A DNA stretch of 64,000 nt from NCBI RefSeq assembly GCF_964019385.1, contig NW_027044937.1, positions 19,244-83,243 on the forward strand, read 5' to 3'. The position numbers and the translations under genes are program-made. This document shows positions 1-64,000 of the stretch, piece after piece (the first letter of the stretch is position 1; each line of letters opens with the position of its first letter). The notes beneath the pieces are model-generated. The model was not told where the DNA came from. It did no database searches and saw nothing but the letters and a program-made list of their open reading frames with translations. The DNA is from Sycon ciliatum (lineage: Eukaryota > Porifera > Calcarea > Leucosolenida > Sycettidae).

Positions 1-608
1 GCTAACCTCCACGGGGCTCCAGAGGTCATGACTTTGTAACATGCATAATAATGTACATGTACGCGGAGTTTTGCAGACTATCCGTCAGTATCTCGTCCGC
101 CCCGGGATATCTGATAAAGGCTGATTCACTCGCCTCTTCTGCTACATGTACTGTGCCAGTGTGAGAAAGAACTTTGAAGGAGACGAGTTCTAGCATAAAA
201 TAATGGATTGCCATGATTTCTTCCCTGCTCTTCTTTAAAAATACTATCTGCATGACCTCCGAACCCTTTTACTATGCAGACCACCAGCACTGATCCGGTG
301 CATTGTACACAATTGTATAGCCTACATACTAGAACTGTGGTACAATCATGTAGTTATGTTCTTACCTCCGACAGGATGCCAAATTATGCTCCAAATTTTC
401 AACCACCAAATTATGCCAATAATTTTGCCAATAATTATGCCGGCATAATCCGCCGGTGCCTACACGGGAGCCTATAGGTTCATCCATACAAGAAAACATG
501 ATGAGGCTTGTACATAATTTTCATTTGCTTCAATCGCATGATTTCCTTAGTTTTGCGTTTTCTACCACCATCGGAACGCTATGAACATCAATTTGGTATG
601 CCTCTTAT
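1..608. other. No supportable gene; repeat remnant near 376-463
   Basis: I see no convincing coding exon here. At 376-463 there is AT-rich sequence with repeated ATTATGCC / GGCATAAT motifs resembling the ends of the hAT-type MITE at 29.4 kb, but with no second end or target duplication, so it is probably a truncated relative. Confidence 0.4.
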
Positions 609-1094
609 TAGGGTCAAAGCGATGTACCGGGTACCCGACCGTTAATCTCAGGTTCCGTTAGTGGAAGGGTACCCGTTTGGATTTTGATGGACCAGTCAGT
701 ACGGAGCAACACTGCTGGGATTTGTTGTATTTTTTTGTATTGTATTTTATTATTCTACTTGGGCATTCCCAACAGATCCTAAGGTCTTTTTACAGGGTGC
801 CCAAGGGATCGGTTATTCCAGGCGGGAGTCAAATATTTACAACTCCATGCTGGATGTCTGCATTGTGGTTGCATTTTCGCACCTAGTAGATCTACTCCTG
901 CGACTATCAGACACCAATCGATTTGCGAATCACAATGTGATATCAAAATGCAACCCGAGAACAGATGAATTAAAATCTTGATTTATGTGAAAATTGCGCA
1001 AAAAATTAAACATGGCTGCTAAAGGGTACCCGTTAACCCGCCCGTTAAGATAATTACCCGTTCGTTAGTTAAAGGTACACCCGTGTGACCCCTA
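609..1094. mobile_element. hAT-type MITE with 8-bp target duplication
   Basis: The ends are inverted: TAGGGTCA at the left and TGACCCCTA at the right, followed inward by GTACC and GGGTACCCG motifs. The flanks CCTCTTAT (601-608) and CCTCTAAT (1095-1102) match at 7 of 8 positions, as expected for an aged 8-bp hAT duplication. No transposase is encoded, so it would have been moved in trans. Confidence 0.7.
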
Positions 1095-1103
1095 CCTCTA
1101 ATA

Positions 1104-1392
1104 CACCTAACGCTTTCTGCCGAACTTTACACTTCGCTATCTCACGTCTGCCATTAAGAGCACACGAAAAGCCCGTTGCACCTTCCACCCGGAACACCTG
1201 CAAGCAAGCAACGCTCCCTGCTCAATACACAGTGTTTCGAGTGATCCATCCCTCATCAGTTGAGCTTGAGTAGGCTAAGGAATGTTGTGCCTGAAAACTC
1301 TAAATGATCACTTATAGAATGCGGACTTTTCGTGTGCTCTAAATGGCAGACGCGAGTTAGCGAAGTATAATGTTCGGCAGAAAGCTTTTGCT
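1104..1392. repeat. Foldback repeat of hammerhead family B
   Basis: Left (from TTTCTGCCGAAC) and right (to GTTCGGCAGAAA) arms are inverted copies that include GTGTGCTC..ATGGCAG motifs. The same sequence recurs at 22.7-23.4 kb. It encloses a minus-strand hammerhead at 1220-1265. No coding potential is seen. Confidence 0.6.
1220..1265 (-). ncRNA. Hammerhead ribozyme, family B, degenerate stem II
   Basis: Read on the minus strand: stem I GCTCAA, core CTGATGA (1259-1253), a weak stem II (GGG..CTC, one G-U), core GAAA, a short ACA/TGT stem III closed by CTG, cleavage triplet ending UA, then TTGAGC completing stem I. All core bases are present. The intact relative at 23052-23097 supports the call. 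Stem II has decayed, so activity is uncertain. Confidence 0.65.
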
Positions 1393-1526
1393 CCACATAC
1401 ATGTAGGAACAGCCAACTTCATATCTCAGGAGTTACACCCTTCATTTCACATCCATCTGTCATTGGCAGTCCTTTGACGAGCCAGGAAATGCTGAATAAA
1501 TGAAAAAAATACAAATACAAACGAGA

Positions 1527-2000
1527 GAGCTTGGAAGCTCAGGGCCCTACGCTATGCTTTTTGCCTAGCTCATCATGCATGTTATTAGAACTGATGGAAA
1601 TGTTTTTTTTCCATTGATTGGATACATCATTGTCGTCTACCACCTTAATGACTTAGGCAAAAAAGCATAGGCCAAGGGATGTTATAAATGTTTCATTTCT
1701 CTTATTTGTTTCAAGACAACTGTAACCTGGGATTCAAACCCGCACTATCGCCCTCCATGCATTCCCCCGATACACTTCGCATACATACTTATTCCTCCAA
1801 GTTGCTTCACGTTATGATCTTGCATTTGAAAGCCCTATTTGAATTTTGTGGCCAGCTGCAGCTGTCTTTGATGGTACGGTACTGGACAGGTACGGGATAG
1901 CACCGGGCATGCCAATGGCGCAAACAAACAAACAGACAAACACGCAATTACAGCTGTGTGGACCCTGGCTAGCGCCAGACGTTCCTGAAGCAACGTCTTT
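1527..2000 (-). repeat. Dispersed repeat with tRNA-like segment (copy 1)
   Basis: This segment recurs in the opposite orientation at 33.11-33.40 kb and 33.76-34.08 kb. It shares the end AGCTTGGAAGCTCAGGGCCC, a B-box-like GGGATTCAAACCC, and a CAGCTGGCCAC block followed by a TTTG-rich tract and GCGCTAGCCAGGGTCCACAC. It is probably a SINE or other short non-autonomous element. Class unknown. Confidence 0.5.
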
Positions 2001-2575
2001 TGCATAGCTACGGGAATAAAGAAACATTTTCCCGTAATTACTCACAGACGTTGAAGTTGAGTGGTATTTCCAAATGTTCCTGGCTGGAGAGTTGTAAGGA
2101 AATTGGTGTTGAGATCGCTGCGCACAGACCATAGATATTAAATTTGGCGGTGTCCCATTCAAGCGCACGTGACTGAACCGGAATGGATCAAAGTGCGTTT
2201 ACACCAACTCCCCTATACTTTGCTTTTTCTTACCTACAAAATTGGAACTTTTCCATACTCGGAGGCTCCACTGAAGCCAATCAAACATCTCTTCAACACC
2301 TACAACGCTTCGGTCTTTCACTGGAATTGAAATATTATTTCTAAGTAGTCTGCAAGTAGTGTTGGAGTAGAAATTGCCGAGGAAACGTCATGGAGGGGCG
2401 AGGTCTCCTGCGCAGGTATGAGTTTTGCCGTACTTCAGCAAGAATTCAAGAAGGTTTATTTCAAGAATATCCGAAAAGGAAGATGGCGGAAATGTCCCCA
2501 GTTCACCTTTGTTGAGCTGACAACACTTCCACATAGGTGAGAAATGATTAAAGTGCTAAAACTCAAAGATAGAAG
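2001..2575. other. Non-coding, nothing recognised
   Basis: No exon, RNA gene or clear repeat end was recognised. It is probably intronic sequence of the minus-strand LRR gene. Confidence 0.3.
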
Positions 2576-2900
2576 TTGCAAGTTGTAGACAAACACGTTG
2601 AACACATCAGGCAACACTGGCCACACTTTCACGACGTGTGACATGAAACAACTCCAACGATAACACATTCTCCTTCTGTTCAACATAGTTCTGGATCTAA
2701 TTAAAAATCATACATAGATCCTAACATAGTGAGATGTAACTTAGACCTTCCACGAGTTAAAATCGAAAATATATCATCATTATACCACTTACGAAACGTT
2801 TGATAGACGAAGGAAGTATGCATTTGATTTGTGGATTTGTGGCTTTGCGTGCAAAGTTATAAATTGCGAAACTATATTGACCGCCTCCAAACTACCATAT
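2576..2900 (+). repeat. Second copy of the 3' end of the LINE at 14.75-15.95 kb
   Basis: It shares long stretches with 15465-15930: GTAGACAAACACGTTGAACAC, CACTTTCACGA.GTGTGAC, AACGATAACACATTC, TAGTTCTGGATCTA, ACGAGTTAAAA and CCGCCTCCAAACT. Only the tail of the RT-encoding element is present. Confidence 0.5.
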
Positions 2901-2960
2901 AAAAATTCGTTATAAGTACCTACATTTACTTGAAGTACATAATTAACGTGTGCACAAGAG

Positions 2961-3101
2961 ATTGTAACATGGAAAAATGTGGGCATAAGTTATGCGATCG
3001 ATTCCACCAACTAAACCAGATTTTTGAACAGTCAGACGAGCACAATCTAGCACAAACCTGACAAGGAGTACTCTCGTGCCCACAATTTTCCATGTTACAA
3101 T
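2961..3101. repeat. Imperfect inverted repeat
   Basis: The arms ATTGTAACATGGAAAAATGT (2961 onward) and the complement of TGCCCACAATTTTCCATGTT (3077 onward) face each other across about 90 bases. No target duplication was recognised. Confidence 0.45.
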
Positions 3102-3193
3102 TAGCCTAGTTACAATGTTTTCCTTGGCTCACCATCTGAGTTCTTTTATATGCACAGGAGATTGTTCTACATTTATCAAAAATATGAACTCAC

Positions 3194-3265
3194 AGGTCTC
3201 GAAGGCTGAAGAGGTTTGCAAATGCTCTCTCCGGTAAAGATGTAAGAGAATTACTGCTCAGGTTC
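3194..3265 (-). CDS. LRR exon A of a minus-strand leucine-rich-repeat protein
   Basis: A 72-nt exon between acceptor TTGTCCACAG and donor GTGAGTT. It starts with the third base of a Leu codon and ends with two bases of the next (phase 2), so it encodes exactly one 24-residue repeat containing NLSSNSLTSLPERAFANLF, a typical extracellular LRR (LxLxxNxLxxLPxxAF). Such repeats build a curved solenoid that binds ligands outside the cell. Three sister exons with the same length and phase lie at 8662, 25221 and 25705. The next downstream exon was not found, and the gene may continue off the left end. Confidence 0.8.
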
Positions 3266-3693
3266 CTGTGGACAAGAATAGCAGAATTTATGATGTACAT
3301 CAAAGACCCGTATTATACATGGTTGTCATTGACAATTACTGTTGATGAGTCATTGAACATAGTGCAAAGGTACTCAAAACAAGGCTGACCCAATATGGAC
3401 AGTATATCGGATTTTTCGGTCAAAACTGTGCAGCGCATGGTGGTAACACTCGATTTCCCTTTCCCATATGTAGCATTAAGTACTCTCCTCAGGATACTTA
3501 GTAGAAACTGAATCTTCCCCGGATTGAACAGGAGATCTCTACCACTACTAGACAGAAAGCGGTCAATCTTGCTGAGATCGGAATTGAGTTTGGCGGTGAG
3601 ATCCATAATTTCATTGGCGGTGAGATCCAAAATTTCATTGCCGGTTCGATAGTGCGTGAGCTCATCTGAGTACTGTACTGCCGATATTTGGAG
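3266..3693. repeat. Duplicated intron segment with a 24-bp tandem repeat
   Basis: About 200 bases on the acceptor side of LRR exon A are also found beside the other LRR exons. A 24-bp unit beginning TTGGCGGTGAGATCC is repeated at 3590-3613 and 3614-3637 with a partial third copy. A minus-strand reading frame of about 160 codons crosses it and could hide an exon, but I recognise no domain. The part near 3430-3500 matches the sequence interrupted by the piggyBac-type element at 25.97 kb. Confidence 0.5.
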
Positions 3694-4137
3694 TAGGGCT
3701 GAGTCGGGTAGCATTTTCTTTGGGTATGGGGTTCGGGTAGTTTTCCACGGGTAGCTCGGGTACCCGATCTGGTAATGTTTCCATCGTAATACCACAATGC
3801 ACCCCTTCCCTTATACACTGGGTAGACAATGGACAACAACCCTACTACGACCGTCACTATTCACTCTTCTATAAAACATATTTTTAGTTTTGACATAGTT
3901 TTGACATCCATGTGTACATGATTGAGCAACATTGTTTTTTGAGTTTTGCCCGCACAAGAGGCTTTTCTCTCTCTGGACCATGGCATGGTATACATGCGGA
4001 GTATTATATGAATTTGTACATGTGCACTGTATATGATGTCATCTGCGACTTCGGGTTTTCGGGTACAATTCTGCACCCGTCTACCCGAGGTCCTCACGTG
4101 TAGCATGGGTACCCGACTACCGCCGTGCACACCACTG
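3694..4137. mobile_element. hAT-type MITE, perfect 8-bp duplication
   Basis: The flanks ATTTGGAG (3686-3693) and ATTTGGAG (4138-4145) are identical. The ends are TAGGGCTGAG and, on the complement, CAGTGGTGTG, fitting the hAT terminal pattern. Subterminal GGGTACCCG/GGGTAG motifs are repeated at both ends. No transposase. Confidence 0.8.
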
Positions 4138-4219
4138 ATTTGGAGTGCTGGAATAGAGAGGGGCTCTCACGAATATACACACAGAAAAGCACTAGTCCTA
4201 GGATCGTCCCCTGCGGCGT

Positions 4220-4544
4220 TAGGGAGGTTTAGTCCCACGTTTTCTGATTCACGACATACCGTGTATGGAGGCTCACCCACGTTCCGCCAGAACGTGGGTG
4301 AAAATCAGAATGGAGCGCATTGTGCAAGCTGTGAGGGTGCTCAGCTGAAGAAGTTTCCGAAGCACGAAATCAAAATATTCGATGAGCTTCGAAACTTCGT
4401 CTTTGCCCAAGTTTGGGCCTTTTGTTTCATGCTTTTGTTTGTTCAGTGTGACTAAAGACAACATTGCCAACGTGGGTGCATTGCAGGAACTTTACGTGTA
4501 TCACCCACGTTCCCGTATCGGTTACGTGGGACTAAACCTTCCTA
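4220..4544. mobile_element. TIR element with TTTAGTCCCACGT ends
   Basis: The left end TAGGGAGGTTTAGTCCCACG and the complement of the right end TAGGAAGGTTTAGTCCCACG differ by one base. ACGTGGGTGA-type motifs repeat internally in both orientations. I see no clear target duplication, so the superfamily is uncertain (the TAGG start suggests hAT). Confidence 0.6.
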
Positions 4545-4696
4545 TTCCCATTGAGCAACGGAATGCTGCATCAGATTCTCCAACAACAATGACCTGCTGT
4601 TGTCGACCTGCCAGGTAGATCCAAAACGATCACAGAGCTATGCCAGGTATTCAGATGGCTTGCAGGGCAAGGGGAAGCCGGATGCGTTGAACCTGA

Positions 4697-5077
4697 TCGG
4701 ACGACTTGGACATATCCTGTTGTATTGCTCCTATAGTTCAACACCACCAACACCAGCAACACGACGAACAATGGACTACAGTTACCAGCCGCAAACTGAG
4801 AGGTTCTCTTGGCTCCCTGCGGAAAGTATACTTTGTTGGCAATATTGATGACAGTTGCGACGCAGACTCCATAACGTCCCACTGTGTCCAGAATGGCATC
4901 ACACCCACAGCTTGCCGCACCTTTCCTTCTCGCAAGCATGTAGGCACAAAAGCTGCAAGGCTTACAGTCCGTGAAGACCAATGTGCAGCCATCGAGGCAG
5001 ATGGGTTTTGGCCAGCGCCCATTCAGGTTCGGCCATGGGACTTCAGCGAGGCAAATAGGCCCACAGCCACCAACTAA
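4697..5077 (+). pseudogene. LINE ORF1 C-terminal fragment (RRM-like/CTD type)
   Basis: The open frame ends at 5077, 125 bases before the first Met of ORF2. Its product contains KVYFVGNIDDSCDADS, then an SRKHVGTKAARLTV strand and DGFWPAPIQVRPWDF. This order (VGN.., a strand with K/R-x-F/L-x-V, then WP..I.VRPW) is what I know from the C-terminal half of ORF1p in CR1/L2-like LINEs, an RNA-binding chaperone. A stop at 4694-4696 precedes it and no good ATG is present, so I treat it as a 5'-truncated or frameshifted remnant. Confidence 0.55.
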
Positions 5078-5078
5078 T

Positions 5079-5315
5079 CGACCGTGTTCCCACTCAATCC
5101 CCATGCACCAGTCTTCTTACCTCGCATCTATCGTGCCCAACCCTGCTCAACAGCAGCCACGACCTTGTTCCCACTCAACCCCCATGCACCAGTCTTCATA
5201 CCTTGCACCTATCGTGCCCAACCCCGCTCAACACCAGCCACGACCGTGTTCCCACTCAATCCCCATGCCCAGTTTTCATGCCTCGCACCTATCGTGCCCA
5301 ACCCCACTCAACGTT
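5079..5315 (+). repeat. 81-bp minisatellite, about three copies
   Basis: The motif CGACCGTGTTCCCACTCAA starts at 5079, 5160 and 5241, a period of 81 bp (27 codons). It spans the ORF1/ORF2 junction and encodes Pro/Ser/His-rich sequence in all frames. The third copy is diverged. Confidence 0.85.
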
Positions 5316-8289
5316 TGTAAGAGAACAACCTCCACCTGATACCACACCAGTAAACGCATCCCCCCACAACAATAACAATAATTCTTGCATTCGGATATGT
5401 ACCCTGAACTGTCGTAGTATGAAACATAAACTGGCTGATATTACAGACCTCCTTGACCACCATAAAGTAGACATTTTGTGTATAACGGAAACGTGGCTAA
5501 ATTCGTGTATCCCAGACGAGATCATTAAGATACCGGGTTACGACCTGTTCCGTCGTGACCGGTCCCAGTGCAGCACTACATGGAGCGACTTGGGTGGTGG
5601 TGGGGTAGCAGTCTTCTCTTCGTCCGCTCTTTGTGCTATGCGCCGCCGGGATCTAGAGTGCAACAATTCAGAGATGATAACTGTCGAAACAGGAGCTACA
5701 ATCATTTCCTGTATGTACCGTCCTCCAAGACACGATAGTCTTGCATTCTGCAACTCATTCAGTCCTCTTCACCCCCTCGTTGACAACCGTCCAGTAATTG
5801 TCGTGGGAGACTTTAACTCCAAGAACAATGAGTGGAACAACGCAGACCCTACGAACACTGCAGGTAGACACATGCAGTCCGCCTTTGACGACTATGGCTT
5901 CACTATGGTCTCCAAGAACCATGGAACGAGGCCAACTAAAGATTCTAATCCGTCCCTAGACCTGATTTTAACTAATATGCCCCATCTTGTCACTTCATGT
6001 TACACATCCATGCCCATTGCAGACCACTGTCCTCTATTTTGCGCATATTCTCCACCAGAGAAACGCCACTCTAGAAGTACTGTCAACGCAGCCGCAGTCT
6101 CCAGAAAGGTTGACATGCACCTCCTCAGGCAGAAACTGAGCACACTACCATTGACCGAATGCATGCAGGGCACCAACGTGCACATCAGTTTCAGATGCAT
6201 GGCCTACTCTGCACTGCTGGACCAGGCAATTCAGGCAGCAACGACCATCACACGCCAGAAAAACACCCAGTCGAACCAACCATGGTTCACAAAAAAACTT
6301 AAGACGCAACGTCAGCGAACTAACCGCCTCTATGTGCTCCACCGAAAGGAGCCACTCAACGATTCCTTACGAGCTGCATACAAACTCTCGCGCAACCTGT
6401 ACCACCGGTCATTAAGAGCCGCCAAGGACACATACTTGTCAACGCTCGGATACACAATGCTTGGCAAGGAAAGAAAGGGTGGCTATGCGTGGTGGAAACG
6501 TGCCAAAGCAATATGCAATATTGACCAAACAAATAAAAAGGCAATTCCAGACCTGCAGAACGGCAATGAAATTCACAAAACAGATCAAGCGAAGGCCGAA
6601 ACGCTGTGTACCTTCTTTGCCCGCCAATGCACCACTCAGCCAACGCCGCCGAATACTGTAGCAACTAGTATAACAATCAATGAAGCCGACGTCGATGGAA
6701 ACAAATTTGGATTCGGAAACATACACCCTGTTGAAGTCTTCGATGCAGCAAAGAGGCTGCAACAACATAAATCATCATCAGACATCAACCTGACAAACCG
6801 TATACTAAAGCAATTCGCAGATATCCTTTCCCAATCACTATCAGTATTGTTCAACTACAGCCTTGATGATGGTGTGTTCCCGTCCTCCTGGAAATCATCC
6901 ACTGTAATACCGGTGTACAAGAATAGAGGTTGCGCCAAAGAACCTACCAATTACAGACCTATATCCCTTCTCCCATGCATAGCGAAACTAATGGAAAAGA
7001 TTCTCTCGGAACGTCTACTTCGATACTTGATGACCCAGGGTGTAATTTGTAAAGGTCAATTCGCATATGTATGCAACAAGTCTGTAACGGACCAACTTAT
7101 CTTGCTAACCCAATCAATGGCTGTAAATATTGATAATGGCACTAATTTTGACCTGATATCTCTAGATTTCAGGAAAGCTTTCGACCGGGTCGACCACTCT
7201 ATACTCCTAAAGAAATTCGGTAAGATTGCTACAGCTTCGTCAGTAAAATGGCTGAAGAGCTTCTTAGGGGATCGACAAATTGAAGTGAAGGTACATAGCA
7301 CTAAATCGAAGAAGCGGAGCATCAACTGCGGAGTGCCTCAAGGTTCCCACCTTTCACCACTCCTATTCCTACTCTATATAAATGACCTGCCCAACGCTAT
7401 GCAACATTGCACGCAATATCTATTTGCAGATGATGTCACCCTCCTACTGGCTTACAAACCTGAAGACACCCTCGCCAGTAGAGCGAACATGCAGTCTGAT
7501 CTCGATGCATGTCAAACATGGGGCAGGAACAATGGAGGTGAATTCTCAGCAAGCAAGACATCCGTGCTGTGCCATAGAGCTATCAATGATACACCTACTG
7601 CAGGAATGCAATACCAAATGTACAATGAGCCATTAACGGTGGTTTCTGAACTGCAACATCTTGGCATCACCTTGACCGACAACCTGGATTTCCGCAAACA
7701 TGTCGCCTCAATAACTTCGAAGTTCCGATATCGAGTGCACCTACTGTCAATTATGTCCCAGCAACTTACGCCTTCGGCAATGATCATACTGTACAAAGGG
7801 TTCGTAAGACCTGTGATCGAATATAGCTGTACGGTGTGGTCGTTTGGATCTAATAAGAAACCCATGACCACTCTTGATCAATTACAGGCAAGGTTTGCTA
7901 GAGCTCTACTGAAAAAGAAAAAAATTGCATTTGATTACACTTCTTCCAAATCTGTCTTAAATTCTAAATGCTCCCTAGAGTCACTAGCCTATCGTCGTCA
8001 AATCATCAGTCTCACAACTTTTCACAGATATGTTTTCCATCATCGTGATTACCTTGCTGATTTCCATTTCAAGATTACGAATAGTGAGCGACGACCAAAT
8101 AAAATCATTCTTCCCAAATTTAAATCATTGTCTAAGTCTCTCTTCATGTTCCGAACTGCTATTCTATGGAACTGTTTACCCCCCAGTCTAACATCGGAAG
8201 CCTCGCTCTATAAGTTCAAAGCTGCCCTCAGGAAATTTACAGCTGACTATGCTTATGCAATCAACGGAATTCCGCCACCTTGCAGTTGA
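5203..8289 (+). CDS. LINE ORF2: AP endonuclease plus reverse transcriptase
   Basis: The 1028-codon frame is uninterrupted. After a Pro/Asn-rich lead, an APE-type endonuclease shows LNCRS (N69), ITETWL (E96), VVGDFN (D203/N205), SLDLILTN (D253) and ADHCPLF (D274/H275). The RT follows with NYRPISLLP, LDFRKAFD (D655), GVPQGSHLSPLLF and FADD (741-744), then the YxKxFVRPVIEY..VW and LWNCLPP regions typical of Jockey/CR1-group C termini. The enzyme nicks target DNA and primes reverse transcription from the nick. The catalytic residues I can see are intact. The start is the first Met in frame, but translation might start elsewhere because the minisatellite overlaps it. Confidence 0.85.
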   Translation: MHLSCPTPLNTSHDRVPTQSPCPVFMPRTYRAQPHSTFVREQPPPDTTPVNASPHNNNNNSCIRICTLNCRSMKHKLADITDLLDHHKVDILCITETWLNSCIPDEIIKIPGYDLFRRDRSQCSTTWSDLGGGGVAVFSSSALCAMRRRDLECNNSEMITVETGATIISCMYRPPRHDSLAFCNSFSPLHPLVDNRPVIVVGDFNSKNNEWNNADPTNTAGRHMQSAFDDYGFTMVSKNHGTRPTKDSNPSLDLILTNMPHLVTSCYTSMPIADHCPLFCAYSPPEKRHSRSTVNAAAVSRKVDMHLLRQKLSTLPLTECMQGTNVHISFRCMAYSALLDQAIQAATTITRQKNTQSNQPWFTKKLKTQRQRTNRLYVLHRKEPLNDSLRAAYKLSRNLYHRSLRAAKDTYLSTLGYTMLGKERKGGYAWWKRAKAICNIDQTNKKAIPDLQNGNEIHKTDQAKAETLCTFFARQCTTQPTPPNTVATSITINEADVDGNKFGFGNIHPVEVFDAAKRLQQHKSSSDINLTNRILKQFADILSQSLSVLFNYSLDDGVFPSSWKSSTVIPVYKNRGCAKEPTNYRPISLLPCIAKLMEKILSERLLRYLMTQGVICKGQFAYVCNKSVTDQLILLTQSMAVNIDNGTNFDLISLDFRKAFDRVDHSILLKKFGKIATASSVKWLKSFLGDRQIEVKVHSTKSKKRSINCGVPQGSHLSPLLFLLYINDLPNAMQHCTQYLFADDVTLLLAYKPEDTLASRANMQSDLDACQTWGRNNGGEFSASKTSVLCHRAINDTPTAGMQYQMYNEPLTVVSELQHLGITLTDNLDFRKHVASITSKFRYRVHLLSIMSQQLTPSAMIILYKGFVRPVIEYSCTVWSFGSNKKPMTTLDQLQARFARALLKKKKIAFDYTSSKSVLNSKCSLESLAYRRQIISLTTFHRYVFHHRDYLADFHFKITNSERRPNKIILPKFKSLSKSLFMFRTAILWNCLPPSLTSEASLYKFKAALRKFTADYAYAINGIPPPCS

Positions 8290-8661
8290 TTTTCCCCATT
8301 TCTCTCCTCATCAATCCCTACTTCTCTTTGTACATACATCTACATCTACTGTTCTTTCAATCAAATGAACCCCTCGATAGGCACATTGCCTTTGGGTCAT
8401 TTCATAATAATAATACTTAGCTCAGTTTGGTTGTCTTCTTCTAACATTCAATCAATAATGTAACAGGGTATGCCAGTGTCTAGATTCCCTTCAGAATATT
8501 GTGAAAGGCTTTGCACAGTTGATCTACACCTGCAATTTTTGAGCGAAATCGGAAAGATCGACTTGCACACGTACTTTGTTATTATCGGACATGCTCTCTT
8601 AGGTACACACATGTAGTTTACACAGGCGAATGGCCTTCATTTATTCAAACTATGTACTCAC

Positions 8662-8733
8662 AATCGCTGAAGGTTGGAGAGATTTGCAAATGCTCCATCC
8701 GGTAAAGATGTTAAATTATTTCTGCTCAAGTAC
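8662..8733 (-). CDS. LRR exon B of the minus-strand LRR protein
   Basis: A 72-nt phase-2 exon between acceptor TTGTTAACAG and donor GTGAGTAC. It encodes one repeat containing YLSRNNLTSLPDGAFANLS. Exon length, phase and about 200 bases of flanking intron match exons A, C and D, so the copies arose by duplication of a segment larger than the exon. It would join to exon A with a Leu codon split TT|G. Confidence 0.8.
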
Positions 8734-9119
8734 CTGTTAACAAGAATAGCAGAATTGATGGTGTGCATCAATGATTCGTAGTATGCGTGATTGGCATGAC
8801 AACTATTGGTGAGGAGTCATTTATCATAATACAAAGGTACCCAAAACAAGGTTAACCTATTAGGGTCACCTATGCCCACATCCTTTGCATTTTCTCCAAC
8901 TCGAAATTGGATCTGCCAAAAAGTCAACGTCGTAGATTTTTCTTGTGGGTGGTACTCTTTCACGTTATGTCCCTCTCCTTTGGGTTTCCGGATCAACGTC
9001 TATAATTACCGAATATAACCGAATATGGCCACATTAACTATGTTGTGAATAGGTTTTTCCCCAAATCGGCCACCCGAAAAATTCGCCGAAAACGAGACTT
9101 ATCGAAAAATTGCTAGGCT
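8734..9119. other. Duplicated LRR-intron sequence and a TTCGCCGAAAA repeat
   Basis: Positions 8734-8860 match the intron beside exon A (TGTGCATCAA.GA.TCGTA, CATGACAA, GAGTCATT). The segment 9050-9119 contains AAATTCGCCGAAAACGAGAC, which recurs at 13.15 kb. No gene. Confidence 0.45.
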
Positions 9120-9984
9120 TGTTAAGTGTTGTGGTTCTAGGTCAGTGGTGTCCCGACATATCACCGAACAACAGTTCACCGAGTGACAGTTCACCGACCG
9201 ATAGCTCACCGAATACCCAGTTCACAGAATGCCCATTTAACGGAATGCACAACTCACAGAATGACAGTTCACCGAGCGGCCAATTCGCCGAACAGACATT
9301 TCACCGAAAGAAAGAAAAAATACAGAAGGACGGAGAGAATTTTGAATTTTAATATACTTCGAGGTAATTAGTTCAAGCAAGAGTACATAACCCCCCAGAT
9401 TGTGCAACGCCTGATCCAGCTCTGCATAGGGTCTGGTTTTTTTTGTACATATCCAGTACCACCAGTGCGCCCAAGTTAGCTGCGTTCTGTTCGCTTCAGA
9501 GCTACGGATGATGGTAAGTTCACCACAGCTCACCCTTTTTCCCAGTGAACCCGGGACGATCTGGTGGGAAGAGTCCTGACTCGTCGCGGCTTTTTTTGTC
9601 TTCACGCAGCCTCTGCAGGACAGCTCGTCTCTCTTTCGCAGCTCCATTCAACAGTCTCGTTTCTTCCTCTATTGTATTGCACGTAGGCATATACCCATCC
9701 TTGACTAGTTTGGGTTTGCCTCGCAAAGTGAGGCAGGTAAAATCGGGATACGTGTCCATGGTTGAGTCACCAAAATAAAGGATTCCGTACCCAACGCTTA
9801 CAGTTTTTCATTGAAATTCGGCAACAGGGCCGGCGGTGAAAATATAATATTTTCGTCGAAATGTAACACATTCGGCGAAAAAATCAAGCTGCGAAACAGC
9901 ACAGTTGCGAAATGTCATTCGATGAATTGACCACCTCGAAATGTCTCTCGACGAAATGTCACAGGCCTAACTGACCGGATACCG
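9120..9984. repeat. Insertion rich in short CAGTTCACCGA-like repeats
   Basis: The left part (9150-9305) repeats CAGTTCACCGA-type units of about 11-25 bases. The right part (9840-9965) repeats GACATTTCG-type units on the complement. Compared with the uninterrupted relative at 13.14-13.25 kb, it splits a TTCGCCGAAAAC..GAGAATCGCCGAAAA repeat. It is probably a non-autonomous DNA element with subterminal repeats. No transposase. Confidence 0.4.
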
Positions 9985-10200
9985 CTTGTCACCGATTTTG
10001 AAAGGGTTCCCTCGAGAATCGCCGAAAATATAACAAAATGTTGTTGCAAAGTGCGTTTACGAACGAACGATGTTGCTGCAAACATGACTGCTCCAGCTCA
10101 CTATTTCAGTATTTGCAGTACCGGTGCGTGGATGGTTGAGGTCGTATAACTAGTGTCTAGGCCTCGACCAAATATGCTAAAAAAAACATATTATACGTAT

Positions 10201-10320
10201 AGGATATTGACCAAGATGAGGTCTATATGGGAAATATAGGCCGAGTAAATGACCTCGGCGGACCTCGGTCTTTTACTCGGACTATATTTCCCATATAGAC
10301 CTCGTCTTGGTCAATATCCT
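10201..10320. repeat. Near-perfect 120-bp hairpin
   Basis: AGGATATTGACCAAGATGAG at the left pairs with CTCGTCTTGGTCAATATCCT at the right. The arms run almost to the centre, with few mismatches. It may be a compact foldback element. Confidence 0.75.
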
Positions 10321-10385
10321 ATTTATCACGATTCTTTTGCCATAACCCCAGAATTTGAACCTTTAGGAGCCATTTAACCTTTTTA

Positions 10386-10621
10386 GGGGTCGTCGCAAAA
10401 GTTTTTTGTCGTCCCTGAAACGAACATGATTCGTTTGGGGGGGAGGGGGTGCGAGCCAAAATCGCAAGTCAACCGACACTGTACATATGACATGTACATG
10501 CATGCGATTTTCGTCGTCCAGCATAGCAAGCTGTGTTCGTTTCAGAGGGAGGGGAGGGGGTCCAAGTACGAAATGAACGATGTTCGTTTCAGGGACGACA
10601 GAAAACTTTTGCGACGACCCC
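10386..10621. mobile_element. Harbinger/Tourist-type MITE with TTA duplication
   Basis: Long inverted ends (GGGGTCGTCGCAAAAGTTTT and complement) continue through CAGGGACGAC and GAACAT. TTA flanks both sides (10383-10385 and 10622-10624), the usual 3-bp duplication of PIF/Harbinger elements. G-rich inner sequence, no coding frame. Confidence 0.7.
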
Positions 10622-11499
10622 TTAGTATAGCATTTGTACTATAGTGTACATAGGATGTTGCCTATTTTGGGTACAAGACTGTAAGAACACAGGGTTCAGC
10701 ATCTGCAGCACAGTGGCTGGGTGGTATAAGGGGTTGCTTGAGATTCATACTATTGTGGGTTCAAATCCTGCTTGTTCTCTTCCTTTGTCTTCTTTCTTTC
10801 AAATTTTCTTTTTGAAGTGGAGAGAAATTTTTTAAGTCCCTCCAAAGTCGAAAGATTACAATGCCTAAGTGGTCGATACAAGCGGTCGATATTACGGCGA
10901 TATGGGAAATATAGGACCAGTCAAGGATCACGAGAATTAGTGGAGGTCGATATAGAAGAGTGATAATCGTCGCATATCAGGGAAAACGTCCATATTTAGT
11001 CCATCAGCCAGTGGTGCCAAAGTGAGTCCCCTGTTGCACTTATAAATCGAACACCTGGAACTGACATCAATCGACAGCAAAAGCATCACTGAATCCGACC
11101 AGCCTACTTTCCCTGGCGAAACTCTTGCACGCCTTTTGCAGTGCGCCTTGGAAGTTCGACAAATTTCTTCTTCTTCATCAGGCATTACGAGGTTTTCCAA
11201 CCGTTTTATCAGGACATCCAATGCGTCTTCAGTGAAAAACATGGAGTTTTGTCAACGTTTGGTGTGGTTTTCCGTGGCGATCGACCTAAAATCGCGAAAT
11301 AAATCGCCGTCGATTTGAGCAGAGGTGAGTTGGCTTGGAGCACGTACAGATTCAAAAAATATGTGTACATGCGCACCGGGAAGAAGATGAAGATGCTCAC
11401 CATTTTCAAATAACTAATTCAAAAAATTACATGACTATTGTACTGCAATTGTTGTAGTTACTTGTTTGCAGCTACAATGGTATCAAGTAGATAATCAAT

Positions 11500-11587
11500 C
11501 GAGGTACAGAGGGATTGATGGCTGATCAAAGCCCAAGGGACCAGCCCGAGGGCTTTGATCACGGTCATCAAGCCCGACTGTACCTCG
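11500..11587. repeat. Short foldback
   Basis: CGAGGTACA..GATCAAAGCCC pairs with GGGCTTTGATC..TGTACCTCG around a loop of about 15 bases. Confidence 0.65.
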
Positions 11588-11758
11588 CTTGAATATGCTT
11601 CAGACGATCCCGAACAATTTTTTTGATTTTGAATTCAATCGCTTTATTCTTTTGGTGATCTCGAGTGTGGTAGATAGTACTCCGAAGTAGTAGTACAACT
11701 GTAACTGTACTACTACCTGGTTGCAACATGTTCAAAGCAGCCTTGCCTTTATTTCAAT

Positions 11759-11975
11759 TCTGCGGCGATGGATGTTGTACATCGAGTGAATGCCCTGCAG
11801 TTCTCTTATCCATTACGACCAACTAGCAAATGCCATGGCTCTGGATGCTGACAGCAAACAGTTGAATTTCAACTGTTTGCTGTCAGCATCCAGAGCCATG
11901 GCATTTGCTAGTTGGTCGTAATGGAGAAGAGAACTGCAGGGCATTCACTCGATGTACAACATCCATCGCCGCAGA
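11759..11975. repeat. 217-bp near-perfect palindrome
   Basis: Arms of 108 bases meet at about 11867 (GTTGAA T TTCAAC) with almost no spacer and only a small mismatch near TTATCC/GGAGAA. The outer ends are TCTGCGGCG and CGCCGCAGA. No repeat ends or target duplication were recognised. Confidence 0.9.
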
Positions 11976-13316
11976 TTCCTTACTTTTAGCTCTCCACGTT
12001 CCTTATTTTCCAGGAATCAGGACCTTCCCGGGGTGATTCCATTCAGAGTGGAAGCGTAGATCACTTTTGCCAAACAGTAAAAACTACGCTTCAAACCTGC
12101 TTGACATGACTCGGGGTGCATACTTCGGAAACCCGAAGGTGGATGATGTTCAATACTAGCTCATTGTAATCTTCCTGAAGGTATGTATTCGGATGCTCAA
12201 TTAAATAGAACAGTGAAAGAGATGTGTAATGGAACAACACTCTACAAGTAGGCAAACAACAATTTTATTGTAATTTGAATCCAGGCACACGTGTAATACG
12301 GAAACTGCAATGGTTTACACTGCAAATCTTCTCGATTTGCAAGATTTTTCCCGTAATTCACAAAAATCTGAAAGTTCATTCCTGAAACGCGCATGGTACT
12401 GATTGGAGATTGGGTTTAGGTCACAACAATGGCTGTCGATGAAATGCCAAAAATGGTCACTTTGTCGGCTTCCCCCTGCAGAGCGTGCAAGTCGTTTACT
12501 CTTTTTATTTGCGGATTCGGTGTACAGGGTACCTAAACTCCCCATTGAGGCCAAAATCAAGTATTCGATTTCTAAGTGCAACAGGGTGCTTGAATTTGAC
12601 GACTTCTGAGTTCTTGGCTGATGGACTAATTATGCCAAAGGCTTAGCAAGATATCCAAAAAGATATGCCAAAATATGCCAAAAAATGCTCGACATAAGCA
12701 GAAAGTATAGATCATTTCAGTAAAATTACAACCTTGGAATATTCATTGGCTTAGTATCATGCTTATGCCAAGTAACTTATGGTGCAAATAAAAACACATG
12801 CGGAATAGTATGGCTGGGGTGTGTGCCCAGCAACCGTAGCGATAGTGTTCATCCATGGGGAAATGCAGCAAATGCCTCAACCATTCCAAATTCATCCGTA
12901 AAAGGCATTTCTGAACGCATTTTTGTCCATAATATGAATGTTTTGTCCTCATTTTCTTCACACTATTTGAATTATATGTTGGCTTCATTCCAATATTCCC
13001 TTTGTCGCTCAATATTATTATGAACTGTCTCACAAAATATGCGGAAATATGCGCAAGCATATTTGGTCGAGGCCTACTAGTGTCCTTTGACCTACTCTCA
13101 AACACACTTTAGCCATTAGGAAGATCGTTTCTGGTACAATCTCCAAATCGGCCTGCCAAAAAAATTCGCCGAAAACAAGACTTATCGAGAAATCGCTTAG
13201 CTTTTCGCTGATTTTGGAGGGTTCCTTTGAGAATCGCCGAAAATCTACCAAATTTTCCAATATCTCACCAATTTTGAAGCCAATATGTCAACAATTCGTT
13301 TAGCCGATTTTCCATA
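11976..13316. other. Non-coding, nothing recognised
   Basis: Contains AT-rich sequence with runs of ATATGCCAAAA at 12640-12690 and a repeat of the 9.05-kb TTCGCCGAAAAC segment at 13.14-13.25 kb. No gene supported. Confidence 0.3.
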
Positions 13317-13318
13317 TA

Positions 13319-14688
13319 CAGAAAAACCTGTAACTAAAGACCACCGTGACTAGCGACCAGCCTGGTTCTACCGACCACTTCGCCAGGCACGGACGGTCTC
13401 ATATTCAAAATTCACTGTGACTAGCGACTACCTGCTGAACGCGACCAGCGACCGCCTTTTCTTGCCCCAAAGACGATTATTGACCCGTAACTAGCTACGG
13501 CAATGTTTGAAGTCAAATGTTGCTCGAAGCTCCTTCTTGAAAATTTGCTGATTTTCCATACAGCTGAACAAATGAACACAGGTCATTTTGACTGTGGAAT
13601 CGGTGTGGACTGCACTACACCTGTCCAAATTTCACGCTCTGTCAAGAATAAACACGATAGGAACCGTCTTGGAGAGCGCACCGAAAGCGCCCTCTCATCG
13701 ATGTGATTACTCGGAGGAGAAACGAAGACAGAGCGGCTCTGACACCCCAGTCATACAGACGAATCGACGATGGCATCAAAGAATCCAGAACAAAGCAGCA
13801 CCGCAAGGTCCTGATGCCGCGTTCAAGCAATCGAGAAGTTACAACAAGGACAGTCGGTACGATTGATCACATGAACAAATTTGAAGCCCAGCGTAAAACG
13901 AAACTTCTACAGGGAACGTTTGACTCTTGGTTTCAGAAGTAGCAGCTGAATTTGATGTCTGCAAAAAGTAATCTTCTACCTCTGTCTCTCTCCGTCTCTC
14001 TCTCTCTCCAAGTGTTGTTTGACCTGAAATAAGAATGGCATTGCGCAAGTCCTGGGAATCATATTAGCTGCATTTTGACATACATTATCATATACGGGAT
14101 CCATATATGGTCGCGCAGTGCAAACCTCTAACTAAAGACCACCTGCCACTAAAATAGGCCTTGACAGATTATGCTAGCATCATTTTTCGCATAATTCCTA
14201 CCAAAATCGAATAATCGCATAATTCGAGGCAAATTGCATACGAATAGCATAAAATTGGAATATTCCGCCTGTTCGCATCAAAGTCCATGCAGTTGTACAT
14301 GTTCTACAAGTACACGTACAAGCAGATGCACTAGGAAATCGTAGGTTTACGACTCCCTTGAGAACATGACCAGTCCACTGCAATCAGTGACGGTCGTAGC
14401 TAGGTCGAACGGTGCGTTGACCCCGTTGAACTTTTGCTACTACAGTACAACGCCCTCTACAAAAATCCCCTGTTATTTTGCACAGAGCAATTCTACATTA
14501 GCAGCATATGTGAGCATAAATGCGGCATAATAATGATAACTTTTAGCATAAAATAGCATAATTCTGCAATTTTTTCAGCAATGCGAAAAGCATAATTTCA
14601 CGAAAATATTAGCATAATCTGTCAAGGCCTACACTAAAGACCGCTTTTGCTGGCACCAAGGGGTGGTCGTTTGTTACAGGTTTTACTG
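13319..14688. mobile_element. Mariner/Tc1-type element, TA target, decayed
   Basis: The left end CAGAAAAACCTGTAACTAAA and the complement of the right end CAGTAAAACCTGTAACAAAC are similar and are bounded by TA (13317-13318 and 14689-14690). ACTAAAGACC and GACCAGCGACC-like motifs recur inside. No intact transposase. A hAT-type MITE (14155-14631) is nested in its right part. Confidence 0.6.
14155..14631. mobile_element. hAT-type MITE, 477 bp, copy 1
   Basis: The TIR is TAGGCCTTGACAGATTATGC at both ends. The 8-bp duplication CACTAAAA (14147-14154) / CACTAAAG (14632-14639) differs at one base. The second copy at 18482-18958 has the same length in the opposite orientation. It is rich in AGCATAA motifs and non-coding. 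Confidence 0.85.
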
Positions 14689-14754
14689 TATTCCAATTTT
14701 GCAGCCGATTTTCAAACAATCAGCTGATTTTGCAGCCGAATCTAATGTATTTTG

Positions 14755-15528
14755 GAGCCGAGGGAAAAGTCGAAACCATTTTGCTGCGGAGGATCAACAA
14801 GGACGTCAACAACTTCGTAGCACAGACACAGAGTGGTTTCCGCTCCAGCAGAAGCACCACAGACGTTGTGTGGTCATACCGATGGTTGGCTTGATGCCAA
14901 CGCTATCGCTGTGCGCTGGATACCCTAGGCATTGATATGTCAAAAGCGTTTGACTGTATAAGCAGGCCACGGCTCATCTCGGTGATGGGATCGTTCTTGC
15001 AGCCGGATGAAATCCAAATGATCACTTACCTCCTCCAGGACACCATACTGCGGGTTGTACTCCCATCCGCTAAGGGCCCGTAATTCCCTCCGCGGCACAC
15101 CCCAAGGTGACTCGTTGCCTCCTGTTCTTTTCATTGTGTACCTTGATGGTGCGCTGCGTGATGTTCGGCCTCTTCTTCTTCCACGTCCCCCTGCTGATAT
15201 CTCCCTAGGATTACCAACTGAAACTGCCTACGCCGACGATGTGGATTTCGTGACTACTGATGGTGAGAGGCTGAGGACCCTCCTGCCAACCATATCCAAC
15301 AAGCTCCTCGAATGGGATTTGAAAGTGAATGAGACAAAAACAGAGCACACGCATATCGAACGGCACACTGATCGCATCGAGGAGGAGTGGCGAACCACAA
15401 AGAAACTCGTATCTCTATTAGGTGATGCCGAGGATATGCTACGACGACAGCAACTGGCAACTGTTGCCTTTGTAGACAAACACGTTGAACACATCAAGGA
15501 ACACTTGTCACACTTTCACGAGGTGTGA
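14755..15528 (+). pseudogene. Broken non-LTR reverse transcriptase
   Basis: RT motifs are spread over more than one frame: TQSGFRSSRSTTDVVWSYRW, then GIDMSKAFDCI (motif A), a stop after SAKGP, and RGTPQGDSLPPVLFIVYLDG (motif B), AYADDVDFVT (motif C) and EEWRTTKKLVSLLGD in the frame ending at 15528. The order is that of a LINE RT. At least one frameshift and a stop inactivate it. The 3' part continues as an untranslated tail to (AAT)n at about 15935-15952. Clade not assigned. Confidence 0.75.
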
Positions 15529-15954
15529 CACCAAACAACTGCAACGATAACACATTCTTCTTCTGGACACATAGTTCTGGATCTAGTTTACGAATATACA
15601 GAGCTTCTAACACAGCAAGATGTAACTTAGACCTTCCACGAGTTAAAACCGAAAAGATAGATAGATTTGTCTACAACTTGCAGCTTTTGTTTTCGAGTTT
15701 TTAACACTTTAGCCATTTTATCGCCTATGTTGAACTGTTGACTTCTTCTCTATTTTTCTATTATAGTTATGTGTTTTTCCAAATTTCCAACATTCCCAGT
15801 ACTATCCTGAAGAGAAGGGAAAGAAAACGTTTGATAGAAAAGAAGTGTCTACTGAATTGTGTGGATTTGCGTCGTTGCATGCGAATACTGATTACGAAAC
15901 TGTTTTTGTCCACCGCCTCCAAACTCCCGTTCGAATAATAATAATAATAATATT

Positions 15955-16560
15955 AGTAGAAAGGAAAAGGACATAATTATGGAAACGAGTTAAGAGTAAC
16001 TCTCCACCACTGTAACTAGATACTATATACAGTCAGAAAGTGCAACAACTAGGCACAAAACTGACAGAGTACTGAGACATTCGACGTCCTGACACCTAGC
16101 TTCAACACATCTCCGTAGCGCTAACCGACAGCCTTCCAACTTGGAAGGTTCAAGGTTATGGAAAGACCAAAGAGGGGAAGGCAAGCGAAACGAAAACGAG
16201 CACAAGCTACAGTCTCAACGGAACAAAGAATGTCGATTGTCACTGGACGATGACGAGACCAGTAGGCGATTTGACACAGCGGTCTAACTACAATTCGAAG
16301 CAGCAAAGCAGCACACCACCCAACTTGGGTGGGTCAAAAATATCAAAGATAAGTAAGAAGGGGGAAGCTTTGCGAGAACGAATTGTACAAGCCGAAGTCT
16401 AAACTCCTACAGTACTCCTCATGCATGACATTGTGATGGACTAGTTGACTACAAAACAAGTTGTTTCACACGACGTACGTTTCGCCGTATGGTTCGTGAC
16501 GGCTCATCAGGTGTGCAATTTGAAACTCGGGTATTGAGCCAATAATAAAAGTAGAAAGGA
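15955..16560 (-). repeat. Family A (591-bp retrozyme) copy, inverted half of a foldback
   Basis: One diverged unit of the sequence forming the 43-52 kb arrays, in minus orientation, directly after (AAT)n. It switches to plus orientation at about 16561. It includes the hammerhead at 16467-16515. Confidence 0.8.
16467..16515 (-). ncRNA. Hammerhead ribozyme, family A
   Basis: All core elements of family A are present (CTGATGA, five-pair stem II, GAAA, CGTACG stem III, GTC cleavage triplet, CACAC/GTGTG stem I), although the surrounding unit is diverged. Confidence 0.9.
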
Positions 16561-16975
16561 ACCCCCCAAGTTGGGTGGTGTGCTGCTTTGCTGCTTCGAA
16601 TTGTAGTTAGACCGCTGTGTCAAATCGCCTACTGGTCTCGTCATCGTCCAGTGACAATCGACATTCTTTGTTCCGTTGAGACTGTAGCTTGTGCTCGTTT
16701 TCGTTTCGCTTGCCTTCCCCTCTTTGGTCTTTCCATAACCTTGAACCTTCCAAGTTGAAAGGCTGTCGGTTAGCGCTACGGAGATGTGTTGAAGCTAGGT
16801 GTCAGGACGTCGAATGTCTCAGTACTCTGTCAGTTTTGTGCCTAGTTGTTGCACTTTCTGACTGTATATAGTATCTAGTTACAGTGGTGGAGAGTTACTC
16901 TTAACTCGTTTCCATAATTATGTCCTTTTCCTTTCTACTTTTATTATTGGCTCAATACCCGAGTTTCAAATAATA
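16561..16975 (+). repeat. Family A copy, second half of the foldback
   Basis: Plus-orientation partial unit ending at GAGTTTCAAA followed by TAATATTA. The same end point is used by the copies at 49.0 kb and 52.84 kb, just before the hammerhead stem I strand. Confidence 0.8.
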
Positions 16976-17774
16976 TTAGTGTGGCAACGTTGTTGCCACT
17001 TGTGCCTACATGTGTTTTGTCACCTTCTTGTTTAATATTGTTATTATTATCATTCGTTCTCACTTTTTTGTTTTTGTTGCTGATACACACTTGTCACGCT
17101 TAGTTCTTACTTGTATACCCTTGTGTTCTGCACGCTTTTGTGAGAAATCGCACCTCGATATTCCAGTGCTGTCATTGTATCGTGTCACCCTACCTTGATT
17201 GCTATTATTATTTCCTTTGTTCTCATTTTGTTCTTTAGTACAACGGTGATTCCTGAAGAGTGTTGTACGAAAACTTGTTCGAATCATCTTTTTTTCCATT
17301 GCCCTTTTTCTTCTTACATGTATTTTCCTTACCCTTTAGATTGTTTCTTGCATCGTCTCCATCGCTTACATTGTTAATAAAGTAGTCCACATGTCGCTTC
17401 AGCTCGTCCTACTTATTGCCATATTAAAATTATTGTCTCCTCGTCGAATTTTTAAATAATAATAATAACTTGAATAACGACTGATAAAGACTGATATTTC
17501 CTTTGTTACTACTCCCTTCATTGCCTGTCGCTGCAAATTCTTTATTACTGTTTTGATGTTGGAGTTCGGATTGAGTTTCTTTCCTTTCTTCCTCTTCCTT
17601 CAACTATTTCTTGTCCCTTTGGTTTTTAGGTTTTATTTATTTATTTATTTTTGTTTTTTCACTTTCGTTTTGCTGTCCCACCCATGGAAATATTTCCCGG
17701 TGGGTCTGGCTTATCGCCTTCGAAAGAAGCGAATAAAGGAGAGATAATAATAATTTGAAACTCGGATGTTGAGC
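16976..17774. other. Non-coding; possible retroelement tails
   Basis: Contains GTTAATAAAGTAG (about 17370), TTTTTAAATAATAATAATAA (about 17450) and GCGAATAAAGGAGAGATAATAATAAT (about 17730), resembling 3' ends with AATAAA-like signals joined to TAA tracts. The GAGTGTTGTACGAAAACTTG at 17.26 kb recurs at 29.3 kb. No gene. Confidence 0.35.
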
Positions 17775-18481
17775 CATAAATAAATGTAGAAAGGAAAAGA
17801 CATTATGGATACGAGTTAAGAGTAACTCTCCATCACTGTAACATGATACTTTATACAGTCAGAAAGTGCAATAACTAGGCACAAAACTGACAGAGTACTG
17901 AGACATTCGACGTCCTGACACCTAGCTTCAACACATCTCCGTAGCGCTAACCGACAGCCTTCCAACTGGGAAGGTTCAAGGTTATGGAAAAGACCAAAGA
18001 GGGGAAGGCAAGCGCAACGAAAACGAGCAAAAGCTACAGTCCCAACGGAACAAAGAATGTCGATTGTTACTGGACGATGACGAGACCAGTACGATATTTG
18101 ACAAAGCGGTCTAACTACAATTCGAAGCAGCAAAGCAACACACCACCCAACTTGGGTGGGTCATAAAATATCAAAGATAAGTAAAGAAATGGGAAGCTTT
18201 GCGAAAACGAATTGTACAAGCCGAAAGCCAAACTCCTACAGTACTCCTCATGCATGACATTGTGATGGACTAGTTGACTACAAAACAAGTTGTTTCACAC
18301 GACGTACGTTTCGCCGTATGGTTCGTGACGGCTCATCAGGTTTGCAATTTGAAACTCGAATGTTGAGCCATAAATAAATGTAGAAAGGAAAAAGACATGT
18401 CTCAGTACTCTGTCAGTTTTGTGCTTAGTTATTGCACTTTCTGACTGTATAAAGTATCATGATTGTTACAGTGATGGAGAG
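17775..18481 (-). repeat. Family A copy with inverted stub
   Basis: One minus-orientation unit from about 17775 to 18395, then a short inverted piece (18396-18481) of the same family, interrupted at GATGGAGAG by the hAT-type MITE. The unit continues at 18959-19005. Confidence 0.75.
18296..18344 (-). ncRNA. Hammerhead ribozyme, family A, damaged stem I
   Basis: The catalytic core is intact, but the 5' strand of stem I reads CAAAC instead of CACAC, breaking one pair with GTGTG. Confidence 0.75.
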
Positions 18482-18958
18482 TAGGCCTTGACAGATTATG
18501 CTAATATTTTCGTGAAATTATGCTTTTCGCATTGCTGAAAAAATTGCAGAATTATGCTATTTTTATGCTAAAAGTTATCATATTATGCCGCATTTATGCT
18601 CACATATGCTGCTAATGTAGAATTGCTCTGTGCAAAATAACAGGGGATTTTTGTAGAGGGCGTTGTACTGTAGTAGCAAAAGTTCAACGGGGTCAACGCA
18701 CCATTTGACCAAGCTACGACCGTCACTGATTGCAGTGGACTGGTCATGTTATCAAGGGAGTCGTAAACCTACGATTTCCTGGTGCATCTACTTGTACGTG
18801 TACTTGTAGAACATGTACAACTGCATGGACTTTGATGCGAACAGGCGGATTATTCCAATTTTATGCTATTCGTATGCAATTTGCCTCGAATTATGCGATT
18901 ATTCGATTTTGGTAGGAATTATGCGAAAAATGATGCTAGCATAATCTGTCAAGGCCTA
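18482..18958. mobile_element. hAT-type MITE, 477 bp, copy 2
   Basis: Same length and ends as the copy at 14155 but inverted. The flanks ATGGAGAG (18474-18481) and ATGGAGAG (18959-18966) are a perfect 8-bp duplication inside a family A unit, dating the insertion after that unit. Confidence 0.9.
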
Positions 18959-19123
18959 ATGGAGAGTTATTCTTAACTCGTATCCATAATGTCTTTTTCC
19001 TTTCTACAATAATAATAATAATACAGAGGCAATATGCTTTGGTTCTGCAAGAGTGCTCAATGCCTGATTCAGGCAGAGCGGCGTACACAAAGGCACACAA
19101 TGAAAACCTTGGCAAATTTATTC

Positions 19124-19168
19124 CGTTGTGACTCCGAGTTTCATGGCTGAACCAATCATCAGACAACG
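19124..19168 (-). ncRNA. Hammerhead ribozyme, family C (Penelope-type), left arm
   Basis: Minus strand: CGTTGT, CTGATGA, stem II TGG/CCA with loop TTCAG, GAAA, stem III ACT/AGT, cleavage after GTC, ACAACG. Stem I pairs perfectly over six bases. The first stem II pair (10.1/11.1) is U-U instead of the usual G-C. Confidence 0.8.
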
Positions 19169-19615
19169 ATAATGGAATAGGAGGCAGCGCTGGTATATCT
19201 AAGTGGAGAGAGGTGTGATAATATGATAGCGAGAGGAGTAATCGCGTGAATGTATACAGGGACGGGCTATTTCAGAGGCAGATGCAGTAGGCGCAGGTCT
19301 AGCACTAACAAGTACTAACACGCACACACATAGTAACACCCACACACACATACACACATGCACGCACACACTAACACACACATACACCCACCCACAACAC
19401 CCTAACTTGCACACGGGCGCACGCACACACAGGACACCCACCCACCCACAACACCCTAACTCGCACACGCACAAACACACGCACACACGCATCTACACAC
19501 ACCTATAGACACATGTCCACACGTATACACAGGCATCTGCGTTCGTATGACAAATCTAAGCGCACACAAACTCCTGCAATCACGCGTCAAAAAAACCCGC
19601 AGCGGTCATAGCTGT

Positions 19616-20125
19616 CTATGTAATAGGGGTGGCCAGCAGAAACTTGCGCTGGTGAGGGCATTTAGATACCAGCTCACTTCTCTTGTTTAGGGAGGTAGCT
19701 TTTGAAGCTTTCAGGATGTGGAACTTTTCGGTTAAGCATAGGCCACACTTCTTGCTGATGTTACTGTACGAAGGTGCTCTATCCTTGATCTCCCATGTGA
19801 TGTCGAATCCGCGGTTCTCGTTTTTCAGATCCCAGATGTGCTTGGACAACTTAGTCGATGCGGCGTACTTTTCATGGCGGAAGTCCGAAGTGTGTTTGTT
19901 GTAGCGCTGCTTGAATGTGGTAGCAGTCATGCCGACGTAGGTCTTGACTTCGTTGGATGCTACATGCGCCTCGTACACGACGTCGGAAGACTGGCAGTCA
20001 CCGTTGAGGGGGCACGACGCCTTGACCCGACATGGCACAACTGGCGGTCGCGAGTGAAGTTTTGCAGCATTGTGCCCTTTGATAATCGACGCTACGTTCT
20101 TCATACTCCTATGCTCCCTAAACAA
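19616..20125 (-). CDS. GIY-YIG endonuclease domain of a Penelope-like element (5'-truncated ORF)
   Basis: A 169-codon frame. Cysteines at 32, 38 and 44 precede SSDVVYEAHV (GIY-like, 49-51) and KTYVGMTATTFKQRYNKH (YIG-like 63-65; Arg74; His78), then STKLSKHIWDLK, ITWEI, RAPSYSN, the CGLC pair (127, 130) and the catalytic-type Glu133 in LTEKFHIL. This order is that of the C-terminal Penelope endonuclease, which nicks the target DNA. The N-terminal RT is absent and the start Met lies at the repeat boundary, so the product, if made, would be endonuclease only. The last codons lie in the left arm, and a plus-strand copy of them is in the right arm. Confidence 0.85.
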   Translation of the reverse strand: MFREHRSMKNVASIIKGHNAAKLHSRPPVVPCRVKASCPLNGDCQSSDVVYEAHVASNEVKTYVGMTATTFKQRYNKHTSDFRHEKYAASTKLSKHIWDLKNENRGFDITWEIKDRAPSYSNISKKCGLCLTEKFHILKASKATSLNKRSELVSKCPHQRKFLLATPIT

Positions 20126-20641
20126 GAGAAGTGAGCTGGTATCTAAATGCCCTCACCAGCGCAAGTTTCTGCTGGCCACCCCTATTACATAGACAGCTAT
20201 GACCGCTGCGGGTTTTTTTGACGCGTGATTGCAGGAGTTTGTGTGCGCTTAGATTTGTCATACGAACGCAGATGCCTGTGTATACGTGTGGACATGTGTC
20301 TATAGGTGTGTGTAGATGCGTGTGTGCGTGTGTTTGTGCGTGTGCGAGTTAGGGTGTTGTGGGTGGGTGGGTGTCCTGTGTGTGCGTGCGCCCGTGTGCA
20401 AGTTAGGGTGTTGTGGGTGGGTGTATGTGTGTGTTAGTGTGTGCGTGCATGTGTGTATGTGTGTGTGGGTGTGTTACTATGTGTGTGCGTGTTAGTACTT
20501 GTTAGTGCTAGACCTGCGCCTACTGCATCTGCCTCTGAAATAGCCCGTCCCTGTATACATTCACGCGATTACTCCTCTCGCTATCATATTATCACACCTC
20601 TCTCCACTTAGATATACCAGCGCTGCCTCCTATTCCATTAT

Positions 20642-20686
20642 CGTTGTCTGATGATTGGTTCAGCCATGAAACTCGGAGTCACAACG
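20642..20686 (+). ncRNA. Hammerhead ribozyme, family C, right arm
   Basis: Inverted copy of the sequence at 19124-19168: CGTTGT at 20642, CTGATGA 20648-20654, GAAA, GAGTC, ACAACG to 20686. All core bases are kept. Confidence 0.8.
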
Positions 20687-20820
20687 GAATAAATTTGCCA
20701 AGGTTTTCATTGTGTGCCTTTGTGTAATAATAATAATAATAATTTTTGAAAGGATTGGGAGAACTTCAAATACAAAGGATCAGATGGGGAAGGGAACTGC
20801 CTGAAAAGAGAAAAAACCGC

Positions 20821-20892
20821 CAGACCCACCAGGACTCGAACCTGGGACCCTGCTTGTCATGAGCAATGCTCTAACCACTGAGCTATGGGACC
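20821..20892 (-). repeat. tRNA-like SINE head, type 1
   Basis: 72 nt with a tRNA cloverleaf: acceptor GGTCCCA/TGGGTCT (one mismatch), A box TAGCTCAGTGG, five-pair anticodon stem, T arm CCAGG-TTCGAGT-CCTGG and B box GGTTCGAGTCC. The 7-base anticodon loop CATGACA lacks U33, so a working tRNA is unlikely. The promoter boxes suit Pol III transcription of a SINE. Confidence 0.7.
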
Positions 20893-21139
20893 AGGCTGAA
20901 CCTATAAGGCGCTGACAAGTTGTTCACTCCAAAGGCAGTTCACAACACGTGCCACACATACTGATGGCACTTGGGTCTTTCTCCCTCCCCCAGGGGACCG
21001 ACCACGGTCAGTTTCTGGACCCTACCAGAAGTGAAAGAAAAGTGATTAATTTTTGAAAGGATTGGGAGAACTTCAAATACAAAGGATCAGATGGGGATGT
21101 GAACTGCCTGAAAAGAGAAAAAACCGCCAGACCCATCAA

Positions 21140-21700
21140 TAATAATAATTTTAATATAGCTAGGAATAGGATGAAGGCCGCAGACATCACGCAACTAAGT
21201 TACTTGTTTGACATGTATTTACTGTGTATTTTATAACAAAAATATTATTGAAAACCCATAATCGATTTTCTTGTTCCTATCATCAGTGGGAAAAAATACG
21301 GAACTAAGGATACAACCAAAGAAACTGAAGTTAAGTACTGTAAATAGAAAGGTGTTAGAAATAACAACAAGATACAAGAGCAATAAAACCACTAGAGGAA
21401 ACGGAGAAAGGTAACAAGATTGCGTAACCAAAGGCGAGAAGTTTTCTGTACTGTGTCGTGCGCGTTATGTCCAACAGTTGAAAGTCCTTGAGGCAGTTTG
21501 TATACGTATTCATAAGCCTGTTTTGTGTACGCAGAAGGAGCACGTTGTTGCACTGAAGTTGTATTCGTGGGTTGATACTTCGTTTAGCGCCTTCTCGCCT
21601 TTGGTTACGTAATCTTGTTACCTTTTTACGTTTCCTCTAGTGGTTTTATTGCTCTTGTATCTTGTTGTTATTTCTAACACCTTTCTAACTTCATATTCAA
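21140..21700. repeat. Hammerhead family E, foldback joined to a tRNA-like unit
   Basis: The minus-orientation left part carries the hammerhead at 21255-21290. The right part (about 21575-21690) is an inverted copy of 21345-21440, and the block then runs directly into the tRNA-like repeat. The GCCGCAGACATCAC motif links it to family D. Confidence 0.55.
21255..21290 (-). ncRNA. Hammerhead ribozyme, family E, weak stem II
   Basis: Minus strand: CCCA, CTGATGA, TAGGAACAA, GAAA, ATCGATT stem III, cleavage after UA, TGGG. The core is complete and stem I pairs, but stem II barely pairs, so this copy is probably dead. Confidence 0.55.
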
Positions 21701-21725
21701 AGGATCAGTCTTCTACGTTCAGCCT

Positions 21726-21797
21726 GGTCCCATAGCTCAGTGGTTCGAGCATCACTCATGACAAGCAGGGTCCCAGGTTCGAGTCCTGGTGGGTCTG
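21726..21797 (+). repeat. tRNA-like SINE head, type 1
   Basis: Same type as 20821-20892, with GTTCGAGC in place of GTTAGAGC. It is followed by the GTTTTTTTCTCTTTT tract that could terminate Pol III. Confidence 0.7.
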
Positions 21798-22031
21798 GCG
21801 TTTTTTTCTCTTTTTAGGCAGTTCACTTCCCCGACTGATCCTTTGAATATGAAGTTCTCCCAATCCTTTCCAAATTTAATCACTTTCCTTCACCTCTGGT
21901 AGTTTCCAGAAACTGACCGTGGTTGGTCCCCTGGGGGAGGGAAAAAGACCCAAGTGCCATCAGTATGTGTGGCACGTGTTGTGAGCTGCCTTTGGAGTGA
22001 AAAACTTGTCAGCGCCTTCTAGGTTCAGCCT

Positions 22032-22103
22032 GGTCCCATAGCTCAGTGGTTAGAGCATTACTCATGACAAGCAGGGTCCCAGGTTCGAGTCCTGGTGGGT
22101 CTG
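22032..22103 (+). repeat. tRNA-like SINE head, type 1
   Basis: Second plus-strand copy, 306 bp after the previous one, so this is a tandem dimer of the whole unit. It ends in (TAA)n at about 22177-22205. Confidence 0.7.
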
Positions 22104-22260
22104 GCGTTTTTTTCTCTTTTCAGGCAGTTCACTTCCCCGACTGATCCTTTGAATATGAAGTTCTCCCAATCCTTTCCAAATAATAATAATAATAATAATA
22201 ATAATATTAACTGGTTTGAGGGAAAGAGACAAACGGGAAAAGTCTGAAGAAAAAATTGAC

Positions 22261-22333
22261 TGTCACCACCAGGACTCGAACCAGGGACCCTCGCTTGTAG
22301 CCAGCGATGCTCAAACCACTGAGCTATGGTGTA
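22261..22333 (-). repeat. tRNA-like SINE head, type 2
   Basis: On the minus strand: ACACCATAGCTCAGTGGTT (A box), anticodon stem TCGCT/AGCGA with loop GGCTACA, T arm with GGTTCGAGTCC, then TGGTGACAG. It is a different tRNA-like sequence from type 1, also without U33. (TAA)n precedes it on the plus strand. Confidence 0.65.
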
Positions 22334-22422
22334 GTGGTGTAATAATAATAATAATAATAATAATAATATTAACTGGTTTGAGGGAAAGAGACAAACGGGA
22401 AAAGTCTGAAGAAAAAATTGAC

Positions 22423-22495
22423 TGTCACCACCAGGACTCGAACCAGGGACCCTCGCTTGTAGCCAGCGATGCTCTTACCACTGAGCTATGGTGTA
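22423..22495 (-). repeat. tRNA-like SINE head, type 2
   Basis: Second copy in the same orientation, with its own (TAA)n at 22340-22368. The A-box region reads GGTAAGAGC on the minus strand. Confidence 0.65.
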
Positions 22496-22666
22496 GTCGT
22501 CATCCCAGCAGAGGCCGTTCAATATTTTCTTCAGACTTCGTAACTCACACTTCCTGTGAATCCACACAGGCGGGTGGGACGCAGCCCTCACTGTAACCCA
22601 CACACTTCACGTACAAACTAGCACGCGGGGAGCCCCAAGTCATAAAATAATAATAATAATAATAAT

Positions 22667-23395
22667 ACGAAGTAGTGGTTGCGACTTCGGCGATGATTTG
22701 TAAGAAATGGTTTGCTCCCCACACCGGAGCTCGCGCTATTCCGCCGACTTTGGTAACCCTTTCTTACAAATCATCGCCGAAGTCGCAACCACTACTTCGT
22801 ACTGTTGTGCCCAGCGCGGGCTTGCGACTAGTTGGTTTGGAGGTGACAGCGTTGCGAATGACCGAGGGTCCTCGACGTCTGTCTCACCGTCCAGGAGCGA
22901 CACTGACTCACGCTCCTATCTGGTGTTCACGAGGTGTTTGTCGCGCTTGAAACGGAGCGTCTCTGTAAGTTTGTATCCCTGGTGATGTTTGTGCCTGGAG
23001 AGCACTATATAAGTGGTGCTCTTCAGGCACAATCTTCCTCAGCCTACTCAAGCTCAACTGATGAGGGGTGAATTCCCCGAAACACTGTGTATTGAGCAGG
23101 GAGTGGTGCTTTCTTGCAGGTTTGCCGAGTCGAAGGTTCGATGGACTTCTCGTGTGCTCTGGATGGCAGTCGTGAGTCAGTCAAGTGTCAAGTAAAGTCG
23201 GCGGAATAGCGCGAGCTCCGGTGTGGGGAGCAAACCATTTCTTACAAATAATAATAATAATAATAATAATAATAATTGTGAGTCAGTCAAGTGTCAAGTA
23301 AAGTCGGCGGAATAGCGCGAGCTCCGGTGTGGGGAGCAAACCCTTTCTTACAAATCATCGCCGAAGTCGCAACCGCTACTTAATAATAATAATAA
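22667..23395. repeat. Hammerhead family B foldback pieces separated by (TAA)n
   Basis: The sequence GAAGTAGTGGTTGCGACTTC..TTTGTAAGAAA appears inverted at 22740-22802 and again at 23280-23395. The middle holds the intact family B hammerhead. (TAA)n tracts lie at about 22646-22666, 23249-23276 and 23380-23396. Confidence 0.7.
23052..23097 (+). ncRNA. Hammerhead ribozyme, family B, intact
   Basis: Stem I GCTCAA (23052-23057) pairs with TTGAGC (23092-23097). CTGATGA is at 23058-23064, stem II GGGG/CCCC with loop TGAATT, GAAA at 23079-23082, stem III ACA/TGT with loop CTG, U16.1 at 23090 and A17 at 23091. Every conserved base is present. Predicted cleavage is after 23091. Confidence 0.9.
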
Positions 23396-23495
23396 TCTAC
23401 GTGGAGATAAAAGTTTAATAATAGCTATGAAAAGTATGAATGCCGCAGACATCACCACGCAACATGACAATTTGTTCAAGGTTTGGGTTTGTGTG

Positions 23496-23535
23496 TTTCC
23501 AAAATCGATTTTCACGCTCCGATCATCAGTGGAAA
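23496..23535 (-). ncRNA. Hammerhead ribozyme, family D, left arm
   Basis: Minus strand: TTTCCA, CTGATGA, short stem II CG/CG with loop GAG, GAAA, AATCGATT stem III, cleavage after UU, TGGAAA. Stem I is perfect over six pairs. The 10.1/11.1 pair is U-U, as in family C. Confidence 0.75.
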
Positions 23536-23985
23536 TACGGAACTAAAGAGATCAAGGGAAAAACAAAGGTTAAAAATCCAAAGAAGTGTGACACATGACA
23601 GGTAACTTGTGGTAAGTATTACAAAAAGTGAGAACTAAAATAAAGAGTAAGTGTGACAAACGGGCATGAACAGTGCAGAAACAACTCATGAACACGGGGT
23701 GCAAACTCACGAAAATAACCTAAGTGCTAAAACATGTTCTTTTTGCTTACACAAATCGGGCTTATGCGTACGAATACAAACAGCTTCAAGGACCTTCAAC
23801 TGCTGGACATAACGGGCACGACACAGTACAGAGAAGTGGTCATACACACTAAAACAATCGGGACGAGATAACAAATGCAAGTACACAGCTGACTTCTTAC
23901 GAATTTCACCCTCATCAGCTCCATCACCTTCCCTGCCACCTGACTCCTCCTCGTCCGTTTTTCCCTTGATCTCTTTAGTTCCGTA

Positions 23986-24025
23986 TTTCCACTGATGATC
24001 GGAGCGTGAAAATCGATTTTGGAAA
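23986..24025 (+). ncRNA. Hammerhead ribozyme, family D, right arm
   Basis: Plus-strand inverted copy: TTTCCA 23986-23991, CTGATGA 23992-23998, GAAA 24008-24011, stem III centred on ATCGAT, TGGAAA to 24025. Confidence 0.75.
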
Positions 24026-24170
24026 CACACAAACCCAAACCTTGAACAAATTGTCATGTTGCGTGGTGATGTCTGCGGCATTCATACTTTTCATAGCTAT
24101 TAATAATAATAATAATTACCTGGTTTTGAGGGAAAGAGACAAACGGGAAAAGTCTGAAGAAAAAATCGAC

Positions 24171-24243
24171 TGTCACCACCAGGACTCGAACCAGGGACCC
24201 TCGCTTGTAGCCAGCGATGCTCTAACCACTGAGCTATGGTGTA
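24171..24243 (-). repeat. tRNA-like SINE head, type 2
   Basis: Third type 2 copy, again in minus orientation, with (TAA)n on both sides (24100-24116 and 24284-24313). Confidence 0.65.
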
Positions 24244-24441
24244 GTCGTCATCCAAGCAGAGACCGTTCAATGGTTCCTTCAGACTAATAATAATAGTAAT
24301 AATAATAATAATTAAAAAAGCTTACGTGGAGATAAAAATGTAATCAGCGCAATAAAACTTGTTTTCTGGCTTATGGTGTTTGTACTGAGTGCGCAGCTTA
24401 CTCTATTTATTGCGTTGAATAATAATAATAATAATAATAAT

Positions 24442-24706
24442 GTAGAAGAGAAAAGGACATATGGATACGAGTTAAGAGTAACTCTCCATCACTGTAACAT
24501 GATACTTTATACAGTCAGAAAGTGCAATAACTAGGCACAAAACTGACAGAGTACTGAAACATTCAACGTCCTGACACCTGTCAGTTTTGTGCCTAGTTAT
24601 TGCACTTTCTGACTGTATAAAGTATCATGTTACAGTGATGGAGAGTTACTCTTAACTCGTATCCATATGTCCTTTTCTCTTCTACATTTATTTATGGCTC
24701 AACATC
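24442..24706. repeat. Family A mini-foldback without hammerhead
   Basis: A short minus-orientation piece (AGAGTAACTCTCCATCACTG.. to CGTCCTGACACCT) directly joins its own plus-orientation copy. The central part of the unit and the ribozyme are deleted. (TAA)n lies on both sides. Confidence 0.75.
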
Positions 24707-24708
24707 CG

Positions 24709-24740
<32 letters not shown>

Positions 24741-25220
24741 TAATAATGGTCCTACATGTGCATGTATTTGTACTGTCGCTAATGGCTTTAGTTTCCGTCA
24801 ATTCTATCATTTCATTGTGTCTTCGTGTTGTTCTTCAGACATCAATCCTGAATGGCATAAGCGAAAGTGACACCCCCCGCCCCCTTCCCCCCCCCCCCCA
24901 AGAATAATAAGCGCGATCTAATGTTGTGCTGAAGTTATAAATTAGTTGCAAGCTTTATTGCCTACGCTTGGCTACGCAGTATAGCACAACTAATCCTCCT
25001 GTGTAGCTTCGCCTTAGGACATCTGATATTGAGGTGTGTGCCGAGCAAACTAAAGAGTGCCATCATTAAGCCTACATCCCCTTTATACTTTGGACATTAC
25101 CCCCCCCCACACACACACTTCATTTCGATTCTACTCAAAAACATGATTTTCCTTATTTTTCAGCTAATGACCACTTATATACTGGAGACTGTTCTTCATG
25201 TGTCCCAACTATGCACTCAC

Positions 25221-25292
25221 AAGTTCTGAAGGCTGACGAGATCTGAAAACGCTCCCTCCGGTAAAGATGTTAAAGAATTAATGCTCAGGTCC
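25221..25292 (-). CDS. LRR exon C of the minus-strand LRR protein
   Basis: A 72-nt phase-2 exon (acceptor TTGTTGACAG, donor GTGAGTGC) encoding one repeat with DLSINSLTSLPEGAFSDLVS. In the predicted transcript it follows exon D. Only about 410 bases of intron separate the two, and that intron contains a LINE RT scrap. Confidence 0.8.
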
Positions 25293-25519
25293 CTGTCAAC
25301 AAGAATAACAGAATTTCTGATGTACATCAAAGACCCGTCGTATACATGTACATGATTGTCATGACAATATTTTTTACTATTGTTCATGAGTCATTGAACA
25401 TAGTACAAAGGTACACAACAAAATGTTAACCCAATATGGACGGTATATCGGATATTTCAGTCATGGCTGTGCTTATTTACCGCCTAGTCTGGCTTCAGCC
25501 CATTGCCTCCTCAACGCGT

Positions 25520-25625
25520 AGAAGTGAACGGAACCGCTAGTGACTGTAGAACCTGCACTAGGGGCGTTCCTCAGGGTTCCGTCCTAGGCCCTATCCTTTT
25601 CCAGCATCTACACTCGACTTGTCCC
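25520..25625 (+). pseudogene. LINE reverse-transcriptase scrap (motif B)
   Basis: One frame reads VEVNGTASDC.. then TRGVPQGSVLGPILF, the RT motif B region of Jockey/CR1-type LINEs. Nothing before or after continues the domain, so it is a fragment of about 100 bp in the intron between LRR exons D and C. Confidence 0.65.
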
Positions 25626-25704
25626 CACTATGCCATTGCGCTCCAATGAAATAAATGTAGTTGCACAGGAGATTGTTCTTCATTAATCCAAAATATGTAC
25701 TCAC

Positions 25705-25776
25705 AAAATCCGAAGGCTGAAGAGCTCTGCAAAAGCTCTCTCCGGTAAAGATGTTACATTACTAAAGCTCAGGTCC
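25705..25776 (-). CDS. LRR exon D of the minus-strand LRR protein
   Basis: A 72-nt phase-2 exon (acceptor TTTGTTAACAG, donor GTGAGTAC). It encodes one repeat with DLSFSNVTSLPERAFAELFS. Its first base completes the split ATG codon of the signal-peptide/LRRNT exon at 29.88 kb, giving NINKMDLS, the expected passage from an LRRNT cap into the first repeat. Confidence 0.8.
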
Positions 25777-25967
25777 CTGTTAACAAAAATAGCAGAAGTG
25801 ATGATGTACATCAAGGCCCCTAGCATACGTGATTGGCATGACAACTACTGCTGATGACTCATTGAACATAATACATGTACAATGGTAAAAAGAAAGGAAA
25901 AAAGGTTAAACCAATATGGACGGTATGAGGGATTTATCCGTCAGGACTGTGCAGTGCATGCTGTTAA

Positions 25968-26937
25968 AGGGGAAGTACATCGATTTTTCGAGTGTGGTCC
26001 AGAAGAAAGACAATTTGATATCTGTTCGAATGGCATATCTCTCGCTTCCATACGATAAGCCAAACTTGCCAAATCGCCAATTGTGTACTCACGTTGCCAA
26101 AGCGACCAGCGTAGTGATGACGTACGAAAGGCTTAGCTCCACCACAGAGAAGGTAGATCACTGCAGAATTTGGTCATTTTCAATTGGTTTATTGTGTTCA
26201 CGAAGTGAAAGAAGGGCTATGTTCAATGCTGTTAGTGCAGTGAACTGTTTGTTAGTAGTCCTCTCGGTTATGTACTGGGACGTGACACCGACAGGAGAAA
26301 GCTGGAGTGCGGAGACACCAGCAGACAAGCGAAAATAGTGACGAACAAAATGCTGAAATCTTGGTTGGGACAAATCAGACGTTCAGCATTTGCCCCAACC
26401 AAGGACCATGCCGTTTGCTCTTTCCAATTCCTGAAGATGAATGTGATGCTTCCTGGCGACTTTATTATCTCTCGTAACATCTTCTGAAGCCAGGTGAGAC
26501 GACGGGTGGTGGAGATTGACGAATGAAATAATGTAGAAGGTTTGATAGTTTGCTAAAAATGTCTCAGGAGAGATGGCGAATTCCAAGCATCTTGTCCTGG
26601 AGGAAACCATTTCCTAGGCACAGTCAGCCTAGGGAAATGCATGAGAAGAGCGATAAATAGTTCACGGCACTAACAGCATTGAACACAGCCCTTCTTTCAC
26701 ATCGTGAATACAATAAGAAAATTGAAAATGACCAATTTCTGCAGTCATCGACCTTCTCTGTGGAGGAGCTAAGCCTTTCATACGTCATCACTGCGCTGGT
26801 CGCTATGGCAACGTGAGCATACAATTGACGATTTGGCAAGTTTGGCTTATCGTATGGAAGCGAGAGATACGCCATTCGAACCGATATCAAATTGTCTTTC
26901 TTCTGGACCCTACCCGAAAAATCGATGCACTTCCCCT
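25968..26937. mobile_element. piggyBac-type MITE with about 300-bp inverted arms
   Basis: TTAA lies at both edges (25964-25967 and 26938-26941). The ends are AGGGGAAGTACATCG and CGATGCACTTCCCCT, and homology between the arms continues about 300 bases. Removing it restores GTGCAGTGCATGCTGTTAAC followed by ..TTTCCCTTTCCCAAATGTAGC, which matches the uninterrupted paralogous segment at about 3430-3480. The antisense-symmetric frames in the arms are not genes. Confidence 0.85.
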
Positions 26938-27151
26938 TTAACACTCACATCTTCATTGGTCTGGTTTCCCTTTCCCAAATGTAGCATGAGGTAAACCTGA
27001 TGAGGGCTAGATAAAGGGGTAAATTCAGCATCACTTGGCTCCCGTACAGATTTTCATCAACCACCACAGCACAATTGCGCTCTACAGTCGACCGACAAAC
27101 GACGCTGCTACAGCACGCCATCAGCAAAGCGACACATCCCTTGGTACTGAA

Positions 27152-27197
27152 TTCCCTCATATAGCTGTTTCGAGTATAAAACTCTCGTCAGTTTAGG
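27152..27197 (-). ncRNA. Possible decayed hammerhead, family G
   Basis: Minus strand: CTGACGA (C at the tolerated position 7), perfect stem II GAGT/ACTC with loop TTTAT, GAAA, and an ACAGCTAT stem III with one mismatch, then A17. Stem I pairs poorly (CCTAAA against TATGAGG), so it is a candidate relic only. Confidence 0.4.
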
Positions 27198-27264
27198 TAG
27201 ATATTATAGAAGGGCTGAGATAGTGAAAAGCACACATCACCCACCTCCACACCGACTGTCGCCA

Positions 27265-27721
27265 TGTTATTCACACATCTTACATTCTGCCTATTTTTGA
27301 TTACTGCTGCATAATTTGGGCTGGCATTTCTAAAACACTGATTGCTCGACTCGAAGTTATGCATAGGCGTCTTTTGAAAATATTATTTCGGCTTCCTCGC
27401 CTGACTCCAAGCGCAGACTTATACCGCCTTGCTTCTGCTGTGCCGCTCTCGGTCCGCGTGCGTTTTTTGGCATGCCAGACAATTCATAAAATTAAGCTGG
27501 GCATTGCTCCTCTTCATGCTCTCTCCTGCCTAAGCTGGCTTGCTCAATCTCAAGACATGCGCACCAGAAACTCTCTCCGCTTCCCTATTGCGCGGTCTGC
27601 CTCTATGCAAACATCTCCTCTCTTCCTTGCTTACCGCCATTGGTCTCTCCTCCCACAACATCTAAAACCCTGCCAATGTTACAATACATTCACACAGCTA
27701 CTGCAGAATGCAACATACTAG
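27265..27721 (+). pseudogene. LINE C-terminal fragment
   Basis: The frame reads VIHTSYILPIFDYCCIIWAG, then LEVMHRRLLKILF and LRFPIARSASMQTSPLF..HWSLLPQHL to a stop at 27721, the region after the RT in Jockey/CR1/I-type LINEs. A tail of AATAAATGAATAAATAAATAA follows at about 27862-27884. The RT core is missing, so this is a 5'-truncated insertion. Confidence 0.7.
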
Positions 27722-27885
27722 TTGATATCCAGCCCTGCCCTAGCTTCTCTTGCTTTTCAGTTCCCCTTTCATTCTTTTTCTTTCTCCCCTCTAGCTCTAT
27801 TAACGCCATGGCTGGCTATCGCCCACATCACCTTTTCATTGGCTAGTGCCACGTGATTGTGAATAAATGAATAAATAAATAAGCG

Positions 27886-28602
27886 CAATGTTGTACTGAG
27901 AGGGGCAAGAAAAATGCGCGCACATGAAGACTAGTGATGAGCAAGAGATACAAGTGCAAAACACTGTGAACAATAAACTGGTGATAAGTAAAAACGTGAT
28001 GCTAATTACCAGGTGTGAATTTGGTAAACAGCACAGCTTTTTCAAAACTGTTTTGTAACACTTCATTTCTAAGCTACTGTATCATTGAACAAAGAATGCC
28101 TGTAATATGACCGTGACGATGGTGAGGTCCTGTGTGGGGAATGAGTACACCGAGTGAATTCCCCAGGAGCCTCCAGCGTGGCTACTTGCTAAGCTGTGCT
28201 GTCTGCCTCAATTCACACCTGGTTCCTAATAATTATCACGTTTTCACATTTTCACAAGTTAATTTTTCCCCGTCTTTTGCACTCGTATCTTCTGCTTTGC
28301 CCTAATGTTCGCGCCTCCTCCCGCGCAATACGCTTACCCTTTCAACCTTTCACTATCTTACCCATTCTACAATATCTACCTTCATTGAAGAGAGTTTATA
28401 CTCAAAACAGCTGCTTGAAGGAATTCAGTGCCAAACGGATGGGGAGCGCAGGTTAAGGTGTGGTGGTTGATGACAAATCCGATAGCTATAGTGACCATTC
28501 CAGGAATCGTCCTCATACCTGCAGTTGCAGCATTGCCAGCAATACCGGAATTCCGACGTTACAGCAGCACTGCCAGCAGACACCTAACTCCGGCTGGCTG
28601 TC
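27886..28602. other. Non-coding, nothing recognised
   Basis: No exon or repeat end recognised. It is in the first intron of the LRR gene (minus strand). Confidence 0.3.
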
Positions 28603-28785
28603 ACAGCAGTAACAGAACTGGCAGCAATAGCAGAACTGGCAGCAGTAACAGAACTGGCAGCAGTAACAGAACTGGCAGCAGTAACAGAACTGGCAGCAGT
28701 AACAGAACTGGCAGCAGTAGCAGAACTGGCAGCAGTAACAGAACTGGCAGCAGTAACAGAACTGGCAGCAGTAGCAGAACTGGCA
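28603..28785. repeat. 18-bp minisatellite, about ten copies
   Basis: The unit CAGCAGTAACAGAACTGG recurs with single-base variants (AAT, AGC). The period is a multiple of three, so all frames stay open, which explains the low-complexity SNRTGS and PVLLLL frames here. Confidence 0.9.
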
Positions 28786-28837
28786 GGAACCACACTCTTA
28801 GTACTCGGACTCATTGTAGGTGAGGCAGTTAGACTGC

Positions 28838-29185
28838 TCAGCAAGAGCGCTGCTTCACACGTCCCTGGTACGACTCCCGCTCTGGTACAGTATGCTTACA
28901 TTTATCCTTTTCTTCTTTGTATAGTGCACTTCTTTTATTCACATCATCAGTCTCAGCAACGATCACCGAACTTTTCAACATCTTCCGTACTTCCTGCGTG
29001 ATCGTGGATCTGGACCTGCCCGCTTGAGTCAGTGGAGATCTCCCTCCCCGACTGGGCTGTGCTGAGCAGATCTCGGCGAGCACTTCGCTTGTCCGCTCCA
29101 ACACGTCGTCGTACTTTCTCTGGAGCTCGTCCAGCTCATCGTGAATGCCCTCAGTTGGCAGACCTGCCGCTTTCAGAAGCATCAA
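28838..29185 (-). CDS. Hypothetical coiled-coil frame
   Basis: The frame runs about 115 codons and extends slightly upstream (YAAEEAVWLM). It contains HDELDELQRKYDDVLERTSE (coiled-coil-like), a basic/Ser stretch GRSRSTITQEVRKML and a Lys-rich end. No clear start ATG or acceptor was found. It could be an exon, a retroelement ORF remnant, or chance. I do not recognise the family. Confidence 0.25.
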   Translation of the reverse strand: MMLLKAAGLPTEGIHDELDELQRKYDDVLERTSEVLAEICSAQPSRGGRSPLTQAGRSRSTITQEVRKMLKSSVIVAETDDVNKRSALYKEEKDKCKHTVPERESYQGRVKQRSC

Positions 29186-29398
29186 CCAAACTGCCTCTTC
29201 CGCCGCATAGTTAACTTAAGCGCATCTAACTCTGCGTTCAGCTCTTATGCATCGCCGGGACTGGTGTCACTGTGCAGTTCGTGAGGATCGCTCTGTGCGT
29301 ATTGAGTGTTGTACGAAAACTTGCTTTGAATCCTTAGTTGTCTCTACAAATTTTTATCGTTTTATTGCACATTGTCTCCACCGTTTTACATTGCATGA

Positions 29399-29703
29399 TA
29401 GCCATTGGCGGACTATGCTCGGCCAATCGCCAAATTATGCTTATGATTATGCCACAATTATGCCAACAAATATGCTGAATTATGCTGAATTATGCTCGGT
29501 TCCACTATGTATTCACGCTGCACATAGAGGATTGAGAAACCACGCATACACACACGGCCATGCCCTAAGCATAATTTTTGTCTAAACCGAAAGATTATGC
29601 CGACCTTACACGTTGGAATCCGTATATTATGCCGGAGCATATTTTTTGGACGAAATCCCAAGATTATGCCAAATATTATGCCGGCATAATCCGACAAGGG
29701 CTA
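29399..29703. mobile_element. hAT-type MITE, 305 bp, perfect duplication
   Basis: TTGCATGA occurs at 29391-29398 and 29704-29711. The ends are TAGCCATTGGCGGACTATGC and, on the complement, TAGCCCTTGTCGGATTATGC. It is internally rich in AATTATGCC. The ends are distantly like those of the 477-bp family (TAGGCCTTGACAGATTATGC), so the two may share a transposase source. Confidence 0.9.
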
Positions 29704-29882
29704 TTGCATGAATAAAGTGTACACAAATGTCGATTCAGCTTGTCTTATTGTTGCGGTTATCAAAATAAATTTATCAGCAACATTCAATCAGTCCGAATAC
29801 ATGTGCAATGCTGCAGTCATTACTACTGACATACATACTATTGAGTATTTATAATCAATAGCTATCAGTTTATCATACTTAC

Positions 29883-30067
29883 ATTTTATTTATATTAACA
29901 GGAAACGATGCCGGAAGACCATTGCAGGTAACTCCCCCTGTTGTCTCACAGGTACACCGGAGAGTATCACATTGTGAGCTTGCCCGGTGAGAAGAGATTG
30001 CCAGCATCAACAGCAAAAAATGGAACATCCTTCGCCTGCCAGTTGTCATTGCTTGGGCTTGAATCAA
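29883..30067 (-). CDS. First exon of the LRR protein: signal peptide and LRRNT cap
   Basis: The frame begins MIQAQAMTTGRRRMFHFLL. Met1, Met7 or Met14 could start; the basic TGRRR before the hydrophobic core FHFLLLMLAI makes Met1 or Met7 best. A signal peptide to about Ser31 is followed by an LRRNT cysteine cluster (C33, C38, C40, C48; C-x4-C-x-C-x7-C) and NGLPASFPVNINK. The exon ends in AT before a strong donor GTAAGTATG (phase 2), and the G that begins exon D completes Met. This predicts a secreted or membrane-anchored LRR protein. The promoter was not identified. The gene spans at least 27 kb. Confidence 0.75.
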
Positions 30068-31714
30068 ATTGTTAGTGGCGGATTCACTTCAAGGAAAATA
30101 GTCGACAGCTTTATCCACAACACTCCCAGCTCCTTCCCCCACTTTCAAGACAAATTTAGCCGGCGCGAATGTCTCAAAGAGCTATGCAGAGAATGTCTCA
30201 CAGAGGTCTGCAGAAACTAGCACTGGCCGGCTAAGCTCATTTCAATTTTCCACTTTTGTTACTAAATTCACTATGCTTGCCTTCACCATCAACAGTCATT
30301 CAAGCACGTTACCTGATTTGGGCAGTCACACCCACAAACACATTCAAACGGTACACAAAAAACATAAACTTACATTTACACGTACCATACACACGGAAAC
30401 ACACACATACACACACTTACTTGAACGCACAACCATGCGCACACACAGGCACTTACAACGTACACAGACACTCTCATGTGTACTAGCATGTAGGTGTACA
30501 TGTAAACACGTTGATGTGCAGAACCAGTGGCCGATATTATCTATTGTATTTGACAATTGTTTTTGTTGCTGAGGAAGTCATGAACAACTGCCCAATTGCA
30601 ATCAGCAGACGGCATCTGCCAATATCGTCACGTTTCTCAAGATTATTAACATCCGCGGGCCGTCCTATATTGCCTTTTTGTCCGGTTTCTAAGTTCCGAA
30701 ATATCTAGCATCAGTGAACATGGCAGTTGCTGGTATGGCGATACGTGAATTTAGAAGTGGATATCAGCTGACCCCGTCTGACGGTCTTGGTAGGAACACT
30801 AACAGCTGAGTCACAAGGATGTGATTCCTATTTGTTGTGACAGCGAAGGGATTGAATGAATAGCTTGCTCATGCACGGATGTTTTGTTTATGAACTTGAA
30901 AGATTCCTCGCATCATCTGATAATATCACAGATAATCTCTGCACGTATTTGAGTATATTATACTCAAATACGTGCAGATATTTGTCAGTGCTTGAAGTTC
31001 ACAGTACGTATGACTATACCAGAGTACACCAGAGTCAAAGAGCTACAAGTTATGCTACAATATCCACATACATCGCTAGTTACTTTACAATCAACTCACG
31101 CGATAACTTTGCACGACACTGAGCAGCTGTACTGGCAATCAGCTCAGCTCTAGCACATCTGCGATGCGCACTCCAACATCCGTATAAATTGGAAGGTTCT
31201 AAGTTATAACGTTAGAAATTACATAAAGAGGAGAAGTTGGGCGCAAGCAGGACAAGCACGAGCTGAAAGTCAAGATGTGCTAGGCCTGATTGCCAGTTAG
31301 GTGTAGAATGTCTGTACCGTTGGTTAGTGTCCTGCACTGTTATCGCATGAGCTATTTGTCAAGTAACTGGTGGTGCTAGTGGATAGTATAGCGTAACATG
31401 TAGCTCCCTGGTCCACTTTTCTTCTGAAAATTAATCCTTGGCTCTCTCCCCCCCTCGTCTAATAAAACAAAGCGTGTGTAATTTCACCTTCATACAAAAC
31501 GAAATGCACAACTCATCTTACATGTACTCCTACATTCGCATCGTTCGACGCTAAAGCTAGCCGTTTACACACAAGCAAGGGCTAATAACTTTATTACTAT
31601 TATTCTGATCATCGCTCATTAGGTGACACTTGAATTAGCAACGAGCACGAAATCGCCCTGCTGGTCGTATTTTTTTCTCAGAATGTCACGTTTTTCGTCA
31701 GTGTTTATGAAAAA
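30068..31714. other. Upstream/intergenic region, no gene seen
   Basis: Contains CA-rich sequence (30350-30480), a short GAATGTCTCA duplication near 30165-30205, and the palindrome at 30938. It would include the promoter of the LRR gene, but no defined element is recognisable. Confidence 0.35.
30938..30978. repeat. 41-bp perfect palindrome
   Basis: TCTGCACGTATTTGAGTATA and its exact complement flank a single central base. Confidence 0.9.
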
Positions 31715-32055
31715 AAAAAAAAAAATTCACGGTTCGCGTGAGACTCGGCTGGAAGCCGGGTTTTCCACATCAGTAGGAACGCCACCACCCTTCAAGGATC
31801 AAGGCGCAGATGCAGCTCCTAAAGCGGTGGGAGGTGAGTAGATCAGCTCACCAGCAAGTGGTCAAAGACCGAAAATCCCATTCACTGCATCCATGTTTTC
31901 CTCGTGCCAGGCCACGAGTTCCCAATTAACTGTGGGTCGCAGCACGGCTGGACAAAATCCTTCCGCTTCCAAGCAGGACTTGAACCTGGTACCCTTTGTT
32001 TCTCAATCATGGTCTTAGACCATCCCACTATGCCTGCCTGCTCAGTGTTTATGAA
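31715..32055 (-). mobile_element. SINE-like repeat with tRNA-like head (copy 1)
   Basis: On the minus strand a tRNA-like part (GGGATGGTCTAAGACCATG..GGTTCAAGTCCTGC, with a B box) is followed by a block containing the complement of GCGCAGATGCAGCTCCTAA and GGAGGTGAGTAGATCA. The second block recurs at 42.01-42.19 kb, and a more distant relative lies at 36.29-36.65 kb. Confidence 0.6.
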
Positions 32056-32529
32056 AACGACGTTCAAATCTTATAATAATATTGTTCCATTGCGTTGATA
32101 TCATTCTTATCTCCACAGAAACATTTTACTTATACACAATATTTCGGGAGCAGCACGGTCTTTAATATTTTTCATCAGCTCTTACGTAGTACGCAATGTC
32201 TTATGTCTCATGAACATGAATTCTGCCCATTGACCATTGACCGTGCATTTGCCATTGATCACCATCTGTTTGTCTCCGGCCGTGAGCCACATAGTAGTTC
32301 TCGTCTTCCATTTAGCGTTACGACGTCCATGCAATATCAAACAGACTGTCTTATGTCAGTGATTATTAGAAGCTGCAGGTTTGACAGTACACTGTCAGAT
32401 GGGTCATGCTGGTCTCTTGCACTAGCGAGTACAACTTACTTACCTGGTTTTATGATGTGTAGATCTACCTGTTTAACGTAAAAGGATGTAACTGGTGCAC
32501 ACAGCACGAATAAGCCGTAATTATGCCCT
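32056..32529. other. Non-coding, nothing recognised
   Basis: No splice-flanked exon or repeat boundary recognised. Confidence 0.25.
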
Positions 32530-32925
32530 TCAGTAGTACTGCTTTTTAGTTCGAGTGGACGAGTAACGGAACGTCTTCTGAGAAGCCTTACTAACAGGTG
32601 GTAGTAACAAGTTGTTCTCAGTGGTGAGGACGCGAGGCTTGGCAAGGAAGTCAGCAACCCCGCCATTGTTCAAGTCTTCCTGGAAGAGAAAGCGTAGTTG
32701 GAACACGTGGTTATAAGTGTTGAGGATACGAGGTTTGGCAAGGAAGCCAGCTACCTGTGCATCGCTATTTCTCAATTCTGTCTGGAAGAGAAGTGTTCTT
32801 GTTAGACTTCGGCCAGCGAGGAAGTGCAACTTGACGGTAGCTTCCGCGGTTCCCCGCATTGGGTATGGCTCCGACAGCCTTGACCACGATGACGAGAAAT
32901 CCAATGCTGGTATGGGTCTCAGCAA
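32530..32925 (-). CDS. Hypothetical frame with internal duplication
   Basis: A 131-codon frame holding two related segments, AQVAGFLAKPRILNTYNH and GGVADFLAKPRVLTTENN, each preceded by LLFQ/FLFQ, so about 100 bp has been duplicated in tandem. I do not recognise the family and found no convincing splice sites. It could be a coding exon or a duplicated non-coding segment. Confidence 0.25.
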   Translation of the reverse strand: MLRPIPALDFSSSWSRLSEPYPMRGTAEATVKLHFLAGRSLTRTLLFQTELRNSDAQVAGFLAKPRILNTYNHVFQLRFLFQEDLNNGGVADFLAKPRVLTTENNLLLPPVSKASQKTFRYSSTRTKKQYY

Positions 32926-33109
32926 TGGGTATTGCTGTGTCGCCGGTCCGTACGAGCTCTCAATGTCCTGCGGTTTGCATGTGTTATTATAGGGATAAGG
33001 CGCGTGTGGTGATCTGCTCGTCTCTGAAGACAGCTAATCCTACCAACACCTGAATTTCTTGTTATCACGGCTATAATCCGTCTTTAATTCCCGTAGCTAT
33101 GCAGAAGAC

Positions 33110-33400
33110 GTTACTTCAGTAACGTCTGGCGCTAGCCAGGGTCCACACAGCTTTAATTTGGTATTTGTGTGTTTGTTTGTTTGTGTGTTTGTCACGCCTG
33201 GCGCTATCCCGTATCTGTCCCGTACCGTACCGTACCATCAAACACAGCTGGCCACATACAGCTGGCCGCAATATTCAAATAGGGCTTTCAAACGCAAGAT
33301 CATAACGTGAAGCAACTTGGAAGAATGGGTATGAATGCGAAGTGTATGGGGAATGCATGAAGGGCGATAGTGCGGGTTCAAATCCCAGGATATGCCTGAA
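33110..33400 (+). repeat. Dispersed repeat with tRNA-like segment (copy 2)
   Basis: Matches copy 1 (1527-2000) on the opposite strand, from GCGCTAGCCAGGGTCCACAC to GGGCGATAGTGCGGGTTC. A TGTTTGTTTG tract lies inside. It includes a CCGTACCGTACCGTACC tandem. Confidence 0.5.
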
Positions 33401-33539
33401 AAAAGTAGGAGAATTGAAAAATTTATAATATCCCTATGCTTTTTGCTGACATCAATCTCGTGGCCAGGATACAGCTGCCTTAGTATTACCTACTGCATGT
33501 ACATCTATTGGGTATGGACTGCGCTCATTTTCTTTTCTG

Positions 33540-33668
33540 GCTGCAGGTCCGTGGAACACTCTTCCTACAAACTGTCGTCAGGCACAATCTGCTGGTACTT
33601 TTGCTCACCTCACAAAGATTCACCTAGGGTTCCCTGTAACAAGGCCATGCCTGTTGGGACTCCCCTAG
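33540..33668 (+). pseudogene. LINE C-terminal scrap
   Basis: The frame AAGPWNTLPTNCRQAQSAGT..FAHLTKIHLGF..LLGLP ends at a stop and is followed by AATAATAAATACTACTAC. WN-x-LP and the following F..L pattern are typical of the last residues of Jockey/CR1-type ORF2. Confidence 0.5.
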
Positions 33669-33692
33669 TCAAATAATAAATACTACTACTAC

Positions 33693-33750
33693 TACTACCA
33701 AGAGTGCATAAACAGTGTTTATGGACTCTTGCTACTACTACTACTACTAT
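33693..33750. repeat. (TAC)n hairpin
   Basis: A (TAC)n run and CAAGAGTGCATAAACA face TGTTTATGGACTCTTG and (CTA)n, forming a foldable structure. Confidence 0.6.
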
Positions 33751-33754
33751 CAAG

Positions 33755-34078
33755 GCGGTAGACGGTGTCGCCTTACCCACGATCGTACCTTTCCCGTACC
33801 TATCCCGTACCGTACCGTACCATCAAAGACGGCTGGCCACAATGCATATTCAAATAGGGCTTTCAAATGCAAGATCATAACGTGAAGCAACTTGGAAGAA
33901 TTAGTAGTTTATCGGGGGAGGCATGCAGGGCGCGCGATAGTGCGGGTTCGAATCCCAGGTTATGTCTAAAAAAAGGATTTTTTTAAAGAATTTATAACAT
34001 CCCTATGCTTTTTTTTGTCTAGGTCATCAAGGCAAAAAAGCATAGCGTAGGGCCCTGAGCTTCCAAGCTCTCTCGTTG
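33755..34078 (+). repeat. Dispersed repeat with tRNA-like segment (copy 3)
   Basis: Shares CCGTACCGTACCGTACCATC, CAAATAGGGCTTTCAAATGC, GATCATAACGTGAAGCAACT, GATAGTGCGGGTTCGAATCC and the end GGGCCCTGAGCTTCCAAGCT with copies 1 and 2. Confidence 0.55.
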
Positions 34079-34588
34079 ATTCTGCTTACACTCGGCAAGA
34101 CCCCAATGTGAAACGCCCCAAATGGCTGTGGCACCACGTGGGAAAACGAGAAAAAATTCTACGAAATCGTCCCAGGGGAGTTTTCTTGTTTATAATACGG
34201 ACAACTGTGACCTTACGTAAAACGAGCGTTAGAACATTGCATGTCCCATTAGTTAGTACATGTTTGTGTTCGTTATTGTTTGCTTCAATCCCTTGTTATA
34301 ATTAGACTCGGTGGCGTCCTAGGTCCTCTTATTATAGAAATATTAAATAAAGTTCACACATGTGTAATGGGTAGCCGAGTGGTAGGCGCGGTGAAATCAA
34401 CAAAAAATTAGTTTTATTCTACTTCTCTCAGGTACACACCTGAGATATAATTATTAGTGAAAGAAGAAGCGGCAAATAAATAACTTTCTCTCCGGTGCTC
34501 ACCTAGAGGCTGATTTCTTCTTCTTCGAGTTAGCTTTCGTTGCTATCTAATCTTATCTAATTAAAACAGAAAAACGCAGCTGCTTTTA

Positions 34589-34686
34589 TGCAGCAGGCGC
34601 CGTACGCTTATATGCGGAGATACAACATAAGGTCGTTCCGTATTAGTTCCGTACTCCTTCCGTATTGGTCGGGCAGGGATACTACA
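34589..34686 (-). repeat. 3' LTR of the short LTR element
   Basis: 98 bp, with TG..CA ends on either strand. It differs from the other copy by one inner base and two bases near the CTGCTGCA end. Confidence 0.75.
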
Positions 34687-34889
34687 CCCTACCTTCCTAC
34701 AGATAATCACGCCCTCGTGATTTTCAAAAAATTAGTGAAGTGTTACGAACACAGCGTCAACCGGAAGATGGTAAATTATATCGGAAATGATAACGTTTAG
34801 AGTAGACAGAAGAAATGAACTGATGACAAATCATAAAGTAGAAGCACACCAGGTTCACACGATCTCTCGGGGTCAAAAGGGAAAGATTA

Positions 34890-35248
34890 GAGAGGTTAAG
34901 TTTCACGTAAAAGTCTTACGTCCGTGAACTTTTACGTCAAAAAGTGAAAAAACTCACGTAAAATTTGACGTGTTTTACGTGAGTTGACTGTCCCGCACGT
35001 AAGTTCATGACGTGAGTTTTTGGAAGTTTCGCTTGGTTATCCCGACCGAATTTGTGTGAGTTTCCTGAATTTTATCGAGATTTATCGAGTTTGTTGGAAG
35101 ATTTGATATTTGTGCGAACTAACCCGAATCCTGCCAGGCAAAATTTCACGTCACGTCACACGTGTAACTTAACCTCTAAAAATTACACGTAACGTGAGAT
35201 TTGCACCACGTTTTGAAAAAGGGCAAAAAACGTGTAACTTAACCTCTC
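34890..35248. mobile_element. TIR element with TA target, nested in the LTR element
   Basis: The ends GAGAGGTTAAGTTTCACGT and the complement of ACGTGTAACTTAACCTCTC sit between TA dinucleotides. Many ACGTAAAA/TTTTACGT palindromes lie inside. Non-coding; probably mariner-type. Confidence 0.6.
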
Positions 35249-35554
35249 TAATGGTCCTCCAAACCGGACGTGAAAGACAGCCAAATTTCTGCACATCGCG
35301 AGCTCAAACTGCCAGGAAATTCACAATTTCAAAAAAATGCATTGCATCTTGGGAACTTACTCCGGTACACACCTGGAGTGTAAAAGGGGATTCTCACACA
35401 CTTCTCTCACCAGGTTACTTAGGTAAACCGTGGCTCACCATGATCAGACGCCTACCAAACTAAACTGGATTCACACACTCGCATAAAGGAAGACTGAAGA
35501 GAATAGGGAGACTGAAGGAAGACAGGAAAGAAAATGCCATACCTGGAATCAGCG

Positions 35555-36080
35555 TTAGTAACCACCGCGGCGGCTGGAGCTACGGCGGAGGGCAAGCCAG
35601 GTTTTATCTTCATCTTGGTTGAGCCGGTCACTCAGAGCGGCTAGCTCGGCGTCAGACAAATGACCTCCCTCCTCGTCTTGAATCGTGGTCTTCACATTGT
35701 CAATAGCATCGCTTTGCGCGACGCAAAGAGTGATGGTCTAGCCAGGAAGAGTGATGACGAAAATCTGCATCCCACTACGGAGGCGAAGTACCAAGTGAAG
35801 AGTGGGCTCCTGCTTCCGACTGCGTGAAGGCGAAAATCAAACGCTGCTGGTCTTGGGGACTACCCTCCTTGTCTTGGGCAGCAGACTGCCTGTTGTCGTC
35901 CTCATCAGCGTCGCCATCACCACCGGTAGTATACATGTAGGTAGCGGGTCGCTTGGAATCGCCATCGGAGTCTCCAGTGGATGCCATGCGGAGGGAAGGG
36001 TGATCCACGCTAGCACCCTGACTGTGCTGCAAGCTAATAAGCAGGGCCAGGCCCAGGAAGGCAAGAAACATGATTCTCAT
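35555..36080 (-). pseudogene. Decayed signal-peptide/ubiquitin chimera inside the LTR element
   Basis: The first frame (36080-35775, 101 codons) starts with a signal peptide (MRIMFLAFLGLALLISLQHS) and an acidic Asp/Gly stretch, then QDKEGSPQDQQRLIFA, which matches ubiquitin residues 31-46. A deletion then shifts the frame. In the shifted frame the C-terminal ubiquitin end (TLHLVLRLRSG) runs into MQIFVITLPG, the start of the next unit at 35770, followed by a stop, TITL and then IQDEEG. After that comes non-ubiquitin sequence (HLSDAELAALSDRL) to 35555. So a piece about one ubiquitin unit long, running 31-76 then 1-35, was captured from polyubiquitin and has decayed. No function is claimed. Confidence 0.7.
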
Positions 36081-36173
36081 ATTGATTCGTCGCAGGGAGC
36101 TGCAGCGGGTTGAGCCATGGGGGTCTGGGGTCGAATCACGTTGTTTTATTTAAAACTACACCGCTGCCACCAA

Positions 36174-36271
36174 TGTAACAGGCGCCGTACGCTTATATGC
36201 GGAGATACAACATAAGGTCGTTCCGTATTAGTTCCGTACTGCTTCCGTATTGGTCGGGCAGGGATACTACA
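36174..36271 (-). repeat. 5' LTR of the short LTR element
   Basis: 98 bp on the minus strand, directly followed by the primer-binding site. It contains CCAATACGGAAGCAGTACGG. Confidence 0.75.
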
Positions 36272-36289
36272 CATGCCCGTTACCACTTT

Positions 36290-36655
36290 CTGACTCAAAT
36301 GTTTTGAAGAACACAAACAGCTTAGGAAGTTTCGCTGGCGTCAGGCCACCAAATGCCTGGTATACCAAGGTGGCAGATGCAGCGGTGAGGGTGAGTTGGT
36401 AACTCTCACAACCAATGCCCAACAAGGCTGCGAACCTTGTTAGCTCCATCCATGTTACCCTCACTCCGAGCAGTGAGTAGATCTACCCAGTTGACCATGG
36501 GTGCCGGCACAGTTCATTGCATGTAAAGTGGTTCACGCATGCATCACCGCATTTGTTAGCACAGTACACGCTTCCTGCTCCCAGACGGGGTCACGAACTC
36601 GGGACCTTGTGATTCGCAAGCAAGCCCACAACCACTCGACCAAAGCGATAATTAT
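36290..36655. repeat. SINE-like repeat, distant relative of the 31.7-kb copy
   Basis: Contains GGCAGATGCAGCGGTGAG, GTGAGTAGATCTACC and a tRNA-like right part on the minus strand (GGTCGAGTGGTTGTGGGCTT..GTCCCGAGTTCGTGACCCC). Related in layout but not closely in sequence. Confidence 0.45.
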
Positions 36656-36719
36656 ATTGATGATTGTGCTCTTTACGCAAAGAACTAGCCGATAGACAGA
36701 TTCAGTAGGGGTAAAGTTG

Positions 36720-36918
36720 TACACTGGAAAGTGTACAATATGTGCCGGTATTTACTTTCAAAATTAATGATTTTCTTATCAGATTAAAATGGTCGCTGTA
36801 TCCAGTGCAGTTGCTGTATAGAACTGTCCGTGCATGGAAAGACGACATTAAAAGCAGATGGTCGCTAAACACAGAGGTCGCTAAACACAGAGGTCGCTTA
36901 CACCAGGTTCTACTGTAC
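36720..36918. repeat. Mariner-type end remnant
   Basis: GGTCGCTAAACACAGAGGTCGCTAAACACAGAGGTCGCTTACACCAGGTTCTACTGTA resembles the right end of the 13.3-kb element (GGTCG..ACAGGTTTTACTGTA), and a GTACACTGGAAAGTGTAC palindrome lies at the left. Short tandem GGTCGCTAAACACAGA units are visible. Confidence 0.4.
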
Positions 36919-37376
36919 ATGTTCGTACTAGGCGAGTTCCACTGGATAAACAAAGCTAACAGCATCTGCGGTAGTCCACAACTTTTTACATAATGTAGTG
37001 TCTTGTATAACCATGATAACCGCCTGTCTTGTATAGAAGCTTGTTTTAGAACACAAGCCTGATGTTTAAGATACACTGTCAGCACGTAAGCCTAGTTTAG
37101 TGTTGACATACATAGAGATACGTGGTTTGAATAGAAGACTGACTTGAATAGAAGACTAGCACTGACATCGGTTTATACGGCTGTAAGCATCTGCCTTTAT
37201 ACACGACATTACAGAAAGCAATCGTTACACAGGAAAGTCATCCGAGGCTAGCAAAGCGGACATGAAGTAAGAAGGATCGCGGTTTTTTGTGGGGCATCAG
37301 CCTCCGCAAAAAAGAGAAACAGAAAGAACAGAATCAAAGATAAAGGGGTGGGGAGAGAGCGATATATATAAATAGA

Positions 37377-37600
37377 GAGAGAGACACACACAAACGCACA
37401 CGCACGCGCACACACACACACATAAACAGACAGAGATAGACACAATTATAGACATGCATACACACATACGCACACATGCACACACACACACACATGTATA
37501 CCCGGACGCGTGTGCATGTACACACACATACCTACACATAATATTCTGTACACAACCCCCCCCCCCCCACACACACACATACACACACACACACGAATAC
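37377..37600. repeat. (CA)n-rich microsatellite with poly-C
   Basis: CACACA runs with ACGCAC variants and a C run near 37556-37569. The Cys/Val-rich minus-strand frames across it are low-complexity artefacts. Confidence 0.9.
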
Positions 37601-37646
37601 AGAGGTAGCAGAGAAGAATCGGTGATGGAAATGTATCATCTCAGCG

Positions 37647-38385
37647 TTACACAATGTCTTCTTCTTCATCTTCTTCTCTCTGACCCATACTTCCTTCTTC
37701 CTGGGTTTCTGAGAGTTCCAGCATTTCGCCTGTGCTTCTGAGACGGAATGTAGTGGTTTGTAGGGACCCTGTATCAGAAATTCCAACCAAAGGAGTTAGA
37801 CTGGTGATGCTGGATAATTGCTGACTACTCAGCTGCCTATCCTCTTCCGAAAGCTGTCGATCCTCCAGGTTTCTTCCCTCTGCAGCAGGATTTTCAATGG
37901 TGGGGTTCCTTTCACTTCTGCTGCCCGGCCGGTGGGTCGAGGCGTTCGGTATAGATCCTGCGCTACCTGTTACGTTGGTCGAGCGCTGGGAAGTGCTTGT
38001 GAGCCTGGGGAAATGCAGCAGCACTGATGCAATGGATGCTCGCCAGGTGGTACGCACGTCTACGTCACGTGACACGTGTAGAAAGATTCCCAGTCCCTGC
38101 AGAGTGTTGGTGATGGCAAAGATGAATTGAAGAGCGAGGTGATCATAGACGGCTACCAGGGCACCAAACAGCCAGGAAATTCCTAGCAGAACTGACAATG
38201 CAACGACGACTCGAAGTAGATACGACACACTGGACGTGTCTTTTGCCTTTCCTGTTATCGCACTGCTTCTGTGATGGCGCAACAAGACTACTACTCGTAC
38301 GATTACTGCTATATTTGAGAGCAGCCAGACACACATCGGAGCGATGAACGCTACGTAGAACACAGTATCGTTGGCAATCCAACAA
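37647..38385 (-). CDS. Adhesion-type GPCR, last exon: TM5-TM7 and cytoplasmic tail
   Basis: Acceptor TTCCTGCAG then TTGTTGGATTGCC; the first base completes a Tyr codon begun in the exon at 39535. The frame gives YCWIAND (end of extracellular loop 2), TM5 (VFYVAFIAPMCVWLLSNIAV), loop 3, TM6 with SVLLGISWLFGALV (the LG-x-x-W-x-FG signature of adhesion GPCRs), and TM7 with FAITNTLQGLGIFLHV (the NxLQGxxIF pattern). A Ser/Glu-rich tail of about 125 residues ends EEDEEEDIV and a stop at 37649-37647. These receptors signal through G proteins after ectodomain engagement. No long stop-free shadow supports another frame. Confidence 0.9.
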
Positions 38386-39534
38386 CTGCAGGAATCAGAA
38401 ACACGAACAAACATCACAGTTCAGGATCCTAAGTGGTGTGTTACTGCGTGTTATGTGTGTACCATTGTACAGTGCTACCAAGTGCCCTCTACCCCGATGC
38501 GTACTGCCCCGTGCCATTTGGCAGAAATTTTCAGAGATTTGCGGCGTTGTTTTTCTCTTCAGGACAAATTTTTGACTGATTTAGTGAAATTTGGAAAAAA
38601 AAACGATACTGTACAACCTTTCCAGCTACAGGCTTCACGTCTTGTGAAGCCTACGAATACAATTTTCAACTTCGCCAGGTCATTACTTTGGTCTACTTTG
38701 CTTGATTTGCACAATTTAGGGCTCGTTGGAAAGCGCTTCGCAGGAGCAACGCTAGGATGCCAAGCTCCATTATGAAGCCGGTACAAATCAGGCGCGGTAG
38801 CACAGCAAAATCGTCTCTAAGCCTAATATGCAAGCAAATTCGCCCCATCAACGCCATTCCACTCTCCTTCATCGCAGAACGCTCAACTTTTTTCTAGGCG
38901 ATTCAAACCTCAGTCGGCTACATCATTATAAAGTGCTCGGTCGCTCAAAGAGCACACAAAACGGGATTTCGCCCCAAAACGGCGAAGAGATCGATCAAAC
39001 ATTTGATTTTCCGTGGTAAGAATACCTGAATACGGAGCGCAATATCTGTGAAGTCCGACATCGTATCTCTTCAGTGATTATTGCATTGGACAGCTTGCAT
39101 TTGTTGCTACAACGTAGACCCTTCGATTGTTGCATTTGAACAAGGAACTATGGAGCTACGAAGGTTTTAGTAATCGACTATACATGCACGTGAACGTTTG
39201 CGGGATATTCGATTGAAATCTGTACCGCGGATAAACTTCGTTTTTCCGTAAAAAATATGGACAAATACGGGCGGTTGGCAACACGGTTTTGTATGTGTTT
39301 TGGTTTGCATCGCCAGTGTCATCTGACTTATCTTGCATGGAAAGCCCAGCATAGACAATACGCAAGTCCAAAGTTGTGCCACTAGAAGAAAGAGAGAGGG
39401 AGACAGAGAGAGATGCTGAGAGAGAGAGATAAAGACAGCCAGACACAAAGACAGACAGAGAGACAGATATGGAGGGAGAGAAAGACATAAAGCGAGAGAG
39501 GGATACGCTAAAGGAATTCACATCATCGTCTTAC
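38386..39534. other. Intron of the adhesion-type GPCR gene
   Basis: 1149 bp, donor GTAAGACG and acceptor CTGATTCCTGCAG on the minus strand, phase 2. It contains no other recognised feature apart from a GA-rich stretch at about 39385-39500. Confidence 0.8.
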
Positions 39535-39604
39535 TATATTCCGCTGCCATACAAGTCGAAGCTTCCAATTCCTCCTGAGATGGCAACAATGAATAGTGGC
39601 ATAC
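39535..39604 (-). CDS. Adhesion-type GPCR, TM4 exon
   Basis: A 70-nt exon: acceptor GTTTTTCTAG, donor GTAAGACG. Two bases complete Gly from the upstream exon, then 22 codons read MPLFIVAISGGIGSFDLYGS and GI, then TA of a split Tyr. G-x-P followed by a hydrophobic TM4 and D-x-YG is typical of adhesion GPCRs. It is too short to appear as a long reading frame and was found from the splice phases of its neighbours. Confidence 0.88.
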
Positions 39605-41299
39605 CTAGAAAAACACACATTGAAATCAACTATAACCTTTGGAAAATGCGTGCACTTGAGGTGATATTTTTGAGAGGAACCTTTTTTAAAGTCTTATATG
39701 TTAGAATAACGTTTTACAGCAAATACAATGCAACTTCAGTACATCACTTTTACACCGTTAAACACTGGAAATCCATGTCCAGATCAAGAAAGTGTGGCAC
39801 TTGCACATATGGGGTGAGACGCAATTTTTTGTTCCACAGCTAAAATTGAAGTCACGCGTTTGACAATGCGTTCTTTCCAGAAGGCCGAAAAGCAAAAAAT
39901 CCACCGCCACTTTGTTTCTAGTAGGCATCCACGTCAGGTTTGTCTTAGACAGTGTGAGAGAAACATCGGGTTTTATAGTACATTTCAAAAAGATTTACAA
40001 TCAGGTTTTGGTCTTAAAAAGTATGAAGATGAGGGAAATTTGGACAACAAAGTACAAAGAATGGCTTGTTAGGACACGGCAAATTGTTCTGTGAAGGTCT
40101 TGGAGTAATTGGACTAGCCGTTAAGGAGTTAGAATTTCGGCCAGGTTTCCGGCCTTTCCCATGGTTTACAATTTGCCCTGGAAACCATTATCGATTTTTG
40201 AATAAAAAAACCACGATTTATCCTTTCCTTTTTGGCCTTGTGGTTATGAATGCTGTCTGCTGACCATGAAGTTGTGAGTTCAAATCCCAAACTATCTTCG
40301 AGTCAAACTGTTTTTTCATTGTTTTGGTGATCTACAAGACAAAATTTAATCCAAACGATGGGCGGATTCCCACCCCATATCATACTAAAGACCAAGGGGG
40401 GGGGCATTTCCCTGGTGACTGGATCACGCCATGTGATTCTGAACACACCCACAACACTGAAACAGTGTGAGTGAACACGGAAGTCATTGCGCTGTAGCTA
40501 CGCGTTGTTAAATACACCAGCACATCGATCCATCGATTTATTTTTGAGAGTTATTTTAATATTTCAAGATCGCCAATATATTTGAATTTAGGAGTCAACG
40601 CCGTCTTCTATCAGCTATCACAGGCGCCTGCTTTTCTCAAGATGTTGTCGAAGTCACACGGATAGCTTTGCCAAATCATAGCCTTGGGAATGAGTCTGTG
40701 TCGATGTCATTTTCGTCACATGGTGAGAGTAAATTGCATCACAGCTCAAAGAAACTATTTGAGCACAAAACGAATTGGGACCCATCCCGCTCGTCAACAT
40801 TTACCACACATTCGACATGTCCCCTCTGACTCCATATCAATACGAGGAAGAACTCGTTTGTTGTAAATCAGACGTACGTGTACCGACGTGAGTGAGTTGT
40901 CATTTTCATGCATTCGCGCGGAATATTTCTTCGGGTTCACAGTGAGTTTTTCGAGGCAGCGCTCGAGGGCTCATACGGTAAGACGGCAAACTCCCCGGGC
41001 GATCACCAGGATTGCAAATCTTTTTGAAACAGACTGTAAGTTCTGCTTGGAAGTGATTCTGACGACTGATTATGGGGTGGTGGCGTCCCACGAAGCGAAA
41101 AGGTGGTTCTTGACCAGGGAGTTGTACGACTCCTTGTTCTTGACCTGCCCGGTACGCGAACCCGTCGATTTTTTGGAAGTGATTGAGTTTTTTTTCGACC
41201 GTGCTACGACTTACAGTGAGTTGGAAATATGTGTCTCAACTATCAAGAGAGTGATAAACAGAAAACAGTTCCCAATTTCTTGCCATGCATTTGACTTAC
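39605..41299. other. Intron of the adhesion-type GPCR gene
   Basis: 1695 bp, donor GTAAGTC after GACTGCAG, phase 1. A plus-strand frame of 218 codons (40888-41544) crosses its end and the next exon. I see no domain in it and treat it as chance. Confidence 0.75.
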
Positions 41300-41562
41300 C
41301 TGCAGTCACCACATACGCTACTTTCACAGTGGACTGGTTGACAGCAGTTAGCAGATTCACCAGTTGTTTGTACAGCAAGAAGGCATCCAACGAGGTCAGC
41401 GCAAATGCCAGCAGAAATAGGAAGTGCAGCAACATGGCAATGGCTGTGCATGCTGCTCTGTTGGCCGTTGCACGTACTCCCAATGTGAACAGTAACAGCG
41501 CTAGCAGCAAGCTGGTACTCAGGCAGAAGACGATACGGTGGTGACGACGATTACGTATTGAC
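41300..41562 (-). CDS. Adhesion-type GPCR, TM2-TM3 exon
   Basis: A 263-nt exon (1 base + 87 codons + 1 base) from acceptor TTTTGTTTTCAG to donor GTAAGTC. It reads SIRNRRHHRIVFCLSTSLLL (intracellular loop 1 into TM2), ALLLFTLGV, then the TM3 region CTAIAMLLHFLFLLAFALTS and DAFLLYKQLVN, ending KVAYVVTA. Joined to the next exon it gives VVTAGMPLFIVAIS across the TM3-TM4 loop, in frame. The expected TM1, GPS cleavage motif and ectodomain exons should lie upstream (higher coordinates) but were not found before the gap. Confidence 0.88.
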
Positions 41563-41782
41563 CTGAAAACAAAATTGTAATAGTGATGGGAGATCAATGT
41601 TGTCACCATCCACAGAGAGATAGGGATACAGATGGAAAAATGCATAAGAACATGAAGAGATATGTGGACACAGAGACGTGTACGCAACTGGACACACATG
41701 GCACACTTGCGCGTACGCAGTCACAAAATAGACGTATAAACAGACTTCGGACCTTGGGCGCCCATCGCTAGTGCGATGAGAC

Positions 41783-41875
41783 CATGCACAAACACACACA
41801 CATACACATGCACACACATACACATACACATACGCACACACTCACACATACACACACACACATGCAAGGGCGCAT
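41783..41875. repeat. (CA)n microsatellite
   Basis: CACACATA/CACATACA runs in the region upstream of the TM2-TM3 exon. Confidence 0.9.
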
Positions 41876-42009
41876 GTGTATAGGAAGAAAACCGGACTAG
41901 CAGACGGAAAGAAAAACAGACAGAAGCACCTTAAATACAGATATTATCAAGAGCAGTTGTTGATCACTTGACACATTGGAAGACAATAAGGTCTACATGC
42001 GTGGTCAAA

Positions 42010-42190
42010 TTGTTTCTCACGGTTCTCATGAGACTCGGCCAAAGGCCGAGTTGTCCGCGTCTGCAGGGACGCCACCACCCTCTTGGATCAAGGCGCAGAT
42101 GCAGCTCCTAAGCTGTGGGAGGTGAGTAGATCAGACCCACCACAAAGAGGTAAAAGACCGACAATCCCATTCGCCACATCCATGCATGCC
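42010..42190 (-). mobile_element. SINE-like repeat (copy 2, truncated)
   Basis: Shares GAGACTCGGC.., GACGCCACCACCCT.., CAAGGCGCAGATGCAGCTCC and GGGAGGTGAGTAGATCAG with 31.73-31.88 kb but lacks the tRNA-like head. Confidence 0.6.
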
Positions 42191-42530
42191 CAACTCTACA
42201 CAGAATCATCATGCAGGGCTCTTCACCCTTTCAGTCAGTCTACGCCGTTACGATAAATTCATTTGTACCAATCTACAACATGTTTTGGAATATCGACCTT
42301 CCCCCCTCCCCCCCCCCCCCCCCCTCTCCCCACATGCTCTTGCTGGCATTGTTCATGAAAGAACGAAATTGAAGTGTCTCATTCTTGATTGTGTTTTCCC
42401 TTTGTTGAAGCCCCTGAAACCACTTACGGCTATGGGTCCTACATACTATCATAAACACACACCGTGACCGGTTGGTACATGCAGTCGTGGTCTGCCAGAG
42501 AATATATGTTCGACTCAGTAGAGCGTCCAG

Positions 42531-42753
42531 CCCCTATATGATGTCCAACCCCTATATAGAGTCCATTGGTCCAAAATCCACTGTACAGAGTCCAAACTTG
42601 TGAGCTCAAAGTTTAGATGGACATCACTCCCTGTATAGAGTCCAGCCAATTGGCTTCACCCTATATAGAGTCCATTGGTCCACAATCAACTGTACGGAGT
42701 CCAAACTTTGAAATCAACTATAAAGAGTCTTTATGTGGACAACACTCCCTGTA
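42531..42753. repeat. Tandem repeat, about 109-bp period, running into the gap
   Basis: CTATATAGAGTCCATTGGTC starts near 42552 and 42661, and ATGGACATCACTCCCTGTA / GTGGACAACACTCCCTGTA close each unit. Short AGAGTCCA units repeat within it. The gap probably exists because this repeat continues. Confidence 0.7.
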
Positions 42754-42953
42754 NNNNNNNNNNNNNNNNNNNNNNNNNNNNNNNNNNNNNNNNNNNNNNN
42801 NNNNNNNNNNNNNNNNNNNNNNNNNNNNNNNNNNNNNNNNNNNNNNNNNNNNNNNNNNNNNNNNNNNNNNNNNNNNNNNNNNNNNNNNNNNNNNNNNNNN
42901 NNNNNNNNNNNNNNNNNNNNNNNNNNNNNNNNNNNNNNNNNNNNNNNNNNNNN
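42754..42953. other. Assembly gap (200 N)
   Basis: Runs of N only. Frames crossing it are meaningless. Confidence 1.
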
Positions 42954-42971
42954 TGTCTTTTTCTCTTCCAC

Positions 42972-43003
<32 letters not shown>

Positions 43004-43005
<2 letters not shown>

Positions 43006-46000
43006 TAAAAGAGAAAAGGACATATGGATACGAGTTAAGAGTAACTCTCCATCACTGTAACATGATACTATATACAGTCAGAAAGTGCAATAACTAGGCA
43101 CAAAACTGACAGAGTACTGAGACATTCGACGTCCTGACACCTAACTTCAACACATCTCCGTAGCGCTAACCGACAGCCTTCCAACTTGGAAGGTTCAAGG
43201 TTATGGAAAGACCAAAGAGGGGAAGGCAAGCGCAACGAAAACGAGCAAAAGCTACAGTCCCAACGGAACAAAGAATGTCGATTGTTACTGGACGATGACG
43301 AGACCAGTACGATATTTGACAAAGCGGTCTAACTACAATTCGAAGCAGCAAAGCAGCACACCACCCAACTTGGGTGGGTCATAAATATCAAAGATAAGTA
43401 AAGAAAGGGAAGCTTTGCGAAAACGAATTGTACAAGCCGAAAGCCAAAATCCTACAGTACTCCTCATGCATGACATTGTGATGGACTAGTTGACTACAAA
43501 ACAAGTTGTTTCACACGACGTACGTTTCGCCGTATGGTTCGTGACGGCTCATCAGGTGTGCAATTTGAAACTCGGATGTTGAGCCATAAATAAATGTAAA
43601 AGAGAAAAGGACATATGGATACGAGTTAAGAGTAACTCTCCATCACTGTAACATGATACTATATACAGTCAGAAAGTGCAATAACTAGGCACAAAACTGA
43701 CAGAGTACTGAGACATTCGACGTCCTGACACCTAACTTCAACACATCTCCGTAGCGCTAACCGACAGCCTTCCAACTTGGAAGGTTCAAGGTTATGGAAA
43801 GACCAAAGAGGGGAAGGCAAGCGCAACGAAAACGAGCAAAAGCTACAGTCCCAACGGAACAAAGAATGTCGATTGTTACTGGACGATGACGAGACCAGTA
43901 CGATATTTGACAAAGCGGTCTAACTACAATTCGAAGCAGCAAAGCAGCACACCACCCAACTTGGGTGGGTCATAAATATCAAAGATAAGTAAAGAAAGGG
44001 AAGCTTTGCGAAAACGAATTGTACAAGCCGAAAGCCAAAATCCTACAGTACTCCTCATGCATGACATTGTGATGGACTAGTTGACTACAAAACAAGTTGT
44101 TTCACACGACGTACGTTTCGCCGTATGGTTCGTGACGGCTCATCAGGTGTGCAATTTGAAACTCGGATGTTGAGCCATAAATAAATGTAAAAGAGAAAAG
44201 GACATATGGATACGAGTTAAGAGTAACTCTCCATCACTGTAACATGATACTATATACAGTCAGAAAGTGCAATAACTAGGCACAAAACTGACAGAGTACT
44301 GAGACATTCGACGTCCTGACACCTAACTTCAACACATCTCCGTAGCGCTAACCGACAGCCTTCCAACTTGGAAGGTTCAAGGTTATGGAAAGACCAAAGA
44401 GGGGAAGGCAAGCGCAACGAAAACGAGCAAAAGCTACAGTCCCAACGGAACAAAGAATGTCGATTGTTACTGGACGATGACGAGACCAGTACGATATTTG
44501 ACAAAGCGGTCTAACTACAATTCGAAGCAGCAAAGCAGCACACCACCCAACTTGGGTGGGTCATAAATATCAAAGATAAGTAAAGAAAGGGAAGCTTTGC
44601 GAAAACGAATTGTACAAGCCGAAAGCCAAAATCCTACAGTACTCCTCATGCATGACATTGTGATGGACTAGTTGACTACAAAACAAGTTGTTTCACACGA
44701 CGTACGTTTCGCCGTATGGTTCGTGACGGCTCATCAGGTGTGCAATTTGAAACTCGGATGTTGAGCCATAAATAAATGTAAAAGAGAAAAGGACATATGG
44801 ATACGAGTTAAGAGTAACTCTCCATCACTGTAACATGATACTATATACAGTCAGAAAGTGCAATAACTAGGCACAAAACTGACAGAGTACTGAGACATTC
44901 GACGTCCTGACACCTAACTTCAACACATCTCCGTAGCGCTAACCGACAGCCTTCCAACTTGGAAGGTTCAAGGTTATGGAAAGACCAAAGAGGGGAAGGC
45001 AAGCGCAACGAAAACGAGCAAAAGCTACAGTCCCAACGGAACAAAGAATGTCGATTGTTACTGGACGATGACGAGACCAGTACGATATTTGACAAAGCGG
45101 TCTAACTACAATTCGAAGCAGCAAAGCAGCACACCACCCAACTTGGGTGGGTCATAAATATCAAAGATAAGTAAAGAAAGGGAAGCTTTGCGAAAACGAA
45201 TTGTACAAGCCGAAAGCCAAAATCCTACAGTACTCCTCATGCATGACATTGTGATGGACTAGTTGACTACAAAACAAGTTGTTTCACACGACGTACGTTT
45301 CGCCGTATGGTTCGTGACGGCTCATCAGGTGTGCAATTTGAAACTCGGATGTTGAGCCATAAATAAATGTAAAAGAGAAAAGGACATATGGATACGAGTT
45401 AAGAGTAACTCTCCATCACTGTAACATGATACTATATACAGTCAGAAAGTGCAATAACTAGGCACAAAACTGACAGAGTACTGAGACATTCGACGTCCTG
45501 ACACCTAACTTCAACACATCTCCGTAGCGCTAACCGACAGCCTTCCAACTTGGAAGGTTCAAGGTTATGGAAAGACCAAAGAGGGGAAGGCAAGCGCAAC
45601 GAAAACGAGCAAAAGCTACAGTCCCAACGGAACAAAGAATGTCGATTGTTACTGGACGATGACGAGACCAGTACGATATTTGACAAAGCGGTCTAACTAC
45701 AATTCGAAGCAGCAAAGCAGCACACCACCCAACTTGGGTGGGTCATAAATATCAAAGATAAGTAAAGAAAGGGAAGCTTTGCGAAAACGAATTGTACAAG
45801 CCGAAAGCCAAAATCCTACAGTACTCCTCATGCATGACATTGTGATGGACTAGTTGACTACAAAACAAGTTGTTTCACACGACGTACGTTTCGCCGTATG
45901 GTTCGTGACGGCTCATCAGGTGTGCAATTTGAAACTCGGATGTTGAGCCATAAATAAATGTAAAAGAGAAAAGGAAATATAGATACGAGTTAAGAGTTAC

Positions 46001-48827
46001 TCTCCATCACTGTAACATGATACTATATACAGTCAGAAAGTGCAATAACTAGGCACAAAACTGACAGAGTACTGAGACATTCGACGTCCTGACACCTAAC
46101 TTCAACACATCTCCGTAGCGCTAACCGACAGCCTTCCAACTTGGAAGGTTCAAGGTTATGGAAAGACCAAAGAGGGGAAGGCAAGCGCAACGAAAACGAG
46201 CAAAAGCTACAGTCCCAACGGAACAAAGAATGTCGATTGTTACTGGACGATGACGAGACCAGTACGATATTTGACAAAGCGGTCTAACTACAATTCGAAG
46301 CAGCAAAGCAGCACACCACCCAACTTGGGTGGGTCATAAATATCAAAGATAAGTAAAGAAAGGGAAGCTTTGCGAAAACGAATTGTACAAGCCGAAAGCC
46401 AAAATCCTACAGTACTCCTCATGCATGACATTGTGATGGACTAGTTGACTACAAAACAAGTTGTTTCACACGACGTACGTTTCGCCGTATGGTTCGTGAC
46501 GGCTCATCAGGTGTGCAATTTGAAACTCGGATGTTGAGCCATAAATAAATGTAAAAGAGAAAAGGACATATGGATACGAGTTAAGAGTAACTCTCCATCA
46601 CTGTAACATGATACTATATACAGTCAGAAAGTGCAATAACTAGGCACAAAACTGACAGAGTACTGAGACATTCGACGTCCTGACACCTAACTTCAACACA
46701 TCTCCGTAGCGCTAACCGACAGCCTTCCAACTTGGAAGGTTCAAGGTTATGGAAAGACCAAAGAGGGGAAGGCAAGCGCAACGAAAACGAGCAAAAGCTA
46801 CAGTCCCAACGGAACAAAGAATGTCGATTGTTACTGGACGATGACGAGACCAGTACGATATTTGACAAAGCGGTCTAACTACAATTCGAAGCAGCAAAGC
46901 AGCACACCACCCAACTTGGGTGGGTCATAAATATCAAAGATAAGTAAAGAAAGGGAAGCTTTGCGAAAACGAATTGTACAAGCCGAAAGCCAAAATCCTA
47001 CAGTACTCCTCATGCATGACATTGTGATGGACTAGTTGACTACAAAACAAGTTGTTTCACACGACGTACGTTTCGCCGTATGGTTCGTGACGGCTCATCA
47101 GGTGTGCAATTTGAAACTCGGATGTTGAGCCATAAATAAATGTAAAAGAGAAAAGGACATATGGATACGAGTTAAGAGTAACTCTCCATCACTGTAACAT
47201 GATACTATATACAGTCAGAAAGTGCAATAACTAGGCACAAAACTGACAGAGTACTGAGACATTCGACGTCCTGACACCTAACTTCAACACATCTCCGTAG
47301 CGCTAACCGACAGCCTTCCAACTTGGAAGGTTCAAGGTTATGGAAAGACCAAAGAGGGGAAGGCAAGCGCAACGAAAACGAGCAAAAGCTACAGTCCCAA
47401 CGGAACAAAGAATGTCGATTGTTACTGGACGATGACGAGACCAGTACGATATTTGACAAAGCGGTCTAACTACAATTCGAAGCAGCAAAGCAGCACACCA
47501 CCCAACTTGGGTGGGTCATAAATATCAAAGATAAATAAAGAAAGGGAAGCTTTGCGAAAACGAATTGTACAAGCCGAAAGCCAAAATCCTACAGTACTCC
47601 TCATGCATGACATTGTGATGGACTAGTTGACTACAAAACAAGTTGTTTCACACGACGTACGTTTCGCCGTATGGTTCGTGACGGCTCATCAGGTGTGCAA
47701 TTTGAAACTCGGATGTTGAGCCATAAATAAATGTAAAAGAGAAAAGGACATATGGATACGAGTTAAGAGTAACTCTCCATCACTGTAACATGATACTATA
47801 TACAGTCAGAAAGTGCAATAACTAGGCACAAAACTGACAGAGTACTGAGACATTCGACGTCCTGACACCTAACTTCAACACATCTCCGTAGCGCTAACCG
47901 ACAGCCTTCCAACTTGGAAGGTTCAAGGTTATGGAAAGACCAAAGAGGGGAAGGCAAGCGCAACGAAAACGAGCAAAAGCTACAGTCCCAACGGAACAAA
48001 GAATGTCGATTGTTACTGGACGATGACGAGACCAGTACGATATTTGACAAAGCGGTCTAACTACAATTCGAAGCAGCAAAGCAGCACACGACCCAACTTG
48101 GGTGGGTCATAAATATCAAAGATAAGTAAAGAAAGGGAAGCTTTGCGAAAACGAATTGTACAAGCCGAAAGCCAAAATCCTACAGTACTCCTCATGCATG
48201 ACATTGTGATGGACTAGTTGACTACAAAACAAGTTGTTTCACACGACGTACGTTTCGCCGTATGGTTCGTGACGGCTCATCAGGTGTGCAATTTGAAACT
48301 CGGATGTTGAGCCATAAATAAATGTAAAAGAGAAAAGGACATATGGATACGAGTTAAGAGTAACTCTCCATCACTGTAACATGATACTATATACAGTCAG
48401 AAAGTGCAATAACTAGGCACAAAACTGACAGAGTACTGAGACATTCGACGTCCTGACACCTAACTTCAACACATCTCCGTAGCGCTAACCGACAGCCTTC
48501 CAACTTGGAAGGTTCAAGGTTATGGAAAGACCAAAGAGGGGAAGGCAAGCGCAACGAAAACGAGCAAAAGCTACAGTCCCAACGGAACAAAGAATGTCGA
48601 TTGTTACTGGACGATGACGAGACCAGTACGATATTTGACAAAGCGGTCTAACTACAATTCGAAGCAGCAAAGCAGCACACCACCCAACTTGGGTGGGTCA
48701 TAAATATCAAAGATAAGTAAAGAAAGGGAAGCTTTGCGAAAACGAATTGTACAAGCCGAAAGCCAAAATCCTACAGTACTCCTCATGCATGACATTGTGA
48801 TGGACTAGTTGACTACAAAACAAGTTG
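43004..48827 (-). repeat. Family A retrozyme-like array, ten 591-bp units
   Basis: Landmarks repeat at exactly 591-bp steps (for example 43068, 43659, 44250, to 48387). The units are nearly identical; one differs around 45974-45998. The tenth unit stops at 48827 before its hammerhead. There is no conserved protein: the 84- and 61-codon frames in each unit are overlapping by-products. (TAA)n lies at 42971-43004. Predicted self-cleavage of a multimer transcript would release 591-nt monomers. Confidence 0.9.
43512..43560 (-). ncRNA. Hammerhead ribozyme, family A (array 1, nine copies)
   Basis: Minus strand: stem I CACAC, CTGATGA, stem II GCCGT/ACGGC with loop CACGAACCAT, GAAA, stem III CG/CG around TA, cleavage triplet GTC, stem I GTGTG. 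All conserved core bases match the type-I hammerhead consensus. Further copies start at 44103, 44694, 45285, 45876, 46467, 47058, 47649 and 48240. Predicted cleavage in this copy lies between 43517 and 43516. The self-complementary CGTACG stem III is very short, so cleavage as a dimer is likely. Confidence 0.93.
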
Positions 48828-49000
48828 GTGTTAGGTGTCAGGACGTCGAATGTCTCAGTACTCTGTCAGTTTTGTGCCTAGTTATTGCACTTTCTGACTG
48901 TATATAGTATCATGTTACAGTGATGGAGAGTTACTCTTAACTCGTATCCATATGTCCTTTTCTCTTTTACATTTATTTATGGCTCAACATCCGAGTTTCA
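48828..49000 (+). repeat. Family A inverted stub closing array 1
   Basis: Plus-orientation partial unit from GTGTTAGGTGTCAGGACGTC to GAGTTTCAAA, then (TAA)n. It makes the whole of array 1 a foldback. Confidence 0.8.
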
Positions 49001-49080
49001 AATAATAATAATAATAATAATAATAATACTCATAAAAAGGACACACTTCAGGCTCATTACAAACATCTTGAAAGTTTTTG

Positions 49081-49120
49081 TCTTCACAAGTATACTTTCA
49101 AGCCTTCTCATCAGGTGAAA
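49081..49120 (-). ncRNA. Hammerhead ribozyme, family F, left arm
   Basis: Minus strand: TTCAC, CTGATGA, GAAGGCTT (weak stem II), GAAA, stem III AGTATACT, U17, GTGAA. The core is complete. Stem II is minimal. Confidence 0.65.
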
Positions 49121-49518
49121 TACAGGCAAGGGAAAAGGAACAGGAACAGTGGATTAAATACAGTAAGAAGGTGGTAAAACAGCGCAAAAAGAAAGAAAGA
49201 AAGAAAGAAGATAGCTAAAGTAAACAGCGAAAATTGCAATAATGACACAAAGGTGCAAATGCGAGAAAACTCAATAAGCGCGACATGTAGTGCGACAACA
49301 AGAGACAACCACTGGACATACATGTAACTAACGAGGTTTTGACGACCTACCTAACAGCCTAAGTGTGAATTTGATTTGTTTCTGCTTGCAAAGGTTGGGT
49401 TTCCTTGTGTGGATGTATACTTTAGCTATCTTCTTTCTTTCTTTCTTTCTTTTTGCGCTGTTTTACCACCTTCTTACTGTATTTAATCCACTGTTCCTGT
49501 TCCTTTTCCCTTGCCTGT

Positions 49519-49559
49519 ATTTCACCTGATGAGAAGGCTTGAAAGTATACTTGTGAAGA
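49519..49559 (+). ncRNA. Hammerhead ribozyme, family F, right arm
   Basis: Plus-strand copy: TTCAC 49521-49525, CTGATGA 49526-49532, GAAA 49541-49544, U16.1 49551, U17 49552, GTGAA 49553-49557. Confidence 0.65.
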
Positions 49560-49643
49560 CAAAAACTTTCAAGATGTTTGTAATGAGCCTGAAGTGTGTC
49601 CTTTTTATGAGTATTATCGCATTTTTGTCTCAGAGGAAACTGT

Positions 49644-49675
<32 letters not shown>

Positions 49676-49679
<4 letters not shown>

Positions 49680-51822
49680 TAAAAGAGAAAAGGACACATG
49701 GTTACGAGTTAAGAGTAACTCTCCATCACTGTAACATGATACTATATACAGTCAGAAAGTGCAATAACTAGGCACAAAACTGACAGAGTACTGAGACATT
49801 CGACGTCCTGACACCTAACTTCAACACATCTCCGTAGCGCTAACCGACAGCCTTCCAACTTGGAAGGTTCAAGGTTATGGAAAGACCAAAGAGGGGAAGG
49901 CAAGCGCAACGAAAACGAGCAAAAGCTACAGTCCCAACGGAACAAAGAATGTCGATTGTTACTGGACGATGACGAGACCAGTACGATATTTGACAAAGCG
50001 GTCTAACTACAATTCGAAGCAGCAAAGCAGCACACCACCCAACTTGGGTGGGTCATAAATATCAAAGATAAGTAAAGAAGGGGAAGCTTTGCGAAAACGA
50101 ATTGTACAAGCCGAAAGCCAAACTCCTACAGTACTCCTCATGCATGACATTGTGATGGACTAGTTGACTACAAAACAAGTTGTTTCACACGACGTACGTT
50201 TCGCCGTATGGTTCGTGACGGCTCATCAGGTGTGCAATTTGAAACTCGGATGTTGAGCCATAAATAAATGTAAAAGAGAAAAGGACACATGGTTACGAGT
50301 TAAGAGTAACTCTCCATCACTGTAACATGATACTATATACAGTCAGAAAGTGCAATAACTAGGCACAAAACTGACAGAGTACTGAGACATTCGACGTCCT
50401 GACACCTAACTTCAACACATCTCCGTAGCGCTAACCGACAGCCTTCCAACTTGGAAGGTTCAAGGTTATGGAAAGACCAAAGAGGGGAAGGCAAGCGCAA
50501 CGAAAACGAGCAAAAGCTACAGTCCCAACGGAACAAAGAATGTCGATTGTTACTGGACGATGACGAGACCAGTACGATATTTGACAAAGCGGTCTAACTA
50601 CAATTCGAAGCAGCAAAGCAGCACACCACCCAACTTGGGTGGGTCATAAATATCAAGGATAAGTAAAGAAGGGGAAGCTTTGCGAAAACGAATTGTACAA
50701 GCCGAAAGCCAAACTCCTACAGTACTCCTCATGCATGACATTGTGATGGACTAGTTGACTACAAAACAAGTTGTTTCACACGACGTACGTTTCGCCGTAT
50801 GGTTCGTGACGGCTCATCAGGTGTGCAATTTGAAACTCGGATGTTGAGCCATAAATAAATGTAAAAGAGAAAAGGACACATGGTTACGAGTTAAGAGTAA
50901 CTCTCCATCACTATAACATGATACTATATACAGTCAGAAAGTGCAATAACTAGGCACAAAACTGACAGAGTACTGAGACATTCGACGTCCTGACACCTAA
51001 CTTCAACACATCTCCGTAGCGCTAACCGACAGCCTTCCAACTTGGAAGGTTCAAGGTTATGGAAAGACCAAAGAGGGGAAGGCAAGCGCAACGAAAACGA
51101 GCAAAAGCTACATTGCAGTCCCAACGGAACAAAGAATGTCGATTGTTACTGGACGATGACGAGACCAGTACGATATTTGACAAAGCGGTCTAACTACAAT
51201 TCGAAGCAGCAAAGCAGCACACCACCCAACTTGGGTGGGTCATAAATATCAAAGATAAGTAAAGAAGGGGAAGCTTTGCGAAAACGAATTGTACAAGCCG
51301 AAAGCCAAACTCCTACAGTACTCCTCATGCATGACATTGTGATGGACTAGTTGACTACAAAACAAGTTGTTTCACACGACGTACGTTTCGCCGTATGGTT
51401 CGTGACGGCTCATCAGGTGTGCAATTTGAAACTCGGATGTTGAGCCATAAATAAATGTAAAAGAGAAAAGGACACATGGTTACGAGTTAAGAGTAACTCT
51501 CCATCACTGTAACATGATACTATATACAGTCAGAAAGTGCAATAACTAGGCACAAAACTGACAGAGTACTGAGACATTCGACGTCCTGACACCTAACTTC
51601 AACACATCTCCGTAGCGCTAACCGACAGCCTTCCAACTTGGAAGGTTCAAGGTTATGGAAAGACCAAAGAGGGGAAGGCAAGCGCAACGAAAACGAGCAA
51701 AAGCTACAGTCCCAACGGAACAAAGAATGTCGATTGTTACTGGACGATGACGAGACCAGTACGATATTTGACAAAGCGGTCTAACTACAATTCGAAGCAG
51801 CAAAGCAGCACACCACCCAACT
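49676..51822 (-). repeat. Family A array 2, minus-orientation part
   Basis: About 3.6 units at 591-bp steps; the third has a five-base insertion (ATTGC) near 51113. The subtype differs slightly from array 1 (ACACATGGTTACGAG versus ACATATGGATACGAG), so the arrays were homogenised separately. Confidence 0.9.
50186..50234 (-). ncRNA. Hammerhead ribozyme, family A (array 2, three copies)
   Basis: Identical to the array 1 ribozyme. Further copies at 50777-50825 and 51373-51421. Confidence 0.93.
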
Positions 51823-52839
51823 TTATAACTTTTGATATTTATGACCCACCCAAGTTGGGTGGTGTGCTGCTTTGCTGCTTCGAATTGTAGTTAGACCGCT
51901 TTGTCAAATATCGTACTGGTCTCGTCATCGTCCAGTAACAATCGACATTCTTTGTTCCGTTGGGACTGTAGCTTTTGCTCGTTTTCGTTGCGCTTGCCTT
52001 CCCCTCTTTGGTCTTTCCATAACCTTGAACCTTCCAAGTTGGAAGGCTGTCGGTTAGCGCTACGGAGATGTGTTGAAGTTAGGTGTCAGGACGTCGAATG
52101 TCTCAGTACTCTGTCAGTTTTGTGCCTAGTTATTGCACTTTCTGACTGTATATAGTATCATGTTACAGTGATGGAGAGTTACTCTTAACTCGTAACCATG
52201 TGTCCTTTTCTCTTTTACATTTATTTATGGCTCAACATCCGAGTTTCAAATTGCACACCTGATGAGCCGTCACGAACCATACGGCGAAACGTACGTCGTG
52301 TGAAACAACTTGTTTTGTAGTCAACTAGTCCATCACAATGTCATGCATGAGGAGTACTGTAGGAGTTTGGCTTTCGGCTTGTACAATTCGTTTTCGCAAA
52401 GCTTCCCCTTCTTTACTTATCTTTGATATTTATGACCCACCCAAGTTGGGTGGTGTGCTGCTTTGCTGCTTCGAATTGTAGTTAGACCGCTTTGTCAAAT
52501 ATCGTACTGGTCTCGTCATCGTCCAGTAACAATCGACATTCTTTGTTCCGTTGGGACTGTAGCTTTTGCTCGTTTTCGTTGCGCTTGCCTTCCCCTCTTT
52601 GGTCTTTCCATAACCTTGAACCTTCCAAGTTGGAAGGCTGTCGGTTAGCGCTACGGAGATGTGTTGAAGTTAGGTGTCAGGACGTCGAATGTCTCAGTAC
52701 TCTGTCAGTTTTGTGCCTAGTTATTGCACTTTCTGACTGTATATAGTATCATGTTACAGTGATGGAGAGTTACTCTTAACTCGTAACCATGTGTCCTTTT
52801 CTCTTTTACATTTATTTATGGCTCAACATCCGAGTTTCA
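51823..52839 (+). repeat. Family A array 2, plus-orientation part
   Basis: After a short centre (TATAACTTTTGATATTTATG) the array turns to plus orientation for about 1.7 units, ending at GAGTTTCAAA before (TAA)n. Confidence 0.9.
52254..52302 (+). ncRNA. Hammerhead ribozyme, family A, plus strand
   Basis: CACAC 52254-52258, CTGATGA 52259-52265, cleavage after GTC at 52297, GTGTG 52298-52302. Confidence 0.93.

Positions 52840-52876
<37 letters not shown>
52840..52876. repeat. (TAA)n tract at the 5' edge of the Dong-like LINE
   Basis: A pure TAA run between family A and the LINE; a matching run lies at the element's 3' end. Confidence 0.95.
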
Positions 52877-52879
<3 letters not shown>

Positions 52880-55800
52880 TTCGCTAATTATCAAAAAATA
52901 CCTTACATCGGTGGAGCAGGAGGAGATAGCCCGTCAGTTGGTGCAGCGTGGCGAGTTGCCTGTTGAGTTCATGACGCGCTTTGGCTGTGTGGTCCAGTTG
53001 CCTGCTACGACTAGTCAGGGTCCTGAATCTGTCAGTGCGTCTTCCACCGGCGCTGTTTCCCTGGATTCGGCTGCTGGGTTACCTGATGGTCCTGGCGCCT
53101 ATTTCACTGACACTGACAGCGAACCGCCAGCCTCTCTTGCACGTGATCATGTAGAATATTCCGCCTGCACCGATTCCGTTGACTCTGGTCCCAGTGTGCT
53201 AGTAAACGATGGCCTTGACACGTGCGCCGGCGTTCCACCGAGCTTGCTCCGTGTGTTTGCTGCTGGGCCTCTGCCTTCATGTACTGAGTACTCCAGCACT
53301 GCGGGTGATGATGCATCATGTATTGAATCTGTCTATGCACACTCTGTGGGTAGTCCAGTGGCCTGCGTGCGTCCACAGGCTGTTTATGGCCTGGCAGGAC
53401 CTCAGCCACCTGCGGAGGGCGACTTTGCTCCCAGTGGATCAACGCCTACTGTGGATGGATCGGCTGTTGGAGTGCCTGAAACAGAGCAAAGTCACTGCAC
53501 AAGGGAGACGCCTTGTTCGCCTTGTAGTAATTCCAACCCTGATAAGCTTGGAGGCATTCTAACCAATCTCAGTGAATCTGGTATTCTGGGCCCTGGTGGT
53601 TTGAGTATGGATCTGGAGTGGTCAATCAGGCACCTCTGCATCAATCGCAAAATAACCACACCTGGTGACGTTGCCAGACCTCTGAGCGGTGTTTTAGTTG
53701 GAGTACAGAGCTTGCAGTTGACAGGTCGGCCAAGACTCACTGTCCCCAGAAAGGTCCCTAGCCGTGCACTTTCCAGCAATGTTGCCTTGGTCAACGGTGG
53801 CATGAGACTGTTCCTGTCGGGTTTACCCCTACCTCTGTCTTTGGAATTCGCCAATCAGCTCACCTATGCAGCGGCGGTGCTGGTCTTGGTGGTGTCTGGT
53901 GTTGCACCTTGCCGTTTGAGTGGTGGTGATCATGGGAGGGAGACTGCGCCAGGCTGGTTGTTGCGGATACAACGCAAAATTGAGAATGTGAGGAAAGACG
54001 TGTCGCGCCTCACAAGTTTCATCCAAGCTGGAAACCCAAGATTGTTCACCAGATATCCTGTCAAGAGCAGTGATGAGGCCGCGGCTCTACTCGAAAGCAA
54101 GAAAATGGAGCTGCTGGCGCTTTCCGCCAGAATCAGACGGTATAAGGATAACATCAAGAGAAAACAACAGAATCAGGTATTCAGAGAGAACGAGCGCCAG
54201 TTCTACCGCTCTCTGGGGACACAGGAGGCTGACTGCAGTGACCAGACGCGGCCTGGTATGGGGGCGTTGCATGATTTTTGGTCAGGCATCTGGTCCGAGC
54301 CATTTGCGGTGAGCAGACATGGATGGATTGAACGGGAGGCTCTTGCCTATCAAGATGTCCAGCCACAAGAGGATGCAGTCATAACGCCGGAGTTGTTCCA
54401 ACTGGCAGTTGGAAGGATGCCTCACTGGCGTGCTGCTGGGCCTGACAACATCAGACCATTCTGGTTGAAGAAGTTTAGTGCACTGCATCCTGCCTTGCTT
54501 CGCATATTCCAGCAGCTGTTGGATTCGGAAGTCGTGCCACCGCCCTGGTTCTCCCTTGGTGCAACCGTACTCCTACCGAAGAAAGGTGATCTGTCGAAAC
54601 CCCAGAACTGGAGACCTATAACCTGCCTGCCTTCTATGTATAAACTTTTCACATCTGTAGTATCGGAGCTTATGTGGTCTCACATCACCGCTAACAGTCT
54701 GCTGGCCCCGGAACAGGTCGGATGTGCACGTGGCCGAGGAGGATGCACAGATCAGTTGTTGATCAACAACATGATTATTGAAGATGCCAAATGCCACCAG
54801 CGCTCCCTCAGCATGGCATGGCTAGACTTCCGAAAGGCCTTCGATAGCCTTTCCCAAGAGTGGATCTGGGAAATTGCTACCATCTACAAGTTCGATCCTA
54901 GGATCATCCGCACACTCCAAACGCTGTCGGAGCAATGGAGCACACAACTGTGCCTTAGCAGCGGGGTCAGCGAGCCAATATCCATCCGACGGGGTATCTT
55001 CCAGGGTGATTCTCTGTCTCCCCTGCTGTTCTGCATCGGTCTCAACCCAATCTCAAACGAATTAGCAAGAAGCGGCATAGGATATCGTTGTGGACCCACG
55101 CGTGATTCCCTGTTGTCGCATCTATGGTACATGGATGACGTCAAGCTATTTGCCGCTAGCAGTACTGGACTGGACTCCTTGATCAACATTGTGGAGTGCG
55201 TTGGTGGGGCGGTTGGCATGCAACTATCCCCCACTAAGTGCTCGAAGATTGTCTGCCCGGCCGCTAAGCCAACCCAGGATGCAGAGCCTTCGTCAACCTT
55301 GCTAACAGAGTCGATCATTCATCCTCTGCAAGATGGCGCGGCGTACCTCTACCTTGGCCTGCGGGAATTCCTGGGAATCGAGGCTGGTGAAGTTAAACAA
55401 TCTGCCATCGCTGAGTTCCGTCGCCGTCTTCGCTTGATCATGGATGCTTCCCTATGTGCACCAAACCTCATCAGAGCAATCAACACCTACGTTCTGCCAG
55501 TGGTGTCCTATGGCCTTGGCACAGTCGTTCCTTGGACTGCGGATGAGCTCCGCTCGCTGGACAGGACAGTGAGGAAGGCTCTGACTGCTAGCAGGGCCCA
55601 CCACCCACGTGCCTCAATCCGTCGCCTATATCTACCGCGGAGTGAGGGAGGTCGTGGCCTAGTATGCATCGTAGATCTCCATGACCGTACTTGCATCCGG
55701 CTCGCTCAGTACCTGAAGGATCGGGAAGATGTCCCTGCCCTGGCCGCTGTTCTCCAGCACCATGAATCACGTCCCTCTAGAAAATCAATACCAAAGCTGG

Positions 55801-57104
55801 CAAATACTGTCCTGCAGCGCCTTCGCCTGACGAGCCTGGACACCGCTAACAAAGAGACTGTTAAACAGGCCCTCAATGACAACCGCCGCCGTGAACTTCG
55901 AGCGATACCTCTTCATGGTCGCTATTGGGCGCGTGTTGATGGCATCCTGGACATGCAGCTCTCGTTTTCCTGTTTCAGATCCCAGACAATGCGTCCTGAA
56001 ACGGAAGGCTTTCTCATTGCTTGCCAGGATCAGGTGATTGCCACGAGAAACAATATGCGCCATATCCACAAGAGGCATGATGTCGTGGACCTCTGTCGTG
56101 TATGTGGTGCACCCGGAGAAAATATGGACCACATCATCGCCTGCTGTCCAGCCCTGGCACGGACTGCATACATTGCCCGGCATAACTTTGTGGTCCAGGC
56201 CCTGCATCGTGCGCTGTGTAAGCAGCATGGATTACCCAGCAGTAAGCAGCTGGTGCAGGTCACAAGTTCTGCCAGTTGCAAGCTGATGTGGGAGATTTCC
56301 ATTCCCACAGATCGAGTAATAAAAGCGAACAGACCAGACCTGGTGCTGGTTCTGGATGATCGGGCACTGCTCTTGGACGTCAGTGTCCCATTGGACCACA
56401 GGGTCAATGAGAAGGTGCAGGAGAAGATCAGCAAATACCTGCCCTTGGCAGCAGAGCTGAGGAGGATCTGGAACAAAAAGATAACTATTGTTCCAGTTAT
56501 CATTGGTGCTCTGGGTGGTGTGTCAGGAACGAGCCGCAGCCACATCTTAAGCCTTGGGCTCCACGCGTCCGTGATCCAGCGGCTGCAGCAATGTGCTATT
56601 CTGGGCACCCTGAGAATTGTGCGGTCGGTGACTGGTCATGGATGGGAGAGTGGCATGGTCGGAACGGTCGGTTGACCTTATGTTAGCCTGCCCGTAATGT
56701 CTCGACGTGTCTCAGTCTGTGTGTTTTATGATTGTGGTGCATCATGTGCTGTGTGACGAGCCGAGAGGCGTGAATTTCTGCCATATGCCCCCAGTCATGT
56801 ATTGTCTTTCTCTGCATATGCCGTTTTATCTCGTCTGAGTTTGTCTTGCTTGGAGTGTCCCATGTGCAGCATGCTTGGTGTTTACTACTTGAGTAGTTCT
56901 GTTATACATGACTGTGATTTTATGTGAGCATCGAAGTTGGTATACTTGAATTTTTCTCTCATGAAGTTTATCAAAATTTGGTTCAGGATTTTCTTTTATC
57001 TTCATTGATTGGTGCTTCACCCTTGGGTCATATGGATCCCGGTGCTGTGCTTCATGCCTCCTTTCAAGCTTTCTTTTTCTGCTTTGGGAGTGAATAAAGT
57101 CGTC
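52877..57104 (+). mobile_element. Dong/R4-type LINE inserted in (TAA)n
   Basis: One long ORF, a 3' UTR of about 430 bases ending GTGAATAAAGTCGTCA, and (TAA)n on both sides. The 5' UTR is only about 35 bases. Dong elements of the R4 clade are known to insert into TAA repeats, which fits the flanks. Confidence 0.8.
52911..56675 (+). CDS. Dong/R4-type LINE polyprotein: reverse transcriptase plus REL endonuclease
   Basis: An unbroken frame of 1254 codons counted from a GTG at 52911. The frame is open back to 52878, with no earlier ATG; the first ATG is at 52971 (residue 21), so the true start is unsure. The N-terminal 330 residues are Ser/Pro-rich without a clear zinc finger. The RT has WRPITCLPSMYKLF, LDFRKAFD (D639), RRGIFQGDSLSPLLF and YMDD (740-743) within LWYMDDVKLFAAS, as in R4/Dong/HERO elements. 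A CCHC knuckle (C1062, C1065, H1074, C1078/1079) and a PD-(D/E)xK nuclease (RPDLVL 1141-1146; D1156 in LLLDVSVP; then KVQEKISKY) form the restriction-like endonuclease. It appears intact. Confidence 0.88.
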   Translation: MEQEEIARQLVQRGELPVEFMTRFGCVVQLPATTSQGPESVSASSTGAVSLDSAAGLPDGPGAYFTDTDSEPPASLARDHVEYSACTDSVDSGPSVLVNDGLDTCAGVPPSLLRVFAAGPLPSCTEYSSTAGDDASCIESVYAHSVGSPVACVRPQAVYGLAGPQPPAEGDFAPSGSTPTVDGSAVGVPETEQSHCTRETPCSPCSNSNPDKLGGILTNLSESGILGPGGLSMDLEWSIRHLCINRKITTPGDVARPLSGVLVGVQSLQLTGRPRLTVPRKVPSRALSSNVALVNGGMRLFLSGLPLPLSLEFANQLTYAAAVLVLVVSGVAPCRLSGGDHGRETAPGWLLRIQRKIENVRKDVSRLTSFIQAGNPRLFTRYPVKSSDEAAALLESKKMELLALSARIRRYKDNIKRKQQNQVFRENERQFYRSLGTQEADCSDQTRPGMGALHDFWSGIWSEPFAVSRHGWIEREALAYQDVQPQEDAVITPELFQLAVGRMPHWRAAGPDNIRPFWLKKFSALHPALLRIFQQLLDSEVVPPPWFSLGATVLLPKKGDLSKPQNWRPITCLPSMYKLFTSVVSELMWSHITANSLLAPEQVGCARGRGGCTDQLLINNMIIEDAKCHQRSLSMAWLDFRKAFDSLSQEWIWEIATIYKFDPRIIRTLQTLSEQWSTQLCLSSGVSEPISIRRGIFQGDSLSPLLFCIGLNPISNELARSGIGYRCGPTRDSLLSHLWYMDDVKLFAASSTGLDSLINIVECVGGAVGMQLSPTKCSKIVCPAAKPTQDAEPSSTLLTESIIHPLQDGAAYLYLGLREFLGIEAGEVKQSAIAEFRRRLRLIMDASLCAPNLIRAINTYVLPVVSYGLGTVVPWTADELRSLDRTVRKALTASRAHHPRASIRRLYLPRSEGGRGLVCIVDLHDRTCIRLAQYLKDREDVPALAAVLQHHESRPSRKSIPKLANTVLQRLRLTSLDTANKETVKQALNDNRRRELRAIPLHGRYWARVDGILDMQLSFSCFRSQTMRPETEGFLIACQDQVIATRNNMRHIHKRHDVVDLCRVCGAPGENMDHIIACCPALARTAYIARHNFVVQALHRALCKQHGLPSSKQLVQVTSSASCKLMWEISIPTDRVIKANRPDLVLVLDDRALLLDVSVPLDHRVNEKVQEKISKYLPLAAELRRIWNKKITIVPVIIGALGGVSGTSRSHILSLGLHASVIQRLQQCAILGTLRIVRSVTGHGWESGMVGTVG

Positions 57105-57128
57105 ATAATAATAATAATAATAATAATT
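57105..57128. repeat. (TAA)n tract at the 3' edge of the Dong-like LINE
   Basis: Directly follows GTCGTCA and precedes the tRNA-like array. Confidence 0.9.
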
Positions 57129-57202
57129 TGGAAAGGATGGGAGAACTTCAAATTCAAAGGATCAGTCGGGGAAGTGAACTGCCTGAAAAGAGAAAAAAAC
57201 GC

Positions 57203-57274
57203 CAGACCCACCAGGACTCGAACCTGGGACCCTGCTTGTCATGAGCAATGCTCTAACCACTGAGCTATGGGACC
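57203..57274 (-). repeat. tRNA-like head, type 1
   Basis: Same cloverleaf as 20821-20892, with an intact A box and B box on the minus strand. Confidence 0.7.
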
Positions 57275-57508
57275 AGGCTGAACCTAGAAGGCGCTGACAA
57301 GTTTTTCACTCCAAAGGCAGCTCACAACACGTGCCACACATACTGATGGCACTTGGGTCTTTTTCCCTCCCCCAGGGGACCAACCACGGTCAGTTTCTGG
57401 AAACTACCAGAGGTGAAAGAAAGTGATTAAATTTGGAAAGGATGGGAGAACTTCAAATTCAAAGGGATCAGTCGGGGAAGTGAACTGCCTGAAAAGAGAA
57501 AAAAACGC

Positions 57509-57580
57509 CACACCCACCAGGACTCGAACCTGGGACCCTGCTTGTCATGAGCAATGCTCTAACCACTGAGCTATGGGACC
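57509..57580 (-). repeat. tRNA-like head, type 1
   Basis: The acceptor 3' strand carries one change (CACACCCA on the plus strand). Confidence 0.7.
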
Positions 57581-57813
57581 AGGCTGAACCTAGAAGGCGC
57601 TGACAAGTTCTTCACTCCAAAGGCAGCTCACAACACGTGCCACACATACTGATGGCACTTGGGTCTTTTTCCCTCCCCCAGGGGACCTACCACGGTCAGT
57701 TTCTGGAAACTACCAGAGGTGAAAGAAAGTGATTAAATTTGGAAAGGATGGGAGAACTTCAAATTCAAAGGATCAGTCGGGGAAGTGAACTGCCTGAAAA
57801 GAGAAAAAAACGC

Positions 57814-57886
57814 CAGACCCACCAGGACTCGAACCTGGGACCCCTGCTTGTCATGAGCAATGCTCTAACCACTGAGCTATGGGACC
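57814..57886 (-). repeat. tRNA-like head, type 1
   Basis: Has one extra C in the GGGACCCC run (variable region). Confidence 0.65.
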
Positions 57887-58127
57887 AGGCTGAACCTAGA
57901 AGGCGCTGACAAGTTTTCACTCCAAAGCAGCTCACAACACGTGCCACATATACTGATGGCACTTGGGTCTTTTTCCCTCCCCCAGGGGACCAACCACGGT
58001 CAGTTCTGGAACTACCAGAGGTGAAAGAAAGTGATTAAATTTGGAAAGGATGGGAGAACTTCAAATTCAAAGGATCAGTCGGGGAAGTGAACTGCCTGAA
58101 AAGGAAAAAAACGCCAGACCCACCACC

Positions 58128-58199
58128 GAGCCCTCCAACTATCGACCGATATCGCTACTCAGCGTGACGTCGAAAGTACAAGAGAGGATAGTTGTTGTC
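58128..58199 (+). pseudogene. RT scrap at the centre of the tRNA-like foldback
   Basis: The frame reads PSNYRPISLLSVTSKVQERI, the conserved finger-region motif of LINE reverse transcriptases. Only about 70 bases are present, exactly between the minus and plus halves of the array. Confidence 0.6.
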
Positions 58200-58220
58200 A
58201 GCGCCTTCTAGGTTCAGCCT

Positions 58221-58292
58221 GGTCCCATAGCTCAGTGGTTAGAGCATTGCTCATGACAAGCAGGGTCCCAGGTTCGAGTCCTGGTGGGTCTG
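58221..58292 (+). repeat. tRNA-like head, type 1
   Basis: Plus strand, followed by a T-rich tract (GTTTTTTTCTCTTTT) that may end Pol III transcription. Confidence 0.7.
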
Positions 58293-58523
58293 GCGTTTTT
58301 TTCTCTTTTCAGGCAGTTCACTTCCCGACTGATCCTTTGAATTTGAAGTCTCCCATCCTTTCCAAATTTAATCACTTTCTTTCACCTCTGGTAGTTTCCA
58401 GAAACTGACCGTGGTTGGTCCCCTGGGGAGGGAAAAAGACCCAAGTGCCATCAGTATGTGTGGCACGTGTGTGTGAGCTGCCTTTGGAGTGAAAAACTTG
58501 TCAGCGCCTTCTAGGTTCAGCCT

Positions 58524-58595
58524 GGTCCCATAGCTCAGTGGTTAGAGCATTGCTCATGACAAGCAGGGTCCCAGGTTCGAGTCCTGGTGGGTCTG
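58524..58595 (+). repeat. tRNA-like head, type 1
   Basis: Second plus-strand unit; T tract shortened by one base. Confidence 0.7.
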
Positions 58596-58827
58596 GCGTT
58601 TTTTCTCTTTTCAGGCAGTTCACTTCCCCGACTGATCCTTTGAATTTGAAGTTCTCCCATCCTTTCCAAATTTAATCACTTTCTTTCACCTCTGGTAGTT
58701 TCCAGAAACTGACCGTGGTTGGTCCCCTGGGGGAGGGAAAAAGACCCAAGTGCCATCAGTATGTGTGGCACGTGTTGTGAGCTGCCTTTGGAGTGAAAAA
58801 CTTGTCAGCGCCTTCTAGGTTCAGCCT

Positions 58828-58899
58828 GGTCCCATAGCTCAGTGGTTAGAGCATTGCTCATGACAAGCAGGGTCCCAGGTTCGAGTCCTGGTGGGTCTG
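58828..58899 (+). repeat. tRNA-like head, type 1
   Basis: Third plus-strand unit, just before the array is cut by (TAA)n. Confidence 0.7.
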
Positions 58900-58945
58900 G
58901 CGTTTTTTTCTCTTTTCAGGCAGTTCACTTCCCCGACTGATCCTT

Positions 58946-59167
<222 letters not shown>

Positions 59168-59189
59168 GTGGAAGAGAAAAAAAAAAAAA

Positions 59190-59660
59190 AAAAAAAAAAA
59201 ACATATGGATACGAGTTAAGAGTAACTCTCCATCACTGTGACATGGTACTATATACAGTCAGAAAGTGCAATAACTAGGCACAAACTGACAGAGTACTGA
59301 AACATTCGACGTCCTGACACCTAGCTTCAACACATCTCCGTAGCGCTAACCGACAGCCTTCCAACTTGGAAGGTTCAAGGTTATGGAAAGACCAAAGAGG
59401 GAAGGCAAGCGCAACGAAAACGAGCAAAAGCTACAGTCCCAACGGAACAAAGAATGTCGATTGTTACTGGACGATGACGAGACCAGTACGATATTTGACA
59501 GAGCGGTCTAACTACAATTCGAAGCAGCAAAGCAGCACACCACCCAACTTGGTGGGTCATAAATATCAAAGATAAGTAAAGAAAGGGAAGCTTTGCGAAA
59601 ACGAATTGTACAGCCGAAAGTCAAACTCCTACAGTACTCCTCATGCATGACATTGTGATA
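59190..59660 (-). repeat. Family A array 3, minus-orientation start
   Basis: A partial unit without hammerhead, preceded by a long A run (the complement of the T run in the plus units), turning to plus at about 59661. Confidence 0.85.
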
Positions 59661-60096
59661 TTTATGACCCACCCAAGTTGGGTGGTGTGCTGCTTTGCTG
59701 CTTCGAATTGTAGTTAGACCGCTCTGTCAAATATCGTACTGGTCTCGTCATCGTCCAGTAACAATCGACATTCTTTGTTCCGTTGGGACTGTAGCTTTTG
59801 CTCGTTTTCGTTGCGCTTGCCTTCCCCTCTTTGGTCTTTCCATAACCTTGAACCTTCCAAGTTGGAAGGCTGTCGGTTAGCGCTACGGAGATGTGTTGAA
59901 GCTAGGTGTCAGGACGTCGAATGTTTCAGTACTCTGTCAGTTTTGTGCCTAGTTATTGCACTTTCTGACTGTATATAGTACCATGTCACAGTGATGGAGA
60001 GTTACTCTTAACTCGTATCCATATGTTTTTTTTTTTTTTTTTTTTTTTTTTTCTCTTCCACATTTATTTATGGCTCAACATCCGAGTTTCAAATTG

Positions 60097-60145
60097 CACA
60101 CCTGATGAGCCGTCACGAACCATACGGCGAAACGTACGTCGTGTG
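60097..60145 (+). ncRNA. Hammerhead ribozyme, family A (array 3, six copies)
   Basis: Core and stems identical to arrays 1 and 2 although the rest of the unit has diverged. Further copies at 61195-61243, 61804-61852, 62414-62462, 63027-63075 and 63638-63686. Confidence 0.93.
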
Positions 60146-60622
60146 AAACAACTTGTTTTGTAGTCAACTAGTCCATCACAATGTCATGCATGAGGAGTAC
60201 TGTAGGAGTTTGACTTTCGGCTTGTACAATTCGTTTTCGCAAAGCTTCCCTTTCTTTACTTATCTTTGATATTTATGACCCACCCAAGTTGGGTGGTGTG
60301 CTGCTTTGCTGCTTCGAATTGTAGTTAGACCGCTCTGTCAAATATCGTACTGGTCTCGTCATCGTCCAGTAACAATCGACATTCTTTGTTCCGTTGGGAC
60401 TGTAGCTTTTGCTCGTTTTCGTTGCGCTTGCCTTCCCCTCTTTGGTCTTTCCATAACCTTGAACCTTCCAAGTTGGAAGGCTGTCGGTTAGCGCTACGGA
60501 GATGTGTTGAAGCTAGGTGTCAGGACGTCGAATGTTTCAGTACTCTGTCAGTTTTGTGCCTAGTTATTGCACTTTCTGACTGTCTATAGTACCATGTCAC
60601 AGTGATGGAGAGTTACTCTTAA

Positions 60623-61102
60623 CCCATTGAACGCTTATGACGTCTATAGACGTCATTGAAAATGCCCCCCATGCGCGGGATGACGTCTATAGACGTCATG
60701 GGATATATAGTGATTTCTGGCACTGTCTGGTGTGTAAAAGCACTGTTAGTCAGTTGGATCATGAACCTGCCTCTTGTACGATAGGTCGTTGATACGAATC
60801 CCGCCTGGAAACACTACGCGTCTTTTTTTCTTCTCTTTTCAGCGATCTTTCAGCTGCAATTTCACGCATTTGGCGTATTTCACGCAATTTGAGCAAACTT
60901 GCGTCCCCTATTGTGAGGCGCTATTCTTTTGGGGGACTGTATCGATTCTGTCACCCTGTGGTTGATAGTCTTGGCAATTATTTCCAAAATATTTGAGGAC
61001 CCCAGTTGACAGAACCCTGGAGTTTTAGAACTTGCTATTGGCCTTGTTTTTAGCATTTTATATGCAGAGTACCATAGGCAAGGCCCAGTAGCGCTGAATG
61101 GG
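60623..61102. mobile_element. piggyBac-type MITE inside a family A unit
   Basis: TTAA at 60619-60622 and 61103-61106; ends CCCATTGAACGCT and complement CCCATTCAGCGCT. The sequence TGACGTCTATAGACGTCA occurs twice near the left end as a perfect palindrome. Neighbouring units show the empty site (TACTCTTAACTCG). Non-coding. Confidence 0.85.
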
Positions 61103-64000
61103 TTAACAGTACTCGTATCCATATGTTTTTTTTTTTTTTTTTTTTTTTTTCTCTTCCACATTTATTTATGGCTCAACATCCGAGTTTCAAATTGCACACC
61201 TGATGAGCCGTCACGAACCATACGGCGAAACGTACGTCGTGTGAAACAACTTGTTTTGTAGTCAACTAGTCCATCACAATGTCATGCATGAGGAGTACTG
61301 TAGGAGTTTGACTTTCGGCTTGTACAATTCGTTTTCGCAAAGCTTCCCTTTCTTTACTTATCTTTGATATTTATGACCCACCCAAGTTGGGTGGTGTGCT
61401 GCTTTGCTGCTTCGAATTGTAGTTAGACCGCTCTGTCAAATATCGTACTGGTCTCGTCATCGTCCAGTAACAATCGACATTCTTTGTTCCGTTGGGACTG
61501 TAGCTTTTGCTCGTTTTCGTTGCGCTTGCCTTCCCCTCTTTGGTCTTTCCATAACCTTGAACCTTCCAAGTTGGAAGGCTGTCGGTTAGCGCTACGGAGA
61601 TGTGTTGAAGCTAGGTGTCAGGACGTCGAATGTTTCAGTACTCTGTCAGTTTTGTGCCTAGTTATTGCACTTTCTGACTGTATATAGTACCATGTCACAG
61701 TGATGGAGAGTTACTCTTAACTCGTATCCATATGTTTTTTTTTTTTTTTTTTTTTTTTTCTCTTCCACATTTATTTATGGCTCAACATCCGAGTTTCAAA
61801 TTGCACACCTGATGAGCCGTCACGAACCATACGGCGAAACGTACGTCGTGTGAAACAACTTGTTTTGTAGTCAACTAGTCCATCACAATGTCATGCATGA
61901 GGAGTACTGTAGGAGTTTGACTTTCGGCTTGTACAATTCGTTTTCGCAAAGCTTCCCTTTCTTTACTTATCTTTGATATTTATGACCCACCCAAGTTGGG
62001 TGGTGTGCTGCTTTGCTGCTTCGAATTGTAGTTAGACCGCTCTGTCAAATATCGTACTGGTCTCGTCATCGTCCAGTAACAATCGACATTCTTTGTTCCG
62101 TTGGGACTGTAGCTTTTGCTCGTTTTCGTTGCGCTTGCCTTCCCCTCTTTGGTCTTTCCATAACCTTGAACCTTCCAAGTTGGAAGGCTGTCGGTTAGCG
62201 CTACGGAGATGTGTTGAAGCTAGGTGTCAGGACGTCGAATGTTTCAGTACTCTGTCAGTTTTGTGCCTAGTTATTGCACTTTCTGACTGTATATAGTACC
62301 ATGTCACAGTGATGGAGAGTTACTCTTAACTCGTATCCATATGTTTTTTTTTTTTTTTTGTTTTTTTTTCTCTTCCACATTTATTTATGGCTCAACATCC
62401 GAGTTTCAAATTGCACACCTGATGAGCCGTCACGAACCATACGGCGAAACGTACGTCGTGTGAAACAACTTGTTTTGTAGTCAACTAGTCCATCACAATG
62501 TCATGCATGAGGAGTACTGTAGGAGTTTGACTTTCGGCTTGTACAATTCGTTTTCGCAAAGCTTCCTTTCTTTACTTATCTTTGATATTTATGACCCACC
62601 CAAGTTGGGTGGTGTGCTGCTTTGCTGCTTCGAATTGTAGTTAGACCGCTCTGTCAAATATCGTACTGGTCTCGTCATCGTCCAGTAACAATCGACATTC
62701 TTTGTTCCGTTGGGACTGTAGCTTTTGCTCGTTTTCGTTGCGCTTGCCTTCCCCTCTTTGGTCTTTCCATAACCTTGAACCTTCCAAGTTGGAAGGCTGT
62801 CGGTTAGCGCTACGGAGATGTGTTGAAGCTAGGTGTCAGGACGTCGAATGTTTCAGTACTCTGTCAGTTTTGTGCCTAGTTATTGCACTTTCTGACTGTA
62901 TATAGTACCATGTCACAGTGATGGAGAGTTACTCTTAACTCGTATCCATATGTTTGTTTTTTTTTTTTTTTTTTTTTTTTTTCTCTTCCACATTTATTTA
63001 TGGCTCAACATCCGAGTTTCAAATTGCACACCTGATGAGCCGTCACGAACCATACGGCGAAACGTACGTCGTGTGAAACAACTTGTTTTGTAGTCAACTA
63101 GTCCATCACAATGTCATGCATGAGGAGTACTGTAGGAGTTTGACTTTCGGCTTGTACAATTCGTTTTCGCAAAGCTTCCCTTTCTTTACTTATCTTTGAT
63201 ATTTATGACCCACCCAAGTTGGGTGGTGTGCTGCTTTGCTGCTTCGAATTGTAGTTAGACCGCTCTGTCAAATATCGTACTGGTCTCGTCATCGTCCAGT
63301 AACAATCGACATTCTTTGTTCCGTTGGGACTGTAGCTTTTGCTCGTTTTCGTTGCGCTTGCCTTCCCCTCTTTGGTCTTTCCATAACCTTGAACCTTCCA
63401 AGTTGGAAGGCTGTCGGTTAGCGCTACGGAGATGTGTTGAAGCTAGGTGTCAGGACGTCGAATGTTTCAGTACTCTGTCAGTTTTGTGCCTAGTTATTGC
63501 ACTTTCTGACTGTATATAGTACCATGTCACAGTGATGGAGAGTTACTCTTAACTCGTATCCATATGTTTTTTTTTTTTTTTTTGTTTTTTTTTCTCTTCC
63601 ACATTTATTTATGGCTCAACATCCGAGTTTCAAATTGCACACCTGATGAGCCGTCACGAACCATACGGCGAAACGTACGTCGTGTGAAACAACTTGTTTT
63701 GTAGTCAACTAGTCCATCACAATGTCATGCATGAGGAGTACTGTAGGAGTTTGACTTTCGGCTTGTACAATTCGTTTTCGCAAAGCTTCCCTTTCTTTAC
63801 TTATCTTTGATATTTATGACCCACCCAAGTTGGGTGGTGTGCTGCTTTGCTGCTTCGAATTGTAGTTAGACCGCTCTGTCAAATATCGTACTGGTCTCGT
63901 CATCGTCCCAGTAACAATCGACATTCTTTGTTCCGTTGGGACTGTAGCTTTTGCTCGTTTTCGTTGCGCTTGCCTTCCCCTCTTTGGTCTTTCCATAACC

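Follow-up and report, generated by a model that had tools for sequence, protein, structure and literature searches.

A candidate large retrozyme of Sycon ciliatum and the Penelope-like footprint of its insertions

A repeat of 591-bp units, each complete one with a hammerhead ribozyme, raises two questions in the genome of Sycon ciliatum: whether it is an animal retrozyme, and which enzyme copies and moves a repeat that is itself non-coding. The published unit of animal retrozymes is 150-450 bp (Cervera & de la Pena 2020, PMC7229834). In the parts of that description and of a December 2024 review cited here, "LINEs or PLEs" are named as candidates for the mobilizer, Penelope-like elements (PLEs) being proposed on co-occurrence and shared features (PMC7229834, PMC11722881).

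The locus, its unit and its ribozyme

The window, i.e. the whole stretch of 64,000 nt that was analysed (S. ciliatum, GCF_964019385.1, NW_027044937.1, positions 19,244-83,243, forward strand), had been described in preliminary form as carrying 591-bp tandem arrays at 43004-52839. The 591-bp units, with CTGATGA, GAAA and GTC in every complete one, were confirmed, but the span is not one array: insertion 1 (43002-49003) and insertion 2 (49676-52842) lie on either side of (AAT)n and a palindromic element unrelated to them (49029-49644). Both insertions are composed of a minus arm followed by a plus arm, head to head, with units head-to-tail inside each arm. Insertion 1 has a long minus arm of 9.86 units of 591 bp (43002..48827), the left outer end of which lies at RNA start site A (unit position ~513-515), and a short plus arm of 0.30 unit (48824..49003) ending at start site B (~545); the arms overlap by 4 bp at the inversion. 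Insertion 2 has a left minus arm of 3.63 units (49676..51823) with its outer end at site A and a right plus arm of 1.71 units (51831..52842) with its outer end at site B, and the right arm has 3/3 rare variants of the left. The targets are (AAT)n left (42972..43004) and right (49001..49028) of insertion 1, (TAA)n left of insertion 2 (49645..49678) and (AAT)n to its right (52840..52877). A run of 200 N bases stands directly left of insertion 1.

Further copies are found elsewhere in the window. A third young insertion, array 3 (59178..60623), consists of a minus arm (59178-59659) and a plus arm from 59656; another element interrupts it at 60624-61106, and it continues on the plus strand to the window end (61147..64000) with five hammerheads, one more lying at 60096-60146. 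The divergence between arrays 1 and 3 is about 3-5% and includes a poly-T tract, which brings the units of the continuation to about 609-613 bp. Of two older two-arm copies, one (15949..16971) has A/B ends, is 93% identical and has an unchanged hammerhead; the other (17752..19013) has its left end at B, is interrupted by another element at 18483-18958, resumes at 18959 and ends at A. A short two-arm copy (24439..24709) also has A/B ends, the B end falling about 9 nt short of where it usually lies.

No stop-to-stop ORF of at least 110 aa starts within 43098-52877, which marks the repeat as non-coding. The GC content of 43-53 kb is 0.37-0.45 per kb, i.e. below 50%, and no LTR, PBS or PPT was seen when the sequence was inspected by reading.

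The Rfam model RF00163 (Hammerhead type I) gave 13 matches in the span and 19 in 42900-64000, each with 26.8 bits and E 0.0084; this is under the Rfam gathering score of 34, at which no hammerhead is found anywhere in the 64-kb window, so that the matches appear only under an E-value threshold. The core is complete in 13/13 copies of the span, 12/13 of them on the minus strand: copies 1-9 of insertion 1 (43511..43561, with predicted cleavage between 43517 and 43516, 44102..44152, 44693..44743, 45284..45334, 45875..45925, 46466..46516, 47057..47107, 47648..47698 and 48239..48289) and copies 1-3 of insertion 2 (50185..50235, 50776..50826 and 51372..51422). Copy 4 of insertion 2 (52253..52303) lies in the plus arm. 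The window contains 41 CTGATGA motifs where 10.1 would be expected (0/100 shuffles). The preliminary description had called the hammerhead perfect; its core is indeed intact, but helix III has only 2 bp, around the palindromic tetraloop ACGTACGT, and the single-copy hammerhead fold (-8.9 kcal/mol) is inferior to a competing one (-14.2 kcal/mol). Such a 2-bp stem on a palindromic loop makes it probable that the hammerheads act in pairs.

The same description had suggested selection on cleavage. Variation is lower in the hammerhead, both per insertion (9/1,742 positions vs 198/20,105 elsewhere in the unit) and per unit (16/5,537 vs 661/76,078); yet selection is not established, because, counted per insertion, 32% of the windows of equal length elsewhere vary no more than the hammerhead does.

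Two-arm insertions across the genome

The exact 39-base ribozyme pattern occurs 1,034 times in the 538-Mb genome (499 + 535), whereas the backwards pattern occurs 0 + 0 times; on one chromosome, the first 100 ribozymes of the list fall into 57 separate clusters. We examined 32 loci together with the window, 41 two-arm insertions in total. The first genome query, which supplied loci L009-L028, spanned an inversion, and these loci may therefore be biased to two-arm copies; loci from a plain-unit query and from the ribozyme pattern gave the same picture. Of the ten loci fetched with the plain-unit query, nine have a two-armed main insertion, all nine A/B, L043 among them. Neighbouring arms were split at every plus-then-minus step; without this rule only one such step occurs, in L045, where the neighbours are two insertions with 39 bases of (AAT)n between them. 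Six single-arm groups were left out: L038 360-471 (76% match), L039 from 3513 (cut by the locus end), L045 2808-3037, L046, which has one arm only, and the continuations at 18959 and 61147 of the window.

All two-arm insertions (41/41) are head to head, minus then plus, with the RNA 3' ends outward. The outer ends fall at two fixed positions of the RNA, some 28-30 nt from each other: A (~513; class limits 500-524) and B (~543; 536-550). One end is at A and the other at B in 33/41 insertions, or in 31/41 if read strictly, L043 and the window copy at 24439 stopping 9-12 nt short; A/A or B/B ends were found in 0/41. The remaining 8/41 have an end at neither site: one is interrupted, one runs off the window and L020 is N-masked, while L009, L012, L017, L022b and L058 have no such explanation. 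Targets are (AAT)n or AT-rich DNA, runs of at least four AAT-type triplets being present at both ends in 24/39, at one end in 9/39 and at neither in 6/39. Target duplications of 9-12 bp were read by eye at seven targets (L017, L019, L023, L025, L027, L042 and L057) and were unclear, likewise by eye, at L009, L011, L012, L043 and L046.

The arms measure from <0.1 to 9.9 units, 42/88 being longer than one unit. Their 78 inner breakpoints are evenly spread (KS p 0.19), four of them lying 12 nt or less from the cleavage site, where 3.3 would be expected. A hairpin around A/B is weak (z -1.26). At the inversion junctions, raw counts without a chance control gave 1-4 shared bases in 20/39, none in 5, extra bases in 8 and an overlap of at least 12 in 6. 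This two-ended anatomy, absent from the preliminary description, is the most informative feature of the element, and it agrees with the copying of a single RNA circle from two nicks, one in each strand of the target.

Template and mobilizing enzyme

In 36 insertions whose arms have at least 97.5% identity, units differ by 0.21% within an arm and by 0.23% between the arms of one insertion, as compared with 0.89% between insertions. For 23 arm pairs the difference under the true pairing (0.15%) is lower than under any of 2,000 random pairings, a likeness that could also come from homogenization between palindromic arms. Within an array the units are mostly of one length, which differs between arrays (590, 591, 592 or 593), the non-uniform arrays having 586, 584 or 596 beside 591. 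In an earlier, unrestricted count 33/115 rare variants were present in both arms, a share depressed by the poorly aligned L025 arm (51 variants, none shared) and by old copies. The restricted comparisons, which supersede this count, support a single-unit template shared by both arms of an insertion and, at the level of sequence, copying as a putative circular RNA.

A PLE fragment lies in (AAT)n within the window (19023..20726), with two inverted arms whose 3' ends are at two start sites 61 nt apart and, inside it, a GIY-YIG-like endonuclease ORF (19616-20152, minus strand). We take these elements to be PLEs on motifs read by eye; the GIY-YIG match of their protein is weak (E 0.014, below the cut-off), no RT domain was matched in Pfam, searches of PDB and NCBIfam gave no usable match, and the structure model of the window's endonuclease ORF (pLDDT 34) was unusable. 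All PLE copies with both ends read (5/5) use two alternative start sites, one per end, and two of the five show target duplications of ~12-14 bp. Among 150 scored matches of the PLE endonuclease, opposite-strand neighbours within 8 kb are arranged minus then plus in 15/15. The start sites are 61-62 nt apart in the PLE vs ~28-30 nt in the retrozyme, and the one candidate for a shared sequence, a short (A)AAGG[AC] cDNA motif, was seen by eye near most of them. Since the spacings differ, the retrozyme would be tied to PLEs as a class, not to one PLE. Being non-coding, without RT and GIY-YIG, it is not itself a PLE member; it behaves like a PLE passenger.

We therefore favour, with a probability of about 0.82, a large non-coding animal retrozyme for which a PLE would copy one RNA circle from both cut target strands. 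As the motif suggests, tandem transcripts would cleave themselves at the hammerhead, the ribozymes probably working in pairs, and a host ligase would join the ends of the 591-nt monomer to form a circle. In the target, (AAT)n or AT-rich DNA, the reverse transcriptase/GIY-YIG endonuclease of a PLE would then make a cut in each strand, staggered by ~9-12 nt, and the two 3' ends set free would prime reverse transcription on the same RNA circle, one at A (~513) and the other at B (~543). The enzymes would run round the circle for <0.1 to 9.9 turns, and the cDNAs would be joined head to head where they stop. The two-strand priming step is supported by the way in which the 41 two-arm insertions are built, and the step of running and joining has support as well; we infer a PLE as the enzyme from the PLE anatomy in the same genome and published PLE behaviour in vitro. 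Points against this explanation include the single hammerhead fold, which is not the best one, and the 8/41 insertions of which an end matches neither A nor B.

Alternatively, the two-ended PLE machinery might read an uncut tandem transcript of an existing array. Tandem arrays are available for transcription, and tandems are also formed by PLEs; RNA with an inactive hammerhead was inserted by the Anolis PLE in vitro, and the authors of that work regard unprocessed RNA as the main substrate (PMC11167929). Arrays with an intact tRNA-like domain in 304-bp units also share the insertion anatomy of the retrozyme while lacking its ribozyme: neither a hammerhead at E up to 10 nor, on both strands, a CTGANGA core was found in the unit. 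In these arrays 3/9 insertions have an end at neither site, and differences amount to 1.23% within an arm, 1.36% between arms and 1.51% between insertions. We nevertheless consider an uncut template unlikely for the retrozyme, as its units and arms are far more alike within one insertion (0.21/0.23%) than between insertions (0.89%), and unit length is mostly uniform per array while ranging over 590-593 between arrays, as expected from a one-unit template.

Other movers or origins fare worse. The window's LINE (ORF 52878-56675, itself in (AAT)n), presumably of the R4/Dong kind, has the same microsatellite target, and its 3' region, used as a control, is present in 40 near-identical full copies (the 40 scored of 154 candidates). 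That it moves the retrozyme is nonetheless improbable: among the matches listed, 0/40 copies have an opposite-strand partner within 8 kb, the retrozyme also occupies AT-rich sites without a microsatellite run (6/39) and has 9-12 bp duplications, and a common 3' end was not seen by eye. Head-to-head inverted repeats would also arise from cDNA fold-back self-priming or an antisense template, as proposed in 2013 for rotifer PLEs (PMC3846280), but fold-back predicts only one target-primed end, whereas here both outer ends adjoin the target at fixed sites, which are different start sites in 33/41. The structure thus looks like two-ended target priming, and we regard self-priming as very unlikely. 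Least credible of all is a plain satellite shaped by unequal exchange at the DNA level, palindrome formation or assembly error; short-unit tandem arrays and the N run beside insertion 1 would suit it, whereas the dispersal of the clusters along one chromosome, the target duplications, the fixed ends, and the arm lengths and breakpoints that vary by insertion speak against it.

Related systems and implications

The preliminary identification as an animal retrozyme is supported by the type I hammerhead, non-coding tandem units, low GC, dispersed insertions, a single-unit template and an insertion footprint of the kind left by another element. Metazoan non-LTR retrozymes likewise combine a type I hammerhead with short non-coding tandems, a GC content below 50% and many dispersed copies, and the axolotl Amex2 hammerhead has a similarly weak helix III of 2 bp and a tetraloop; they differ in their 150-450 bp unit, and two-armed head-to-head insertions with paired start sites do not figure in the parts of that description cited here (PMC7229834). 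The size, which the preliminary description thought unusual, does exceed this range, but hammerhead repeats of ~500 bp are known in cave crickets (Dolichopoda pDo500, PMC2837043), so that size alone is a modest novelty. pDo500 is described as a satellite, its insertion anatomy not being treated in the passages cited here; its hammerhead was found to be better conserved than other parts of the repeat, a difference not established for the Sycon element. Plant LTR retrozymes share a hammerhead-processed circular RNA, of 600-800 nt, but have a type III hammerhead in LTRs, 4-bp duplications and Gypsy-type mobilization (PMC4918200, as described in PMC7229834).

The Anolis Poseidon protein PAc cuts 5'-ATT-3' on both strands and extends both, and its reverse transcription starts at two adjacent internal RNA sites (PMC11167929); in rotifers, Pen PLEs mostly have a head-to-head arrangement, duplications of 8-10 bp and, at one end, a 31-bp "tail" (PMC3846280). 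According to the cited sections of these papers, PLEs thus resemble the retrozyme in head-to-head arms, AT-rich/ATT targets, minimal hammerheads, two adjacent start sites, the longer product including the "tail", and short duplications (8-10 vs 9-12 bp here). Unlike them, the retrozyme encodes no protein, forms multi-unit arms from a one-unit template and uses each start site once per insertion (33/41).

The DNA footprint points to PLEs as movers of the retrozyme. Its predictions are exact: two positions at which copying starts, both strands as primers and a stagger of ~9-12 nt. It also bears on PLE integration itself through the start-site pair used once each. Tentatively, the PLE complex may hold one RNA circle with two polymerase units at adjacent start sites, each with one cut strand, and the same machinery may copy other circular or tandem RNAs, including the 304-nt tRNA-like units. 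If this were true, start-site pairing would explain the long-standing optional "tail" of PLEs, and retrotransposition of circular RNA would be a general route, not confined to hammerhead elements.

Ribozyme and predicted fold of the 591-bp unit

The span 43002-52842 consists of a repeated 591-bp unit, and on the RNA strand all complete units contain the core of a type I hammerhead, with the elements CTGATGA, GAAA, and GTC present as claimed in the preliminary description. The core is laid out as stem I (CACAC/GTGTG), CTGATGA, stem II (GCCGT/ACGGC), GAAA, stem III, and GTC, with stem III comprising only 2 bp around the palindromic GTAC. The proposed covariance-model check (RF00163) was borne out in part: there were 13 matches within this span and 19 within 42.9-64 kb, but their 26.8 bits fall short of the Rfam gathering threshold (34). 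Genome-wide (538 Mb), the exact 39-base core was counted 1,034 times, compared to 0 occurrences of a reversed control pattern. The genome is marked as that of an animal by 55 matches to Wnt, an animal-specific protein family, against 0 in 14 control genomes. Among the first 100 ribozyme places listed, same-strand spacings of up to 3 kb were 591 (n = 16), 592 (11), 593 (4), and 596 (2) bases, with 626, 1,551, and 2,824 bases found once each. Judged by its sequence, the 591-bp element is a new and large candidate member of the retrozyme kind.

The earlier suggestion of selection on the ribozyme is not established: the hammerhead has 9 variants in 1,742 positions versus 198 in 20,105 elsewhere in the unit when counted per insertion, and 16 in 5,537 versus 661 in 76,078 when counted per unit, and 32% of same-size windows elsewhere are as low by the per-insertion measure. 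The lone hammerhead fold has a predicted energy of -8.9 kcal/mol, an alternative fold being better at -14.2. Pairing two copies via the palindromic stem III brings the energy to -32.4 kcal/mol, lower than for two optimally folded monomers (-28.4) but short of the optimal dimer fold (-37.5). A class of animal hammerheads is known whose cleavage takes place in dimeric form, reported for example in axolotl (PMC7229834). The predicted paired hammerhead fits this class, but fold energies that leave out tertiary contacts are no proof.

Architecture, targets, and template of the insertions

The unit was mapped in the window and in 30 loci retrieved from the genome, then in 2 further loci, with groups split at any plus-to-minus step; mapping without that rule shows one such step only (L045), which spans 39 bases of (AAT)n. 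In 41 of 41 two-arm insertions, a minus-strand run of units is followed by a plus-strand run, so both RNA 3' ends face outward. Six single-arm groups were left out of this count, including one genuine single-arm insertion (L046). With unit positions numbered from the cleavage site, two outer-end positions recur, namely site A (unit ~513-519, RNA ..CTTTTAC|A, counted as 500-524) and site B (unit ~543-546, RNA ..GTTTCAAAT|T, counted as 536-550). One end lies at A and the other at B in 33 of the 41, two of them loosely (L043, ~12 nt short of A, and window 24439, ~9 nt short of B), and the same site at both ends was found in 0/41; under free choice at p = 0.5, the absence of any same-site pair would have a probability of about 2^-33, given merely as an order of magnitude. 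In eight of the 41, an end lies at neither site: the insertion at window 17752 is interrupted by another element and then resumes to site A, that at 59178 extends past the window end, L020 contains masked sequence, and L009, L012, L017, L022b, and L058 are exceptions without explanation. An extra internal break is present in L025, L028, L042, and L043.

A query itself spanning an inversion supplied the first 20 loci; among 10 loci from a plain-unit query, the main insertion is two-armed in 9, all of them A/B (L043 loosely). On chromosome C1, the 100 ribozyme places listed first group into 57 clusters, and adjacent opposite-strand pairs within 3 kb in that set comprise six '-+' and one '+-', the latter being two insertions separated by (AAT)n (L039).

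Runs of at least four AAT-type triplets adjoin both ends of 24 of 39 insertions, one end of 9, and neither end of 6. In targets other than pure microsatellite, a duplication was read by eye in L017, L019, L023, L025, L027, L042, and L057, measuring 11-12 bp including bases assignable to target or unit end and at least 9 bp without them; none was clear at L009, L011, L012, L043, and L046. Its position at the primer ends of both arms would imply 3' overhangs of similar length.

Where arms reach at least 97.5% identity (36 insertions, 169 passes), differences among units amount to 0.21% inside a single arm, 0.23% across the two arms of an insertion, and 0.89% from one insertion to another; for 23 arm pairs, true pairing gives 0.15%, and the lowest of 2,000 random pairings 0.48%. 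This near-identity makes both arms and every turn of an insertion look copied from one single-unit template, and later homogenization between arms is a possible confounder as a source of their likeness; unit lengths are mixed within a few arrays. The 78 inner breakpoints are evenly spread over the unit (KS p 0.19); 4 fall no more than 12 nt from the cleavage site, where 3.3 would be expected. Arms longer than one unit number 42 of 88, the maximum being 9.86 units. An RNA circle would offer a template with no end, whereas a cut linear monomer would stop at the cleavage site.

Several neighboring features were also recorded. A 200-N run (42754-42953), either a gap or sequence that was withheld, lies just left of insertion 1 (43002-49003), and a palindromic, (AAT)n-flanked element with two arms of ~190 bp (49029-49644) separates it from insertion 2 (49676-52842). 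In array 3, the third insertion, units at 61126-63590 have a T-rich run, ~24-30 bases long and placed before the start-site region, which the 591-bp units lack, and a ~480-bp element with repeated GACGTCTATAGACGTCAT breaks into the array at 60624-61106. An old retrozyme copy is interrupted at 18483-18958 by the insertion of a ~476-bp element bounded by terminal inverted repeats (AGGCCTTGACAGATTATGCTA).

Penelope-like elements, a LINE control, and tRNA-like units

A Penelope-like element (PLE) fragment with two inverted arms (19023-20726) contains a minus-strand endonuclease ORF (19616-20152), for which Pfam reports GIY-YIG alone (E 0.014). Its relatives are spread over the genome, 150 having been scored out of 2,392 candidates. 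Three full frames of different families retain YRDD and a GIY-YIG-like region (51% and 74% identity to the first); Pfam gave nothing useful on these frames, and we take the elements to be PLEs from motifs recognized by eye. Like the retrozyme insertions, the copies lie head to head with alternative 3' sites 217 and 278 (query numbering), one site per end in all 5 copies whose two ends were read (window, L030/L031, L032, L047, L049), two of which have ~12-14 bp duplications. Opposite-strand neighbors within 8 kb are minus-then-plus in 15/15 cases among the 150 scored matches. Start sites are 61-62 nt apart in the PLE family examined, whereas those of the retrozyme are about 28-30 nt apart. Hammerhead-like sequences seen by eye and not reported by Rfam occur in the 3' region of the fragment (CTGATGATTGGTTCAGCCATGAAACTCGGAGTC at 20648) and in a palindromic element within (AAT)n at 22667-23380 (CTGATGAGGGGTGAATTCCCCGAAACACTGTGTATTGAG at 23058).

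An intact LINE ORF (52878-56675; 1,265 aa, RVT_1), presumably R4/Dong-type, lies between two (AAT)n runs and served as a control sharing the microsatellite target of the retrozyme. Among 154 candidates for its 3' region, the 40 scored are full, near-identical copies, none with a listed opposite-strand neighbor within 8 kb; its insertion looks single-ended.

A 304-bp tandem unit with an intact tRNA-like fold (called tRNA-Ser UGA) and no recognizable ribozyme has 297 scored matches genome-wide, where it forms arrays, and has head-to-head arms in (AAT)n at 57125-58950, 20740-21138, and 21687-22181. Opposite-strand neighbors are head to head in 11/11 cases among 96 matches listed. Both ends could be read in nine two-arm insertions. 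Six of these end at 122 and 148/149, ~26 nt apart (L015, L028, window 57125 (= L051), L052, L055, L056); in the other three (L021, L024, window 21687-22181) an end lies away from both sites, and 0/9 use the same site twice. A 162-bp tandem unit (22179-22497, further copy 24161-24239), its tRNA-like domain called tRNA-Pyl CUA by ARAGORN, adjoins (AAT)n. When start sites of the retrozyme, tRNA-like unit, PLE, and element 49029-49644 were compared by eye, without a chance control, cDNA-strand (A)AAGG[AC] lay near 6/7 and may be a motif for recognition.

Mobilization of the retrozyme

PLEs have been proposed as mobilizers of animal retrozymes on the basis of co-occurrence and shared features (PMC7229834; PMC7761336), and a December 2024 review still names LINEs or PLEs (PMC11722881). 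A purified Anolis PLE is reported to cut 5'-ATT-3' on both strands and extend both, to begin reverse transcription internally on the RNA, at two neighboring sites that account for a 30-40 bp 'tail', and to insert without requiring hammerhead cleavage (PMC11167929). Most rotifer PLEs are described as lying head to head, their duplications measuring 8-10 bp and one of their inverted ends bearing a 31-bp tail; the authors proposed self-priming (PMC3846280). For the retrozyme, the paired fixed outer ends speak against self-priming and argue for insertion by two-ended target priming. We found no report of paired or twin priming of retrozymes in open-access titles and abstract openings, preprints excluded, and an existing paper is possible. 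The new content is the integration footprint, which, as read from sequence, appears to tie the retrozyme to PLE-type machinery and makes the standing question of the retrozyme mobilizer directly testable.
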